From a virus, in IMG/VR virus record IMGVR_UViG_3300025138_000048, positions 1-56,054 of that record: DNA of 56,054 bases; one strand, written 5' to 3'. The notes beneath the pieces are model-generated. The model had not been told where the DNA came from, ran no database searches, and worked only from the letters and a program-made list of their open reading frames with translations. This document shows, in pieces, positions 1 through 56,054 of this stretch. The translations under genes and the position numbers were made by a program. Positions within the stretch are counted from its first letter, which is position 1; each line of letters begins with the position of its first letter.

Positions 1-149
1 AGGAGCAAAATGAACCGTGTCACTATGAAAAGGTTGGTAAATATTATATTGTCTATAGAACACGTGATAAAAAAGTAATGAAAAATATTAATTACTATAG
101 ACCAAATTTAAAGCAATTTTTTACAGAAGAAGAATTAAAAAATGTATAA
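1..149 (+). CDS. 3' end of an unidentified protein (partial)
   Basis: An open frame enters from the window edge and ends at the TAA at 147-149, giving about 48 residues rich in Lys, Tyr and Glu and ending TEEELKNV. The next gene starts inside it at 142, the same tight overlap used throughout this operon, which supports it as a real gene. The fragment shows no recognisable domain, so no function is proposed. Confidence 0.55.
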   Translation, partial: EQNEPCHYEKVGKYYIVYRTRDKKVMKNINYYRPNLKQFFTEEELKNV

Positions 150-1824
150 AAAGGCATTTGCACGACGTCTTAAAGATAATAAGTTTTTAATACATTTATG
201 GGAAGATAAAGGTTATTCTAAGATAGAATGGGATAATCAAGCTTACATAGAATGTCATGAAGCTGATGCTCAGTTTAATGGGTTAAATGGAGAACCTTTA
301 AAAAGAATTAAAAGTTGGAGGTCAGATAATCCAAAACTCCATTTTCACGATATGCCTGCTTATCAAAAATTCTTAGTTGAAAAATATGGGATTAATGATG
401 AACCCTCTACTACACATAGAGAAATATTTTTTGATATTGAAACTGAAATGGGGGACGCTCTTACTGAAGAATATATTAAATCAGCACCTAAAAAAGTAAC
501 ATCAATAGCATGGTATGATAAACAAGTAGATTTATGGGGTATTGTAATTCTTGATCCTAAAGGTCAATTAGAACATACTAAAGCTAAAAACAAAGAAATT
601 ATACCTTGTAAAACAGAAGAAGAACTATTAGGTAAGTTTTTAGAAAAATTTAGAGATATTGATCCTGATATTATTGTAGGATGGAATAGTGATTATTTTG
701 ATGTCCCTTATTTATATTACAGAATGTGTAATGTGTTAGGTGAAGATTTTGCCAAACATTTATCTCCTATAGGATATGTAAGAGAAACTCCATGGTTTAA
801 AGATCAATACATACAAATTTGTGGTGTTGAATCCTTAGATTATATGCGTTTACATAAGAAATTTAGTTGGGCAGATGAACCTTCAATGAGATTAGATGCT
901 ATTGGAGAAAAATATGTTGGGATGAATAAAATAGAATATGAAGGTAATCTTGATGCTTTATTTGAAACTGATATTCATAAGTTTATTAAGTATAATTTTG
1001 TTGATGTTGAAATTCTTAAAAAATTAGATGAAAAATTAGATTATTTAGCACTTGTAAAAAATCTATCTCATAAAGGAAAACATAATTATAGTGAAGTATA
1101 TGCTAATACTAAAACACAAGATGGAGCTATTTCAGCTTATTTATTAAGTAAAGGAATTATACCACCTGCTAAGGATAGAAATCCAATGTCTAAAAAAGGA
1201 TATGCTGGTGGTTATTTATTTTGTCCTAAAGCAGGAATTTATAATTATGTGTTTGATGAAGATTTAACTTCACTATACCCATCAATTATTATGACTGTTA
1301 ATATTGGTAAAGAAACTATGGTTGGTAGAATTATAGATGCTGATGATAGAAATAATCGTTTGGGGTTAAATGATTTAAAGTGTAGAGATTATGCTGAAGA
1401 AGTTATTGTTGAAAATATTAAAAGAAATAGAACTAAAGTTAGTATAGGTAGAATAGTTAAAATGGTAGAAGGAAATAATTTATCAATATCAGCAAATGGT
1501 GTTATGTTTAATACAGATCGTGAGTCAGTATTATCAACTATCTTAAAAAAATGGTTTGATGAAAGAGTTATATATAAGGGTAAAATGCAAAAAGCATTTA
1601 AATCAGGGGATAAAGAATTAGGTGCTGCTTATTATATGAAACAATATACTATGAAAATTTTACTTAATTCGTTATATGGTGCTACAGCATTGGGTAGTTT
1701 CAGGTATGGCAACGTTATATTATCTGAAGCTATAACGCTTAGTGGACAACGTATAATACAGGAATCCGCATTAACAGCAAACAGACATATGAATAAAGTA
1801 ATTAGAGAAGAAATTACATTATGA
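142..1824 (+). CDS. DNA polymerase family B, N-terminal part (exonuclease, motifs A and B)
   Basis: This is the first half of a T4 gp43-like replicative polymerase. All three 3'-5' exonuclease motifs are visible: DIE at residues 98-100, NSDYFD at 182-187 and YNFVD at 284-288. Polymerase motif A (DLTSLYPS, 374-381) and motif B (K-x3-NSLYGA, 505-514) follow. The frame stops at 1824, before catalytic motif C, which lies in the next ORF. The two ORFs overlap by ATGA at 1821-1824, and their products join without an obvious loss of residues when compared with the family. The gene is therefore probably a natural two-subunit polymerase made by coupled translation, although a sequencing frameshift cannot be excluded. 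The start overlaps the preceding gene by 8 bases. Confidence 0.93.
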   Translation: MYKKAFARRLKDNKFLIHLWEDKGYSKIEWDNQAYIECHEADAQFNGLNGEPLKRIKSWRSDNPKLHFHDMPAYQKFLVEKYGINDEPSTTHREIFFDIETEMGDALTEEYIKSAPKKVTSIAWYDKQVDLWGIVILDPKGQLEHTKAKNKEIIPCKTEEELLGKFLEKFRDIDPDIIVGWNSDYFDVPYLYYRMCNVLGEDFAKHLSPIGYVRETPWFKDQYIQICGVESLDYMRLHKKFSWADEPSMRLDAIGEKYVGMNKIEYEGNLDALFETDIHKFIKYNFVDVEILKKLDEKLDYLALVKNLSHKGKHNYSEVYANTKTQDGAISAYLLSKGIIPPAKDRNPMSKKGYAGGYLFCPKAGIYNYVFDEDLTSLYPSIIMTVNIGKETMVGRIIDADDRNNRLGLNDLKCRDYAEEVIVENIKRNRTKVSIGRIVKMVEGNNLSISANGVMFNTDRESVLSTILKKWFDERVIYKGKMQKAFKSGDKELGAAYYMKQYTMKILLNSLYGATALGSFRYGNVILSEAITLSGQRIIQESALTANRHMNKVIREEITL

Positions 1825-2753
1825 AACATTTAGAAGATACTCCATGGTGGATTTGTGATCCTAAAGATAAAAATTATGTAGCATACTCTGATACAGATTC
1901 TATCTATATTCATGCTGAACCTTTACTTAGACATTTATACCCAACATTTGATGAAATGCCTAGTGAAGAAAGGGATGATAAATTAGAAGAAATTGCCTTA
2001 AAATATCAAGATATTATAACAGATTCTTATGGTACATTAGCAGCAGATTGTTTTAATGCTAAAGGAAAGCATAGATTAGAAATGAAAACAGAGTGTGTAA
2101 TTAGATCAGCCTATTTTAGAGCTACAAGACGTTATGCACAATGGATTACAAAACAAGAAGGTATAACAAAAGAAACACTAGATGTTAAAGGGTTAGAATT
2201 TAAAAAAGCTAATTTTCCTCCTGTATTAGGTGATTTTTTTAGAAAAGCATTAATTGATGTTTTAAAAGGAGCAGAACAAAGTGAAATTGATGATAGATTA
2301 AAATTATTTAAAACTCAAATACTAGATGGAACTATTCCATTAACAAAATTAGGAAATCCAACATCTGTAAAAAAATTAAACAAATATACAGAACGTAAAG
2401 CTAGAGCTGGAGAAATGTTTTCAATTATGGCTAAGGGTGCTCCAGCAGCAGTTAAAGCTACAGTGGTTTATAATGATTTATTAAAGTTTTGGGGGTTACA
2501 TAAAGAACATAGCTATATAACTCAAGGTAGTAAAGTAAAATGGATTTATATGAGATCAAATCCATACCAAATTGATGCTATTGCTTTTTTAGATTATGAT
2601 TTACCAGAAAAGATTCGTATATTCATTGAGCAATATGCAGATAGGAAAAAAATATTTGAGTCCATATTATTAAATAAATTAGAAGGATTTTATAATGATT
2701 TAGGTTGGACCCTAAATTTAAATCCATACCAAAAAATGTTTTTTAACATATGA
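1821..2753 (+). CDS. DNA polymerase family B, C-terminal part (motif C, palm and thumb)
   Basis: This is the second half of the replicative polymerase. Motif C, YSDTDS at residues 22-27, supplies the second catalytic aspartate pair of family B enzymes. Later residues match the palm and thumb, with a basic segment (KKLNKYTERKARAG) near the middle. The frame is -1 relative to the upstream ORF and is open upstream only to a TAG at 1803, so any frameshift would have to occur within 1806-1824. No classical slippery heptamer is seen there. The extreme C-terminus (QKMFFNI) resembles a clamp-binding tail, which is an inference. The clamp gene follows with a 4-base overlap. Confidence 0.92.
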   Translation: MKHLEDTPWWICDPKDKNYVAYSDTDSIYIHAEPLLRHLYPTFDEMPSEERDDKLEEIALKYQDIITDSYGTLAADCFNAKGKHRLEMKTECVIRSAYFRATRRYAQWITKQEGITKETLDVKGLEFKKANFPPVLGDFFRKALIDVLKGAEQSEIDDRLKLFKTQILDGTIPLTKLGNPTSVKKLNKYTERKARAGEMFSIMAKGAPAAVKATVVYNDLLKFWGLHKEHSYITQGSKVKWIYMRSNPYQIDAIAFLDYDLPEKIRIFIEQYADRKKIFESILLNKLEGFYNDLGWTLNLNPYQKMFFNI

Positions 2754-3484
2754 TAAATAAAGCAATAATACAATCAGTAATTAACAAATATTATTTAAAT
2801 GTTAATGAAGCCGTAAAATGGGTAATTGAAGACAATCAATTAAAAATTGATTTTATGTCCCCTACAAAAGATATTATCGGAAAATTAATATGTAATGATT
2901 TTCAATTAGAAGATAGTATATTAGCTATTTATGACACTAAAAAGTTAAATAGTTTAATTAGTATATGTAATGGTGACTTACTTCTAGAATTAGAAAAATC
3001 CAATAAAATATTTACTAAACTAAAAATATCAGATTTAAATTTTAATTTAACATATGCATTATCAGATGCATTATTAATTGGTAAAGTTGGTACAGTAAAT
3101 ATGCCTGAATTTGTAGTTAAATTAAATCTAACTACAGAAGATATTGATAATTTAATTAAAGCAAAAAGTGCATTATCCCAAATAGATAATATGTTAATAA
3201 CAACAACTACTAATTTAGATGGAGAAAATGTTTGTGAATTTATATTTGGTGATGAATCGGGTCATAATAATAAAATTACATACCAAATAATGGGGGAAAT
3301 TACAGAGCAAGATTTAAAAATACCATTTAATTCAGATACATTTAAAACAATTCTTCATGCTAATAAAGATATGGAAGAAGGTACTTTAAATATTAGTACT
3401 ATGGGATTAATTGAAATGAAGTTTAAAACAGACACAATTTCATCAGAATATTTTATGGTAAGAAAAGCAGAAACTGATTTTTAA
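2750..3484 (+). CDS. sliding clamp (T4 gp45-like)
   Basis: At 244 residues this is close to T4 gp45 (228), and it starts by ATGA overlap directly behind the polymerase. The sequence has the alternating hydrophobic strand pattern of clamp folds, including LKIDFMSPTKD and a repeated LNISTMGLIEMKF-type strand near the end. Clamps of this family trimerise around DNA and tether the polymerase, and also the late transcription machinery in T4. Identification rests on position, size and overall pattern, because the family has no short diagnostic motif. The clamp-loader genes lie further downstream at 6718 and 7884, separated from it by the chaperone genes. Confidence 0.72.
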   Translation: MINKAIIQSVINKYYLNVNEAVKWVIEDNQLKIDFMSPTKDIIGKLICNDFQLEDSILAIYDTKKLNSLISICNGDLLLELEKSNKIFTKLKISDLNFNLTYALSDALLIGKVGTVNMPEFVVKLNLTTEDIDNLIKAKSALSQIDNMLITTTTNLDGENVCEFIFGDESGHNNKITYQIMGEITEQDLKIPFNSDTFKTILHANKDMEEGTLNISTMGLIEMKFKTDTISSEYFMVRKAETDF

Positions 3485-3486
3485 TA

Positions 3487-3496
3487 TATGTATAAC
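3487..3496 (+). promoter_or_regulatory. weak match to the TATTTATAAC candidate late promoter
   Basis: TATGTATAAC differs by one base from the motif repeated upstream of the structural genes and lies 80 bases before the Hsp20 start, just after the clamp stop codon. The assignment is tentative. Confidence 0.3.
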
Positions 3497-3575
3497 AAAA
3501 TAAACTGACCTAAGGGCGTAAGTTTTTTATTTATTTATTAACCGCTGATCTAACGACAGCATAAAACAAAGTGAT

Positions 3576-3995
3576 ATGAGTACACATTTTTTAGAGAGAT
3601 CATACCATCCATTTGATCTATTATTTCGAAACCTGTTTGAAGCAGGAACAACTTTCACACCGGCTACAGAAGCCAAACAACAATATCCAATCAATATATT
3701 TGAAGATGATTTAGGTCTAACTTTTGAGTTAGCTTGCACTGGCATCCCTAAAGATGCTATTGAAGTTAAGTTAGAAGGAGACATGATTACCTTTACTTAT
3801 GATAAGGATACAACACCAGATCCTAAAAGGAATTATATTCATAGAGGGATTGCAAAACGTTCTTTTAATTTAGCTTATAAATTAGGAACTAAATTTACAC
3901 CAAATAAAGCAAGTGCTAATTTTAATGATGGTTTGTTAATAGTAACAGTACCATTTGCTAAAGAAGCTGCGCCTAAAGTTTTGAAAATTAATTAA
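3576..3995 (+). CDS. small heat shock protein, Hsp20/alpha-crystallin family
   Basis: A 139-residue protein with an Hsp20 layout: a short N-terminal arm (SYHPFDLLFRNLFE), then an alpha-crystallin domain with PINIFEDDLGLTFELACTG and the conserved tail GLLIVTVPF. These ATP-independent holdases bind unfolding proteins. Hsp20 genes are known in T4-like marine phages. Here the gene sits next to GroES and GroEL, so it may hand clients to the phage chaperonin. A 91-base gap separates it from the clamp gene. A hairpin-like repeat and a new promoter follow it. Confidence 0.88.
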   Translation: MSTHFLERSYHPFDLLFRNLFEAGTTFTPATEAKQQYPINIFEDDLGLTFELACTGIPKDAIEVKLEGDMITFTYDKDTTPDPKRNYIHRGIAKRSFNLAYKLGTKFTPNKASANFNDGLLIVTVPFAKEAAPKVLKIN

Positions 3996-4003
3996 TTATT
4001 TTT

Positions 4004-4026
4004 AACCTAAGTTCGCCCTTTAGGTT
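4004..4026 (+). repeat. inverted repeat after hsp20
   Basis: AACCTAA (4004-4010) pairs with TTAGGTT (4020-4026) around a 9-base loop. No T-run follows on the + strand, so it is not a classical intrinsic terminator. Its right arm overlaps the -33 element of the next promoter. Confidence 0.45.
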
Positions 4027-4055
4027 GGATTATTTAATTAAATTTCGTATATTAC
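4024..4055 (+). promoter_or_regulatory. Bacteroides-type promoter upstream of the chaperonin operon
   Basis: The -33-like GTTG at 4024-4027, a 20-base spacer and TATATTAC at 4048-4055 preceded by TTCG match the promoter family found across the window. It would drive the genes from 4079 through GroES and GroEL. Confidence 0.65.
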
Positions 4056-4078
4056 GGTAAACAAAAATAAAAAGTTAT

Positions 4079-4375
4079 ATGGCAAAGATTACAGACCCAC
4101 TCTTACACCCCTATTTTGTAGGGAAGGATACACATTGTTATACTGTGTATGAAATAGTAACCCCACAAGCTAAATATTTAGAAGAAGGTAGTGAAGGTAA
4201 GGATTATGAAAAACCTCAAGGACATTATTCTTCTTTTGGTGCTGCTTTACAAAAAATAGCAAAAGAAAAACTTCATAATGAAAAAGATCATTATACTAGT
4301 ATTAAACAATATGTAGAAAGATGGGAAGAATTATTAACCGAATTAAAAAAATTACAAAATTATAAAGGACTATGA
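4079..4375 (+). CDS. hypothetical phage protein preceding groES
   Basis: A 98-residue protein with no domain I can name. It has a central region (GHYSSFGAALQKIAKEKL) that looks like a conserved small phage protein type, and a helical, charged C-terminus. It starts about 24 bases after the -7 element of the promoter at 4048 and overlaps GroES by 4 bases, so it is the first gene of the chaperonin operon. Whether it has a folding role is unknown. Confidence 0.7.
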   Translation: MAKITDPLLHPYFVGKDTHCYTVYEIVTPQAKYLEEGSEGKDYEKPQGHYSSFGAALQKIAKEKLHNEKDHYTSIKQYVERWEELLTELKKLQNYKGL

Positions 4376-4773
4376 ATTTAGAAGCACTATTTAACGCAGT
4401 TATTGTAAAACCTCTTGAAGTAGAGGAAGCAAAGTATGGATCAATTGTTGTACCAGATATTGGTAAAGACAAAAATGAACATGGAGAAGTTATAGCAGTA
4501 GGACCAGGTCAACATACAATATCAGGAACTTTTATTCATACTATTAGTAAAATAGGTGATATTGTTGTTTTACCTACACAAGGTTTTACAAAATTAGAAC
4601 ATGAAGGTGAAGATTATTATGTTGGGCCTGAAAATCAAATTTTAGCGAAAGTTAAAAAAGTAGTAGATGTTGAAGATATACTATCTGAAACAGACCCACT
4701 TACAGAATCAGAATTAATAAGTGAAGAAGAATTTAATAAGTTAGAAACTAAAGAAAAAACAGATAATGAATAA
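4372..4773 (+). CDS. groES: GroES-like co-chaperonin
   Basis: The first 95 or so residues follow GroES: NAVIVKPLEVEE at the start, then YGSIVVPD where the GroEL-binding mobile loop sits, then GEVIAVGPG, GDIVVLP and the YYVGPENQILAKV ending. GroES forms a heptameric lid for GroEL. This version, at 133 residues, carries an acidic C-terminal extension of about 35 residues not found in typical GroES. It overlaps groEL by 8 bases, so the pair is probably co-translated and matched in stoichiometry. Confidence 0.88.
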   Translation: MNLEALFNAVIVKPLEVEEAKYGSIVVPDIGKDKNEHGEVIAVGPGQHTISGTFIHTISKIGDIVVLPTQGFTKLEHEGEDYYVGPENQILAKVKKVVDVEDILSETDPLTESELISEEEFNKLETKEKTDNE

Positions 4774-6406
4774 AATTATAGAATTTGGCCCTGAAGGGAG
4801 AAAAAAATTAGTACAAGGTATTGATACTTTAGCTGATGCTGTTGTGTCAACGTTAGGACCTAATGGTAGAAATGTTGTTATTGAAAAAGAACATGGACAA
4901 GCACAATCTACTAAAGATGGTGTAACTGTAGCAAGACAAATTTCACTTAAAGACCCAGTTGAAAATTTAGGTGTAAATTTAGTTAAAGAAGCATCAATAA
5001 AAACAGCAGATAAAGCAGGTGATGGTACAACAACATCTACTTTATTAGCAAGAGAAATGATTAAAAGTGGTCTTAGTCATTTAAATAATGGGGCTAATGC
5101 TGTTGAAATTAAAAGAGAAATTGATAAAGCAGTCAAATCTATTGTTGGTGAGCTTCAAAGTAAAGTATCTGAAGATATATCAGAAGAGGGACAATTGGAA
5201 CAAGTAGCAACAATTTCAGCAAATAATGATCCTGAAGTTGGTAAACTTATAGCTACTGCAATTGAAAAGGTAGGTCATGAAGGAGTTGTTCATATTGAAG
5301 AAAGTAAATCAGGAGATACTTATCTTGAAACTGTGGAAGGTATGCAATTTGATAGAGGATATAAATCCCATTTCTTTGTAACTAATAATAGTACAATGAC
5401 TTCTACTTTAGAAGATGTTTCAATTCTTATTGTAGATCAAAAATTAACAGCAGTAAAAGAGTTACTTCCAATTTTAGAAAGTACAGCATCTCAAAATAAA
5501 TCATTATTAATTATAGCAGAAGATATTGATAATGAAGCATTAGCAACTTTAATTGTTAATAAGGGAAGAGGTACTATTAAAGCTTGTGCAGTAAAAGCAC
5601 CTGATTTTGGTGATAGAAGAAAATTAATATTAGAAGATATAGCTACTATTACTGGTGGTACTGTTTTTTCTAAAGAAAAAGGTCATAAATGGGATAAATT
5701 CCAACATGATTGGTTTGGTCAAGCTCGTACAGTTACAATTACTAAAGATAAAACAACTATTATTGATGGGAAAGGTAATGAAGATTTAGTAAATCAAAGA
5801 ATTGATGATCTAACAGCTCAAATTGAAGCAGCAGAAAGTGAGTTTGAAAGAGAACAATTACAAAGTAGGCTAGCTAGATTATGTGGTGGTGTTTCTATAA
5901 TTCATGTAGGTGGGTATACTGAAACTGAAATGAATGAAAAGAAAGATAGAGTAGATGATGCGTTACATGCAACTAAAGCAGCAATTGAAGAAGGAATTGT
6001 TCCTGGAGGTGGAGCTGCACTATTATATGCAAGAGAAATATTACCAGTTACAGATAAATGTAACCAAAATATAGGATCAGACATTGTATATAAAGCATGT
6101 GGGAAACCATTTGAACAAATACTTATAAATGCAGGGCATAATGCAGTTCAAGCCCAAATGGTAGGTAAGTATAGATTAGTTGATTCTGGAAATAATATGT
6201 GGGCAGGATATAATATTAAAACTGATGAAGTAGTTGATATGAAAGAAGCTGGAATTATTGATCCAACTAAAGTAACTAGGGTAGCATTAGAAAATGCAGC
6301 AGCTGTAGCTGGAACTGTATTACTTACAGAATGTATAGTAGTAAATGAACCTACAGATGAAAAACCACAACCACAAATAGATCCATCATCAATGATGGGA
6401 ATGTAA
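4766..6406 (+). CDS. groEL: GroEL chaperonin, full length
   Basis: At 546 residues this is about the length of bacterial GroEL (548). ATP-site motifs are intact: GPNGRN at 31-36, GDGTTT at 85-90, the VDDALHAT block at 396-403 with the aspartate at the catalytic position, and PGGG at 413-416. The apical region keeps LLIIAED and the helix EALATLIVN. The C-terminus is a short SSMMGM rather than long GGM repeats. With GroES beside it, this phage appears to encode a complete ATP-driven folding chamber, probably for virion or replication proteins. Base composition is as AT-rich as its neighbours, so recent capture from a host is not evident. Confidence 0.97.
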   Translation: MNKIIEFGPEGRKKLVQGIDTLADAVVSTLGPNGRNVVIEKEHGQAQSTKDGVTVARQISLKDPVENLGVNLVKEASIKTADKAGDGTTTSTLLAREMIKSGLSHLNNGANAVEIKREIDKAVKSIVGELQSKVSEDISEEGQLEQVATISANNDPEVGKLIATAIEKVGHEGVVHIEESKSGDTYLETVEGMQFDRGYKSHFFVTNNSTMTSTLEDVSILIVDQKLTAVKELLPILESTASQNKSLLIIAEDIDNEALATLIVNKGRGTIKACAVKAPDFGDRRKLILEDIATITGGTVFSKEKGHKWDKFQHDWFGQARTVTITKDKTTIIDGKGNEDLVNQRIDDLTAQIEAAESEFEREQLQSRLARLCGGVSIIHVGGYTETEMNEKKDRVDDALHATKAAIEEGIVPGGGAALLYAREILPVTDKCNQNIGSDIVYKACGKPFEQILINAGHNAVQAQMVGKYRLVDSGNNMWAGYNIKTDEVVDMKEAGIIDPTKVTRVALENAAAVAGTVLLTECIVVNEPTDEKPQPQIDPSSMMGM

Positions 6407-6407
6407 T

Positions 6408-6680
6408 ATGGAAACAGTAATTAATGAACATAATGAGTTGATCGCAACAAGAGTACCACCTGGAGACAGGTGGAAACTCGTTGTTGATCCTAAAAAACAA
6501 GTATATCCTACTTTAACAGAAACTTTAGAGGCATATTTGGGTAAAACAGGATTTAAAGGAGAGTATAGATTAGACCCTATGGGGAGTAAATTATATGCTA
6601 TTCATGCAACTGAGGAAGAAATAGCTCCAAAAGAAGAAAAAATGTATTCATTGTATGGTGAATTTAGACAGGGAGCTTAA
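6408..6680 (+). CDS. hypothetical protein after groEL
   Basis: A 90-residue soluble protein starting one base after the groEL stop and therefore in the same operon. It contains PPGDRWKLVVDPKKQVYPTL and a charged C-terminal half. I recognise no family. A promoter for the clamp-loader gene begins right after its stop codon. Confidence 0.65.
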   Translation: METVINEHNELIATRVPPGDRWKLVVDPKKQVYPTLTETLEAYLGKTGFKGEYRLDPMGSKLYAIHATEEEIAPKEEKMYSLYGEFRQGA

Positions 6681-6681
6681 G

Positions 6682-6713
6682 CTTGGAGAATTAATAAAAG
6701 TTTTGTATATTTA
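6682..6713 (+). promoter_or_regulatory. Bacteroides-type promoter of the clamp-loader gene
   Basis: CTTG at 6682-6685, a 20-base spacer, and TATATTTA at 6706-6713. The ATG of the next gene lies only 5 bases after the -7 element, so the transcript would be leaderless or nearly so. Confidence 0.7.
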
Positions 6714-6717
6714 AGTT

Positions 6718-7626
6718 ATGAAAGATCACGGATTATTAGTAGAAAAATATCGCCCTACAAATATTGACAATTATGTGGGGAATGCAAATATTAAAAAATC
6801 AATATCAAATTATATAAACCAAAATGATATTCAAAATTTAATATTTTATGGACCAGCAGGAACTGGTAAAACTACATTAGCAAAATTAATTGTAAAAAAT
6901 ATAGAATGTGACCATTTATATATTAATGCCTCTGATGAAAGAGGTATAGAAACAATTAGAGATAAAGTATCTGGATTTGCCAGTACTATGTCTTTTAAAC
7001 CTCTTAAAGTTGTTATATTAGATGAAGCAGATTTTTTAACCATACAAGCCCAAGCATCTTTAAGAAATGTAATTGAAACTTTTTCAAGAACTACACGCTT
7101 TATATTAACTTGTAATTTTGTTGAACGTATTATAGATCCTTTACAATCAAGGTGTCAAACATTAAAAATAGTTCCACCTAGTAAATTAGACATTGTTAAT
7201 CATTTAAAGAAAATTACTGATAAGGAAAAAATTAAAGTTAATGTAAATGATTTAGCTATAACAGTTAATAATAATTACCCTGACGTTCGTAAAATGCTTA
7301 ATATTATACAGTTATCTACGCAAGATAACGTATTAAAATTAGATAATACTGTATTAGTATCAAATAATTATATGAAAAAAGTATTAGATGAGTTAACTAA
7401 TACAAAACCAAATTTTAATACAATTAGACAAATAATAGCTAATTCTAATGTTAAAGATTTTGAAGAATTATATAGGTATCTTTATGATAATTCTCATATA
7501 TTTGCTTTAAATAAAGAAGGAATGGTAGCATACCATATTAATGAGTATTCTTATCAATCTAATTTTAGAATAGACAAAGAAATTAACTGTATGGCTTTGA
7601 TCCATCAATTAATAACCAATAAATAA
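6718..7626 (+). CDS. clamp loader ATPase subunit (T4 gp44 / RFC-small-like)
   Basis: A AAA+ ATPase of 302 residues, close to T4 gp44 (319). Walker A GPAGTGKT is at 45-52, Walker B LDEAD at 101-105, and the arginine-finger SRC motif at 144-146. The N-terminal LVEKYRPTNIDNYVGN matches the RFC/gp44 start. It loads the sliding clamp onto primer-template DNA together with the gp62-like subunit encoded at 7884. Its own promoter ends 5 bases before the start codon. Confidence 0.93.
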   Translation: MKDHGLLVEKYRPTNIDNYVGNANIKKSISNYINQNDIQNLIFYGPAGTGKTTLAKLIVKNIECDHLYINASDERGIETIRDKVSGFASTMSFKPLKVVILDEADFLTIQAQASLRNVIETFSRTTRFILTCNFVERIIDPLQSRCQTLKIVPPSKLDIVNHLKKITDKEKIKVNVNDLAITVNNNYPDVRKMLNIIQLSTQDNVLKLDNTVLVSNNYMKKVLDELTNTKPNFNTIRQIIANSNVKDFEELYRYLYDNSHIFALNKEGMVAYHINEYSYQSNFRIDKEINCMALIHQLITNK

Positions 7627-7654
7627 ATAAATTAATCAATTAAACTAAACAAAA

Positions 7655-7897
7655 ATGAGTGAACAAGTACAACAACCACAAGTAGACTTAAAAAGCACTA
7701 CTGGATTTGAAGATGAAAACGGAAATAAAATTTTCCAACAAGGGTATATTCTTAGGAAAGTATCTAAATTTGTTGCAGGTACAAACGAAGACGCTATTAT
7801 GCCTATTCCAGTATTTTTTGAACCATCAACAAATAAAATTGTAGGATCTACATTACACCCGGATTTAAAAGAAGAATATAAGAATGACTGTATTTAA
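7655..7897 (+). CDS. hypothetical protein between clamp-loader genes
   Basis: An 80-residue protein starting after a 28-base AT-rich gap and overlapping the next gene by 14 bases. It has a Gln-rich start and the segment IPVFFEPSTNKIVGSTLHP. No family is recognised. Conserved placement between the clamp-loader subunits would be worth noting, but its role is unknown. Confidence 0.65.
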   Translation: MSEQVQQPQVDLKSTTGFEDENGNKIFQQGYILRKVSKFVAGTNEDAIMPIPVFFEPSTNKIVGSTLHPDLKEEYKNDCI

Positions 7898-8300
7898 TTG
7901 GTTAAATGAAATTACTGTTAAGAAATCTCCAACATCCTACTTTTCTCAAAAAGATTGGGATGATTGGAATTCTTATATGGTTCATAGATTTTTATCTATG
8001 AATATAAGTTATATTGACATAGTTAATATTGCTCAAAAATTTCACCCAACTGATAAAAAAGGTATTTATAATTTTTATAAAGAATATTTACCTAAGAAAA
8101 AAATATGGAATAAATATATTAAAAACCAAAATAAAAAAGATATAAAAGATTTATCTAAAATAATAGCTGATTATTTAAAAATTGGATTTAATGAAGCTGG
8201 TTCGTATATTCCCCTATTAGGGAAAAACGAAATTAAAGAAATATTAATTAGTATAGGATTAGAAGATAAAACTATTAAAAAACTATTAAAAACAATATGA
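7884..8300 (+). CDS. probable clamp loader small subunit (T4 gp62-like)
   Basis: A 138-residue basic, helical protein containing VHRFLSMNISYIDIVN and YNFYKEYLPKKKIWNKYIK. This pattern resembles the short gp62-like clamp-loader subunits of marine T4-like phages. T4 gp62 is longer (187), so this is a compact version. It follows the gp44-like ATPase after one small gene, as expected for subunits of one complex. The call rests on pattern and position, with no catalytic motif to confirm it. Confidence 0.6.
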   Translation: MTVFNWLNEITVKKSPTSYFSQKDWDDWNSYMVHRFLSMNISYIDIVNIAQKFHPTDKKGIYNFYKEYLPKKKIWNKYIKNQNKKDIKDLSKIIADYLKIGFNEAGSYIPLLGKNEIKEILISIGLEDKTIKKLLKTI

Positions 8301-8524
8301 AACCAGAATTATTTAAAATGTTAAAAGATATGGCAGAAGCCCAAAAATCAAAAGCATTATTAACCTTAAACTTATTATCAGAACACCCTGCAGGAATTGG
8401 CGATCATTCAACAGAAGATTTTTATCAAAATGCTGATGAAGCTTTAACTATGCTAGTTGATGCTGATGATAAATTAGAAACATTAAAAAAATATTTTTCA
8501 CCAAAAAATAAAGTAGTAAAATGA
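8297..8524 (+). CDS. hypothetical small helical protein
   Basis: A 75-residue protein joined to both neighbours by ATGA overlaps at 8297 and 8521. It appears all-helical (FKMLKDMAEAQKSKALLTL, then NADEALTMLVDADDKLETLKKYF). No family is recognised. Tight coupling suggests expression with the clamp-loader genes. Confidence 0.65.
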   Translation: MKPELFKMLKDMAEAQKSKALLTLNLLSEHPAGIGDHSTEDFYQNADEALTMLVDADDKLETLKKYFSPKNKVVK

Positions 8525-8943
8525 GTGACATAATTAAAAAATATGAAGAGGAGATGAGTGATATTAATTCTACCACTGTAAAAAATATTAAGGGTAAATT
8601 ATCTAAAACTGATGTAGAAATAAAGTTTGAGGAAGAATATCCAATATTAGCAGAGGAATTTAAAAACATTCAAGATGAAATGTATAAAATGTTTGCAGCT
8701 AAACATATGGATTATGGCTTACAAAACATTTCATTAGGTGGTGATTTATCAAATAAAAATGATAAATTATATTCATTAACAGGTTTAGCTATTAGATTAA
8801 CAGATAAAATTTCAAGATTAAGAAATTTGTTAATAAATGGTAAAAATTATGTTAAAGGAGAAGGTATGGAAGATACATTTATTGATGTAGCTAATTACGG
8901 AATAATTGGTATGTTAGTAGGTCGTAATAAATGGAAAAAATAG
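8521..8943 (+). CDS. nucleotide modification associated domain 1 protein (DUF1599-like)
   Basis: A 140-residue protein with the pattern of the DUF1599 family: KHMDYG..N in the middle, then GLAIRLTDKISRLRNLL, then DTFIDVANYGIIGML. Families of this type are associated with modified nucleotides in phages, often near thymidylate or DNA-modification genes; the exact reaction is not settled. Here it lies beside the replisome and a nuclease, which fits nucleotide pool or DNA-modification work. No base-modifying synthase is seen in the window. Confidence 0.75.
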   Translation: MSDIIKKYEEEMSDINSTTVKNIKGKLSKTDVEIKFEEEYPILAEEFKNIQDEMYKMFAAKHMDYGLQNISLGGDLSNKNDKLYSLTGLAIRLTDKISRLRNLLINGKNYVKGEGMEDTFIDVANYGIIGMLVGRNKWKK

Positions 8944-8946
8944 ATC

Positions 8947-9903
8947 TTGGCTAAAAAAAAACTCCCTGTAATAGTTAGAGATATTAGGGAAAACCCACCT
9001 ACTCCACTTAATTTTGCAATTGAAAAAAATATATCTTATTCTCAATTGTCAATGTTTACTCAATGTCCTAAAAAATGGTCATTACAATATAGAGATGGTC
9101 ATAAGATAAGTGAGCAAAGTATTCATATGACATTTGGAACAGCTCTACATGAAGTATTACAACATTATTTAGATGTGATGTATGAAACAAGTGGTGCAGA
9201 AGCTGATAGAATTGATATAGAAGAATTATTTGAAAATACTTTAAGAGAATGTTATGCTAATGATTATAAAAAAAATAAAGGTAAACATTTTTCATCTCCT
9301 GAAGAATTAAGAGAATTCTTTGATGATGGTAAAGCAATTTTAAATAATTTTAAAAAGAAAAAAGGTGTCCATTTTAATAAAAAAGGATGGCATTTAGTCG
9401 GTTGTGAGATACCAATAGTTATCGCGCCTAATATGCGTATTAACCGCGTTAAATACATGGGTTACTTAGACATCGTAATGTACCATGAACCAACAAATAC
9501 ATTCAAGATAATCGACATAAAAACATCAACTAAAGGGTGGGGTTCTTATGCTAAAAAAGATGAGTCAAAACAATTCCAATTAGTACTTTATAAACATTTC
9601 TTCAGTAAACAATATAATATACCAATTGAAAATATTGATATTGAATTTTTTATTGTTAGACGTAAAGTATATTTAGATGGAGAGTATCCACAAAAAAGAA
9701 TCCAAACATTTGTTCCAGCTTCTGGAAGAAATAAAGTAAATAAAGCAACAAATAATTTAAATGAATTTATAAATAAAGCTTTTAATTTGGATGGTTCATA
9801 TAAGGATACTATATTCACCGCAAAACCAAGTAAGTGGAATTGTAATTTTTGCCCTTATAAAACAAATACAGAGTTATGCAATGCAGTTGGCAAGAATTTT
9901 TAA
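8947..9903 (+). CDS. PD-(D/E)XK nuclease with Fe-S cluster cysteines (Cas4/RecB/AddB type)
   Basis: A 318-residue nuclease. The catalytic parts are GTALHE at 64-69, GYLD with Asp175, and IIDIKTS with Asp190 and Lys192, followed by QFQLVLY. Four cysteines (Cys40, then Cys299, Cys302 and Cys311) are spaced as in Cas4 and AddB, where they hold a 4Fe-4S cluster. Such enzymes resect or trim DNA ends. The start is TTG at 8947; the next Met is at residue 36, inside the conserved region, so TTG is preferred. Codon use in 9415-9500 is visibly richer in G and C than the rest of the gene. Confidence 0.88.
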   Translation: MAKKKLPVIVRDIRENPPTPLNFAIEKNISYSQLSMFTQCPKKWSLQYRDGHKISEQSIHMTFGTALHEVLQHYLDVMYETSGAEADRIDIEELFENTLRECYANDYKKNKGKHFSSPEELREFFDDGKAILNNFKKKKGVHFNKKGWHLVGCEIPIVIAPNMRINRVKYMGYLDIVMYHEPTNTFKIIDIKTSTKGWGSYAKKDESKQFQLVLYKHFFSKQYNIPIENIDIEFFIVRRKVYLDGEYPQKRIQTFVPASGRNKVNKATNNLNEFINKAFNLDGSYKDTIFTAKPSKWNCNFCPYKTNTELCNAVGKNF

Positions 9904-9905
9904 TC

Positions 9906-9917
9906 TACATATATGTA
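9906..9917 (+). repeat. 12-bp palindrome TACATATATGTA, possible operator
   Basis: A perfect 12-base palindrome lies 30 bases before the start of the ribbon-helix-helix-like gene at 9948. It could be an autoregulatory operator, but AT-rich palindromes also arise by chance. Confidence 0.35.
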
Positions 9918-9947
9918 TAGACAAATATAACATATAAAACAAAAATT

Positions 9948-10139
9948 ATGGCACAAAAAGAAATGACACTAACTAGTGTAAAAGTAAAAAGTGATTTATT
10001 TGAAAATTTTAAAATTGAATGCGTTAAAAGAAAATTTAGTTTTCAAAAATTAGCAGATAGATCATTATTCTTATATCTTACAGATGAAGATTTTAGGAAA
10101 AAAATTAATTCTCAAGTAAATTTAGAATTAGATAAATAA
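9948..10139 (+). CDS. small ribbon-helix-helix-like DNA-binding protein
   Basis: A 63-residue basic protein. The segment TLTSVKVKSDLFENFKIECVKRKFSFQ suggests a short beta strand followed by two helices, the layout of MetJ/Arc-type repressors, which bind DNA as dimers. A palindrome sits in its upstream region. The assignment is by secondary-structure pattern only. Confidence 0.5.
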   Translation: MAQKEMTLTSVKVKSDLFENFKIECVKRKFSFQKLADRSLFLYLTDEDFRKKINSQVNLELDK

Positions 10140-10164
10140 ATTATTAATAATAAAAGTTTTTTAA

Positions 10165-11595
10165 ATGATTGAAGGTTATATAAAAAAAGAAGATAGAAAA
10201 AAAATATTACTTCTAACAGATGATATTAGAGTACACTCTGGCGTTGCTCAAGTAGGTAGAGAAACAGTAACTAATACAGCCCATAGATATAATTGGGTTC
10301 AATTAGCAGGAGCTGTTAAACATCCCGAAAAAAATCAAATACAAGATTTAAGTGAAGCTACTAATAAAGAAATTGGTATTGAAGATGCATCTGTGGTATT
10401 ATATCCTTGTGATGGTTACGGAGATGAAAAACTTGTAAGGTTAGTTATAGAAAGGGAAAAACCAGATGCAATTCTTTTAATAACTGATCCTCGTTACTTT
10501 GAATGGTTATTTAATATTGAAGATGAAATTAGATCACAAATTCCGATTACATATTTAAATATTTGGGATGATTTACCAGCTCCAATGTATAATCAAGATT
10601 TTTATGACTCATGTGATGCTTTATTCGGAATTTCTAAACAAACTAAAAATATTAATGAAATGGTTTTAGGTGATAAAGCTAAAAATAAAGTAATTAAATA
10701 TATCCCACATGGTTTAAATCATAAAAAATTCTATCAATTAGAAGAAAATGATAAGGAACTAATAAATTTTAAAAAACAATTTCATAATTCAGAAGGTAAA
10801 GAATTTACAATATTATTTAATTCAAGAAATATTAGAAGAAAATCTATACCTGATACCATATTAGCATGGAAGTTATTTTTAGATAAATTACCAAAAAACC
10901 AAAGGAATAAATGTCAAATGGTTATGCATACACAACCTATTGACCAAGCTGGTACAGATTTACCTGCAGTAATTAGGTTTTTATTTCCTAAAGAAGATCA
11001 TAACATAATAATGTCTCATCAAAAACTTACAATAGAACAAATGAATTTATTGTATAATAATGCTGATGGAACTATTTTATTATCATCTGCTGAAGGGTGG
11101 GGTTTATCTTTAACAGAATCGTTATTAACAGGAACACCTATTATAGCTAATGTAACAGGTGGGATGCAAGATCAAATGAGATTTGTTGATGAAAATGATA
11201 ATTGGTACACACCAACTCCAGATGTTCCTTCAAATCATAGAAAAACTTATACTAAATGTGGTGAATGGGCATTACCCGTTTTTCCAACTAACTTATCATT
11301 AGTAGGTTCACCTAAAACTCCTTACATTTATGATGATAGATGTTCAGCTGAAGATGCTGCTGATCAAATAATGAATTTGTATAAAATGGGTGATAAAGAA
11401 AGAAAAAGAATTGGAAATTTAGGAAAAGAATGGGCATTAAGTGAAGAAGCTGGATTTACTGCAGAAACTATGGCTCAAAGAATTTCTGAAGGATTTGAAG
11501 AAACCTTTAAAAATTTCAAACCAAAGTCAAGATTCACATTTACAGGTGATAATGAAGTAAATAAAAAAGTTTTAAATCATAAATTAATATATTAA
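10165..11595 (+). CDS. glycosyltransferase, GT-B fold (GT4-like)
   Basis: A 476-residue enzyme with a two-domain GT-B layout. The N-terminal half has LLLTDDIRVHSGVAQ, a typical start for GT4 enzymes. The C-terminal half has NSRNIRRKSIPDTILAW and the donor-binding E-x7-E region (AEGWGLSLTES, then GTPIIANVTGG). It transfers a sugar from a nucleotide sugar; donor and acceptor cannot be told. It opens the glycan cassette that runs to 21 kb and is followed one base later by a second GT4-like enzyme. Confidence 0.87.
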   Translation: MIEGYIKKEDRKKILLLTDDIRVHSGVAQVGRETVTNTAHRYNWVQLAGAVKHPEKNQIQDLSEATNKEIGIEDASVVLYPCDGYGDEKLVRLVIEREKPDAILLITDPRYFEWLFNIEDEIRSQIPITYLNIWDDLPAPMYNQDFYDSCDALFGISKQTKNINEMVLGDKAKNKVIKYIPHGLNHKKFYQLEENDKELINFKKQFHNSEGKEFTILFNSRNIRRKSIPDTILAWKLFLDKLPKNQRNKCQMVMHTQPIDQAGTDLPAVIRFLFPKEDHNIIMSHQKLTIEQMNLLYNNADGTILLSSAEGWGLSLTESLLTGTPIIANVTGGMQDQMRFVDENDNWYTPTPDVPSNHRKTYTKCGEWALPVFPTNLSLVGSPKTPYIYDDRCSAEDAADQIMNLYKMGDKERKRIGNLGKEWALSEEAGFTAETMAQRISEGFEETFKNFKPKSRFTFTGDNEVNKKVLNHKLIY

Positions 11596-11596
11596 T

Positions 11597-12892
11597 ATGA
11601 AAAATACATTTGTTGTAAGTTGTCCAATAGATACTTATAGTGGTTATGGTGCTAGAAGTAGAGATTTTGTAAAAGCTTTAATTGAATTAGATGAATATGA
11701 TGTACAAATACTATCTCAAAGATGGGGTAAATGTTCTGAAGGATTTATAAAAAATAATAAAGATTGGGAGTTTTTAAATAAACATATCATTCCACAGTTA
11801 ACATCTAAACCAGATTATTGGTGTCAGATAACAGTTCCGAATGAATTTCAAACAGTAGGAAAATATAATATAGGTTTAACAGCTGGTATGGAAACTACTA
11901 TTGTTGATGGAAGTTGGGTTGAAGGATGTAATAGAATGGATTTAATTATGACATCATCTAATCATTCTAAAAATACCTTTTTAAATTCTAAATTTCATAA
12001 AGGTGATGATAAAACTAATGTATTAGAAATTAATAAACCAATTGAAGTATTAATTGAAGGTTTAAATTTAGATGTTTATAAGGTAACAAAAGAATTTAAA
12101 AATAAAGAATTATATAATAAAATAAATTCAATTCCTGAAAAATTTGCTTATTTAACTGTTGGCCATTGGATGCAAGGTGAATTAGGAGAAGATAGAAAAA
12201 ATATTGGATTAACAATAAAAGCATTTTATGAACTTTTTAAAAATAGAAAAAACCCACCTGCATTAATCTTAAAATCTTGTATGATTAATAGTAGTATTTT
12301 AGATAAATCAGAAATTCAAAGAAGAATAGAAATTATTAAAAGTGGAATTCCAGATGCAAAAACATTACCTAAAGTATATCTATTGCATGGTAGTTTTACA
12401 GATCTAGAAATGAATGAAATATATAATCACCCTAAGGTTAAATCAATGATTAGTTTAACAAAAGGAGAGGGATATGGTAGACCTTTATTAGAATTTAGTG
12501 CTATTGATAAACCAATAATTGCAACAAATTGGTCAGGTCATATTGACTTTTTAAAGAAAGAATACTGCAGTTTTATAGAGGGTAAATTAGATAAAATCCA
12601 CCCATCAGCTGTAGTCCCAAATATGATTTTAGCAGAATCTGAATGGTTTAGACCTGAGTTAAAAGATATAGGATATTCTCTTAATAATGTATTTGAAGTA
12701 TATGATGAATGGTTAGAAAATGCAAAAAAACAAGGATCTCATTCTAGAAATAATTTTTCATTTAATTCAATGAAAGAACAAATAAAAGACATATTTAGCA
12801 AAAATTTAACAAAATTACCTAAAAAAATGGATTTAAATATAGGTAAAATTGAAATGCCTAAAAAACCAAAAACTAAATTAAAAAAAGTATAA
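11597..12892 (+). CDS. glycosyltransferase, GT-B fold (GT4-like)
   Basis: A 431-residue enzyme. It has a YGARSRDFVKAL start, TVGHWMQGELGEDRKNIGL for the linker and phosphate region, and the E-x7-E donor site GEGYGRPLLEFSA followed by KPIIATNWSGH. Residues 120-130 (MTSSNHSKNTF) match the acceptor-domain end of GT4 enzymes. The C-terminus is strongly basic (PKKPKTKLKK), perhaps for membrane association. It is probably part of the same surface-glycan assembly as the preceding gene. Confidence 0.86.
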   Translation: MKNTFVVSCPIDTYSGYGARSRDFVKALIELDEYDVQILSQRWGKCSEGFIKNNKDWEFLNKHIIPQLTSKPDYWCQITVPNEFQTVGKYNIGLTAGMETTIVDGSWVEGCNRMDLIMTSSNHSKNTFLNSKFHKGDDKTNVLEINKPIEVLIEGLNLDVYKVTKEFKNKELYNKINSIPEKFAYLTVGHWMQGELGEDRKNIGLTIKAFYELFKNRKNPPALILKSCMINSSILDKSEIQRRIEIIKSGIPDAKTLPKVYLLHGSFTDLEMNEIYNHPKVKSMISLTKGEGYGRPLLEFSAIDKPIIATNWSGHIDFLKKEYCSFIEGKLDKIHPSAVVPNMILAESEWFRPELKDIGYSLNNVFEVYDEWLENAKKQGSHSRNNFSFNSMKEQIKDIFSKNLTKLPKKMDLNIGKIEMPKKPKTKLKKV

Positions 12893-12894
12893 TT

Positions 12895-13398
12895 ATGGGA
12901 GTAGAAACAGACAAATTGATTAAATGTAATAGATGTGGAGGAGATGCCTGTTATGTACAAGAAATAAATAATATAAAATTATATTCATGTTATGGTTGTG
13001 GTTTTCAAACATCAACTGTAATGAAAAAAGGTGAAAAGTTTTTTGATGAACAGATGGAAATTCTACCAGAATTATATAAGGTGTTATTAGGAGAAGATGA
13101 TGAAGGGATGGTTTGGATGCCTCAAACTGTAAATTTACCACAACAAGGAATGGTATTTGCAGCTACAGCTAAAGAATTTGGTTCACCTGGTCAACCTGCA
13201 TCACAAGATAATTATGAATGGGCTGCAGTAAAAGCAATTAAAATTAAGGAAGAAGATAAGGAAAAATATCCAATTCCCTCTAAAAAAGGAGAATTTTATG
13301 AATGGAGAATGGATATGACTACTGAAAAAAGATTTGCCCATAACGATTTTGTAGAAGCATTAGATTATATTGATGTATTTAGTGGAGAAAAAAATTAA
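12895..13398 (+). CDS. zinc-ribbon protein of unknown function
   Basis: A 167-residue protein with a zinc ribbon at the N-terminus: CNRCGG at about 11-16 and CYGCG at about 32-36. The rest is a soluble acidic domain with MVWMPQTVNLPQQGMVF and a C-terminal FVEALDYIDVF. Proteins of this type occur in T4-like phages, but I cannot name a function. It lies between a glycosyltransferase and an epimerase gene. Confidence 0.65.
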   Translation: MGVETDKLIKCNRCGGDACYVQEINNIKLYSCYGCGFQTSTVMKKGEKFFDEQMEILPELYKVLLGEDDEGMVWMPQTVNLPQQGMVFAATAKEFGSPGQPASQDNYEWAAVKAIKIKEEDKEKYPIPSKKGEFYEWRMDMTTEKRFAHNDFVEALDYIDVFSGEKN

Positions 13399-13402
13399 AA
13401 AT

Positions 13403-14284
13403 ATGAAAGCATTAGTAACAGGAGGAGCTGGTTTTATTGGATCTAATTTAGTAGATTCTCTTATAGAAAAAGGATGGGATGTGATAGTAATAGATAACTT
13501 ATCATCAGAAGCTCATGAACAGTTTTATTTCAATAATAAAGCTACTTATTATGAATATGATATTTGTGATTTTGAGTTAATTAAACCCTTATTTAAAGGA
13601 ATAGATTATGTATTTCATTTAGCGGCTGAGTCAAGGATCCAACCAGCTATATTAAACCCAACATATGCTATAACTGTAAATTCTGTGGGTACTTGCAATG
13701 TATTACAAGCAGCTAGAGAAGCAAAATGTGATAGAGTAATTTATTCTTCAACATCTGCGGCTTATGGTTTAAAAAATTCTCCTCCTTTAAAAGAAGATAT
13801 GCCTAAAGATTGTTTAAATCCATATTCTGTATCTAAAGTAAATGGGGAAGAATTATGTAAAATGTATAATGATTTATTTGGGTTAAAAACTATTTCATTT
13901 AGATATTTTAACGTTTATGGTAATAGACAGTGTACTAAAGGACAGTATGCTCCTGTTATTGGATTATTTTTAAAGCAAAAATCAGAAGGTAAACCTATGA
14001 CTGTAATTGGGGATGGACTTCAAACTAGAGATTATACTAATATTAAAGATGTAGTTAATGCTAATATTTTAGCTACTAAATGTGTAGAAGGATTTGGTGA
14101 AGTATACAATATAGGTACAGGCAAAGATTATAGTATTTTAGATTTATGTAATTTTATTGGGGGTAAATATGAACATATCCCAGAAAGAATAGGTGAATGT
14201 AGATTTACCTGCGCTGATAATTCTAAAGCAAAAAATATACTAAAGTGGGAACCACAAGTTAAATTAGAAGATTATTTTAAGTAG
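13403..14284 (+). CDS. NAD-dependent sugar epimerase (GalE/WbpP-like)
   Basis: A 293-residue extended short-chain dehydrogenase. The NAD-binding GGAGFIGS is at the N-terminus, HLAAES in the middle, SSTSAAYG for the catalytic serine, and YSVSK for the Tyr/Lys pair. The substrate region has RYFNVYG. Such enzymes epimerise UDP-hexoses or UDP-HexNAc at C4. The ATG at 13403 is chosen because it directly precedes KALVTGGAGFIGS; an upstream in-frame start at 13370 would add residues with no role in the fold and overlap the preceding gene. Confidence 0.87.
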   Translation: MKALVTGGAGFIGSNLVDSLIEKGWDVIVIDNLSSEAHEQFYFNNKATYYEYDICDFELIKPLFKGIDYVFHLAAESRIQPAILNPTYAITVNSVGTCNVLQAAREAKCDRVIYSSTSAAYGLKNSPPLKEDMPKDCLNPYSVSKVNGEELCKMYNDLFGLKTISFRYFNVYGNRQCTKGQYAPVIGLFLKQKSEGKPMTVIGDGLQTRDYTNIKDVVNANILATKCVEGFGEVYNIGTGKDYSILDLCNFIGGKYEHIPERIGECRFTCADNSKAKNILKWEPQVKLEDYFK

Positions 14285-14312
14285 GATTTTACCAATAATT
14301 TTTGTATATTTA
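14281..14312 (+). promoter_or_regulatory. candidate Bacteroides-type promoter (weak -33)
   Basis: TATATTTA at 14305-14312 preceded by TTTG, with GTAGGATTTT at the expected -33 position. The -33 element is degenerate. It overlaps the stop of the epimerase gene. Confidence 0.45.
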
Positions 14313-14330
14313 ATTAAACAATATTAAAAT

Positions 14331-14954
14331 ATGAAAATAAGTTATGCAGTAACAGTTTGTAATGAATTTGTAGAAATACAAAAATTAATCCCATTTTTAT
14401 TAAAACATAAACTACATGAAGATGAAATTGTAGTTCTTTTTGATACAAAAAATGGAAATAGTAAAGTTGAAGAATATCTAAGAGCAAAATCAGTAAATGG
14501 TGAATTTTCCTGGCATGGGAAGGAATTTAATGGACATTTTGCTGATTGGAAAAATTATCTAACAAGTTTATGTGATGGGGATTGGATATTTCAAATAGAT
14601 GCAGATGAAGTTCCACATATAGTTTTAATGGAAAACATTCATGAAATCGTTATATCAAACCCAGATAATGAAGTTATTAAGGTCCCAAGAGTAAATAAAG
14701 TATTTGGTCTAACTGAAGAATATGTTAGAAAATGGAGATGGAGAGTCAATGATAAAGATTGGGTTAATTGGCCTGATTATCAGTGGAGAATTTATAAAAA
14801 TCATCCAAAAATTAAATGGGTAAATAAAGTTCATGAAGTGTTAGAGGGATATAGTACATATGCTGAATTATCTGATGAAGAACATTTTGCATTATACCAC
14901 CCAAAAGATATAGAAAGACAAATAAAGCAAAATAATTATTATGAAAGTTTATAG
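14331..14954 (+). CDS. glycosyltransferase, GT-A fold (GT2-like)
   Basis: A 207-residue enzyme starting SYAVTVCNE, typical of GT2 family enzymes, with the metal and donor-binding motif DADE (QIDADEVP) near residue 87 and a C-terminal KWVNKVHEVLEGY like WaaE-type transferases. It probably adds one sugar to a lipid- or polysaccharide-linked acceptor at the inner membrane. It overlaps the next gene by 14 bases. Confidence 0.82.
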   Translation: MKISYAVTVCNEFVEIQKLIPFLLKHKLHEDEIVVLFDTKNGNSKVEEYLRAKSVNGEFSWHGKEFNGHFADWKNYLTSLCDGDWIFQIDADEVPHIVLMENIHEIVISNPDNEVIKVPRVNKVFGLTEEYVRKWRWRVNDKDWVNWPDYQWRIYKNHPKIKWVNKVHEVLEGYSTYAELSDEEHFALYHPKDIERQIKQNNYYESL

Positions 14955-15852
14955 TAGTTTTTTACCTATTGAAAGATATAATAAATTTATTTTAAGTAAA
15001 GAAAAATACAAGAATATTCCTATTACTATATTTAATGATTATTTTACTAAAAATAATTGGGATGAATTAACTGAAAACCCTATTAATATTATTATTTTAA
15101 ATGAACCTAATCAACTATTTGGTCACCATACTCAAATCCAAAAATTTTCCCAAAATTATAATTTAATTTTAACATGGGGTCAAGATGTTATAGATAATTG
15201 TTCTAATGCTCAATTATTTATTCATGGTGAGACTAATTTAGATAAAGAATATATTAATTCATTTAAAATAAACCCAAACAGAAAATTTGAAGTAACATTT
15301 TTAAGCGGTGTGTTAGAATTAATTGAAGGTCACAAATTAAGACAAAAAATATTATCTAAAGAAAAAGAATTAAATATTCCACTTAAATTTTGGAAAGTAT
15401 TAGATGATTTCAATCACAAAACAGGAAATAGACCAGGATATAGAGATCCTGGTTGTGATGTAGTTACTGAAAAAGGAACACCAATTGAAGGAGAAGGTAA
15501 AAAACAAGTATGGAATAGAAACTCTATGTTCCATATAGCTGTAGAAAATTCAAGAAATCTAAATTATTATACAGATAAAATAGTAGATTGTTTTGCAACT
15601 AAAACAATTCCTATATATTGGGGTGCTCCTAATATAGAAGATTATTTTAACAAAGAAGGTATAATTACATTTGAAAATGAAGATGATCTGGTTGAAATTT
15701 TAAACAATTTAACCGAAGAAGATTATAAAAATAGATTGGAAGCTATAGAAGAGAATCATATATTGGCGTTAGAAAATGGGTTCTTTTTTGATAGGTTAGA
15801 AAATACTTTAGATAAAATTATAGAACTTAATAATTTAAACAATGAAAAATAA
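14941..15852 (+). CDS. GT10-like (fucosyltransferase-type) glycosyltransferase
   Basis: A 303-residue protein whose C-terminal half has the GT10 signature: FHIAVENSRNLNYYTDKIVDC followed by IPIYWGAPNIEDYFN. In alpha-1,3-fucosyltransferases this region binds GDP-fucose. A GDP-L-fucose synthase-like gene at 19278 in the same cassette would supply that donor. The N-terminal half is less conserved, as expected for the acceptor domain. The donor is inferred from family and context. Confidence 0.8.
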   Translation: MKVYSSFLPIERYNKFILSKEKYKNIPITIFNDYFTKNNWDELTENPINIIILNEPNQLFGHHTQIQKFSQNYNLILTWGQDVIDNCSNAQLFIHGETNLDKEYINSFKINPNRKFEVTFLSGVLELIEGHKLRQKILSKEKELNIPLKFWKVLDDFNHKTGNRPGYRDPGCDVVTEKGTPIEGEGKKQVWNRNSMFHIAVENSRNLNYYTDKIVDCFATKTIPIYWGAPNIEDYFNKEGIITFENEDDLVEILNNLTEEDYKNRLEAIEENHILALENGFFFDRLENTLDKIIELNNLNNEK

Positions 15853-15982
15853 TCAAAATAATGGTAATCCTCATACCAATGAAACCCGAAATGATTTAAA
15901 TAATAAAATCAGTAAACTTAGTTTACTAGGTAAATCTAAAAAAATACAATGGTCTGATAAGAGACGATTTAGAAACATATAA
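15842..15982 (+). CDS. hypothetical 46-residue basic protein
   Basis: An Asn-rich start (MKNNQNNGN) followed by a basic C-terminus (KKIQWSDKRRFRNI). It overlaps the stop of the GT10-like gene and ends one base before the next start, so packing supports it as real. No function is evident. Confidence 0.5.
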   Translation: MKNNQNNGNPHTNETRNDLNNKISKLSLLGKSKKIQWSDKRRFRNI

Positions 15983-15983
15983 T

Positions 15984-16382
15984 ATGGGAAGAAAATATTT
16001 ACCAACATTATCAGAATTAGTAGATAGGTTATCTATTGTTCAATTAAAAGAAGTATTTATCACAGATCATAAAGAAGAGTATGCTAAAGAAATAGCAGAA
16101 ATAACTCATGATATAGAAGAAATACTAAAGGATGATAATATTAGATTAACAGGAAAAGATGTTAGAGCAATTGTAGTATTATCCCAAATGAATTTACATA
16201 TATGGCAGAATGAAACTAAATATCGTGCTGGAACCGGTGATGGTAATTTAGGATTAACTCATGGATTAAATGGAATAAGAAACACAGCAAAAAATATGAT
16301 TCAGGAAGATAGTGATGGTAGAAAAGATTATAAAATTGATTGTATAGCAGCTGAATTTAAAGATTGGGAAATATCATGGTAA
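15984..16382 (+). CDS. hypothetical protein in the glycan cassette
   Basis: A 132-residue protein with LPTLSELVDRLSIVQLKEVFI at the start, resembling in outline the DUF6165-like protein at 37981 (GELLDKLSILEIKLK). The middle has LSQMNLHIWQNETKYRAG. Both proteins sit beside sugar-metabolism genes, suggesting related accessory roles, but no activity is known. It overlaps the next gene by 7 bases. Confidence 0.65.
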   Translation: MGRKYLPTLSELVDRLSIVQLKEVFITDHKEEYAKEIAEITHDIEEILKDDNIRLTGKDVRAIVVLSQMNLHIWQNETKYRAGTGDGNLGLTHGLNGIRNTAKNMIQEDSDGRKDYKIDCIAAEFKDWEISW

Positions 16383-17167
16383 AAGTATTAGTTATAGGGG
16401 ATAGTTGTTTAGACGAATATATTTATTGTACTACAGATAGATTTTGCCCAGATGCACCTGTACCAATTATAAAACCAAAATCATATGTTTCAACTAAAGG
16501 TATGGCTGGTAATGTAGCTGATAATTTAACATCATTAGGAGCTAAGGTTACTTTAATTACAAATGCTAATAGGATTAAAAAAACAAGATATGTTGATGAG
16601 AGAACAAATCATATGTTTGTTAGAATTGATGAGGGTGAAGATGATATATTTCCTGTAGCTAAAAAAACATTAGAAAATATTAAATGGGATGAATATGATG
16701 CTGTTGTTATAAGTGATTATTGTAAGGGATTCCTTACAGAAGATGAAATATCTTACATTTCTAACCAACATACAAATACTTTTTTAGATACTAAAAAATC
16801 TATTAATAATTGGGCTTCAAATATTAACTTTATAAAAATTAATGAAGTTGAATTAGATCATAGTATTGGTTTTTTACATGATAATGAAGGGGAATTTTCT
16901 AAAAAAGTAATTACAACATTGGGAAGTAAAGGAGCACAATATCAAGGAATTAAATATCCCGTAGATAAAGTAGATGTTAGAGATACCAGCGGAGCTGGTG
17001 ATACATTTATGGCTGGTTTAGTATACGCATATATAAAATGTAATATAAGTAATTCTGATACACGTATATGGGAATCAATTAAATTTGCTAATAGGTGTTC
17101 AACACAAATAGTACAGAAAAAAGGTACAGCAAAAGTTAACTTAAAAGAATTAAATAATGAAGTATAA
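16376..17167 (+). CDS. PfkB-family sugar kinase, HldE kinase-domain-like
   Basis: A 263-residue kinase resembling the N-terminal domain of HldE/RfaE, which makes heptose 1,7-bisphosphate. Visible features are LVIGDSCLDEYIY at the start, APVPIIKP and GMAGNVADNLTSLGA, and the ATP-site DTSGAGDTF near the C-terminus. The ATG at 16376 is preferred to an in-frame TTG at 16364 because the fold starts at KVLVIGD. The partner nucleotidyltransferase domain lies far away at 44564, so the usual two-domain HldE is split in this phage. Confidence 0.82.
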   Translation: MVKVLVIGDSCLDEYIYCTTDRFCPDAPVPIIKPKSYVSTKGMAGNVADNLTSLGAKVTLITNANRIKKTRYVDERTNHMFVRIDEGEDDIFPVAKKTLENIKWDEYDAVVISDYCKGFLTEDEISYISNQHTNTFLDTKKSINNWASNINFIKINEVELDHSIGFLHDNEGEFSKKVITTLGSKGAQYQGIKYPVDKVDVRDTSGAGDTFMAGLVYAYIKCNISNSDTRIWESIKFANRCSTQIVQKKGTAKVNLKELNNEV

Positions 17168-17693
17168 ATTTAGTAAAAAATTAAAAGAAGTAGCAATTAT
17201 TCAACCTGATATACATCATGATTATAGAGGTGAATATATTGAAACTTGGAATGTAGAAAATTATAAAATATTTGATCATTTAGTCAATAATAATAAACCT
17301 ATAACATTTAAACAAGATGATATTAGCACATCAGTAAAACACACATTAAGAGGATTACATGGTGATAATAAAACATGGAAATTAGTTTCATGTGTTTATG
17401 GTTCATTATTACAAGTAGTTGTTGATATGAGAGAATCGAGTAATACTTATTTAGAATATGATATGTTTAGTATTAATGATAAGAACAGAAACCAAATATT
17501 GGTACCACCTGGTTTTGCCAATGGTCATCTAGTAATGAGTGATTTTGGAATATTCAGTTATAAACAATCTACATTATATGGAGGGGCATCAGAACAATTT
17601 ACAGTAAAATGGAACGATCCGAAGTTAAGTATTCCTTGGCCTATTGATAATCCTATATTATCTTCCCGAGATAAAAATGCAGAGATTATATGA
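17157..17693 (+). CDS. dTDP-4-dehydrorhamnose 3,5-epimerase-like cupin (RmlC type)
   Basis: A 178-residue cupin. LRGLHGD at 65-70 carries the catalytic His68 of RmlC enzymes, and VPPGFANGHLV at about 116-126 is the second conserved block. DYRGEYIETW near the start also matches. RmlC epimerises 4-keto sugars at C3 and C5; related enzymes act on other nucleotide sugars. No RmlA, RmlB or RmlD is seen here, so the substrate may come from the host. It overlaps the kinase by 11 bases. Confidence 0.84.
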   Translation: MKYKFSKKLKEVAIIQPDIHHDYRGEYIETWNVENYKIFDHLVNNNKPITFKQDDISTSVKHTLRGLHGDNKTWKLVSCVYGSLLQVVVDMRESSNTYLEYDMFSINDKNRNQILVPPGFANGHLVMSDFGIFSYKQSTLYGGASEQFTVKWNDPKLSIPWPIDNPILSSRDKNAEII

Positions 17694-18631
17694 AAAAAAG
17701 TGTATTAATTACAGGAGGAGCTGGTTATCTAGGGTCAGTACTAGCAGAAGTTTTATTAGATAATGGTTATGATGTAACTGTATTTGATAATTTAATGTAT
17801 AAACAAACATCACTATTACATTTATGTGATAATAAAAGATTTAGATTTGTAAAAGGGGATGTTACTGATAAAGGTCGTTTTTTAAATTATATTGTAAGTC
17901 ATGATATTATAATACCTTTAGCAGCTATAGTAGGAGCTCCTGCTTGTGATGTAAATAAAGACTTAGCAACAGCGGTTAATTACACCCAAATAGAATTTAT
18001 AGTTGATAATTTAAGAAAAGACCAAAAATTATTAATGCCTAATACTAACAGTCAATATGGTAGTTCTACTGAGGTAATAACTGAAGATAGTCCATTTAAT
18101 CCTTTATCTCATTATGCTATTACTAAATGTAAAGCAGAAGAATATATTATAGATTGGGGTAATGGTATTTGTTTAAGATTAGCTACAGTATTTGGTTCAT
18201 CCCCTAGAATGCGTACTGATTTGTTAGTAAATGATTTTGTATATAAAGCAATAACGGAAGGTTGTTTAGTGTTGTTTCAGTCTAAATTTAAAAGAAATTA
18301 CATCCACGTAAGAGATATAGCATATACTTTTTTACACTGTATTGAAAACTATGATAAATTAAATGGTGAAGTATTTAATGTAGGATTATCTGATGCTAAT
18401 TTAAATAAAATGGAATTAGCAACTAAACTTAAAGCATATTTTTCATATTTAGTAATAATTGAAAATGAGTTTTCATCTGATATAGATAATAGAAATTATA
18501 TAGTGTCTAATGATAAGTTAGAAGCTACAGGATGGAAACCAAGATATAATATTAATGATGGTATTGAAGAATTAAAAAAAGCATATGAAATGGTTATAGC
18601 GGATAATAATAAAAAATATACTAACCTATGA
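17690..18631 (+). CDS. NAD-dependent nucleotide-sugar epimerase/dehydratase
   Basis: A 313-residue extended SDR enzyme with GGAGYLGS at the N-terminus, PLAAIVGAPACD in the middle, NSQYG at the catalytic position and YAITK for the Tyr/Lys pair. FKRNYIHVRDIA is a typical substrate-domain block. It probably converts a nucleotide sugar used by the neighbouring transferases. The exact reaction cannot be assigned. ATGA overlaps tie it to both neighbours. Confidence 0.84.
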   Translation: MKKSVLITGGAGYLGSVLAEVLLDNGYDVTVFDNLMYKQTSLLHLCDNKRFRFVKGDVTDKGRFLNYIVSHDIIIPLAAIVGAPACDVNKDLATAVNYTQIEFIVDNLRKDQKLLMPNTNSQYGSSTEVITEDSPFNPLSHYAITKCKAEEYIIDWGNGICLRLATVFGSSPRMRTDLLVNDFVYKAITEGCLVLFQSKFKRNYIHVRDIAYTFLHCIENYDKLNGEVFNVGLSDANLNKMELATKLKAYFSYLVIIENEFSSDIDNRNYIVSNDKLEATGWKPRYNINDGIEELKKAYEMVIADNNKKYTNL

Positions 18632-19275
18632 TAACATTAGAAACATCTTATCCTATAGCTTATGAATCACCTGATCATATTTTTCCTTGGGGAACTAAAA
18701 ATGATAATTCTACAAATGAGGGATTTATTAATGAAACATTAGATTTTTGGGAACAAAGGGGTAAAAGTAAAGTTAATTTTTTAGATTTAGGATGTTCTGG
18801 TGGTCAACTTGTAGTTGATTATATCAATAAAGGACATTTAGGTGTAGGTTTAGAAGGAAGTGATTATAGTGTAGTACATAAAAGAGCTAATTGGCCTGAA
18901 TATTATAACAAAAATTTATTTACTTGTGATGTTACAAAACCTTATAAACTATTAAAAGATAATAAAGAAATAAAATTTGACGTAATATCAGCTTGGGAGG
19001 TAATAGAACACATTGCTGAAAATGATTTAATTCCATTTTTTAACCAAATTAATAAAAATTTATTATCTGGAGGGTTTTTCTGTGGTTCTATTTCTATGAA
19101 TATTGAAGTATTAGAAGGTCATGCTTTACACCAAACAGTGTGGAATGAGAAAAAATGGTATGAAAATTTTCCCCAAATATTAAAGGGAACTGATTTAGAA
19201 TTATATGATTATCCCTTTCAAAATAAGGTAAGACAAGATCATGGTTCGTTTCATGTTTTACTGTTAAAAAAATAA
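18628..19275 (+). CDS. class I SAM-dependent methyltransferase
   Basis: A 215-residue methyltransferase. Motif I is FLDLGCSGGQL near residue 50, followed by GLEGSDYS and then DVISAWEVIEHI, typical of UbiG-like folds. In a glycan cassette it most likely methylates a sugar or an intermediate. It overlaps the upstream epimerase by 4 bases and lies 2 bases before the next gene. Confidence 0.83.
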   Translation: MITLETSYPIAYESPDHIFPWGTKNDNSTNEGFINETLDFWEQRGKSKVNFLDLGCSGGQLVVDYINKGHLGVGLEGSDYSVVHKRANWPEYYNKNLFTCDVTKPYKLLKDNKEIKFDVISAWEVIEHIAENDLIPFFNQINKNLLSGGFFCGSISMNIEVLEGHALHQTVWNEKKWYENFPQILKGTDLELYDYPFQNKVRQDHGSFHVLLLKK

Positions 19276-19277
19276 TT

Positions 19278-20162
19278 ATGAAAATATTAATAACAGGTTC
19301 TACAGGGTTTGTAGGTAAACATTTAGTAAAAAGGCTAAAAAAAGAAAGTTGTGATATTACAGAAATAAATTCAACAAATTTCAGTAGTATGTGGTCGTTA
19401 GAAAAAAATAGTTATGATTATATTATACACTTAGCAGTTAAAACAGCAGCAGGAGGATATTGTCAAACACATCCAGGTGAACAATGGATAGTAAATAATA
19501 GTATTAATACTGATATGTTAGCTTACTTTCAACAATATCAACAAAGAGCTACTATGATTACATTTGGATCTTCATGTGGTTATAATGGAAGTGTTAGAAA
19601 GATAGAAGAAAATTATTTAAAAAATGAACCTGAGAGCGGATATGAAGTATACGGGATGGTTAAAAGAAATTTACTAACAGGACTTATAGCATTAAAAAAA
19701 GAATTTGGTATGGATTACAGGTACCTTATACCTTCAGTATTTTATGGTCCTGAATATGATTTAAAAGATAAACATTTTATATTTGATTTAATAAGGAAAA
19801 TAGTAGATGCTAAAAATGGAGGTGATGAAGTAATACTTTGGGGTGATGGAACTCAAACAAGAGAATTAATTTATATTGATGATGCTGTAGATATAATATT
19901 ACAATCAATTTCACCTAAAACCCCAAAAATATTTAACTTATCATCAGGTAAATCTTATAAATTAAAGGATTATGCTAAAACGATTTGTGATATAGTGGGG
20001 TATGATTATAATTTAATCAAATGGGATGTAAATGCTTTTGTAGGATCAAAAAATAAAAAATTAGTTAATACACACTTAAAAGGTTATAAATTTACTTCCT
20101 TAAAAAAGGGATTGAAAAATACAATTAAATATTATGAAAATAGCATCAGTAGTAGTAAATAG
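19278..20162 (+). CDS. GDP-L-fucose synthase-like epimerase/reductase
   Basis: A 294-residue SDR enzyme. It has GSTGFVGKHL for NAD(P) binding, GSSCGYNGS containing the Ser and Cys found in GDP-fucose synthases, and YEVYGMVKR for the catalytic Tyr and Lys. GDP-fucose synthase converts GDP-4-keto-6-deoxymannose to GDP-L-fucose. A GT10-like transferase in the same cassette fits that product. No GDP-mannose 4,6-dehydratase is visible, so the precursor may come from the host. Confidence 0.78.
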   Translation: MKILITGSTGFVGKHLVKRLKKESCDITEINSTNFSSMWSLEKNSYDYIIHLAVKTAAGGYCQTHPGEQWIVNNSINTDMLAYFQQYQQRATMITFGSSCGYNGSVRKIEENYLKNEPESGYEVYGMVKRNLLTGLIALKKEFGMDYRYLIPSVFYGPEYDLKDKHFIFDLIRKIVDAKNGGDEVILWGDGTQTRELIYIDDAVDIILQSISPKTPKIFNLSSGKSYKLKDYAKTICDIVGYDYNLIKWDVNAFVGSKNKKLVNTHLKGYKFTSLKKGLKNTIKYYENSISSSK

Positions 20163-21006
20163 AAATGATGGATATAAAGACTTTAAAAGAGGAATAATAC
20201 ATTTTAGATTCATGACTGAGTCTTTTGATGAAGTTAATTATGTAGATTGGAATTCTCCTAATGGATCTTTTATATGGGAAATAGAAAATAAATTATCTAA
20301 TAAAGGTAAAATTAAACATTATTGTATCCCACCTGATATAGTTCAACAAATGATTATGGACAAAAATGCTCAGAAATGTAATGAGTCTTTAAGTAGAAAT
20401 ATTGCTATTAGAAGAAGCGATGCTGATTGGATTATTTCAACAAACATAGATATAATTCCACCAACAAGGAGAGAATTAAAAAATCTTATAAAGGGTTTAA
20501 ATAAAAATACATTTTATACAGTATCTAGAAGGGAAGCTCCTAAAGAGATTATATATAACAATTCTCACAATAATTTAAGAGGGTCACTAACAACAATTCC
20601 AGCAAGACATTTTCCAGCTAAAGTAACACCTAATGATAATTATAGTTTAATAAATTGTTGTGGGGATTTTCAAATAGCTCATAAAGATGTTTGGAATAAA
20701 TTAAAAGGATTTGAGGAAGAAATGATATATGCATGTTTTGTAGATACGAATGTTCAAAAGAAAGCAGTATTAAATGATTTTGATTTAAAAGTATTGTATG
20801 AACCTGCTTTGTATCATATGGAACATGGAGCTTATTTTACTAAAGAGGATGGTACTAGAGTAAGTGATGAAAATAATGTAGGAGCATTTAAGGGGGATAA
20901 TAAAGCATACAATGATGCTTATAAATGGGTTGAAAATTTTAATAAAACTAATAATGATAAAAATTGGGGCTTAGGAAATGTTGATATAGAAGTAGAGATT
21001 ATTTAA
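20134..21006 (+). CDS. glycosyltransferase, GT-A fold
   Basis: A 290-residue enzyme. The segment RNIAIRRSDADWIISTNIDIIPP holds the likely DxD-type metal site (NIDI), and CCGDFQIAHKDVWNKLKGFEE matches the C-terminal acceptor block of GT2/GT-A enzymes. It overlaps the fucose-synthase-like gene by 29 bases and is the last clear enzyme of this glycan cassette. Donor and acceptor are unknown. Confidence 0.78.
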   Translation: MKIASVVVNRNDGYKDFKRGIIHFRFMTESFDEVNYVDWNSPNGSFIWEIENKLSNKGKIKHYCIPPDIVQQMIMDKNAQKCNESLSRNIAIRRSDADWIISTNIDIIPPTRRELKNLIKGLNKNTFYTVSRREAPKEIIYNNSHNNLRGSLTTIPARHFPAKVTPNDNYSLINCCGDFQIAHKDVWNKLKGFEEEMIYACFVDTNVQKKAVLNDFDLKVLYEPALYHMEHGAYFTKEDGTRVSDENNVGAFKGDNKAYNDAYKWVENFNKTNNDKNWGLGNVDIEVEII

Positions 21007-21016
21007 TATTTATAAT
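21007..21016 (+). promoter_or_regulatory. candidate late promoter motif (TATTTATAAT)
   Basis: It matches the TATTTATAAC motif of the structural genes at nine of ten positions. It overlaps an ATG at 21015, which argues that the real start of the next gene lies further downstream. Confidence 0.5.
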
Positions 21017-21038
21017 GGAATCTCTTAAATACTATACT

Positions 21039-21365
21039 ATGGAAAAGAAAATGGAATCTAAAAAAGTTGAAGCAACAAGTATAGAAATTATATATAATGA
21101 TAAAGAGGATTTAGTAGAATTATCTAATAAGGAAGAATTTAAACAATTTATATTAGAAGATAGTTTAACCTCAATCATATCAGCATTAGAAAAAAAATTA
21201 ACAAGTGTAGAACTATTCAATATATTTAATTTATCTTTAGTAATTGAGTTAGATAAATCTAAATATAAGGATGTACTTAATAATATAATACAACATTATA
21301 TTAATGAGGAAGATTATGAAAAATGTAAAGAAATACAAGACATAATAATTAAATATGAGATATAA
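21039..21365 (+). CDS. hypothetical protein with UVR-like C-terminal motif
   Basis: A protein of about 108 residues. The start at 21039 is preferred to 21015 because a promoter-like element overlaps the latter; 21051 is a further option. The protein is acidic and helical and ends with NEEDYEKCKEIQDIIIKYEI, which resembles the short UVR motif of UvrB and McsA. Related tails occur in the proteins at 23034, 41966 and 47085. No catalytic domain is visible. Confidence 0.6.
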   Translation: MEKKMESKKVEATSIEIIYNDKEDLVELSNKEEFKQFILEDSLTSIISALEKKLTSVELFNIFNLSLVIELDKSKYKDVLNNIIQHYINEEDYEKCKEIQDIIIKYEI

Positions 21366-21510
21366 ATACTATTCAAAACACAGTCAATTAAAAGATGCTT
21401 TAGGTTATATAAATGCATCTAATCAATCAGAAGCTGAATTATTAGCTTCTAAAATAAAGCAATTAAGGTTAGAACAATTTTTAGAATTGTTTAAAGTAGA
21501 ATTAGCATAA
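21355..21510 (+). CDS. hypothetical 51-residue protein
   Basis: A small helical protein (MRYKYYSKHSQLKDALGY, then SEAELLASKIKQLRLEQFL). It overlaps both neighbours (11 bases upstream, 1 base TAATG downstream), so packing supports expression. No family is recognised. Confidence 0.5.
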   Translation: MRYKYYSKHSQLKDALGYINASNQSEAELLASKIKQLRLEQFLELFKVELA

Positions 21511-21908
21511 TGGGTGAGGAATTTTCTGATAAAGATGATGTAAAAAAATTATTTGAAAGTATATTAGGTTCTAATATTAACATAAAAGATACTATGGTAA
21601 TTAATGATGAATCTATATTTTGTTTAATTGTAAATAAATTAGATAAAGCACATAAAGATGATGAAGCTTTATATGAATTGTCTGGAATGGATTTGTCTAG
21701 ATGTAAAGAAGATTTATTATTTGTTATTGAGGCATTGTTAAAGATTTCATATGGCCAGGATGCCTTTGACATGATTATGTGGTACATTTTAGATAGATTT
21801 AACCCAGATGGTAAAATAGTTCCGTTTGAAGATGAAAAAGGCAAAGTATTTTCTTTATTAACAGCTAAAGATTTATATGCATTTGTTAAGCATCGTTTCC
21901 CTAAATAA
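21510..21908 (+). CDS. hypothetical acidic protein
   Basis: A 132-residue acidic protein with probable helices (DDVKKLFESILG, ALLKISYGQDAFDMIMWYIL) and no recognised domain. It starts by TAATG overlap with the preceding small gene. A strong Bacteroides-type promoter begins at its stop codon, so it ends this transcription unit. Confidence 0.65.
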   Translation: MGEEFSDKDDVKKLFESILGSNINIKDTMVINDESIFCLIVNKLDKAHKDDEALYELSGMDLSRCKEDLLFVIEALLKISYGQDAFDMIMWYILDRFNPDGKIVPFEDEKGKVFSLLTAKDLYAFVKHRFPK

Positions 21909-21940
21909 TTTGGATATTTAATATATAGTTCGTATATTTG
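21909..21940 (+). promoter_or_regulatory. Bacteroides-type promoter, best match
   Basis: TTTG at 21909-21912, a 20-base spacer and TATATTTG at 21933-21940 match the Bacteroides consensus TTTG/TAnnTTTG exactly. It drives the zinc-finger gene at 21969. Confidence 0.8.
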
Positions 21941-21968
21941 CGTAGAATTTTAAGAGTTGCGTATAATT

Positions 21969-22226
21969 ATGACTATGGAAAATATTAAAATGATAAAATG
22001 TATATCCTGCGGAGCAGATATGCCAGAATTAAGATTAACTAAGTATGGGTATAAGGTTTGTATAGACTGTTCAACAACAGGTGCGTATAGAGCTGTAACA
22101 ACTGTAAATGGGTCAGGAGACCATACATGGAATGATATACAAATCATGACACCAGAACAATATGACAATTATGAAAAAAATGATAAATCTTCATTAAAAG
22201 AACTAAAGTCATTAAATAAAGAATAA
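21969..22226 (+). CDS. small C4 zinc-finger protein (DksA/TraR-like finger)
   Basis: An 85-residue protein with a single four-cysteine finger: CISCG near residue 10, then about 15 residues, then CIDC. The spacing resembles the DksA/TraR finger, but the coiled-coil part of those RNA polymerase regulators is missing, so a regulatory role is only a possibility. The ATG at 21969 is chosen because it follows the promoter at a sensible distance; an in-frame TTG at 21957 is less likely. Confidence 0.62.
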   Translation: MTMENIKMIKCISCGADMPELRLTKYGYKVCIDCSTTGAYRAVTTVNGSGDHTWNDIQIMTPEQYDNYEKNDKSSLKELKSLNKE

Positions 22227-22227
22227 T

Positions 22228-22854
22228 ATGCCATTACCAAAACCTTTAAATAAGGAATTAATTGTAGCAGCTATGGGGAAAACAAAATCTAATAGAGCTG
22301 CTGCACGCTATTTAAATGTTTCTTATGTGCATTATAAAAAATGGGCTAAATTATATGAAAGTAAAACTCATGATAATTTATTTGAACAGCATAAAAATCA
22401 ATCTGGGAAAGGTATTCCTAAATTTTTAAGAAATAAAGGTAAAGAACCTGCATTAATAGATATAATTGAAGGGAGAATTGATGTTTCATCATTTTCACCT
22501 GAAAAATTAAAATATAGACTTATAACAGAAGGTCATTTATTAGAAGAATGTGCCTCTTGTGGTTTTCAAGAACGTAGAGTTTTAGATTATAAAATGCCAC
22601 TTCTTTTAAATTTTAAGGATAATAACAAAAAAAATTGGAGAAAAGAAAATATTGAATTACTTTGTTATAATCATTATTTTTTAACAGTAGGAAACATATT
22701 TTCAGATAAACAAATTAAAGGAATAGAAGATCATAAACCAGTTAATAAAGGTGATGTAGAATGGGAATTAGATGATTATCAAAGACAAAGATTAATTGAG
22801 TTAGGTTTAGAAAAAGAAGAAGATGATGGTTTAAATTTAGTATCATATACATAA
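22228..22854 (+). CDS. HNH-like zinc protein with N-terminal helix-turn-helix
   Basis: A 208-residue protein. Residues about 20-45 (NRAAARYLNVSYVHYKKWAKLY) look like a helix-turn-helix. The centre has CASCGF, then PLLLNFKDNNKKNWRKENIELLCYNHYF, the pattern of HNH-related treble-clef proteins in T4-like phages. The first catalytic His is not obvious, so it may be DNA-binding rather than a nuclease. It follows the zinc-finger gene by one base. Confidence 0.68.
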   Translation: MPLPKPLNKELIVAAMGKTKSNRAAARYLNVSYVHYKKWAKLYESKTHDNLFEQHKNQSGKGIPKFLRNKGKEPALIDIIEGRIDVSSFSPEKLKYRLITEGHLLEECASCGFQERRVLDYKMPLLLNFKDNNKKNWRKENIELLCYNHYFLTVGNIFSDKQIKGIEDHKPVNKGDVEWELDDYQRQRLIELGLEKEEDDGLNLVSYT

Positions 22855-22855
22855 A

Positions 22856-23032
22856 ATGGTAAAAAAAACAAGAAATATAAAAAAGAAAAAACATGATCAA
22901 ATAATTAATGATTATGATAAAATTAAATCAAGACATCTTGAAAAGTTAGCTAATAAAATGCTTAAAGATGAAGAAAAAAGAGATAATTTAAGAAGTAAAA
23001 ATATTAAAGGAGATTTTTTAAATAAATTTTAA
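22856..23032 (+). CDS. hypothetical 58-residue basic protein
   Basis: A lysine-rich, probably helical protein (KKTRNIKKKKHDQIIND, then HLEKLANKMLKDEEKRD). It fits between genes with one-base spacings. It could bind nucleic acid, but nothing proves it. Confidence 0.5.
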   Translation: MVKKTRNIKKKKHDQIINDYDKIKSRHLEKLANKMLKDEEKRDNLRSKNIKGDFLNKF

Positions 23033-23033
23033 A

Positions 23034-23330
23034 ATGGTGATGAAGATAAGTGTAGAGGATGTTAGTGAATTCGAACAGTTAATGAAGGATAAAGATTTAA
23101 ATATATCTAAAGGAATTGTAGAAGGAATTTTAAAAAATTTAATTGGTAAAAGAAAAAATATTCATGTACTAGAGGTTTATATTGAAGATGAAGATTCTAT
23201 AGTTGATATAACAGTACATAGAGATGATTTTATTATGACGTTAGAAGAAGGTTTAAAAACCCATATACATCATGAAGATTATGAATCATGCTCAGGAATA
23301 CAAAAAGCAATTAATTACTTAAAAGGATAA
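23034..23330 (+). CDS. hypothetical protein with UVR-like C-terminal motif
   Basis: A 98-residue acidic protein (ATG at 23034; 23040 is also possible). The C-terminus, HHEDYESCSGIQKAINYL, resembles the tails of the proteins at 21039, 41966 and 47085. The middle looks like a small alpha/beta domain (HVLEVYIEDEDSIVDITVH). No function is known. Confidence 0.6.
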   Translation: MVMKISVEDVSEFEQLMKDKDLNISKGIVEGILKNLIGKRKNIHVLEVYIEDEDSIVDITVHRDDFIMTLEEGLKTHIHHEDYESCSGIQKAINYLKG

Positions 23331-23332
23331 AA

Positions 23333-23884
23333 ATGAGAAGAAAAATTAAAATTACATTATTTGCAGTATTAATAATAATAAATTATATCTACATATTTAA
23401 AATATGTAACCAAAATGATGAATTAAAGTCAATAACTATTGATTATAAAAACCAAATTGAAGATTATTATCATAAAGTAGATAGTTTAGAAAAAGAAATA
23501 GATACTATGGTATTTCATCAAGAAATGTCAAAATTTAATATTACTCAAGAAGATGTATTAAATGCTATTATGTTTATTGAATCCGCAAATAATGATAAAG
23601 CATATGTTGAAAGCGAAGATGCTGTGGGTTGTTTACAAATTAGAAAAGTAATGGTTGATGATGTAAATAGAATATTAAAAAGACAAGATTCACCTATAAG
23701 GTTTACATATAATGATAGGTGGGATAGAAAAAAATCAATATCAATATTTAATATATTTTGTACTTATTATGGATTAGACACACCAGAAGATATGGCTAGA
23801 GGATGGAATGGTGGTCCTAGAGGAATGAATCGATCAACAACTTTGTCATATTGGTCTAAAGTTAAAGACTATTTAGAAAGTTAA
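23333..23884 (+). CDS. membrane-anchored lysozyme/transglycosylase-like protein
   Basis: A 183-residue protein with one N-terminal membrane segment (about residues 6-25, FAVLIIINYIYIF) and a coiled spacer. Its C-terminal domain is of lysozyme-like type: AIMFIESANND provides the catalytic-type Glu, AVGCLQI matches the GxLQI motif, and GWNGGPRG follows. Such enzymes cut peptidoglycan and may act in lysis or DNA entry. The anchor suggests a signal-anchor enzyme facing the periplasm. The catalytic assignment is by motif only. Confidence 0.72.
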   Translation: MRRKIKITLFAVLIIINYIYIFKICNQNDELKSITIDYKNQIEDYYHKVDSLEKEIDTMVFHQEMSKFNITQEDVLNAIMFIESANNDKAYVESEDAVGCLQIRKVMVDDVNRILKRQDSPIRFTYNDRWDRKKSISIFNIFCTYYGLDTPEDMARGWNGGPRGMNRSTTLSYWSKVKDYLES

Positions 23885-23886
23885 TA

Positions 23887-23896
23887 TATTTATAAC
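23887..23896 (+). promoter_or_regulatory. candidate late promoter motif TATTTATAAC
   Basis: An exact copy of the ten-base motif, five bases before the ATG of the small basic gene at 23902. Confidence 0.55.
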
Positions 23897-23901
23897 GAAA
23901 A

Positions 23902-24042
23902 ATGGCAAGATCATTAGTAGCATCTAACTATGCAAAACCCTCAAAGAAAAAAAGACCAGGTGTACATGCAAAAACAAAAACATCTAGGTCTAAAAATAGT
24001 GTAAATTATAAAAAAGCATATAGAGGACAAGGTAAAATTTAA
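23902..24042 (+). CDS. small basic protein, 46 residues
   Basis: A highly basic protein (KKKRPGVHAKTKTSRSKN, then NYKKAYRGQGKI), of a type I associate with small conserved proteins in large Bacteroidetes phages. It starts directly after an exact late-promoter motif and overlaps the next gene by one base, so it may be a late DNA-binding or virion component. Function is unknown. Confidence 0.6.
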   Translation: MARSLVASNYAKPSKKKRPGVHAKTKTSRSKNSVNYKKAYRGQGKI

Positions 24043-24233
24043 TGGAAAAAACAGAATCAATATTTAAAGATTTAACATTTACAGACATTTTTGAAACATT
24101 TGAAGATGATTATTTGGTTCTATTAGCATCCACAAAACCAGAACAATTAACAAGAATGTGTGTGTTTTTAAGTATAGATCTCCAAATGAGAAAAGAAAAA
24201 TTAAAAGCAACACCAAGAGAAAAATTAAATTAA
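24042..24233 (+). CDS. hypothetical 63-residue protein
   Basis: A small acidic-to-basic helical protein (SIFKDLTFTDIFETFEDDYL, then RKEKLKATPREKLN) starting by TAATG overlap. No family is recognised. Confidence 0.55.
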   Translation: MEKTESIFKDLTFTDIFETFEDDYLVLLASTKPEQLTRMCVFLSIDLQMRKEKLKATPREKLN

Positions 24234-24234
24234 T

Positions 24235-25056
24235 ATGAAAAAGTTAAAAGAGTGGCATAAAAATTATTATTACGGTTTACTAGAGCAGTGGGACATTTCA
24301 TCATATCAAGCATCATGGTTATCTTGGTTTAAAGGATTTATTATTGGTCTTATAGTAGTAACACTATGTAGTTGTGGTACTTACAAAGCGGCTCCAGTAG
24401 ATAAGTGTTGTGAGACTGAAGTAGTTTATTTAGATGAGATCGAAGATGGAACAACTGTATTTACTAGTTATGATAGTGCTATTATACGTTTAGAATTTAA
24501 ACCTTTAAGACCAAATTTTTATTTTGGATTTAATAATAATTATGGACATTGGAGTTCAAGACCTTTATGGTTAGACTTTGATTTTTATCAAGGTAATTAT
24601 TATTCATATAATAGTCCATATTATTCATATTTCCACAGACCCTGGAATTTTTGGGATTATTATTTAAGACCTTGGACACCATCTAATAATTGGTATCAAG
24701 GACCTTTCAATAATCAAGAATACAATGTTGTTTATAATTCAAGTAGAAGAGAAAGTTTAATAGAGTCTAATAGAATGTCTATAGAAGATAGACAAGGTAT
24801 TGCTGCTATGGTAGAAACTTCTAAAAGAAATAATTTTTACAAACCTGTTACTAATGACAAACCTGTAATTATAAATAAACCAGTAGTTAATAATAATAAA
24901 CCTATTTGGAATAATACTAAACCTATTATTAGAAATAACAACAACCCTGTTAGAAATAACAACAAACCTGTATATAACAATTCAAGACCTAGTTATAACA
25001 TTAAACCGAATACCAATACCAAATCATCTTCTTCTCGTAAAGGTGGTAAAAATTAA
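24235..25056 (+). CDS. lipoprotein with Tyr/Trp-rich core and Asn-Lys-Pro repeats
   Basis: A 273-residue protein. After a 32-residue cytoplasmic start there is a hydrophobic segment ending in LCSCG, a lipobox-like site at about residue 47, so it is probably a lipidated envelope protein. The core is rich in Tyr, Trp, Asn and Phe. The C-terminal third consists of irregular repeats around NNKPV and NNNKPI. Such low-complexity tails are common in Bacteroidetes surface lipoproteins. The long N-terminus before the signal is odd; a shorter start is possible but not obvious. Confidence 0.65.
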   Translation: MKKLKEWHKNYYYGLLEQWDISSYQASWLSWFKGFIIGLIVVTLCSCGTYKAAPVDKCCETEVVYLDEIEDGTTVFTSYDSAIIRLEFKPLRPNFYFGFNNNYGHWSSRPLWLDFDFYQGNYYSYNSPYYSYFHRPWNFWDYYLRPWTPSNNWYQGPFNNQEYNVVYNSSRRESLIESNRMSIEDRQGIAAMVETSKRNNFYKPVTNDKPVIINKPVVNNNKPIWNNTKPIIRNNNNPVRNNNKPVYNNSRPSYNIKPNTNTKSSSSRKGGKN

Positions 25057-25064
25057 AAAATAAA

Positions 25065-25355
25065 ATGACACATACTTGGAAAATAACAGAGCTAGTAAGC
25101 AATGCTTCTACTGGGCTCGTGACGAAGGCTTACTATAAACATACAACAGAACATAATGGTGCTATATTTGATGGAGTAATTGGAGATTTCTTCCCAACTG
25201 GATCTGTTACAGACCCAGGATTTATCACATATAGTTCTTTAACTGAAAGTGATGTATTAACATGGTTAAATACATATGTAGATAAAACCATATCAGAAAC
25301 TAAATTAGAAAACAAAATTAATAATTTAGAAATTTTTAAAGGACTTCCTTGGTAA
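25065..25355 (+). CDS. small conserved phage protein (HTWKITELVSN type)
   Basis: A 96-residue protein starting HTWKITELVSNASTGLVTKAYYK and ending with an amphipathic helix. The pattern, two or three strands followed by a helix with a Trp-Leu motif (VLTWLN), matches a small protein family frequent in marine phages (DUF7936-like, from memory). Function is unknown. Confidence 0.6.
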   Translation: MTHTWKITELVSNASTGLVTKAYYKHTTEHNGAIFDGVIGDFFPTGSVTDPGFITYSSLTESDVLTWLNTYVDKTISETKLENKINNLEIFKGLPW

Positions 25356-25546
25356 TGACAGCATATATTGTTATAACATTATTTTTATTCAAAATTTCCA
25401 TTGGATTTATAGGATATAGAATATATAAAATAGAAAAAGGTTTTAAAAATTTAAAAAAAGAAAATGAGGAGTTTCAAAAATTAGAACAAACAAAAAGAGA
25501 AATTGGTTGGGATAGTGTTTGGAAAATGGTGAATGGAAGAAATTAA
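25355..25546 (+). CDS. small membrane protein with coiled tail
   Basis: A 63-residue protein with one membrane segment (AYIVITLFLFKISIGFIGYRIY) and a charged coiled tail. The ATG at 25355 overlaps the preceding stop by one base and is preferred to the in-frame TTG at 25349. Function is unknown. Confidence 0.6.
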   Translation: MTAYIVITLFLFKISIGFIGYRIYKIEKGFKNLKKENEEFQKLEQTKREIGWDSVWKMVNGRN

Positions 25547-25568
25547 TAATAATCAAAAACAAATTAAA

Positions 25569-26579
25569 ATGAAATTTATATTATCAATACTGCTGAGCAT
25601 ATTCTGCTTAGTTAGTACAGGACAGACTATTGTCTCAACAACCCCAGAAAATAAAAACGCTATACTAGAAGAATTCACAGGTATTTACTGTGTATATTGT
25701 CCAGATGGACATTTAATTGCAAATAATTTAAAATATTCCTACCCTAATGATTTATTTTTACTAAATTTACATACAGGAGGATACGCTAACCCAGGTCAAA
25801 GTGGTGATCCTGATTTTAGGGTTTTAGAAAATGATAGTATTGCTGATTTATCAAGTTTAGCTGGTTACCCAGCAGGAACGGTTAATAGATACCAATTTCC
25901 AATGTCTCAAGGTGGTGGTACTGCAATGAGTAGAGGAGATTGGGCAGATGCAGTTCAAGATATTATATCTCAACCTTCATATTTAAATGTTGGTATATTA
26001 GCTGAACATGATACTTTAAATGATTATATTAACATTACAGCTGAAGTTTATTATACAGATTCTTTAGAAATAGATGGTTTTGGGTTTCAAGATGTAAACT
26101 ATTTAAACATAGTATTAACACAAGACAGTGTATTAGGACCTCAAACAGGTGGTTCGCAATACAACCCAGGAGCTATTGTACCCGGTCCTTGGCAACCAAC
26201 TTATTCACATCAACATATGGTAAGAGAGTACATTACAGGACAATGGGGTGTACAGTTAAATAATATGAATACACTTGTATATCCTGGTGATCTTTTTACT
26301 AATACTTTTACATATTATATTCCAAATAATATTAATGATATTATATTTGACATTAATAATATAAAGGTAACTGCATATGTAACTGAAAACCCATTTGGAG
26401 AAATAGTAACAGGTACAGGTTGTAACATAACTTTACCAGCTCCTCCACCAGTATCTGTAGCAGAAGTACTATCTAACATAAATGATAATGAAATTTATGA
26501 TATTTTTGGAAGAATTATAAATAATACACAAAAAAATACACTTTATATTAAAAATGGTGCAAAGTTTATAATATTTTAA
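25569..26579 (+). CDS. Omp28-like secreted protein with CxxC and T9SS-like C-terminal signal
   Basis: A 336-residue protein. The start at 25569 gives a clean signal peptide (MKFILSILLSIFCLVSTGQ); an in-frame ATG at 25533 would bury it. ILEEFTGIYCVYC places a thioredoxin-like CxxC at residues 41-44, as in Omp28-related proteins of Bacteroidetes. The last 40 residues contain IYDIFGRII and LYIKNGAKF, resembling the C-terminal sorting domain of the type IX secretion system. If exported by the host T9SS, the protein would be displayed or released at the cell surface. This is very unusual for a phage. Confidence 0.75.
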   Translation: MKFILSILLSIFCLVSTGQTIVSTTPENKNAILEEFTGIYCVYCPDGHLIANNLKYSYPNDLFLLNLHTGGYANPGQSGDPDFRVLENDSIADLSSLAGYPAGTVNRYQFPMSQGGGTAMSRGDWADAVQDIISQPSYLNVGILAEHDTLNDYINITAEVYYTDSLEIDGFGFQDVNYLNIVLTQDSVLGPQTGGSQYNPGAIVPGPWQPTYSHQHMVREYITGQWGVQLNNMNTLVYPGDLFTNTFTYYIPNNINDIIFDINNIKVTAYVTENPFGEIVTGTGCNITLPAPPPVSVAEVLSNINDNEIYDIFGRIINNTQKNTLYIKNGAKFIIF

Positions 26580-26609
26580 AACATCTTCTTAAAAACTTAT
26601 GCGAAAGAA

Positions 26610-26641
26610 TTTGGTTCCCCAAAATACCTTTCGTATATTTA
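26610..26641 (+). promoter_or_regulatory. Bacteroides-type promoter
   Basis: TTTG at 26610-26613, a 20-base spacer starting GTTCCCC, and TATATTTA at 26634-26641 preceded by TTCG. It drives the SWIM zinc-finger gene at 26659. Confidence 0.78.
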
Positions 26642-26658
26642 TGTCATAAATAAAGGTT

Positions 26659-27099
26659 ATGGCACTTTGGAAATTTACAAATAAGAATAAATACGGTACA
26701 TTACGTTCAAGAATCATGTATAGACCCAATGGAAAAGCATTTTCACATGGTCCTGGATTTGGTTCATTTGTTAATGTACAGATGTTTAGATACGAGTATA
26801 AACATGAAATATTACCACCACATTTAGTTGTATTTGGCGATAAAAAGTATATTGTACCTACATGGCAAGAAGTAGATATAAATACAACTGTGGATGATAT
26901 TACATGGATAAAACCAAAACCAGTAATTACAAGATCAGAAACAGTTATAAAAACATTTAAAAGTGGTAGTAGTGATACTACATATACTACAAAATATTAC
27001 CCAACATCAGGTAAATATTTTTGTGATTGTCCTGGGTCTTGGAGATCGTTAGGTAATTGTAAACATATAAAACAAATGAGAGATGATAAAAAACATTAA
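26659..27099 (+). CDS. SWIM zinc-finger protein
   Basis: A 146-residue protein with a C-terminal SWIM finger: FCDCPG, then NCKHIKQM, giving the CxC and CxH ligands. SWIM domains bind DNA or proteins. The N-terminal part has MYRPNGKAFSHGPGFGS and strands typical of a small phage domain. It is the first gene after the promoter at 26610, so probably expressed early. Confidence 0.75.
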   Translation: MALWKFTNKNKYGTLRSRIMYRPNGKAFSHGPGFGSFVNVQMFRYEYKHEILPPHLVVFGDKKYIVPTWQEVDINTTVDDITWIKPKPVITRSETVIKTFKSGSSDTTYTTKYYPTSGKYFCDCPGSWRSLGNCKHIKQMRDDKKH

Positions 27100-27259
27100 A
27101 AACCACTTATTAACATATCTATTTTCAGATTGGATGACAAATGAAAAGGATGTATCTAAGATTATTAGTTTGAAAGATACACTTCAAACTCAACAAAATG
27201 AATTAACAGGGCATAAACCAATAATTGGATTTAGCCAATCACGAAATAAAATCAATTAA
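27083..27259 (+). CDS. hypothetical 58-residue protein
   Basis: A small protein (MIKNIKNHLLTYLFSDWMTN, then a charged C-terminus) overlapping the SWIM gene end by 17 bases and followed one base later by the next small gene. Coding evidence is the open frame and packing only. Confidence 0.42.
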   Translation: MIKNIKNHLLTYLFSDWMTNEKDVSKIISLKDTLQTQQNELTGHKPIIGFSQSRNKIN

Positions 27260-27260
27260 T

Positions 27261-27398
27261 ATGAATCAGCAAGAAGAAGATCGTCAATTTAGACAAGGTA
27301 GAAGTAAAGAACAAGTAAAATCCAGTTATATAGGAGCATCAATTGCCATGGTTGGGTTAATTATATTATCAATATTAGCAGTAATATTTTCACAATGA
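27261..27398 (+). CDS. small single-pass membrane protein, 45 residues
   Basis: A polar, charged N-terminus (NQQEEDRQFRQGRSKEQ) followed by one membrane segment (IAMVGLIILSILAVIF) at the C-terminus. It is a tail-anchored type of micro-protein. It overlaps the next gene by ATGA. Confidence 0.58.
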   Translation: MNQQEEDRQFRQGRSKEQVKSSYIGASIAMVGLIILSILAVIFSQ

Positions 27399-27805
27399 GT
27401 AGAGGTAGACCAACAGAACAAGTAGAAGTAAGAACAAAATACGAACAAGTATTTTATGAATATCCTTCTAAACCAGAATTAGGTTATACTATGACTTGGT
27501 TTTATGATATATCAAAAGCACCTAATGGTCCTTATAAAACAGAATGTACATATCCTCGTAGTTTTAAATTTCCTAAAGTGAAAATAGAAAAAAATAAGGC
27601 ATATAGTAAAATGCCAGTTGTGTTAGTTTTCAAGACTTCTAATAGAAGTAACGCAAAAACTAAAATGAAAGTTTGGAGGAATACAAATATAGATTATATA
27701 GCATCTGCCGATAAACTTCCAGGTGTTCCTGAAAAAGCAATAATATTACATTTATCGATTGGTGAAGGTTTTATTAAAAAATATAAACAGGAATATAATC
27801 TTTAA
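27395..27805 (+). CDS. hypothetical protein
   Basis: A 136-residue basic protein with probable beta structure (YTMTWFYDISKAPNGPY, MPVVLVFKTSNRSN). No recognised family. A TATGTATAAT motif follows its stop, just before the next gene. Confidence 0.6.
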   Translation: MSRGRPTEQVEVRTKYEQVFYEYPSKPELGYTMTWFYDISKAPNGPYKTECTYPRSFKFPKVKIEKNKAYSKMPVVLVFKTSNRSNAKTKMKVWRNTNIDYIASADKLPGVPEKAIILHLSIGEGFIKKYKQEYNL

Positions 27806-27815
27806 TATGTATAAT
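27806..27815 (+). promoter_or_regulatory. weak match to the candidate late promoter motif
   Basis: TATGTATAAT lies 17 bases before the ATG at 27833 and differs by two positions from TATTTATAAC. Confidence 0.3.
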
Positions 27816-27832
27816 AAAAGAACAAAAAGATA

Positions 27833-28513
27833 ATGGCAACAAGAGCATTAATAGCATATTTAGATGATAGTAAGCAACTAACATCAACCTACAACCATTA
27901 CGATGGTTATCCTGAATATCTAGGTAAAATATTAAAGGAACACTACAATGGAGAAGCATTAGCCAAATCTGTAGCTAGTAAAGGTTATATTTCAAATATA
28001 GATGAAGATGGGACTATCAATTCAAAATTTAATGAACCAGCAGATATAATGGTACTTGATGAAGGAGCATTTACAGCAGGAATGCAAATTGGAGAAAAAG
28101 TAGTTGAATATGGTGGTGATTATGGGTATATTTGGTTTAATAGCACATGGAATGTTGTAAAAAATAATGGTGTTGAGAGTATGGCTAAGCAGTTAGACAC
28201 TGAATTAGGAGAATCAGGTATGTTTATGGTAGATGAAAATTTAAATAAATTAAAAGTAGAAAATATTATGGAAGAAGGTTACGAAGCAAAATGGGCTAAA
28301 TTTTTAAATGAAGCCAAAGAATTAGATTTTGATGTTATTAAAAATTATATTTCAAAAAACAAAAATATTGATGGAGATGATTTTGCACTAGATGCTTATA
28401 TCGATTCATTAAAAAATAGCTTTAGAATAAGCAAAGACGACTACGCAGATTACGAAATGGACGATTACATTGAGGATTTCGATAATTACGTCGCAGATAA
28501 AATGGACTCATAA
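27833..28513 (+). CDS. conserved phage protein (DGYPEYLG type)
   Basis: A 226-residue acidic protein. The start (ATRALIAYLDD, then YNHYDGYPEYLGKILKEHY) matches a protein type common in large phages, where a similar WDGYPEYxG block occurs near the N-terminus. The C-terminus is very acidic. Codon use changes near 28425-28505, where C-ending codons become frequent. Function is unknown. Confidence 0.65.
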   Translation: MATRALIAYLDDSKQLTSTYNHYDGYPEYLGKILKEHYNGEALAKSVASKGYISNIDEDGTINSKFNEPADIMVLDEGAFTAGMQIGEKVVEYGGDYGYIWFNSTWNVVKNNGVESMAKQLDTELGESGMFMVDENLNKLKVENIMEEGYEAKWAKFLNEAKELDFDVIKNYISKNKNIDGDDFALDAYIDSLKNSFRISKDDYADYEMDDYIEDFDNYVADKMDS

Positions 28514-28527
28514 GTCTATTAAAAGAA

Positions 28528-28647
28528 CCAACCTTTATACTATAGGTTGGATAACACGGTCAAATTTATTATCGTTCCCGTTCGACATTTGAATAATGTA
28601 CAAGTCGGCTACGATAAGTTATCTTAAGTAGTAGGCCACTACGTTTT
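28528..28647 (+). ncRNA. structured leader with mutually exclusive hairpins (candidate attenuator)
   Basis: A non-coding stretch before the outer-membrane barrel gene. A 7-bp hairpin (CCAACCT 28528-28534 with AGGTTGG 28544-28550) comes first. Then GGCTAC (28607-28612) can pair with GTAGGCC (28631-28637, one bulged G). Alternatively GTAGT (28628-28632) pairs with ACTAC (28638-28642), and that form is followed by GTTTTC. The two later structures exclude each other, like an anti-terminator and a terminator. The T-run is short, so the switch is a hypothesis. No known riboswitch class is recognised. Confidence 0.45.
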
Positions 28648-28681
28648 CAAATTAAACTAATTATTAACAAAAATCAAAAAA

Positions 28682-29107
28682 ATGAAAAAAATGATTTTAA
28701 CATTAGCTCTATCTCTGCTTGTTGCAGTTGGGGTTAATGCACAAAATGTAAAAGGTGACTGGTACGTAGGTACAGGTGACATCGCAAATTTATCATGGAC
28801 TGAATGGTCTGTATCTCCTTCAATGGGTTATGCAGTATCAGACAAACTAATGGTAGGTTTAAATGTATCTCAAACTGATTCAAGTTCAGATTTAGAGTTA
28901 GATATACATGCAAGATATTTTATGACACTAGGTGGTCATGATTTATTCTTATATGGATCTGCTCCAAATTTAGATACTGACAATATAAGTTTGGGTTTAG
29001 GAAAAATGTTTACACTGCATAAAGGTGTATTTGTTGATCCTAAAATCGTTTATAATGTAGGAGAAAAAACGACTAACATGATGTTAGGGTTTGGACTTAA
29101 GTTTTAA
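28682..29107 (+). CDS. small outer-membrane beta-barrel protein
   Basis: A 141-residue protein with a signal peptide (ILTLALSLLVAVGVNAQ) and about eight amphipathic strands, ending in aromatic GLKF, the usual terminal signature of outer-membrane barrels. It would insert in the host outer membrane. Possible roles are receptor masking or superinfection exclusion, which are inferences. An internal ATG at 28691 is an alternative start. A long structured leader precedes it, suggesting regulated expression. Confidence 0.75.
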   Translation: MKKMILTLALSLLVAVGVNAQNVKGDWYVGTGDIANLSWTEWSVSPSMGYAVSDKLMVGLNVSQTDSSSDLELDIHARYFMTLGGHDLFLYGSAPNLDTDNISLGLGKMFTLHKGVFVDPKIVYNVGEKTTNMMLGFGLKF

Positions 29108-29133
29108 TTATTGTTTAACTTAAAATAAATAAA

Positions 29134-29361
29134 ATGGAAAATGTAATCAAGTATGTAACAGGATTTTTTAGTGGATTATTGTCAATTATGATGGCAGTGG
29201 TACCAGTAGCAATTCTGTGGAATGTATTAACTGGTGGAACGGTATTCGGAATGGATATTGTAGCTAATTTAACAGCACTACTAAACACTTTTGGTGATGG
29301 TGGATTTGTTGGATTAATAGCACTAGTTATTTTAACTAAATTTTTCGTAGATAGAAAATAA
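29134..29361 (+). CDS. small two-pass membrane protein
   Basis: A 75-residue protein with two membrane segments (about residues 10-32 and 50-71) joined by a short loop (GGTVFGMDIVANL). Size and topology would fit a class II holin, but nothing specific proves that. It lies between the outer-membrane barrel gene and a strong terminator, so the two form one short transcription unit. Confidence 0.65.
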   Translation: MENVIKYVTGFFSGLLSIMMAVVPVAILWNVLTGGTVFGMDIVANLTALLNTFGDGGFVGLIALVILTKFFVDRK

Positions 29362-29386
29362 GTTAATTAAAACTACAAATAAAAGG

Positions 29387-29420
29387 ACCGGTGTATCCGT
29401 TTGGATACCCGGTTTTTTTT
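29387..29420 (+). terminator. strong intrinsic terminator
   Basis: ACCGGTGTATCC (29387-29398) pairs with GGATACCCGGT (29403-29413) with one bulged base around a GTTT loop, followed by a run of T to 29420. It ends the barrel/membrane-protein unit. Confidence 0.9.
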
Positions 29421-29431
29421 ATGTATATTTA
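29400..29431 (+). promoter_or_regulatory. Bacteroides-type promoter nested in the terminator
   Basis: TTTG at 29400-29403 lies in the terminator loop, and TATATTTA at 29424-29431 lies after the T-run with a 20-base spacer. It would start the HNH gene at 29454. A second TATATTTA at 29434-29441 lacks a -33 partner. Confidence 0.6.
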
Positions 29432-29453
29432 CGTATATTTAAAAGCAAAAGTT

Positions 29454-29831
29454 ATGTGTAATGTTAGTTGGTGTAATAGAAAAACTGAATTTTATAACGC
29501 TTCACAGCGATATAAATACTGTTCTATTCATAATCAGTATAAAAAATATGCTGCTAATGCCCCATCTAGACCACATTTAATGTATAAAGTTGAAAAAATA
29601 TTAAATAATGAATTAAAATGTGAAGAATGTGGTTATGATGCTAAAAAATTTCACCCTAATAGACCCATAAAACAATTAGCAGGATTATTTGATGTTGATC
29701 ATATTATATCAGATACTAAACATACGATTGAAGGTGAACAACCATCAAATTATAAATTATTATGTAAACAGTGTCATATATTAAAATCATATGATAATGG
29801 TGATTTTATATCAAAAAATAATAGAAAGTAA
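29454..29831 (+). CDS. HNH endonuclease-like protein
   Basis: A 125-residue protein with zinc-binding CEECG near residue 55, FDVDHI as the catalytic-type His strand near 77, and NYKLLCKQCHILK closing the HNH fold. The N-terminus has its own cysteines (CNVSWC, then YCSIH), perhaps a second finger. The ATG at 29454 is chosen because an upstream in-frame ATG at 29391 lies inside the terminator and before the promoter -7 element. HNH proteins in phages are often homing or packaging-linked nucleases. Confidence 0.8.
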   Translation: MCNVSWCNRKTEFYNASQRYKYCSIHNQYKKYAANAPSRPHLMYKVEKILNNELKCEECGYDAKKFHPNRPIKQLAGLFDVDHIISDTKHTIEGEQPSNYKLLCKQCHILKSYDNGDFISKNNRK

Positions 29832-29842
29832 ATGCGAAAAAA

Positions 29843-29874
29843 TTTGGTTACCGCAAATAGGGTTCGTATATTTA
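29843..29874 (+). promoter_or_regulatory. Bacteroides-type promoter with start-site repeat and leader hairpin
   Basis: TTTG at 29843-29846, a 20-base spacer (GTTACCGCA...) and TATATTTA at 29867-29874. TTTAC-N3-GTAAA-like symmetry covers the predicted start. A small hairpin (GGT-GAGA-ACC, 29887-29896) follows 13 bases after the -7 element. Confidence 0.8.
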
Positions 29875-29925
29875 CAGGGTAAAACAGGTGAGAACCCAAA
29901 TAATATTAATTAAAAAATAAAGGTT

Positions 29926-30720
29926 ATGTTAAATCAAGAAAAAATAAGTTCGAAAAAAGTAGTTGAAACTCCAACATTAAAGATGAGTGTAAAAACTGTT
30001 AAAATGAATAATTTAAATTTTGATAAAAAATTATTTGAACCAATGGCAACTGGAACTAAAGTTGATGCATTTTTTAGTGCTGAAGGTGGTGTTATGCCTG
30101 GTACAAATGTTGTAGTTACTGGTGATCCTGGTGTTGGTAAAACAACAGTATTATTAGATATATTAGGTGATCTTCAAATGAAGGGTAAAAAATGTTTGTT
30201 TATAAGTGGAGAAATGAATGCTATCGATATGGTAGGATATGTTCGTAGATTTCCAAAATTTGGTGATTTAGATATATTATTTATGGGTGATTATGCTGAA
30301 GTAAATCCTGATGTAGTATTAAGAACAGCACTTAAAGAAGGATATGATTGTGTATTAATAGATTCATTAGCAGAAATAAGTGATAATTATGTTGATCATT
30401 TTGGAGGTACTGGTAAATCAAATACTAATAGAATACTTCAATTACTTGATGAGCATAATCAAGCTAGTAATGATGCTAAAATAAATAGTACATTTTTAAT
30501 AATACAACAAGTTACTAAAGGTGGAACGTTTGTTGGGTCAAATAAAATAAAGCATATGACAACAGCAATGGGTCATTTAAAATTTGATAGTGATGGAGGT
30601 AGATTTTTTCACTTTAGTAAAAATCGTAGAGGTGGAAATGGTAACAAATTATTTTTTAATTTAGATAGTAAAAATAAAGTAAATTGGTTATTTGATGAGC
30701 CTATAAACATGGGGGTATAA
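29926..30720 (+). CDS. RadA/KaiC-like RecA-fold ATPase
   Basis: A 264-residue ATPase with Walker A GDPGVGKT at 66-73, LFISGEMNA following it as in RadA, Walker B CVLIDS at 142-147, and KNRRG at 232-236, corresponding to the KNRFG motif of RadA/Sms. RadA helps branch migration in recombination. It has no zinc finger or Lon-like domain, so it is the ATPase core only. It may stand in for UvsX-type recombination functions, which are not seen in the window. It has its own early-type promoter. Confidence 0.8.
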   Translation: MLNQEKISSKKVVETPTLKMSVKTVKMNNLNFDKKLFEPMATGTKVDAFFSAEGGVMPGTNVVVTGDPGVGKTTVLLDILGDLQMKGKKCLFISGEMNAIDMVGYVRRFPKFGDLDILFMGDYAEVNPDVVLRTALKEGYDCVLIDSLAEISDNYVDHFGGTGKSNTNRILQLLDEHNQASNDAKINSTFLIIQQVTKGGTFVGSNKIKHMTTAMGHLKFDSDGGRFFHFSKNRRGGNGNKLFFNLDSKNKVNWLFDEPINMGV

Positions 30721-30908
30721 TGATAAATTATTTAATAGTGGGAATAGTATTTACTTTTATAATAGATACTATGAATAATAACTTAAAATCAAGATTAGAA
30801 TTTACTAATTTTGAAAGAATAATATGTGTTATGGTTTGGCCTATTGGATTATTTTCATTTATAGTAGGAATTATAGAAGAATTTTTAAATAATAAAAAAG
30901 ATGATTAA
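30720..30908 (+). CDS. small two-pass membrane protein
   Basis: A 62-residue protein with two hydrophobic segments (about residues 4-17 and 36-52) and a charged tail. It starts by TAATG overlap with the ATPase gene and overlaps the next membrane protein by 8 bases. Function is unknown. Confidence 0.6.
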   Translation: MINYLIVGIVFTFIIDTMNNNLKSRLEFTNFERIICVMVWPIGLFSFIVGIIEEFLNNKKDD

Positions 30909-31257
30909 AGTAGTAGATTTATTAATAGGAGGGGGAATGTTTTTAGTAGCCCATGTATTGACATTTTATCAATTAAATGGACAATTTTTAAAATCCACTG
31001 ATTGGTTTAGAAAAAATGAAATTATAGTAGCAGCTTGTGGTATGATATTATCGTTTTTTTATATTTGGGGAACTAAATATACGGTAGCAGGTGTAGGAGG
31101 TTTATTATGGCCTGCTAGATTTATTGGATTTGGAATTGGTATGATTATATATGCTATATTTGTTGGGTTTCATTTTAATGAAGGTATAACACCAAAAACA
31201 TTAGTTAGTTTAGTATTAGCATTATTGTTAGTATGCATTCAAGTATTATGGAAGTAA
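30901..31257 (+). CDS. four-pass membrane protein, conserved phage type
   Basis: A 118-residue protein with about four membrane segments. The block FYIWGTKYTVAGVGG, then LLWPARFIGFGIGMIIYAIF, looks like a small integral membrane protein family seen in marine T4-like phages. A role in membrane remodelling or transport is possible but unproven. Confidence 0.65.
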   Translation: MIKVVDLLIGGGMFLVAHVLTFYQLNGQFLKSTDWFRKNEIIVAACGMILSFFYIWGTKYTVAGVGGLLWPARFIGFGIGMIIYAIFVGFHFNEGITPKTLVSLVLALLLVCIQVLWK

Positions 31258-31307
31258 AATCGAAAAAGCTTTCTATACAATTATCCAGATTATAATATGT
31301 ATATACA

Positions 31308-31529
31308 ATGATAACAGATTACCTAAAATATGTAAATAATGAAGCCTATGTGGTTAAGCGTGAGACGCCTACCCATATGTTTTCCCAAAAGGGATCGAAT
31401 AAATTGAATATGGAGTTACTTCAAGCGTGGAGGGATTATTTAGGGTGTGATCATGTTTTGAGAACACCAACCCATTTTCTAATGTGTGAAACTATTAGCG
31501 AAGCTGAAATAGTAGAGGAAAATGAGTAA
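31308..31529 (+). CDS. hypothetical protein
   Basis: A 73-residue protein (VVKRETPTHMFSQKGSNKL, LLQAWRDYLGCDHVLRTPTHFL). A TATGTATATA element lies directly before its start. It overlaps the next gene by 8 bases. No family is recognised. Confidence 0.6.
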   Translation: MITDYLKYVNNEAYVVKRETPTHMFSQKGSNKLNMELLQAWRDYLGCDHVLRTPTHFLMCETISEAEIVEENE

Positions 31530-31734
31530 AATTAAGTATGATGAGTTTGATGATGAGATGAATCCATTTCATCCTTGTTTGAAGTGTGGAGCGACTGAAT
31601 TTAGCATGAATTGGGACACTGGATTGTATCAATGCGATAGTTGTGGGCAAACTTTGCAAGCCGAGTATGAAAAGAAAACAAAGAAAACAGTAAAACGTTT
31701 TCGTAATTTAAAAGATGATAATGAAATTTATTAA
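31522..31734 (+). CDS. small zinc-ribbon protein
   Basis: A 70-residue protein with CLKCG and CDSCG, separated by about 16 residues (FSMNWDTGLYQ), a classical zinc ribbon. The tail is strongly basic. It may bind nucleic acid or RNA polymerase. Confidence 0.7.
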   Translation: MSKIKYDEFDDEMNPFHPCLKCGATEFSMNWDTGLYQCDSCGQTLQAEYEKKTKKTVKRFRNLKDDNEIY

Positions 31735-32035
31735 GTATTTAATTGTATGGATTAGCCAACAGTTAGCAATGCCATTTTGGATTGTGGGGCACGTTCATCT
31801 ATCGATGAATATGTCTATTTATGATGATGTAAAAATCCTTTTCGCTTCGCTTGGAATGCATTTAATTGTTGCTGTTGGGTTTTGGTTTGATTGGTTGGAA
31901 TATAAAAAAACTAAGATAGATCATATAAAGAACTTAACCCAAATGATTAATAACAATACTAAGAAGGTGAACGATGCCCACGTTAAAACAAGTCGCATAG
32001 TGGATGAAATAAGTAAAATGAAAATATATAAATAA
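31721..32035 (+). CDS. membrane protein with charged C-terminal tail
   Basis: A 104-residue protein with two hydrophobic stretches (LIVWISQQLAMPFWIVGHV and LGMHLIVAVGFWFDWL) and a helical cytoplasmic tail. The ATG at 21 bases into the overlap region (31721) is preferred; 31715 is an alternative two codons upstream. Function is unknown. Confidence 0.6.
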   Translation: MKFIKYLIVWISQQLAMPFWIVGHVHLSMNMSIYDDVKILFASLGMHLIVAVGFWFDWLEYKKTKIDHIKNLTQMINNNTKKVNDAHVKTSRIVDEISKMKIYK

Positions 32036-32036
32036 T

Positions 32037-32738
32037 ATGAGAAAAATTAAAAACTTTAAGTGGGGATGGATGGAAACATCTGAGCTTGGTGAATTCCACA
32101 AAAAACAAATTAAAGAAGAAATATTTACACAAGGCGCTTATGAAAGGTTTTTTAAAGTAAATAAAGGAGATGTTGTATTAGATGTAGGTGCTTCAACTGG
32201 ACCTTTTACCTATTCTATATTAGATAAAGAACCATCGCGTGTTATTTGTATTGAACCTTCAGATAAAGAATATGATTTATTAGAAGAAAATACTCAATCT
32301 GATAGTAGTGAAGTTATTATAGTTAAAAAAGCAATAGGTCCAGACGATAGTAAAATTACTACAAAGGAAATATTTGGTTCTAATGGAATTTCTGTTGAAG
32401 TACCTTCAATATCATTTCCAACATTTATAAAAGAATATAATATTGATTATATCAATTTTTTAAAAACTGACTGTGAGGGTGGGGAATATAATATTTTTAA
32501 TGAAGAAAATATTGAGTGGATTAAGAAAAATGTTGATGTAATTGTAGGTGAGTGGCATCTTAAGGTACAAGATGGGGATTTAAGAGAAAAATTTAGAGAA
32601 TTTAGAGAGAGATATTTGAAATCATTTCCTAATTTTAAAATATATTCACTTAATGGGGTTGATATTACATGGGATATTTGGAATGAACATTTTATTAAAT
32701 ATTATAATCAAGTAATAATTTATATAGATAATAGATGA
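32037..32738 (+). CDS. FkbM-family methyltransferase
   Basis: A 233-residue enzyme. VVLDVGASTGPFT at 46-58 is SAM motif I, CIEPSDKEYDLL is motif II, and FLKTDCEGGEYNIF is the FkbM-type signature. FkbM enzymes O-methylate sugars or polyketides; in phages and bacteria they often sit in glycan loci. The next gene, overlapping by 4 bases, is of the same type, and a third relative is at 35002. Confidence 0.83.
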   Translation: MRKIKNFKWGWMETSELGEFHKKQIKEEIFTQGAYERFFKVNKGDVVLDVGASTGPFTYSILDKEPSRVICIEPSDKEYDLLEENTQSDSSEVIIVKKAIGPDDSKITTKEIFGSNGISVEVPSISFPTFIKEYNIDYINFLKTDCEGGEYNIFNEENIEWIKKNVDVIVGEWHLKVQDGDLREKFREFRERYLKSFPNFKIYSLNGVDITWDIWNEHFIKYYNQVIIYIDNR

Positions 32739-33295
32739 AAAATTTAATACAAACTGAAGATGGGCAGGATTATAGCCGAGTAGACATTAGATGTTTTAGA
32801 CATGATGGGGTTATTGTAGATGTAGGGTGTTTAGATTGGAATTGGTCAAAAATGTTTATAGGAAAAAAACGAGTTATTGGTATAGATCCTCAAGAAAAAC
32901 CTATTAAAGGTGTTGAATTATTTAAAGGGTTTTTAGGACCTTGTGATGGAATATCTCGTCTTTATGGTAGTGGTCAAGGGGCTGGAATGGCAAATGTAAG
33001 TTCTGAAAGTAACTTATATGATATGATTTCATTTAAAACATTGTGTAAAAAATTTGAAATAGATAAAATATCTGTATTAAAAATAAATATTGAAGGAGCG
33101 GAATACCCATTACTTCATAGTATGACTGTTAGTGATTTTGATAAAATAGATCAAATAGCTGTAAGCTTCCATGATTGGTTAGATAATGATCAATCTGCTT
33201 TAAAATATGCTTCTATAAAATTACTAGAAAAAGTAGGATTTAAAGTAGAATCCATTTTCCCTCAGTGGGGCTGGTATTTAGCTATTAAAAAATAA
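32735..33295 (+). CDS. FkbM-like methyltransferase, shorter relative
   Basis: A 186-residue protein with VIVDVGCLDWNWS as SAM motif I and VLKINIEGAEYPLL as the FkbM-type block, then VSFHDWLDN. It is shorter than its upstream neighbour but keeps the core. It is probably a glycan methyltransferase with a different substrate. A strong early-type promoter starts just after its stop. Confidence 0.75.
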   Translation: MKNLIQTEDGQDYSRVDIRCFRHDGVIVDVGCLDWNWSKMFIGKKRVIGIDPQEKPIKGVELFKGFLGPCDGISRLYGSGQGAGMANVSSESNLYDMISFKTLCKKFEIDKISVLKINIEGAEYPLLHSMTVSDFDKIDQIAVSFHDWLDNDQSALKYASIKLLEKVGFKVESIFPQWGWYLAIKK

Positions 33296-33306
33296 TTGCG
33301 AAAATA

Positions 33307-33338
33307 TTTGGTTACCGCAGAGAGGGTTCGTATATTTA
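33307..33338 (+). promoter_or_regulatory. Bacteroides-type promoter with start-site repeat and leader hairpin
   Basis: TTTG at 33307-33310, a 20-base spacer beginning GTTACCGCA, and TATATTTA at 33331-33338. TTTAC-AAC-GTAAA spans the start site, and the hairpin GGC-AAGAA-GCC follows at 33351-33361. Confidence 0.82.
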
Positions 33339-33387
33339 CAACGTAAATAAGGCAAGAAGCCGGAAAACAAAATTAAAAATAAAGGTT

Positions 33388-33702
33388 ATGCAAAAAGATA
33401 AAGTAAAATATCAAGAGTTATTAAATAGTGAGTGGAATATGTTTAGTGGTCATAATGATGGTTTGATTACATTTAATGAATATCTTGGATTCAATAAAGT
33501 TGCTTCAGCAATTGAAGAAATTTTTGCCAACAAATATAGTGAAGATACAGTTAGAGAGTGGAGAGAAGATAATGTTCAAAATGATAAAGATGATATTTGT
33601 GCATATTCAGGATTGCCTTCACCATTAAGTTATGCAAATGAGGAAATTGAAGTTCCTTGTTCTGCTGATTTAGATTTACAAATGTATAACGAAAGTATTT
33701 AA
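33388..33702 (+). CDS. hypothetical protein
   Basis: A 104-residue acidic protein (SEWNMFSGHNDGLITFNEYLG, then FANKYSEDTVREWRED). It is the first gene after the promoter at 33307 and precedes DNA ligase by 1 base. No family is recognised. Confidence 0.65.
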   Translation: MQKDKVKYQELLNSEWNMFSGHNDGLITFNEYLGFNKVASAIEEIFANKYSEDTVREWREDNVQNDKDDICAYSGLPSPLSYANEEIEVPCSADLDLQMYNESI

Positions 33703-33703
33703 T

Positions 33704-34987
33704 ATGACTGAATTACAAGAATTTATTGAAGAAATGAGGAGCACTAGTAGTGCTACCGATAAAATTGCGATTATAGCGCGTAGTTCTGCGTTTATACATG
33801 ATGTACTTGAAGCGACATATAATCCTTACAAACAATATCATGTTACAGGTAAAACGTGCAAGAAAAATGGAGAAAAAGTTGCAATGGGATCAGTAGTTCC
33901 ATTACTTCAACTTTTAAATATGCTTTCTACAAGAGAAGTTACAGGACATGATGCAATTAAATTAGTAAATAGATTTGCTCAAGCTCATATAGATTGGGAT
34001 TTAATTTATAAAATTATTGATAAAGATTTAGGTATTAGAGCTGGAGCTAAAGTTATTAATAAAGCAGTACCTGGTCTTATTCCTGAATTTAATGTAGTGT
34101 TAGCTCAAGAGTATAAAGGTAAATGTGATTGGAATGATGAGTGGTATGTCTCCAGAAAATTAGATGGTGTTAGATGTATAGCTAGAGTTGATAGTGAGGG
34201 CAATTGCTCATTATTTAGTAGAACAGGTAAAGAATTTACTACATTAAATAAAGTTAAAGAAGCTATTGAAAATACTGGTATTATTAGTACTACATTTGAT
34301 GGTGAGATTTGTTTAGTTGATGAAGATGGTAATGAAGATTTTCAAGGTGTAATGAAGCAATTGAGACGTAAAGATCATCAAATTAAAAATCCAGCATATA
34401 TGGTATTTGATATGTTGAGAAATGATGAATTTGATAGTGGTAAAGGTACAGAGACATTACTAACACGTTTGCTTAAATGTAGGTCTTGGGTTAGAAATAA
34501 TTTAGATACGCCGATGGTAGAAAGTAAAAATGATATTTTGCGTTTTACAGATCAAACATTAATTACAGGTGAAGATCATTTTGAACATTGGAGAAATATT
34601 GAATGTAAAGATAATTGGGAAGGATTAATGTTACGTAAGAATTGTGGTTATGAAGGTAAGCGTACTAAAAACTTGGTTAAGGTGAAGAAATTCCATGATG
34701 CTGAGTATGAGGTATTAGGGTGGGATAATGATACACATGAGGTAGTTAGGAATGGTAAGTCTGAATCAATGACGATGTTAGCTCAGGTTTGGATCGAGCA
34801 TAAAGGACACATTGTAAAGGTGGGTAGTGGATTTACTCAAGAGCAACGTTTGGAGTATATGGATGGATCAATTTTAGGTAAAATAATTACTGTTCAATAT
34901 TTTGAAGAAACCAAAAATGATAAAGGTGGTATTAGTTTAAGATTCCCAACTGTAAAGGTAATACATGGGAATGAACGTGAAATGTAA
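33704..34987 (+). CDS. ATP-dependent DNA ligase
   Basis: A 427-residue ligase. Motif I RKLDGVR with the adenylated Lys152, motif III FDGE at 198-201, motif IV EGLMLRKN and motif V LVKVKKF are all present, followed by an OB-like C-terminus. Length is near T4 gp30 (487). It seals nicks during replication and recombination. It shares the promoter at 33307. The first 100 codons include a few GC-richer stretches. Confidence 0.94.
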   Translation: MTELQEFIEEMRSTSSATDKIAIIARSSAFIHDVLEATYNPYKQYHVTGKTCKKNGEKVAMGSVVPLLQLLNMLSTREVTGHDAIKLVNRFAQAHIDWDLIYKIIDKDLGIRAGAKVINKAVPGLIPEFNVVLAQEYKGKCDWNDEWYVSRKLDGVRCIARVDSEGNCSLFSRTGKEFTTLNKVKEAIENTGIISTTFDGEICLVDEDGNEDFQGVMKQLRRKDHQIKNPAYMVFDMLRNDEFDSGKGTETLLTRLLKCRSWVRNNLDTPMVESKNDILRFTDQTLITGEDHFEHWRNIECKDNWEGLMLRKNCGYEGKRTKNLVKVKKFHDAEYEVLGWDNDTHEVVRNGKSESMTMLAQVWIEHKGHIVKVGSGFTQEQRLEYMDGSILGKIITVQYFEETKNDKGGISLRFPTVKVIHGNEREM

Positions 34988-35001
34988 ATTAAATAATAAT
35001 A

Positions 35002-35814
35002 ATGATAAACAATGATAATTTTATAATTTGGTTAGAAGGGTATATGGATGCTCTTGAATCTAAAGGAGTTGAAAAGATTGAAACTAGTATAATAAGAAAT
35101 AAACTTAAAACTATAAATCTTCAACACTTTGCTAGAAAGCTTTATAGTCAAAATAGTGAAGATGGTATAACTATAAAGTTAATTGAGATGTTATATGATA
35201 ATCCTGAAAATAAAAATTATGTTGAGTTTGGGGTTGAAGATGGTATGCAATGTAATACAAAAGTATTAAGGAAAAACTATGGTTGGAATGGATTAATGAT
35301 GGATGGGACTTATTATAATTCTTTTATAAATTTACAATCAGAATTTGTAACTAGAGAAAATGTTTGTAGTTTATTTGAAAAATATAATATACCTAAAAAT
35401 ATTAATTTATTATGTGTTGATATAGATATGAATGACTATTGGGTTTTAAAAGAAATAATCAAAGAATATACTGCAGATATTATAATTACTGAATATAATG
35501 GTCATCTAGCAGCAACAGAATCTAAAACTGTTCCCTATAAACCCGAAAATATGTGGGATGGAACCAATTATTATGGAGCCTCTTTATTAGCATTTAACAA
35601 ATTATTAGAACCTGCAGGGTATACTTTAGTATGTTGTGATCCTAATGGAGTTAATGCTTTTTTTGTAAAAACAACACTATTAAAAGAAAGAAATATCAAT
35701 ATTAAAAATGCTGGTAATGTTGGAGAATTATTTACACCCATGAATCAAAGTGGTAGTGGAAGAGCAAAAGAACACCCAGCTGATAAAAAGAATAGAAAAT
35801 ATATTAATGTATAA
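35002..35814 (+). CDS. FkbM-like methyltransferase-fold protein
   Basis: A 270-residue protein. NYVEFGVEDGMQCNTKVLR corresponds to SAM motif I in a family related to FkbM, and INLLCVDIDMNDYWVLKEI follows, with DIIITEYNG. A short helical extension of about 40 residues precedes the fold. Substrate is unknown, and catalysis is less certain than for the two FkbM-type genes upstream. Confidence 0.68.
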   Translation: MINNDNFIIWLEGYMDALESKGVEKIETSIIRNKLKTINLQHFARKLYSQNSEDGITIKLIEMLYDNPENKNYVEFGVEDGMQCNTKVLRKNYGWNGLMMDGTYYNSFINLQSEFVTRENVCSLFEKYNIPKNINLLCVDIDMNDYWVLKEIIKEYTADIIITEYNGHLAATESKTVPYKPENMWDGTNYYGASLLAFNKLLEPAGYTLVCCDPNGVNAFFVKTTLLKERNINIKNAGNVGELFTPMNQSGSGRAKEHPADKKNRKYINV

Positions 35815-36276
35815 AAAGGTATTAGATTATATTGAAAACGTATTAGAAGTACCAAGAGATGAATATAATGGTATGCCTACTTGTCCTTTTGCTAAAAAAG
35901 AACGTGAAAATGATAAAATTTACATAGATACTTTAAGTAGTGATAATGGTTTTATAGTTTGTATGAATAATTTTATAAAATCTAGTAAGAATTCAGCTGT
36001 TTTTATAAATAGTGTTAATTTAAGTGAAAGAGACACTAAAAGATACCAACATTTTTTAAATAATACATTAAAAACATTAGATTTAAGTAATTGGAAGGCA
36101 TTATGTATAAATCCTAATGATAATTTAGAAGTAGATGGATTTAATGCTAGATCATTAGCACCTTGTTTTTTAGTTTTGATAAATGACAAAAAGGACATAT
36201 ATTATGCACATAAGAGTATGAAAGACACAAAATATTACGATAAGATGGATCTAAAATACAAAAAATATTTAGGAGT

Positions 36277-36280
<4 letters not shown>
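35807..36280 (+). CDS. hypothetical protein (TCPFAKK type)
   Basis: A 157-residue protein with YNGMPTCPFAKKER near the start and a C-terminal ARSLAPCFLVLI. The ATG at 35807 overlaps the previous gene by 8 bases and is preferred to an in-frame start at 35750 that would overlap by 65. No family is named. Confidence 0.62.
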
Positions 36281-36825
<545 letters not shown>

Positions 36826-36838
36826 CAATTTTTTTATA

Positions 36839-37756
36839 ATGGATAGAAAACCAGCTATTAAAATAGATACTAGAGCATTAGGTGATACTATATGTTCTAT
36901 TCCTGTTCTAAATAAGTTAGCAAAAGCTTACGAACAACCCCTTACAGTATTTACTGCTCATCCTATTTTATTTAAGAATCATCCTTCTGTATTAGAAACT
37001 AAAGGTATTGATGATAATACTGAAGGCTACACACTACATAAAACTTGCATATTTGATAACATTAAAATGCATAATAATATAGATATTAGACAATTTAATG
37101 CTTGGGATATTGGAATTTCATTAACAACTGATGAACTAGAATGTGATATGTATTGTGAAGATGCATTAGAAATTGATGTTACTAAGTATGTTATAATTCA
37201 TCCTTCAAAAACTTGGGAGAGTAGAACATGGAGTGAAGATAATTGGCAAAAATTAACTAATAAATTAATTGATAATAATATTCCTGTTGTTATTGTAGGT
37301 AGTAGTTTAAATCAAAAGGAATGGTGTACTAATGAATTAAAATGGGTTAATAAAGATATATGTAATATTGAAGGAGGTATTAGTTTAATTAACTCTACTT
37401 CTATACCAGAATTAAGATATATAATGAATAATCATGCTTTGTGTGTTGTTACTGCTGATAGTGGAATATTACACGTAGCTGGATCAACTGATTGTGAAAT
37501 AATACAATTAGGTAGTTCATTTAATCATAAATTAAGAGCTCCTTGGAGAAAATCAAGTCAAGATTATAAGTATCAATATATTAAAGGTGAGTGTGAAATT
37601 GCTTGTGGGAGTAATATGAAATATGGATTAAAAGAATGGAATGCTATAAATGGTATTCCACCTCTTGCAAATTGTTTAGAAGGATACACTGAATTTAAAT
37701 GTCATTCTAAAGTTGATGATGTTTTTAATAGTATATTAAAGTTAAAAAATAGTTAG
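36839..37756 (+). CDS. GT9-like glycosyltransferase (heptosyltransferase family)
   Basis: A 305-residue GT-B enzyme. KIDTRALGDTICSIPVL is the start typical of GT9, and the C-terminal half has VIIHPSKTWESRTW and VVTADSGILHVAGS, the donor-binding region. GT9 includes ADP-heptose transferases. With HldE-type kinase and nucleotidyltransferase genes in the window, heptose transfer is plausible. The ATG at 36839 is chosen, 13 bases after the tRNA, since an upstream start would lie inside the tRNA. Confidence 0.82.
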   Translation: MDRKPAIKIDTRALGDTICSIPVLNKLAKAYEQPLTVFTAHPILFKNHPSVLETKGIDDNTEGYTLHKTCIFDNIKMHNNIDIRQFNAWDIGISLTTDELECDMYCEDALEIDVTKYVIIHPSKTWESRTWSEDNWQKLTNKLIDNNIPVVIVGSSLNQKEWCTNELKWVNKDICNIEGGISLINSTSIPELRYIMNNHALCVVTADSGILHVAGSTDCEIIQLGSSFNHKLRAPWRKSSQDYKYQYIKGECEIACGSNMKYGLKEWNAINGIPPLANCLEGYTEFKCHSKVDDVFNSILKLKNS

Positions 37757-37784
37757 GATTATTAATAAATTTATTGTATATTTA
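37753..37784 (+). promoter_or_regulatory. Bacteroides-type promoter, probable leaderless start
   Basis: TTAG at 37753-37756, a 20-base spacer and TATATTTA at 37777-37784. The next ATG is only 5 bases after the -7 element. Confidence 0.55.
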
Positions 37785-37789
37785 CAGAT

Positions 37790-37969
37790 ATGAAAGCAAC
37801 ATATAAGAAAGATTATTTTATTATCCCTATTAAAGTAGGAGATACTATATTAACAGGAAGATTTAGAAATAAACCAGTTAAAGTAAAAGAAATTGGTATA
37901 GATGATTTGGGTCAACCAACAGTTAATGGAACAGCTATTTTAAAATTTAGGTTACCTAAATTAATGTAA
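37790..37969 (+). CDS. hypothetical 59-residue protein
   Basis: A small basic protein with an SH3-like strand pattern (YFIIPIKVGDTILTGRFRNKP, then VKEIGIDDLGQPTVNG). It directly follows a promoter, so it may be made from a leaderless transcript. Function is unknown. Confidence 0.58.
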   Translation: MKATYKKDYFIIPIKVGDTILTGRFRNKPVKVKEIGIDDLGQPTVNGTAILKFRLPKLM

Positions 37970-37980
37970 AAAATTAAACT

Positions 37981-38364
37981 ATGAAAGTAGAAGTATCAAA
38001 TGGAGAATTACTAGATAAATTATCAATTTTAGAAATTAAATTAAAAAATATTACTGATGAAGAAAAGTTAGTAAATATTCAAAATGAATTTGATGTATTA
38101 AATCCTCTAGCTGAAGACATTTTTGATAATAATGATTCAGATTTGCAAAACCATTATTTGGAATTAGAAAATATTAATTCTCAATTATGGAAAATTGAAG
38201 ATGATATTAGAGAATGTGAAAGGAATAAAGATTTTGGAGAGAAATTTGTAGAATTAGCTAGAGATGTTTATATTACTAATGATAAACGTTGTGAAGTTAA
38301 AAAAATTATAAACATTTCAACAGGATCTGAATTAGTTGAAGAAAAAGGATATGAAGAATATTGA
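37981..38364 (+). CDS. DUF6165-like protein
   Basis: A 127-residue helical protein. The N-terminus, VEVSNGELLDKLSILEIKLKNI, matches the DUF6165 pattern (GELxDKLxILEIK) as I remember it. Such proteins often sit in LPS or glycan loci. It overlaps the following glycosyltransferase by 14 bases. Exact role unknown. Confidence 0.7.
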   Translation: MKVEVSNGELLDKLSILEIKLKNITDEEKLVNIQNEFDVLNPLAEDIFDNNDSDLQNHYLELENINSQLWKIEDDIRECERNKDFGEKFVELARDVYITNDKRCEVKKIINISTGSELVEEKGYEEY

Positions 38365-39094
38365 TAAAACAAAAATAGGTTTACAAGTATTAGCTTATAA
38401 TTGTGCTACCACGTTTCAAAAAGTCATAGACCCCTGGATAAGTTTAAAAAAGGAATATGATATTAAAATTTGGGTTGGAAGTGGACAATTTAAGGAATAT
38501 GCTGAATTAGGTTATGAAAATTTAAATTATACTACTGAAGTTGTTTTAAACATTTATAAAGAATGTAATAAGATAGATTATCTTTTTAGTACTAGTGGTA
38601 AAGAATTATTAACAGATGCTGAAACAAGAGATAAATGCATCCCTTGGATGAAGGAAAATGATATTGAATTAATGATTCAAGTAGATGCTGATGAATATTA
38701 TTCATCTAAAGAGGCTAAAAATTTAATTGAATACGCAATAAACAATCCAGATTATACTTGTTATAATACTATTTTTAATAATATTATTGGAGATGGGGAT
38801 ATTGATGAATGGAGTAGGTTTAGTGCAGGGTGGATAAAAAAACATGGTGGGATTAGAAATTACTATTTTGATTGCCATTGGTGTTTTAATGATGATACTG
38901 ATTATAGATCGAAAAAAATGATTGATATTCCAAAAGAATTAGTTAACCCAAACCATTATACTTGGACTAATAATGAAAATACAACAGGTCCAGCTCATAT
39001 TAAAGATAAAATTGAATATCAAAAACGTATTTATAATGATGGGTGTGGATATGAATGGGATGAAGTAAATCAAAAAATTAAATTGAATGGGTGA
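38351..39094 (+). CDS. glycosyltransferase-like protein, GT-A fold
   Basis: A 247-residue protein with KIGLQVLAYNCATTF at the start and the DxD-type site QVDADEYYSS near residue 112, as in GT2 enzymes. The C-terminal part has NHYTWTNNENTTGPAHIKDK. The ATG at 38351 is preferred to an in-frame TTG at 38336. It probably adds a sugar in the second glycan cluster. Confidence 0.7.
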   Translation: MKNIDKTKIGLQVLAYNCATTFQKVIDPWISLKKEYDIKIWVGSGQFKEYAELGYENLNYTTEVVLNIYKECNKIDYLFSTSGKELLTDAETRDKCIPWMKENDIELMIQVDADEYYSSKEAKNLIEYAINNPDYTCYNTIFNNIIGDGDIDEWSRFSAGWIKKHGGIRNYYFDCHWCFNDDTDYRSKKMIDIPKELVNPNHYTWTNNENTTGPAHIKDKIEYQKRIYNDGCGYEWDEVNQKIKLNG

Positions 39095-39254
39095 TAAAAG
39101 TGAAGATATGTTATTTGAAGCTTATAACTTAGGGATTCAAGATGAGGTATTAGAAGAAGCTAAAGTAATTGAAACAAAATATCCTAATATGGAAATTGGA
39201 GATAGATTTGAAAAAGCATTAAGGAAAATTAAAAATAAAATAAAAAATGATTAA
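39087..39254 (+). CDS. hypothetical 55-residue protein
   Basis: A small helical protein (MLFEAYNLGIQDEVLEEAKVI, then a basic KALRKIKNKIKND tail). It overlaps both neighbours by 8 bases. No function evident. Confidence 0.5.
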   Translation: MGDKSEDMLFEAYNLGIQDEVLEEAKVIETKYPNMEIGDRFEKALRKIKNKIKND

Positions 39255-39441
39255 AACGTATTTAGTAGAGTTTATAGAGTATGATAAAGATGAAGGACAA
39301 AAATTAACAGTTCAAACTAAAGATATAAAACATACTGTAGAACAAATAGGTAGAAATAGGAATATTGAAAAGTTATCATATAAAGAAATGAATCAAAGAA
39401 ATTTTGATGAAGATTTAGAACAAGAAATGCTAAGTATATGA
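39247..39441 (+). CDS. hypothetical 64-residue protein
   Basis: A small protein with a beta start (TYLVEFIEYDKDEGQKLTV) and an acidic end. It overlaps the preceding small gene by 8 bases and the next by ATGA. No family is recognised. Confidence 0.55.
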   Translation: MIKTYLVEFIEYDKDEGQKLTVQTKDIKHTVEQIGRNRNIEKLSYKEMNQRNFDEDLEQEMLSI

Positions 39442-39506
39442 GATGTTTTAGAAGTCTAAGACATAGATGGTGGAGATATAAACGTAAAAGTGTATGGGAT
39501 TTATGA
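39438..39506 (+). CDS. possible 22-residue Arg/Trp-rich peptide
   Basis: A micro-ORF whose product (MRCFRSLRHRWWRYKRK...) is rich in Arg and Trp. It is linked by ATGA overlaps to the gene before (39438) and the thioesterase after (39503). It may serve only to couple translation, or be a cationic peptide. Confidence 0.4.
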   Translation: MRCFRSLRHRWWRYKRKSVWDL

Positions 39507-39898
39507 AACATATAACTCAACATCCTATTAAAAAATCCGATTTAGGGTTTCATGGTAATTTATTTGGTGGTAAATTATTAGCTTGGTTAGATGCTGCTGC
39601 TGCTTCATTTGCAGCTGAGTATTGTGATACACCTCGTATGGTAACTAAGGCTATAGATAAGTGTGTTTTTAATAAACCAGCTCGTGAAGGTCAACTACTT
39701 AAAATTTATGGGAGTGTTGAAAATGTTGGTGAGACCTCAATAAAGTTATACATGGAAGCGCGATCTCACAACGTATATAACGGTAAACAAAACGTTATAC
39801 TCGCAACAAATATTATATTCGTCAGAGTCGATGAAATGGGAGATGCTATACCTATAAGCGATAGAGTTAGAAATAAATTTATGGAAAATAATGAGTAA
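39503..39898 (+). CDS. acyl-CoA thioesterase, hotdog fold (YciA-like)
   Basis: A 131-residue enzyme. GFHGNLFGGKLLAWLDAAAA is the hotdog helix with the conserved Gly-Gly and Asp typical of 4HBT/YciA thioesterases, and RMVTKAIDKCVFNKPAREG follows. It would hydrolyse acyl-CoA esters, possibly altering host lipid pools or lipidated glycans. An in-frame ATG at 39494 is an alternative start. Codon use in 39755-39870 is richer in G and C. Confidence 0.83.
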   Translation: MKHITQHPIKKSDLGFHGNLFGGKLLAWLDAAAASFAAEYCDTPRMVTKAIDKCVFNKPAREGQLLKIYGSVENVGETSIKLYMEARSHNVYNGKQNVILATNIIFVRVDEMGDAIPISDRVRNKFMENNE

Positions 39899-40412
39899 AA
39901 AAATTATTTTATCACCAGTAGCTACTGGAAAGACAACGTTTATTAATAATAACCCATTAATAGCTTGTGGTGAGTGGCTTTCTACTTTTAATTATTATAA
40001 AAAAGGAATTCATATGGGTAGTACTGGAGCTGAAGTTCCTTCATCTCACCCCTTATATAAAAATTGGGAAAATCTATATAAAATAGGTGTTGAAAAATTT
40101 TATAATAGTGATAGTAAAATTATGATATATAATTGTCCTAATCATATTCCATGGTTAAAAAATGTTTATAATGATATTAAACTAGAGATAGTAATGGTTG
40201 ATGAGGATGAAAATTATAAAAGATACATTAAAAGATTAGATAATCATAAAGATAGTAAATTAACATTTAAAGAATTAATTAATATTAATTCATCACTGCT
40301 TAATAATAAATGGAGTTGGCAATGGATTTTGAATGAAAGAACAGAATATCAAAGATTATCTGACATATTTGATGTAAAAATTTATAAAACATTTGAAGAA
40401 GCCTGCGGATAA
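39891..40412 (+). CDS. probable P-loop NTPase/kinase-like protein
   Basis: A 173-residue protein with SPVATGKTTF near residue 8, a Walker A-like loop, as in small nucleotide or nucleoside kinases. VMVDEDENYKRYIKRL in the middle resembles the lid and base-binding region of such kinases. Substrate is unknown. It overlaps the thioesterase by 8 bases. Confidence 0.6.
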   Translation: MSKKIILSPVATGKTTFINNNPLIACGEWLSTFNYYKKGIHMGSTGAEVPSSHPLYKNWENLYKIGVEKFYNSDSKIMIYNCPNHIPWLKNVYNDIKLEIVMVDEDENYKRYIKRLDNHKDSKLTFKELININSSLLNNKWSWQWILNERTEYQRLSDIFDVKIYKTFEEACG

Positions 40413-40413
40413 A

Positions 40414-40445
40414 TTTGGAGAAGCCAAAAATTGTTCGTATATTTA
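40414..40445 (+). promoter_or_regulatory. Bacteroides-type promoter with start-site repeat and leader hairpin
   Basis: TTTG at 40414-40417, a 20-base spacer and TATATTTA at 40438-40445. TTTAC-GGG-GTAAA spans the predicted start, and the hairpin GGC-ATGAA-GCC lies at 40458-40468. Confidence 0.8.
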
Positions 40446-40498
40446 CGGGGTAAATGAGGCATGAAGCCAATAGAACATAAGTAAAATAAATAAAGGTT

Positions 40499-40687
40499 AT
40501 GAAAAAAGTAAATTTAAATCCAACAAATTCAAAAGTGATTAATGGTGTAGTATTTGTTACTGCATTAAAAGTACAAGCAATGTCTAAATTATTATTAGAA
40601 CTTGTTGAGTATGGTAATAACATTATGCATCCTACATTAGGTAAAATGTATCAATATAATGGTAAATTTTCAAGAACAAATTCGTAA
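40499..40687 (+). CDS. hypothetical 62-residue protein
   Basis: A small basic protein (NSKVINGVVFVTALKVQAMSK, then LGKMYQYNGKFSRTNS). It is the first gene after the promoter at 40414 and has the shared AAATAAAGGTTATG start context. Function is unknown. Confidence 0.6.
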   Translation: MKKVNLNPTNSKVINGVVFVTALKVQAMSKLLLELVEYGNNIMHPTLGKMYQYNGKFSRTNS

Positions 40688-40689
40688 TC

Positions 40690-41331
40690 ATGAAAAATAT
40701 ATTATATACATTATCTACTATTTTAGCTCTTTCTTCATGTACTAAAGAAGCTATAGTTCAAACACCTTGTATGGGTGATTGTGAAACTTCTTATGAAGTT
40801 ATTTATAAAAACCAATTAATGACTACTAATAGTAATGGTTATTATGAAGTTGAATGGGATGAATTAAATTACTTTCAAGTATCAGGATATCTTACACCAC
40901 TTAATGATGATTATGTTGTGAATGGTGTTCCTTTAGTTGAAGCAAGGTTTGATTCTGATTATTGGGTTGTTTTAGATAGTTTAACATTTAATATACCAAT
41001 GTATTCTTACTTAGGTTGGTTTAATGATCAAGGATTAAGTACTCCAATTTCAATTGGAAATTATACTTATACTTTAACAGATTTAATTCAACTAATGCCA
41101 CCTCTTAATATTGTAGGTTATCAAATACCTAAATATTTTGATGTTGATCATCCAGCTGCTCATACTATATTAGGAACTTATTCAAAATATAATTATAGAC
41201 CTACTCAAAATATATTTTTGGATAATGAAATGATTGGGGATACAATAAATATTTTTATTGAAACTCAATTTAATACTGATATGGGTCCAAGTGAATTAGT
41301 AGAAAATAATATTAAAGTAATAATAAAATAA
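40690..41331 (+). CDS. predicted lipoprotein
   Basis: A 213-residue protein with signal peptide and lipobox (ILALSSCTK, Cys near residue 17). The mature part is mostly beta-like and rich in Tyr and Asn, ending NNIKVIIK. It should be lipidated and placed in the envelope. It may modify the cell surface during infection. No domain is recognised. Confidence 0.72.
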   Translation: MKNILYTLSTILALSSCTKEAIVQTPCMGDCETSYEVIYKNQLMTTNSNGYYEVEWDELNYFQVSGYLTPLNDDYVVNGVPLVEARFDSDYWVVLDSLTFNIPMYSYLGWFNDQGLSTPISIGNYTYTLTDLIQLMPPLNIVGYQIPKYFDVDHPAAHTILGTYSKYNYRPTQNIFLDNEMIGDTINIFIETQFNTDMGPSELVENNIKVIIK

Positions 41332-41336
41332 AAGTT

Positions 41337-41666
41337 ATGTTTATAGGAAATAAAAGTAAAGGTTTTTGTATGACATTTGATAATGGGTTTGAAATATCTG
41401 TTCAATGGGGTACTATGAATTACTGTTCAAATAAAGGTCAAGGTGGTGTTGATGAGCATGAAATAACAGATAAATGGAAATCACCAACTGCTGAAATTAT
41501 GATATCACATGCAACACCAAATAATAATGATAATATAGACTTAGGTAATGGTGATAGAGTTGCTGGTTGGCTTAGCACTGATACAGTTGCTAAGTTAATT
41601 GGTGTGGTAAGCAGTGTTAAAAATGTAGATGAATTAAATTTATACTTAAAACAAATAAAATTATAA
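41337..41666 (+). CDS. hypothetical protein
   Basis: A 109-residue protein (GFCMTFDNGFEISVQWGTMNYCSN, then AEIMISHATPNNN). The pattern looks like a small conserved phage protein with a beta-rich start. It has the AAATAAAAGTTATG start context. Function unknown. Confidence 0.62.
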   Translation: MFIGNKSKGFCMTFDNGFEISVQWGTMNYCSNKGQGGVDEHEITDKWKSPTAEIMISHATPNNNDNIDLGNGDRVAGWLSTDTVAKLIGVVSSVKNVDELNLYLKQIKL

Positions 41667-41800
41667 TGGATAAGCGTATTAAAGAAGTATTATATAATGA
41701 ATTACATACTATACTTCAGTATGTTGAAGATGGTGGCAGAGATGAAGCTGTTGCTAAATTAGTTGATTTAATTAACAGGTTAAGTTTCGATAAAATATGA
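41666..41800 (+). CDS. hypothetical 44-residue protein
   Basis: A small amphipathic helical protein (IKEVLYNELHTILQYVED, EAVAKLVDLINRLS). It overlaps the previous stop by one base and the next gene by ATGA. First of a chain of micro-genes. Confidence 0.5.
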   Translation: MDKRIKEVLYNELHTILQYVEDGGRDEAVAKLVDLINRLSFDKI

Positions 41801-41964
41801 AAAAATTAGCAATAATAGGTGGTTTAAGTATGATGACAATGGGTGGTGGTTATATGATTCATCACAAACAGTCAATTACACCTAAATTTAATTTAAACCC
41901 AAACACATTAGCAATTGCTAGTGGTGGGTTTTTTGTAGCATTAGGTTTAACGTATAAATTTTAA
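41797..41964 (+). CDS. small two-segment membrane protein, 55 residues
   Basis: Two hydrophobic segments (LAIIGGLSMMTMGGGYM and LAIASGGFFVALGLTY) separated by a short polar loop. It overlaps the preceding gene by 4 bases and ends one base before the next. Role unknown. Confidence 0.55.
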   Translation: MKKLAIIGGLSMMTMGGGYMIHHKQSITPKFNLNPNTLAIASGGFFVALGLTYKF

Positions 41965-41965
41965 T

Positions 41966-42142
41966 ATGAGACGATCTTATCTTAATGCATATAATTTATT
42001 TGTAGGTAAAACTACAATTGATGAATTAGCAAATAAAGGTGAATTTTATTTACCTGTGGATCATGATAACAAAGATATGTTATTAGATTATTTTGAAGGT
42101 ACTGAAGAGTATGAAAAGTGTAGTGAATTAGTTAAAATATAA
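41966..42142 (+). CDS. hypothetical protein with UVR-like C-terminal motif
   Basis: A 58-residue protein with FVGKTTIDELANKGEFYLP and the C-terminus EGTEEYEKCSELVKI, related to the tails of the proteins at 21039, 23034 and 47085. No function known. Confidence 0.52.
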   Translation: MRRSYLNAYNLFVGKTTIDELANKGEFYLPVDHDNKDMLLDYFEGTEEYEKCSELVKI

Positions 42143-42145
42143 ATA

Positions 42146-42229
42146 ATGAGTAAAGAATTAAAACAATCTATCGCCATAGTATTAGTTGGGATGATTTCCT
42201 TAATTGGTTTAATATTAATCTTTTTATAA
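42146..42229 (+). CDS. possible 27-residue membrane peptide
   Basis: A very short ORF (MSKELKQSIAIVLVG...) that is one membrane segment. Spacing of 3 and 1 bases to neighbours supports it, but the length is at the limit. Confidence 0.4.
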   Translation: MSKELKQSIAIVLVGMISLIGLILIFL

Positions 42230-42230
42230 A

Positions 42231-42383
42231 ATGAAGCGTAGATATAGAGGGTGTGAATTAGATTCACCAACATATAGACAAGTGGCAGCTGAAATGGCTA
42301 AAGAGCGTGCTAAACAGGGATTACATTCCACAATGAGCATGCCAATTAATGAGTATAAACCAAAACGTGGTAAACATAAATAA
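42231..42383 (+). CDS. hypothetical 50-residue basic protein
   Basis: A small basic protein (MKRRYRGCELDSPTYRQ, then a KPKRGKHK tail). It is tightly packed between neighbours. No family is recognised. Confidence 0.5.
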   Translation: MKRRYRGCELDSPTYRQVAAEMAKERAKQGLHSTMSMPINEYKPKRGKHK

Positions 42384-42384
42384 T

Positions 42385-42633
42385 ATGGCTAAACAATTAG
42401 ACAAAGACATGATGAGAATGATGTCTATAACCGAGCGATTTAAATATCAAAACGATCTCAAGCGTATGAGATTTAATATGAGTGAAATTAAAAAAGAGCA
42501 AGAAGAAGTTAAATCAAAATATACTCAATCAAACGAACCATGGATAGATGAGGATAGAAGTGAGTATGATGATTTCAGTGACGGTGGAGATAGGAATGAC
42601 AGTGGTAATGGGGATGATTCAAACGAATATTAA
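42385..42633 (+). CDS. hypothetical protein with acidic, Gly/Asp-rich tail
   Basis: An 82-residue protein: a basic, Met-rich helical first half (KDMMRMMSITERFKYQND) and a tail rich in Asp, Gly and Asn. The ATG at 42385 follows the previous stop by one base; an in-frame start at 42349 would overlap. A copy of the GACGGTGGA repeat lies in its coding sequence (42580-42588). Confidence 0.55.
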   Translation: MAKQLDKDMMRMMSITERFKYQNDLKRMRFNMSEIKKEQEEVKSKYTQSNEPWIDEDRSEYDDFSDGGDRNDSGNGDDSNEY

Positions 42634-42649
42634 TTAAAACTAAACGACG

Positions 42650-42808
42650 GTGGAGATATATTATGGTTTATTAGGTGTTCCGCTTTTATTCGCTTTTGCC
42701 TTTGCATGGTGTTGGATTGAAGAGCGTTCTAGGGCGAAGGCTAAACGTAAGTATGACAAACAGATGGCTAAGTATGACACGTGGCGAAGAATAAACAATG
42801 GTGTGTAA
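42650..42808 (+). CDS. possible 52-residue membrane protein with GTG start
   Basis: A frame opening with GTG at 42650 encodes a membrane segment (YYGLLGVPLLFAFAFAWCW) followed by a strongly basic tail (RSRAKAKRKYDKQ). No ATG is available. It lies at the edge of the non-coding island and has a GC-richer composition than its neighbours. Support is moderate. Confidence 0.42.
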   Translation: MEIYYGLLGVPLLFAFAFAWCWIEERSRAKAKRKYDKQMAKYDTWRRINNGV

Positions 42809-42923
42809 CAAACATACAATGGGGAATATAAACCGGAACTACACTCCCATTAACCCCTTGCCTGTGCGCATCCAACCCTTACACTAGGTAACGAATATAT
42901 ACTTATGAACCGCAAATCGCGAC

Positions 42924-42975
42924 GCATGTTCACAAATGGTCACAAATAATGCGTGGAAAGCGTTGTGAACAATGC
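42924..42975 (+). repeat. 12-bp inverted repeat with iteron-like TCACAA copies
   Basis: GCATGTTCACAA (42924-42935) pairs with TTGTGAACAATGC (42963-42975) with one bulged base. TCACAAAT recurs directly at 42930 and 42940. The right arm ends on the -33 element of the promoter at 42975. Confidence 0.65.
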
Positions 42976-43006
42976 TTGGATACCGCAAAAATTGTTCGTA
43001 TATTGG
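42975..43006 (+). promoter_or_regulatory. Bacteroides-type promoter inside the non-coding island
   Basis: CTTG at 42975-42978, a 20-base spacer with the ACCGCAAA and TTCG features of the other promoters, and TATATTGG at 42999-43006. No convincing gene follows, so it may make a non-coding RNA. Confidence 0.62.
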
Positions 43007-43591
43007 GGTATAAGCAAAAAAGACGCGCATTATGTGGTGAATGGTGATGGACTATGTGGTAATGAGCGCGACGGTGGAGCAGACTACGACGGTGGACATT
43101 ACTATACCAGCACCTTAGCCGTACCTTATACTTACAATTACATATCCTTATTATACATTAATAGCTACTTACGTAGCACCTAGGTATACCTTGGTGGGTA
43201 CCTTATCGGTAATAATGCTCACCGCGGTATGAACTGGATTATATATCATCACCATAATATCCCCTACACACATATATAGAATAGCAGCCGCCGTACCGCG
43301 TACGTACATAATAATACCCACGGTGCGCGGATATCCATCGACGCGTGTATGTGCGTAAAAAGGTTGTAGCGGGCTTCATAGATCGTACACTAAAATAGAG
43401 CATCGATGGTATATACAAATATATGCTCATGCAAGCCCCGTAGTAAATAAAGGAATCAAAAAATCGTAGTGGCGCATTCGTAGAGTACTAAAAAATTTCA
43501 CTATCGACAATGTATATACTTATATAAAACGGTTAATAGCAGAGTCATATGTAAATTGCTAGTAACAGCAGTTAAACACATATCTATCAAT

Positions 43592-43666
43592 ATGAAACAT
43601 AAAACAGACATCAGCCCTTTAATATATTTAATTATAATGGTTGTCGTATTTGCAACAGCACTTTAA
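43592..43666 (+). CDS. possible 24-residue membrane peptide
   Basis: A short ORF (MKHKTDISPLIYLIIMVVVF...) that is essentially one membrane segment, at the right edge of the non-coding island. Support is the hydrophobic pattern and a return to AT-rich composition. Confidence 0.38.
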   Translation: MKHKTDISPLIYLIIMVVVFATAL

Positions 43667-43693
43667 AAGCTTTTGAAGGCTTCCGGTAAAGTA

Positions 43694-43725
43694 CTTGGTT
43701 CCCCGAAATATCTTTCGTATATTCA
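43694..43725 (+). promoter_or_regulatory. Bacteroides-type promoter
   Basis: CTTG at 43694-43697, a 20-base spacer starting GTTCCCC, and TATATTCA at 43718-43725 preceded by TTCG. It drives the DUF932 gene. Confidence 0.7.
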
Positions 43726-43758
43726 CGGCATATTAATAATTAAAAACAAATAAAAGTT

Positions 43759-44574
43759 ATGATTAATTCAGATGATTTACAAACAGCAAAGTATTTAACT
43801 AAAGAAAATATTGCTTCACTTGCACCAGCAGTGTTTGCAACTAAACCAAGTAGTGATGTTTCGGAGAAATACACACACATTCCAACAGAAAGAGTTATTG
43901 ATGATATGGAATTATTAGGTTGGAAGCCAATTGAAGCAAAAGAGGTAAAAGCAAGAAAGAAATCAACTATGGGATTTCAAAAGCATTTATTAGTATTCAG
44001 AAATGATGATGTAGTAATTAATGGAGAAGATGGTGATACAGTATTTCCACAAATACTAATGACTAACTCTCATGATGGTAAAAATTCATTTACATTTGCC
44101 GCAGGTTTATATAGATTAATATGTTCAAATGGTCTTGTAATTGCAGATACAAAATTTGAAGACATTAAAATGCGTCATATGGGTTATACGTTTGAAGATC
44201 TTCAAGCATTAATTAAAGATATGGTTGAAAAATTACCTCTAACCGTAGAGTCAATGAATAGAATGAAAGCTACAGAAATGGAGGAACTTGCAATTTTAGA
44301 TTTTGCTAAAGAAGCTTTAAATACAAGGTTTACAAAGAAAGAAATGAATAGAATTCAAATCGATCTTAAAGAACTTACAAAGCCAGTTAGAAACGAAGAT
44401 AAAGGATCAGATCTTTGGTCAGTATTTAATGTAGTTCAAGAAAAAATCGTTACAGGTGATTTTGATTACACAATAGGTACTAAACATAGAAAAGCTCGTG
44501 AAATTAAAAACTTCAAGCAAGATATGAAGATTAATAAAGAGTTGTTTAAAGTAGCCTTAGAATATGCAGCATAA
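43759..44574 (+). CDS. DUF932 family phage/plasmid-like protein
   Basis: A 271-residue protein whose centre, QILMTNSHDGKNSFTFAAGLYRLICSNGLVI, is characteristic of DUF932. Such proteins occur widely in phages and plasmids; their activity is not settled. It is the first gene after the promoter at 43694 and is probably abundant and early. It overlaps the nucleotidyltransferase gene by 11 bases. Confidence 0.85.
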   Translation: MINSDDLQTAKYLTKENIASLAPAVFATKPSSDVSEKYTHIPTERVIDDMELLGWKPIEAKEVKARKKSTMGFQKHLLVFRNDDVVINGEDGDTVFPQILMTNSHDGKNSFTFAAGLYRLICSNGLVIADTKFEDIKMRHMGYTFEDLQALIKDMVEKLPLTVESMNRMKATEMEELAILDFAKEALNTRFTKKEMNRIQIDLKELTKPVRNEDKGSDLWSVFNVVQEKIVTGDFDYTIGTKHRKAREIKNFKQDMKINKELFKVALEYAA

Positions 44575-44992
44575 GGATATTATTTGGGTTAATGGAACGT
44601 TTGATGTGCTCCACATGGGGCATGTCAAACTCTTCCAAAAAGCACATGAAATAGCATGTGAAGAATTTAGAAGTTTTAGTTGGAAGATAGTAGTTGGAAT
44701 TGATACGGATGAGAGAATAAGAGAAGCAAAAGGAGTAGGTAGGCCAGTTAATACATTGAAAAATAGAATGGAATTTCTCCACGCGATAAGATATGTGGAT
44801 GAAGTTCATGCATTTTATAGTGATGGAATGTTAGATGAATTAATAAGAATAAATGCCCCTAAATTTATGGTTATAGGAGATGATTATATTGGAAAACCAA
44901 TTATAGGAAGTGAGCATATAGGTGAAATAGTTTACGTACCTCGCTATGAAGGTTTGAGCTCTTCGGCTATTATAAATGGAGCCCACAACTAG
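44564..44992 (+). CDS. cytidylyltransferase-fold nucleotidyltransferase, HldE C-domain-like
   Basis: A 142-residue enzyme with VNGTFDVLHMGHVKL carrying the HxGH motif at 17-20, GIDTDERIREAKG in the middle and SSSAII at about 132-137 as the second nucleotide-binding motif. In HldE/RfaE this domain makes ADP-heptose from heptose 1-phosphate. The matching kinase is encoded 28 kb upstream at 16376. Glycerol-phosphate cytidylyltransferase is an alternative. Confidence 0.82.
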   Translation: MQHKDIIWVNGTFDVLHMGHVKLFQKAHEIACEEFRSFSWKIVVGIDTDERIREAKGVGRPVNTLKNRMEFLHAIRYVDEVHAFYSDGMLDELIRINAPKFMVIGDDYIGKPIIGSEHIGEIVYVPRYEGLSSSAIINGAHN

Positions 44993-44996
44993 CATA

Positions 44997-45006
44997 TATT
45001 TATAAC
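44997..45006 (+). promoter_or_regulatory. candidate late promoter TATTTATAAC
   Basis: An exact copy of the motif, 11 bases before the ATG of the probable virion protein at 45018. Confidence 0.62.
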
Positions 45007-45017
45007 AAAATTTCAGC

Positions 45018-45713
45018 ATGGCAACATATTCATCAGGATCAATGAGCGGAGGAGGAACACCAGGAGAGGTATTAACCGCGGCTACTACTTATACATTCGC
45101 GTTACAAAATAGAGACGGTCAATACTCACAAGTAGGAACGTCATATCTTGCTTTAGATGGCGACGGAATCGCTACTCAACAAGCTGGAGGTACAATTATT
45201 AAATCCGGACCACTTAATTTAGGATCAATTCCACTTTCCAACACTGTTTCTGGAATAACTGGCGGCCCCTACACATTTACTTTTGATGTTGAGGGAGATT
45301 TATTTGGAGGTGGAGCTATTATATCTCTTACATCGGCTGGAGGTGCTATTGTAAGTGCTATGGTTACAAACGGAGGATTAGCTTTTCAAACCGGTGATGG
45401 TATTACAATTAGTCAAAATGATTTGCAAGCTGCTGGCTTTGCTAATGCCAATGCTTCTCAACAAATAGATATTTTTGCCAACTTCATCAATGACAACATT
45501 GGTGATCCCCAATCTATTACTGGCTCATTTGGTGGATTCTTAAACTCCATCAATCAATCATCATTAGTTGAAGAACCTACTAAATTTTCAATTATGATGC
45601 CTAACTCTGGCTCAATTGGTGGTGCATTTGAATTTACCCCTACTACAACCGTACCTGCTAATAGCTACGCTATTCGCGCAACTGGTAATTTTGAATTGAG
45701 TATAACGGCGTAA
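45018..45713 (+). CDS. probable virion structural protein, Gly/Ser/Thr-rich
   Basis: A 231-residue protein rich in Gly, Ser, Thr and Ala and nearly lacking Lys. Long strand-like repeats (GGGTPGEVLTAATTYTFALQN, ISLTSAGGAIVSAMV) suggest a beta-structured virion protein such as a decoration or fibre component. It has its own late-type promoter and a composition richer in G and C than its neighbours, as often seen for highly expressed virion genes. The exact role is unknown. Confidence 0.6.
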   Translation: MATYSSGSMSGGGTPGEVLTAATTYTFALQNRDGQYSQVGTSYLALDGDGIATQQAGGTIIKSGPLNLGSIPLSNTVSGITGGPYTFTFDVEGDLFGGGAIISLTSAGGAIVSAMVTNGGLAFQTGDGITISQNDLQAAGFANANASQQIDIFANFINDNIGDPQSITGSFGGFLNSINQSSLVEEPTKFSIMMPNSGSIGGAFEFTPTTTVPANSYAIRATGNFELSITA

Positions 45714-45750
45714 TTGCGATATATACGTATGTAAGTATTAATATATGTAG

Positions 45751-45765
45751 AAGGGAGACCTTTTT
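45751..45765 (+). terminator. weak intrinsic terminator-like hairpin
   Basis: AAGG-GAGA-CCTT followed by TTT lies 38 bases after the virion gene stop. The stem is only 4 bp, so termination may be inefficient. Confidence 0.4.
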
Positions 45766-45792
45766 AGAAGATTGAAAGCTTATGCAAAAAAA

Positions 45793-45824
45793 TTTGGTTC
45801 CCCGAGATATCTTTCGTATATTTA
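45793..45824 (+). promoter_or_regulatory. Bacteroides-type promoter with start-site repeat and leader hairpin
   Basis: TTTG at 45793-45796, a 20-base spacer beginning GTTCCCC, and TATATTTA at 45817-45824. TTTAC-GGA-GTAAA spans the start, and GTGC-AAAAA-GCAC forms a hairpin at 45838-45850. Confidence 0.82.
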
Positions 45825-45874
45825 CGGAGTAAATAAGGTGCAAAAAGCACAAGTATTAATTAAAAATAAAGGTT

Positions 45875-46207
45875 ATGTTAAATAAACAAAAAGTTAAATC
45901 ATTTAGAGGTGATTTCGAAAAAACAGTAGCACAATTAGAAAAAGAGTATGGTGTTACTATTTCATTAGGTACAATTAGATTTGATTCTCAAGAATTAAGA
46001 GCAAAAATGACAGTTAAAGTGGGTGATGCACCTGTTAAATCATCAAAAGATGATTTTAATGTTGGTGATGTGGTATTTATTATGCATAAAAAAATAGATC
46101 CTATTAAAACTTTTGAAATTATTAAAATTAATAATAAAAACATTAAGGTTAGAGACAGAGATAATAACCAAATGATTAATGTTTCACCTTCACTATTAAA
46201 AAAATAA
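45875..46207 (+). CDS. conserved phage protein (FRGDFEKTVAQLEKEYG type)
   Basis: A 110-residue protein. The N-terminus (SFRGDFEKTVAQLEKEYGVTISLGTIRFD) resembles a small conserved protein found in several phages. The C-terminal half looks like an SH3/KOW-type barrel (FNVGDVVFIMHKK, IKVRDRDNNQMINV). First gene after the promoter at 45793. Function unknown. Confidence 0.65.
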   Translation: MLNKQKVKSFRGDFEKTVAQLEKEYGVTISLGTIRFDSQELRAKMTVKVGDAPVKSSKDDFNVGDVVFIMHKKIDPIKTFEIIKINNKNIKVRDRDNNQMINVSPSLLKK

Positions 46208-46211
46208 ATTT

Positions 46212-46673
46212 ATGAAAAAAGAAGATTATAAAGAAAATTTAGATACCTTAGTTACATTTGGAGAAGAAGGTCTTACTATGCGTAAAGATGATCCTAAAAC
46301 TAAGGAATTTAAAGAAAGTGTTGAAAAGCATAAAGAGAAAAAAAGAAAAGAATTGATTAAAAATAAAAAAGCTTCATTGTGGGAAGATATGAATTTATCT
46401 AATGCTAGAGCAGAAGGTGAAGAATTCCCAGCTTATAAAGAAAGAATGAAGATTAATAAAATCTTTATGAAAATTTATAAACAAATGGGTGATGAAAAGT
46501 GTAGGGAATTATACCCACAGGGGTTTAAATACGCTATAATTCAGGCTATGGAAGCAGAAGCTAAGGAAAAAGGGTATACAACCGTTGATAGTGGGCTTAG
46601 TAAAGAAGAACAAATAGCTCAAGCTAGTGAGAAAAATGGAGGAATAAAATTAGTAGAAGATGGAAATGAATAG
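46212..46673 (+). CDS. hypothetical charged protein
   Basis: A 153-residue, highly charged helical protein (KEFKESVEKHKEKKRKELIKNKK, then MKIYKQMGDEKCRELYPQGF). No domain is recognised. It overlaps the next gene by 14 bases. Confidence 0.6.
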   Translation: MKKEDYKENLDTLVTFGEEGLTMRKDDPKTKEFKESVEKHKEKKRKELIKNKKASLWEDMNLSNARAEGEEFPAYKERMKINKIFMKIYKQMGDEKCRELYPQGFKYAIIQAMEAEAKEKGYTTVDSGLSKEEQIAQASEKNGGIKLVEDGNE

Positions 46674-46863
46674 CCAGCAAAAACGTTTTTTAGAAAAAGT
46701 AACATCTGAAGAGATTTTAGATTTTGCTAGTTGCCTTGATCAAGCTAATAGAGCAGGCAAAACTGTTGAAGTAGTATATTCAGCATTAGAAACAATTAAC
46801 TCAATACCCAGTATATCTCCATTACTAGCTATACAAATAGCATGTGGAGATTGGGATGTCTAA
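46660..46863 (+). CDS. hypothetical 67-residue helical protein
   Basis: A small helical protein (QQKRFLEKVTSEEILDFASC, VVYSALETINSIPSISPLLAI). The ATG at 46660 overlaps the previous gene; 46666 is an alternative. No family is recognised. Confidence 0.58.
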   Translation: MEMNSQQKRFLEKVTSEEILDFASCLDQANRAGKTVEVVYSALETINSIPSISPLLAIQIACGDWDV

Positions 46864-46877
46864 TTAAAAATTAATAT

Positions 46878-47042
46878 ATGTCAGAAAATAAAAATAATGA
46901 ATCTGTTACATTAGAAGAAATGAATGCTAATCATAATGATTGGTGGAATAGTTTATCAAATGCAGATAAAGAAAAATTATATAACGATCAAAAAGAAGCA
47001 GAAGATCATTTCTACAACCAAAAGCAACAATCCGTAGAATAG
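46878..47042 (+). CDS. hypothetical 54-residue acidic protein
   Basis: A small acidic protein rich in Asn and Glu (VTLEEMNANHNDWWNSLS, KLYNDQKEAEDHFYNQK). It is placed between the previous gene and a late-promoter motif. Coding evidence is moderate. Confidence 0.5.
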   Translation: MSENKNNESVTLEEMNANHNDWWNSLSNADKEKLYNDQKEAEDHFYNQKQQSVE

Positions 47043-47060
47043 GATTACTTGGATTGGTAA

Positions 47061-47070
47061 TATTTATAAC
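47061..47070 (+). promoter_or_regulatory. candidate late promoter TATTTATAAC
   Basis: An exact copy of the motif, 14 bases before the ATG at 47085. Confidence 0.6.
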
Positions 47071-47084
47071 ATATATTACTAATC

Positions 47085-47582
47085 ATGGTAAATTTAGACA
47101 ACATATTCGGATTATTTTCACACAATAATGATGACCTATCCCCAAAGGGGACTACTAGTTATGACGATTTAAAGTCATCTCCAGTATACTATGTAGGAAT
47201 GTATAAAAAACTTATCCTTAACCACATAAATTTTAATAAAAAAGTACTTACATTCTTCAAAAAATCAAATAAAGAATTTAATATTGAAGACATTAAGGAA
47301 GCTGGGGAGTTTGTTACATACAGCAGAGCATGGTCATTCATACAGAACATCGACCTCAACGAGGCATCGCATATAGACGCAGTTAAATACTATTCAGACG
47401 AATATTTAGACACATCACTGGAGTTAGGGATCAATTTCTTTACCCAACAAGAAGAATATGAAAGATGTGCGTTCTTGTTAAAAATCCTAAAAAAATCAAG
47501 AAGTTTTGAATCTAAGGTTGGAGGCGAAGATTATATGTCGTATATTGGAGGTACAGGGATTAAGGGAAAGAGAGATAATTAG
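47085..47582 (+). CDS. hypothetical late protein with UVR-like motif
   Basis: A 165-residue, mostly helical protein under a late-type promoter. Near the C-terminus, FFTQQEEYERCAFLLKILKKS resembles the tails of the proteins at 21039, 23034 and 41966. Codons in 47320-47440 are visibly richer in C than elsewhere. Function unknown; a virion or assembly role is suggested by the promoter. Confidence 0.6.
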   Translation: MVNLDNIFGLFSHNNDDLSPKGTTSYDDLKSSPVYYVGMYKKLILNHINFNKKVLTFFKKSNKEFNIEDIKEAGEFVTYSRAWSFIQNIDLNEASHIDAVKYYSDEYLDTSLELGINFFTQQEEYERCAFLLKILKKSRSFESKVGGEDYMSYIGGTGIKGKRDN

Positions 47583-47655
47583 ATAATAGAATAAATGAAA
47601 CAGGGTACCGGGGTATAAGGTACACCAAATTAATAAACACTAAAACAATCAAGTC

Positions 47656-47850
47656 ATGCCATTACGCAACCCAGAAACAATTGTTCGCCTAACAAATAAA
47701 ATACAAGGTAATTTAACAAACTTAAAAATGATGGTTAAATCACAACAACCAGTAGATAGTTTTGTTAAAAAGATCGAAGAAACAGAAAATGTTCTTAGAG
47801 ATTTAGAATCTCAAATAGAAAGAGAACATGCACAATTAAGAAACGGATAA
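47656..47850 (+). CDS. hypothetical 64-residue coiled-coil protein
   Basis: A small helical protein (ETIVRLTNKIQGNLTNLKMMV, KKIEETENVLRDLESQIERE) with heptad-like spacing, probably a coiled coil. A 73-base gap precedes it. No function assigned. Confidence 0.58.
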   Translation: MPLRNPETIVRLTNKIQGNLTNLKMMVKSQQPVDSFVKKIEETENVLRDLESQIEREHAQLRNG

Positions 47851-47867
47851 ATTAAAAAATAAAAGTT

Positions 47868-48638
47868 ATGAAATTATCAGCAGAGGAAATCCAAAACAAT
47901 TGGAATAATTTTCTAAATAATATTAAAATGTATATTACAGGTGATCGTAAAGATCAACTAATAAAGTTTTATAAAAAATACGAAGATCGTCTTATGATGA
48001 TGCCTGCTTCGCATAAAAAAGAATACCATAATGCTTTTCCAGGTGGGTATATTGATCATGTAAATAGAGTAGTTAGATGTGCTCTTAAACAATCTAATCT
48101 TTGGAAAGATGAAGGGTGTGATATGACTACATTTACAGAAGAAGAATTAGTATTTTCAGCAATCAATCATGATTTAGGTAAAATGGGAGATGATACTCAT
48201 GAATCCTATTTACCCCAAACTGATAAATGGAGAAAAGATAAGTTAGGTGAGGATTACATGCATAATAAAGAAATTGCATTTGCTGCAGTCCCAGATAGAG
48301 GTTTATTCTTACTTCAACAACATGACGTTAAATATACATTTAATGAAATGGTAGCTATACAAACTCATGATGGTTTATATGACTCAGCAAATGATAAGTA
48401 TTTAAAGGGTTATATGCCTGAAACAAAACCAAGAACTTCATTACCGTTTATCCTACATCAAGCAGATATGATGGCGGCCAGAATTGAATTTGAAATTGAA
48501 TGGTTACCTAAATTTAAAAATAACTTGGATACCAGCAAAAAGAATTATACATTGGGGGTCAATAACAAGTCGGTAAAAAATAAAGCTTTAGGAACAATAA
48601 AAAGTGAAGGACTTAAAAATATGTTAGATAACCTATGA
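47868..48638 (+). CDS. HD-domain phosphohydrolase
   Basis: A 256-residue enzyme with the HD metal site: His64 (GGYIDHVNR), then INHDLGK with His101-Asp102, and a later Asp in LHQADMMAAR. HD enzymes hydrolyse nucleotides, (p)ppGpp or cyclic dinucleotides. Proteins of this type occur in large T4-like phages. A role against nucleotide-based host defence is possible but not shown. It overlaps the next gene by ATGA. Confidence 0.83.
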   Translation: MKLSAEEIQNNWNNFLNNIKMYITGDRKDQLIKFYKKYEDRLMMMPASHKKEYHNAFPGGYIDHVNRVVRCALKQSNLWKDEGCDMTTFTEEELVFSAINHDLGKMGDDTHESYLPQTDKWRKDKLGEDYMHNKEIAFAAVPDRGLFLLQQHDVKYTFNEMVAIQTHDGLYDSANDKYLKGYMPETKPRTSLPFILHQADMMAARIEFEIEWLPKFKNNLDTSKKNYTLGVNNKSVKNKALGTIKSEGLKNMLDNL

Positions 48639-48910
48639 TAACAACAATAATAATACTTTCAATAATAGTCGTAGCTTTAGGGTTTACGACTATTAATCTA
48701 CTACGTAAGAACGAAAAACAAGAAGATATTCTATTAGGATATTTAAAATATTTAGATAATATATCTAGAGCAATTGAGGTATCCGAAGAAAAAATGAAAA
48801 AAGTAGATATTAAGGGTTCATTTGAGGGTGATGATGAAGTAGGTTTCTTTTTTAAAACTATAAAACAAATTCAAGAAATTCTTAATGATTTTAACATCAA
48901 AAAGATTTAA
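48635..48910 (+). CDS. single-pass membrane protein with coiled tail
   Basis: A 91-residue protein with one membrane segment (residues 2-23) and a charged, helical cytoplasmic tail. It sits between the HD enzyme and the late sigma factor. Function unknown. Confidence 0.62.
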   Translation: MITTIIILSIIVVALGFTTINLLRKNEKQEDILLGYLKYLDNISRAIEVSEEKMKKVDIKGSFEGDDEVGFFFKTIKQIQEILNDFNIKKI

Positions 48911-48915
48911 GAATA

Positions 48916-49725
48916 ATGGATCACATAATAGAGAAGAATAAAAAGATAAGAAAAGGAAGAGTATATTTTACTAAAGATACAGAAGCAGCTATTGTAAAGT
49001 ATAACAATTCTAAAGATAAAGAAGAAAGAAGTAATCTTTATCAAGATCATATTCATTGGCCTTTTTATAAACTTACTCAAAATATAATTCACACATTTAA
49101 ATTTTACTATACTGAAGTTGAAAATTTAGAAGATCTTCAACATGAATTAATGGTTTTTCTTTTATCTAAAATCCATTTATTTAATCCCGAAAATGGAGCT
49201 AAAGCATATTCGTATTTTGGTACTATTGTAAAACGTTGGTTGATTGTATATAATACAAAAAATTATGGAAATAAAATACAAAATATTCCTATTGGAGATT
49301 TAACTAACTATTCTAATTTAGATCAATTAAATCCAGGATTTATTACGTCCCAAAAAATGGAAGATGGAATAAGTAAAGTTACAGAAGAAGAATTTGAAGG
49401 TGATGATTTAGCTTTACAGGGGTATAAACATGAGGACAAGTTATCTTTATTTATAGATAAATTTGTAAATGAATGTACTGAAAGAATATATACTATTTTC
49501 CCTAAAAGTAATGATGCACAAATAGCAGATGCAATTTTAGAATTATTTAGAAAAAGAGATTCTATAGATGTTTTTAATAAAAAAGCACTTTATATTTATA
49601 TTCGTGAGATGGTAGATGTTAAAACACCAAAAATTACCAAAATCGCTAATGTTTTGTATAAAATATTTAAAGAAAAATATTTATTTTATTTAGAACATGG
49701 GTATTATCTTCCCTCAAAAGACTAA
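48916..49725 (+). CDS. late transcription sigma factor (T4 gp55-like)
   Basis: A 269-residue protein. The segment ENLEDLQHELMVFLLSKI and then YSYFGTIVKRWLIVYNTKNYG resembles the sigma region 2 core of gp55-type late factors in T4-like phages, and the start has YFTKDTEAAIVKYNNS as in marine relatives. It would direct RNA polymerase to late promoters, plausibly the TATTTATAAC motif found before structural genes. It is longer than T4 gp55 (185), mostly at the C-terminus. The match is by pattern. Confidence 0.72.
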   Translation: MDHIIEKNKKIRKGRVYFTKDTEAAIVKYNNSKDKEERSNLYQDHIHWPFYKLTQNIIHTFKFYYTEVENLEDLQHELMVFLLSKIHLFNPENGAKAYSYFGTIVKRWLIVYNTKNYGNKIQNIPIGDLTNYSNLDQLNPGFITSQKMEDGISKVTEEEFEGDDLALQGYKHEDKLSLFIDKFVNECTERIYTIFPKSNDAQIADAILELFRKRDSIDVFNKKALYIYIREMVDVKTPKITKIANVLYKIFKEKYLFYLEHGYYLPSKD

Positions 49726-49733
49726 TTTAGTTA

Positions 49734-49743
49734 TATTTATAAC
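49734..49743 (+). promoter_or_regulatory. candidate late promoter TATTTATAAC
   Basis: An exact copy of the motif, eight bases before the ATG at 49752. It would drive the baseplate gene cluster. Confidence 0.62.
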
Positions 49744-49751
49744 CAAAAATT

Positions 49752-50096
49752 ATGAGCCAATTAGATTCAATCATATTTGGGGATAAAAAATTTTCGGATA
49801 TACTAGAAGAAATATATAATAACCAAAAGAAAAAATCAGAACAAGTATCTTCTTTAATTTCAGAACTAAAACCTTTAGTTCAAGAAATTGGAGATGCTAC
49901 ATTAATAGTTCCTTTAATAAAGGAATATATGGAAATCGGAGTAAAGAATGATGATGCTTTAATTAAAATGGCTACTATTATTCAAAGAGCAGTAAATACT
50001 GCTACTGATGATGGTGGGTTTGGAATTACTGATGAAGAAAAAGATGCACTTATGGCCGAGATGGAAAAACTTCAAATAAAAGATAAAGAAAAATAA
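49752..50096 (+). CDS. hypothetical late protein upstream of baseplate genes
   Basis: A 114-residue acidic, helical protein (FSDILEEIYNNQKKKSEQVSSL, IVPLIKEYMEIGVKNDDAL). Similar small proteins precede baseplate genes in marine T4-like phages. It abuts the next gene with no gap. It may be a structural or chaperone component. Confidence 0.62.
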   Translation: MSQLDSIIFGDKKFSDILEEIYNNQKKKSEQVSSLISELKPLVQEIGDATLIVPLIKEYMEIGVKNDDALIKMATIIQRAVNTATDDGGFGITDEEKDALMAEMEKLQIKDKEK

Positions 50097-51338
50097 ATGG
50101 CAGTTAAACCTACAATTGGATTAAGTTCATTATCATCTTCAAAACAATCATTTGGGGGTCAGTCTAATGTATTCTCAGGTAGGGTTAAATATGCTATGCT
50201 TGATGATGAAACTCAACCTAAAGCATTTAAAAAATTTGGGGAATGGTCTTCAATAGGGTGTATATTTTTTGATAAAATAAACCAACCAAACCCAAATCCT
50301 CAATTTTCTACAGATAACTTTGCAAGACCTTTATTTCCAAATCAATCTATAATTCCATTAGAAAATGAAATAGTATATATAATGGCATTACCTAATAGTA
50401 AAATACAAAGTAATGTAAATAATTTAAGTTATTATTATTTTCAACCTATTAATATATGGAATAGTGTACACCATAATGCAATACCTGATCCAATTCTTTC
50501 AGATCTTTTACCTCCTTCTCAACAACAAGATTATGAAGAAACACAAGGAGGAGCTGTTAGAAGAGTAACAGATGGAGGTACTGAAATTGATTTAGGTGAT
50601 ACTTTTAATGAAAAATTAAGTATAAGAAATTTATTACCTTATGAAGGTGATAACTTAATACAAGGTAGATGGGGAAATACTTTTAGATTAGGTTCTACTG
50701 TAACAGAAGCTGTAATCCCTAATCCTTGGTCTAGAGAAGGAACTGGTGAAAGTGGTGATCCAATTATTATAATAAAAAACGGACAACATGAAGAAGATAC
50801 AGATCCTTGGGTACCACAAGTAGAAGATATAAATTTAGATTTATCAAATATATATTTAACTTCAACACAAGCTATTCCAATTGGAGTAGCTAGTAGAAAT
50901 TATAGTTCTTATTTTCAACCACCTATTGCCCCTGATAAATTTACAGACCCTCAAATTATTTTATCATCTGGAAGATTACTATTTAATGCTTATAGTGATT
51001 CAATTTTATTATCATCCCAAGATACAATAAATTTAAATTCAGAAAATAGTTTAAATATAGATACAAAAACTACAATAATAAAATCAGATAAAGTATTATT
51101 GGGTGATAAAAATGCAAGAGAATCAATAATATTAGGAGATAAATTTTTAGCTGATTTTCAATCTTTATTATCAACAGTTATGTCTTTATCAGGAGCATTA
51201 CAAACTCCTATAGGAACTGGAATACCTTTTATAATAAATCCTTTAATACCTGTTCCTGCTGTACAAGTACAAAATGCGGCTCAAAAGATGTTAAATAAGA
51301 TTCAACAATATAAATCCCAAGTAAGTAAAAGTAAATAA
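50097..51338 (+). CDS. probable baseplate/spike structural protein
   Basis: A 413-residue protein with no lysines in long stretches and a Ser/Asn-rich fold. The centre has EGDNLIQGRWGNTFRLGS, a block seen in baseplate hub or spike proteins of T4-like marine phages. The C-terminal part has short regular strands (SILLSSQDTINLNSENSLNID) like the beta-helix of gp5-type spikes. Position among baseplate genes agrees. The exact role is inferred. Confidence 0.55.
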   Translation: MAVKPTIGLSSLSSSKQSFGGQSNVFSGRVKYAMLDDETQPKAFKKFGEWSSIGCIFFDKINQPNPNPQFSTDNFARPLFPNQSIIPLENEIVYIMALPNSKIQSNVNNLSYYYFQPINIWNSVHHNAIPDPILSDLLPPSQQQDYEETQGGAVRRVTDGGTEIDLGDTFNEKLSIRNLLPYEGDNLIQGRWGNTFRLGSTVTEAVIPNPWSREGTGESGDPIIIIKNGQHEEDTDPWVPQVEDINLDLSNIYLTSTQAIPIGVASRNYSSYFQPPIAPDKFTDPQIILSSGRLLFNAYSDSILLSSQDTINLNSENSLNIDTKTTIIKSDKVLLGDKNARESIILGDKFLADFQSLLSTVMSLSGALQTPIGTGIPFIINPLIPVPAVQVQNAAQKMLNKIQQYKSQVSKSK

Positions 51339-52990
51339 TGGGTTTAGAAACAGTCATAGTAAAACAAGTAGTTAATGTAGCAAAAGATACTGCTAAAATA
51401 CAAGATTCTTTATCTGTTATGGAGGAGAAACTTATAAATGAAACACTTAAAACAGTTGAAAGATCAGGAATAAATCCTCAATTTTTACAATTTGATGTAG
51501 TTGCTTTAGCTAGAGGAGAAAATGATATTGGACTTGAAGAGATATTAACCCCAGAAAGTATATGTAGTACTCCTTCACTAACTACGGCTCAAAAAGAAAA
51601 TACAAGAAAACAAGTTGAATTACTTCAAAATAATATTTCTAAATTAATTGATAATACTAATAAATTAAAAGAAGCACTAATTACAGTTCAAAGACCATTA
51701 CAAACTTTAGAAGTAACAGCTAATACTTTAAATGTTATAATAACTTCTGTAAAAGTGGGGGTAAAAGTTATTAAAGCTATACCTATCCCAGTAGCTTTTG
51801 GTGCTCCTGCTATAGCAATTCCTTTAAATGTAATAACTATTCTTTCGGATGCTTTAGATCAATTAGATAAATTATTAACTATGGGTAAAGGGGTAGTATC
51901 TTTAATACCTAAACTAATATCAGGAATAATAGGTTTAATATCCCAAGCTATAATAGCAATGGATAAAACCTTATCAATGGTTCAACCATCTTTAGCAATT
52001 TTAGCATTTTTATCAGCTAAAATAGAATTAGGAGATTCTTGCCCTGCTGTTATAGGATCACCTGTTACAGATATTAGTCAATTAGAAATAGATGTAATTG
52101 AAAAAACTCTAAATAATGAAATAAGAAAAGATTTATTAGCAGCAGGAGATTCATCTATACCAGAAATTAATATAGCAAATGAAGAAGATTTAATCAAACA
52201 ATTACAAGCAAATTCTCGAGATCCTTTAATTTACAAGGGATTTGTAATGGTAATTGATTATGATCCTAAAAATAAATTTGCTTTTGACTCTAGAAGAATT
52301 ATATCAACTAGAAATTTTTCTTTATCAAGAGGAGAAAAGTTTTTTACATCAACCGATAAATTTGCTACTCCTTTAACAGGTAATATAGTATTATATAATG
52401 ATCCTCAAAATAAAGCTAGATATTCTTTTAGTTCATCAGTACAAGTATTAGTAGAAGAAATGAAATATAATATAGATCAATATGTAGCAGGATTAACTAT
52501 ACAAATAACAGAAAATGATTTAAATATAGTAAGGGGAGATGGTATTGGTGGTATAGCAGGATCAACAGGTGTTTCTATTACTGGTTTAAATTATTCTGGT
52601 AGTAGTATTAATAATCCTACAGGTTCTTCCTCAGGAATTATAGCTGATTGGACTATAATTGGTAATGATCCTTCTAATGTAGATAATATTTTAACTCCTA
52701 CAACTGGTAATGTATCTGGAACCATTACTACTACAATTCCAAATACAAAAGTAGTAATGAGTGCATTTGGTGGAACTGGAACACAAGGATCTTTTACTAA
52801 TGCTATTTTCAGACTCCAGTTAAATGGTAATCCAATTGCCCGACAAAAAGAAGTATATGCTCAAGAGTTAGAAATTAAAGAATCCCTACCAATATTTCTG
52901 CAGTCAACCGGAATTTGGGATTTTGAAATGATAATGGTAGACAGTGTAGGTTACGGAAATCAAGTAGGTTTTGTAGTTTCCGCAATTTAA
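51338..52990 (+). CDS. large virion structural protein, probably baseplate or tail
   Basis: A 550-residue protein. Residues about 130-240 are hydrophobic and helical (VKVIKAIPIPVAFGAPAIAIP, LISGIIGLISQAIIAMD), and the second half is a beta-rich, Gly/Ser/Thr region ending in SLPIFLQSTGIWDFEMIMVD. The hydrophobic stretch may contact the host membrane during injection. It overlaps the preceding gene by one base in a late cluster. No specific homologue is recognised. Confidence 0.6.
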   Translation: MGLETVIVKQVVNVAKDTAKIQDSLSVMEEKLINETLKTVERSGINPQFLQFDVVALARGENDIGLEEILTPESICSTPSLTTAQKENTRKQVELLQNNISKLIDNTNKLKEALITVQRPLQTLEVTANTLNVIITSVKVGVKVIKAIPIPVAFGAPAIAIPLNVITILSDALDQLDKLLTMGKGVVSLIPKLISGIIGLISQAIIAMDKTLSMVQPSLAILAFLSAKIELGDSCPAVIGSPVTDISQLEIDVIEKTLNNEIRKDLLAAGDSSIPEINIANEEDLIKQLQANSRDPLIYKGFVMVIDYDPKNKFAFDSRRIISTRNFSLSRGEKFFTSTDKFATPLTGNIVLYNDPQNKARYSFSSSVQVLVEEMKYNIDQYVAGLTIQITENDLNIVRGDGIGGIAGSTGVSITGLNYSGSSINNPTGSSSGIIADWTIIGNDPSNVDNILTPTTGNVSGTITTTIPNTKVVMSAFGGTGTQGSFTNAIFRLQLNGNPIARQKEVYAQELEIKESLPIFLQSTGIWDFEMIMVDSVGYGNQVGFVVSAI

Positions 52991-53014
52991 CATTAAATAA
53001 GTTTAATAATATAA

Positions 53015-53024
53015 TATTTATAAA
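53015..53024 (+). promoter_or_regulatory. candidate late promoter (TATTTATAAA)
   Basis: It matches nine of ten bases of the motif and lies four bases before the ATG at 53029. Confidence 0.55.
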
Positions 53025-53028
53025 TAAA

Positions 53029-53376
53029 ATGAAGACGTCAGCCTTAAAATTAATAATAAAAGAAGCAGTAAAAGAAGCAATTCAAGAAGAATTGAAAGAA
53101 ATTTTATTGGAAGCAGTTAAAACTCCAAGAGTTATAACCCAAGCACCAATAACAGAAAATATTAATGCTCCATCACCTATTATACCTCAATCTCCTACAA
53201 TGTCTTCACAAGATAAAAGAGATGCATATAAAAATATATTAGGAGATACAGCTGCATCCTTTACAAGTAATAATGCTCAATCCTTTCAACCTCAAGCAGG
53301 GATGGATACAGCAAATGGAACATTACCTGCTGGTGAAGTTGATATGAATCAAATATTAGGTTTAATGAATAAATAA
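53029..53376 (+). CDS. small virion-associated protein with helical N-terminus
   Basis: A 115-residue protein: an amphipathic helix (LKLIIKEAVKEAIQEELKEI), then a Pro/Gln/Ser-rich linker and a C-terminal MNQILGLMNK. It lies directly before the gp25-like gene, so it is probably a baseplate or tail assembly factor. Function unknown. Confidence 0.62.
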   Translation: MKTSALKLIIKEAVKEAIQEELKEILLEAVKTPRVITQAPITENINAPSPIIPQSPTMSSQDKRDAYKNILGDTAASFTSNNAQSFQPQAGMDTANGTLPAGEVDMNQILGLMNK

Positions 53377-53378
53377 TA

Positions 53379-53786
53379 ATGGCAAGAATAATACAAAGTA
53401 AGTTTCCAATAGACCTTCAACCTAGTAGAGCGGTTGGTTTTGGTTTTCCTTTAAATGGGGATGCTGTCTTTGTACCTACTTATTTTACAAGAGATCAAAT
53501 AAAAGCTAATATGGTTAATTATTTATTAACTAATAAAGGAGAAAGAGTATTTAGACCTCAATTTGGAGCTGATTTAAGAAATTTATTATTCGAAAATATC
53601 TTAGATTCAACCACAGAAGATTTAAAATCTACAATACAGAGCGATATAAATATATTTTTTCCAAATGTAGAAGTAAAAGAAATAAAATTTAATAACCAAC
53701 CAGACGAAAATACTGTTAACTTTACTTTAATTTACCAAATAGTAAATTTTGGAATAGAAGATAGTATAAACATATTACTACAATAA
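53379..53786 (+). CDS. baseplate wedge protein (T4 gp25-like)
   Basis: A 135-residue protein, the size of T4 gp25 (132). NYLLTNKGERVFRPQFGADLR followed by LLFE is the conserved gp25/GPW block, shared with T6SS baseplate proteins. It forms part of the inner baseplate wedge and helps start sheath assembly. It overlaps the gp6-like gene by one base, the usual order in T4-like phages. Confidence 0.9.
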   Translation: MARIIQSKFPIDLQPSRAVGFGFPLNGDAVFVPTYFTRDQIKANMVNYLLTNKGERVFRPQFGADLRNLLFENILDSTTEDLKSTIQSDINIFFPNVEVKEIKFNNQPDENTVNFTLIYQIVNFGIEDSINILLQ

Positions 53787-55648
53787 TGGCTAAATTAGAA
53801 AGAGACATAAGATATATTGATAGAGATTTTAATACAATTAGAAATTCTCTAATACAATATTCTAAAACATATTTTCCAAACACATTTAATGATTTTACGG
53901 ATACTTCTACAGGTATGCTATTTATGGAAATGGCAGCCTATGTAGGAGATGTTCTATCTTTTTATTTAGATAATCAGATACAAGAAACATTTATTCAAAA
54001 AGCAAGACAAACAGAAAATTTATATGCTTTAGCTTATTCTTTAGGATATGTTCCTAAAGTAACAACTGTAGCATCTGTAAAGTTAGACTTTTACCAACAA
54101 GTCCCTGCAAAACAAGTACTTGGAGAATATGTTCCTGATTATGATTATTCACTAATAATACCAGAAAATACTCAAGTTTCATCAAATTTAGACTCAACGC
54201 AAAAATTTATAATTGAAGATGTAATTGATTTTTCTGCATCAAGTTCACTAGATCCAACTACATCAACTGTATACCAAATATCAGGAATTAATCCAACATA
54301 TTTTTTACTTAAAAAAACAAGAAAAGCCATATCTGCTACAGTTACTACACAACAGTTTACATTTAATGCTGCTGTTAAATTTGATACAAGAACAATAAAT
54401 AATAATAATATTATAGGCGTATTAGACGTGATTGACAGTGATGGTAATACTTGGTATGAAGTTCCTAATTTAGCGCAAGAAAACGTATTTAATTCTATTA
54501 GAAACACAAATACTAATGATCCTAATTATGCAATGGATCCTGAAGTACCCTATTTATTAGAATTAAAAACAGTACAAAGAAGATTTGCTACACGTTTTAT
54601 ATCTTCAGGATCATTACAATTACAGTTTGGAGCAGGTAATACTAGATCAACAACAGAACAACTTATACCTAACCCAGATAATGTAGGTTTAGGTTTACCT
54701 TTTGAAAAAACAAAACTTACAACTGCTTTTTCCCCTACAAATTTTGTATTTACAAATACTTATGGGATTGCACCTTATAATACAACTCTAACAGTAAGAT
54801 ATTTAACTGGAGGAGGAGCATCTGCAAATGTTGAAGCTGGAACTTTAACAGGAATTGATGATACTAATATTGTATTTGTAAATCCTGATTTATCAAATAC
54901 TTCTTTAGCAAATACTATTTTTAATTCTGTATCATCAAATAATGAATTAGCAGCTGATGGTGGAATGGATGGAGATACAGTAGAAGAACTTAGACAAAAC
55001 TCATTAGGTAATTTCCAAAATCAATTAAGAACAGTTACAACACAAGATTATTTAGTTAGATCATTATCAATGCCTGCTAATTTAGGTGTTATAGCAAAAG
55101 CACATGCTGAACCCTGTAAAATAGGTGATTACCAAGCAGGAGAATTACCAACAGTATTAGATTTATATGTTTTATCATATAATATAAATAAACAATTAAG
55201 AACAGCTTCTAATGTGTTAAAAAGAAATTTACAAACTTATTTATCTGAATATAGAATGATAAATGATTCTATTACTATTAAAGATGCCTATATAGTTAAT
55301 ATTGAAGTATTATTTGATATAATTGTTTTGCCAAATTACAATAATAGTGAAGTAATAACTAAGTGTGTAGATTCAGTAACAAATTTCTTTAATATAGATA
55401 AATGGCAAATTAATGAACCTATTTTATTAAAAGATATAAATATACTTTTAGATAAAGTAGAAGGAGTACAAACTGTACAAGATGTAACTATAAATAATCT
55501 AGCAGGTGAAGCGTTAGGATATAGTAAATTTTCATATGATATAACAGCTGCAACAATAAAGGGAGTTATTTATCCATCTATAGATCCTATGGTTTTTGAA
55601 GTAAAAAATCCAACACAAGATATTAAAGGTAGAGTGGTACCATTATAA
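53786..55648 (+). CDS. baseplate wedge protein (T4 gp6-like)
   Basis: A 620-residue protein close to T4 gp6 (660). The N-terminus DIRYIDRDFNTIRNSLIQYS and then MLFMEMAAYVGDVLSFYLDNQ is the conserved start of gp6/baseplate J proteins, and the C-terminal half has the domain with ELRQNSLGNFQNQLRTVTTQDY. It builds the ring that holds the wedges together. Position after gp25 supports the call. Confidence 0.9.
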   Translation: MAKLERDIRYIDRDFNTIRNSLIQYSKTYFPNTFNDFTDTSTGMLFMEMAAYVGDVLSFYLDNQIQETFIQKARQTENLYALAYSLGYVPKVTTVASVKLDFYQQVPAKQVLGEYVPDYDYSLIIPENTQVSSNLDSTQKFIIEDVIDFSASSSLDPTTSTVYQISGINPTYFLLKKTRKAISATVTTQQFTFNAAVKFDTRTINNNNIIGVLDVIDSDGNTWYEVPNLAQENVFNSIRNTNTNDPNYAMDPEVPYLLELKTVQRRFATRFISSGSLQLQFGAGNTRSTTEQLIPNPDNVGLGLPFEKTKLTTAFSPTNFVFTNTYGIAPYNTTLTVRYLTGGGASANVEAGTLTGIDDTNIVFVNPDLSNTSLANTIFNSVSSNNELAADGGMDGDTVEELRQNSLGNFQNQLRTVTTQDYLVRSLSMPANLGVIAKAHAEPCKIGDYQAGELPTVLDLYVLSYNINKQLRTASNVLKRNLQTYLSEYRMINDSITIKDAYIVNIEVLFDIIVLPNYNNSEVITKCVDSVTNFFNIDKWQINEPILLKDINILLDKVEGVQTVQDVTINNLAGEALGYSKFSYDITAATIKGVIYPSIDPMVFEVKNPTQDIKGRVVPL

Positions 55649-55657
55649 AAATAAACT

Positions 55658-56054
55658 ATGGCAATATATAAAATTTTCCCTACAAAAGATACTTCATTAT
55701 ATTCAATTTCATCTAGTATGAATACTGGGTTAGATGAAATCTTAGAAGCATCTACCAATATACAAAATACCTTACCTCAAGTTAGCAGATATTTATTACA
55801 ATTTTCACAAACAGAAATAAATAATTGGATCACAACTTACATTTCAGGTTCAGGAGTAACAGTACTTAATACAGATATAGGTGGATCTGATTTTCTATAT
55901 GACCAAACAATGACATCATCTGCTAATTACCCAACACAATCAGATGGTGTAGGATATATAACACCTTCATGGGATTTAATACCATCTTCCTCAACAGGAA
56001 ATGGAAGAGGACAACATTTTAATGTTCAAACACATGGAACTTACTTTATACCTA
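55658..56054 (+). CDS. virion structural protein, N-terminal part (cut by window end)
   Basis: An open frame starting 10 bases after the gp6-like gene and running off the window, with 132 codons visible. The start (YKIFPTKDTSLYSISSSMNTGLDEI) and then PQVSRYLLQFSQTEINNW resemble a DNRLRE-type virion protein commonly following gp6 in marine T4-like phages. It is rich in Ser and Thr. Function is inferred from position. Confidence 0.7.
   Translation, partial: MAIYKIFPTKDTSLYSISSSMNTGLDEILEASTNIQNTLPQVSRYLLQFSQTEINNWITTYISGSGVTVLNTDIGGSDFLYDQTMTSSANYPTQSDGVGYITPSWDLIPSSSTGNGRGQHFNVQTHGTYFIP

Follow-up and report, generated by a model that had tools for sequence, protein, structure and literature searches.

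Signals of the type IX secretion system (T9SS) are commonly described as folded domains of about 70 - 100 residues, and in one experiment 22 residues of HBP35 were reportedly enough to serve as such a signal; whether a given CTD is accepted can differ from species to species. In Porphyromonas gingivalis, HBP35 acts as a thioredoxin, binds hemin and occurs in a form located at the cell surface (PMC2907840). Phage-encoded T9SS cargo as such is already known: Cryophage, a Bacteroidota phage described in 2020, encodes proteins with T9SS sorting domains that are variable among its variants (PMC7468147), and in gut phages T9SS domains have been reported beside BACON-domain proteins (PMC6949934). The gene considered here encodes a relative of HBP35 and Omp28 with a C-terminal tail of 32 aa.

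The Omp28/HBP35-type protein and its relatives

The stretch of DNA analysed (the window, 56,054 bases) encodes a DNA polymerase, a sliding clamp, a clamp loader, GroEL, a DNA ligase and a gp6-like baseplate wedge protein. The closest cultured match of the wedge protein is in Flavobacterium phage vB_FspM_immuto (MW353176), with 46% identity over the full length, and the window is therefore taken to be a fragment of a Bacteroidota myophage. The DNA polymerase is divided between two ORFs (142-1824 and 1821-2753) with a 4-base overlap, GroES-like and GroEL genes lie at 4372-6406 (the GroEL matching PHROG 5725 with 509 bits), and a big cluster of glycosyltransferase, epimerase, methyltransferase and nucleotide-sugar genes occupies 10165-21006. 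A tRNA-Ala (tgc) at 36752-36826 overlaps the start of an ORF called at 36785, the true start of which is probably further in. The gene at 25569-26579 is surrounded by small accessory genes and by genes for replication and nucleotide sugars, and the baseplate genes lie far from it, at 50-56 kb. Its ORF is real; the mechanical reading frame opens at 25533, and the ATG at 25569 begins the signal peptide and matches the starts of the relatives. The features referred to below are as follows.

25569-26579, + strand: phage-encoded CDS (336 aa) for an Omp28/HBP35-like secreted protein with a mini T9SS-like tail (ORF; Pfam and NCBIfam profiles; relatives at 13 viral loci; fold match to HBP35)
25569-25625, + strand: predicted signal peptide (MKFILSILLSIFCLVSTGQ) without a lipobox (sequence; helix 2-16 in the model; hydrophobic N-terminus common to the relatives)
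25650-25970, + strand: predicted thioredoxin-fold domain, about residues 28-134 (AlphaFold2 model from 66 sequences, blocks mostly >90 pLDDT; HBP35 profile match; weak DsbC profile match)
25689-25700, + strand: CxxC (C41-V-Y-C44), putative redox site (cysteine invariance in 66 sequences)
25854-26390, + strand: Omp28 beta domain (PF11551), residues 96-274 (Pfam; profile match to PDB 2r2c, E 1e-11)
26481-26576, + strand: C-terminal mini tail, 32 aa, with motif B-, D- and E-like elements and without motif A (tail alignments, tail searches, HMM against canonical CTDs)
29926-30720, + strand: RecA-like ATPase, a conserved neighbour that ties related contigs together, given for context only (identity 89% in L096, where it adjoins a mini-tail gene, and 51% in L041, where it adjoins the Omp28-like gene)

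As judged from profiles and a structural model, the product is an Omp28/HBP35-type protein with a signal peptide, a CxxC thioredoxin fold and an Omp28 beta domain. A signal peptide and an Omp28-like domain with a thioredoxin-like CxxC had been read from the letters alone in an earlier note, and all are upheld: the signal peptide is borne out by sequence and model, the CxxC (LEEFTGIYCVYCPDGH) is present with C41 and C44 invariant in 66/66 aligned phage and cellular relatives, and PF11551 scores 37.1 bits against a curated cut-off of 34.9. The signal peptide terminates ...LVSTGQ and, since there is no lipobox, the protein is not a lipoprotein; the Omp28 lipoprotein model of NCBIfam (NF033782) gives 65.7 bits, under its cut-off of 150. 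An HBP35 profile matches over the CxxC region (E 9e-7), there is weak profile similarity to DsbC/PDI, and no family for the protein was found in PHROGs. The AlphaFold2 model has a pLDDT of 87.9 overall and about 60 in the tail, an earlier structure prediction from 7 sequences (pLDDT 52) having been dropped. Its top PDB match, which spans the entire chain, is full-length HBP35 (5y1a; E 2.2e-15, TM 0.58 by query length), followed by an Agrobacterium protein (2axo) and Omp28 (2r2c); no whole-chain match to the model was found in the viral fold library.

Relatives of the protein are encoded at 13 viral loci, and all of the complete ones end in IYDxxGR...xYIxNxKKxI or a near variant, whereas host relatives have a CTD of 65-80 aa where the phage proteins have a tail of about 32 aa. 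In a tree the window protein groups with L002, L003, L146 and L157 as one phage clade; it is 87% identical to L002 and only about 50% to any cellular protein. A second phage clade is formed by the long type (L004, L005, L007 and L012, with about 275 additional residues ahead of the mini tail), and cellular L019, L026 and L037 are nested inside it. L008 and L014, whose body is about 80% identical to that of the window protein and whose tail differs, lie on one 129.6-kb contig on which the Omp28-like gene is split by a ten-base record gap, residues 115-188 being missing. Homologues of the genes at 21015, 21510, 21957, 22228 and 23333 surround the Omp28-like gene in L004-L012. In L041, a contig binned as Candidatus Pelagibacter, an Omp28-like mini-tail gene adjoins a RecA-like gene resembling that at 29926, and the contig appears to be misbinned phage DNA. 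Neither an Omp28-like gene nor a convincing mini tail was found in the records of cultured phages.

The earlier note had placed two lipoproteins and an outer-membrane barrel in the window and had drawn from them a remodelling of the infected envelope. One lipoprotein gene, at 24235-25056, does have a lipobox (LCSC) and no second convincing one was found in the scans; the barrel is plausible, 28682-29107 being a 141-aa secreted beta-rich ORF without a PHROG match. The proposal of remodelling by these neighbours is not supported, as none of them was found next to the Omp28-like gene in related phages.

A genome scan retained 80 cellular loci, nearly all from Bacteroidota and with 40-50% identity. 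In all 72 complete cellular Omp28 relatives the C-terminus is type A CTD-like, so that the body belongs to an ordinary family of T9SS cargo; PNP lies within the final 78 residues in 70 of these 72 ORFs, and the other two have the same type of end, which starts with PNP or PVP. The cellular L019, which adjoins ruvA and a TlpA-like gene in a Flavobacteriales genome, is 72% identical to phage L012 over 565 columns, after which L019 has a full type A CTD and L012 the mini tail. This pair represents, on alignment, a natural tail exchange, in one direction or the other. A TlpA-like WCxPC gene lies 3' of the Omp28-like gene in about 15 of 64 cellular loci, among which are the closest relatives (in L019, at 2998-5640, the Omp28-like gene is followed by a TlpA-like WCKPC gene, and similar loci are alike), a pairing that hints at a redox partnership.

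The C-terminal mini tail

The tail of the window protein ends NDNEIYDIFGRIINNTQKNTLYIKNGAKFIIF and is similar to the latter half of a type A CTD. Mini tails are about 30-37 aa long across proteins and share the pattern GxYIxNxKKxI, which recalls the GxY of motif D and the conserved Lys of motif E; their scores against a canonical-CTD HMM are weak, yet above most shuffles. In alignment A1 the long relatives had their tails wrongly placed, and tails were therefore aligned separately (A2, A3, A5). With an HMM built from 70 canonical CTDs the window tail obtains 9.8 bits, a value reached by 2/300 of its own shuffles, and phage tails in general obtain 2.0-10.6 bits, which is weak per sequence. Among 26 tails, the number of shuffles reaching the tail score was 0-7/300 for most and 11, 14 and 28/300 for three. 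An hhalign comparison of mini tail and canonical CTD gave p 1.5e-4 without database correction.

Some of the evidence tells against a T9SS signal. The earlier note had described the tail as type IX secretion-like and had named the lack of a CTD profile match as refuting this; taken strictly, that outcome was obtained, as neither PF18962 nor TIGR04183 nor any other standard CTD model appears among the Pfam and NCBIfam matches at E<=1 for the window protein and six relatives. What holds of that description is the likeness to part of a type A CTD; the tail is not a standard type A or B domain. Motif A (PNP) was not found in the 32-aa tail, a canonical CTD having 67-88 aa, and in the model the tail forms three short strands at low confidence, the seven-strand Ig-like CTD being absent. 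The seven-strand fold has been called essential (PMC11285876), and a tail that lacks motif A and cannot adopt that fold counts against a T9SS reading.

The mini tail is not confined to Omp28-like proteins. A search with the tail by itself found it also on an unrelated secreted family of about 175 aa, and scanning viral contigs with a degenerate DNA pattern gave 75 stretches, with the tail pattern placed 24-34 residues before the stop codon in 41 ORFs. By a simple rule a signal peptide was present in 31 of 34 complete mini-tail ORFs, compared to 131 of 488 background ORFs, and two of the three ORFs that failed the rule have alternative starts and visible signal sequences. The bodies, named by inspection and Pfam, are of at least five kinds, including Omp28-like, AhpC-TSA/redoxin-like with a CxxC, a CDSxSY family and smaller ones; the redoxin-like L164 and L173 are above the Pfam cut-off and L134 and L181 are similar, whilst L124/L176 and L177 match the pattern with a less typical appearance. 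Grouping of bodies by single-linkage BLAST was rejected, since shared signal peptides fused families. One viral contig (L173, about 11271-12440) carries two adjoining mini-tail genes, one of the CDSxSY type and one of the redoxin type. Related phages place differing mini-tail proteins near the same conserved neighbours. The mini tail is thus no chance sequence but, at the level of predicted proteins, a module reused across several unrelated secreted phage proteins.

The distribution of the tail in cellular genomes was examined with an expanded tail profile. Seven of 395 class-wide genomes matched, and in three of these the mini tail stood exactly at the C-terminus, but in one small-genome marine Flavobacteriales family, chosen as that of the Flavobacteriales genome with the best Omp28 match, 26 of 52 genomes did so. 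A first idea that the mini tail was restricted to phages (3/198 genomes) was overturned by this family search. Chromosomal ORFs with signal peptides end exactly in the mini tail on contigs of up to 1.06 Mb in this family; a few of its hits are like the families seen in phages and could come from phage DNA binned with the genomes. The frequency in the family points to it as the likely host group, and the window phage likely has its host there. Mini tails like SIYDLSGRKLTGIPAKGIYIRNGNKYIVR end proteins in three genomes outside the marine family, G217, G269 and G396 (L207, L208 and L209).

SprA was present in 44/52 family genomes and PorV in 10/10 of those checked. Two mini-tail genomes (G454 and G460) have PorV and neither SprA nor GldM was found in them, perhaps owing to incompleteness. 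All seven class genomes that matched the tail profile have SprA, but so do 384/395 class-wide and hence the co-occurrence of mini tail and SprA is uninformative. Four of the seven yielded only partial hits to canonical CTDs.

Function and alternative explanations

Homology, the structural match to HBP35, the tail exchange with a host orthologue and the reuse of the tail together argue for a phage-encoded, probably T9SS-exported Omp28-like CxxC protein. The explanation we favour, and hold to be reasonably probable, is that a host-derived redox-type protein reaches the surface of the infected cell by means of a minimal T9SS signal. Within it, T9SS export of the mini-tail protein is judged likely. 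The more specific proposal, that the tail of about 32 aa is a minimal portable T9SS signal of one Flavobacteriales family, adopted by phages to tag changing secreted proteins (Omp28-like, redoxin-like and others), is tentative and falls a little short of an even chance. The gene would be an accessory one of host origin in a myophage infecting marine Flavobacteriales. Its product would leave the cytoplasm by Sec during infection, the host T9SS would recognise motifs D and E and the B-like element of the mini tail, and the protein would end up on the surface of the infected cell or be set free from it. There the CxxC may perform thiol-disulfide chemistry or ligand binding like HBP35, and candidate gains for the phage include superinfection exclusion, nutrient capture and protection of surface proteins.

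A rather unlikely alternative is that of a Dsb-like thiol-disulfide helper exported by Sec only and retained in the periplasm, with the tail acting as a docking or anchoring element or being a non-working CTD remnant. The weak DsbC/PDI similarity, the lack of both a CTD profile match and a full CTD fold, and the TlpA-like WCxPC gene adjoining some cellular Omp28 genes are in its favour. However, a dead remnant would not remain C-terminal and conserved on unrelated phage and host proteins, a CTD of the working type occupies this position in the host orthologue, and the closest fold, HBP35, is itself T9SS cargo. It is also conceivable, though improbable, that abundant phage cargo fills the translocon or attachment sites and so diminishes the display of host proteins needed by other phages, a form of superinfection exclusion in which the redox site would be secondary. 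Flavobacterium columnare mutants in the T9SS/gliding genes sprA, gldK, gldM and gldN are phage-resistant (PMC9233685), and the placing of differing mini-tail proteins beside shared neighbours fits such competition, but a pure competitor would not need the invariant CxxC.

That the protein is structural or virion-associated, with a tail that is CTD-like by chance, is very improbable. That the gene is phage-encoded is in its favour and no tool result indicates a virion role, whilst a signal peptide, the distance from the baseplate genes and cellular relatives that are secreted proteins with T9SS CTDs all speak against it. The chance that host DNA was assembled or binned into a viral contig is negligible. 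Host relatives do occur, at about 50% identity or less, but 13 separate viral loci, several of them with conserved phage neighbours, and the far closer identity of the window protein to L002 than to any cell protein are contrary to it, and the conserved phage context refutes such contamination.

Comparison with known systems

No relevant report of a phage Omp28 was found in the literature and, as far as partial literature coverage allows, the mini tail, its reuse over several kinds of protein in marine phages and an HBP35/Omp28-type phage protein were not found described. If the minimal-signal reading is true, we know of no natural T9SS signal smaller than the mini tail of about 32 aa, and phages would routinely display redox-type proteins on infected cells. 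The analysis suggests a use of the host T9SS by uncultured T4-like phages of marine flavobacteria to send out redox-type proteins; the papers located report such a route for few other phages. A natural tail of 32 aa borne by many proteins, together with a near-identical host body bearing a full domain, offers a ready comparison of signal requirements.

The closest cultured phage by wedge protein, immuto, was found to have neither an Omp28-like gene nor a convincing mini tail. With the type A CTD (PF18962, TIGR04183) the phage tail shares its position at the extreme C-terminus, a signal peptide ahead and motif B-, D- and E-like elements, but it differs in matching no profile, in lacking motif A and in having about 32 aa instead of 67-88. 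Omp28 of P. gingivalis (PDB 2r2c) is alike in fold and in the PF11551 match above cut-off, whereas the lipoprotein model falls below its cut-off and the phage protein has no lipobox. HBP35 (P. gingivalis, PDB 5y1a) has the same whole-chain fold and the same order of a CxxC thioredoxin fold and then a C-terminal T9SS signal, a probable one in the phage protein, but identity is 18% and its signal is a full CTD where the phage protein has a 32-aa tail. The cargo of Cryophage, namely an endoglucanase, a GH39 and a PA14 protein, carries recognised type A domains, whereas the protein described here is of a redox type and ends in a mini tail.
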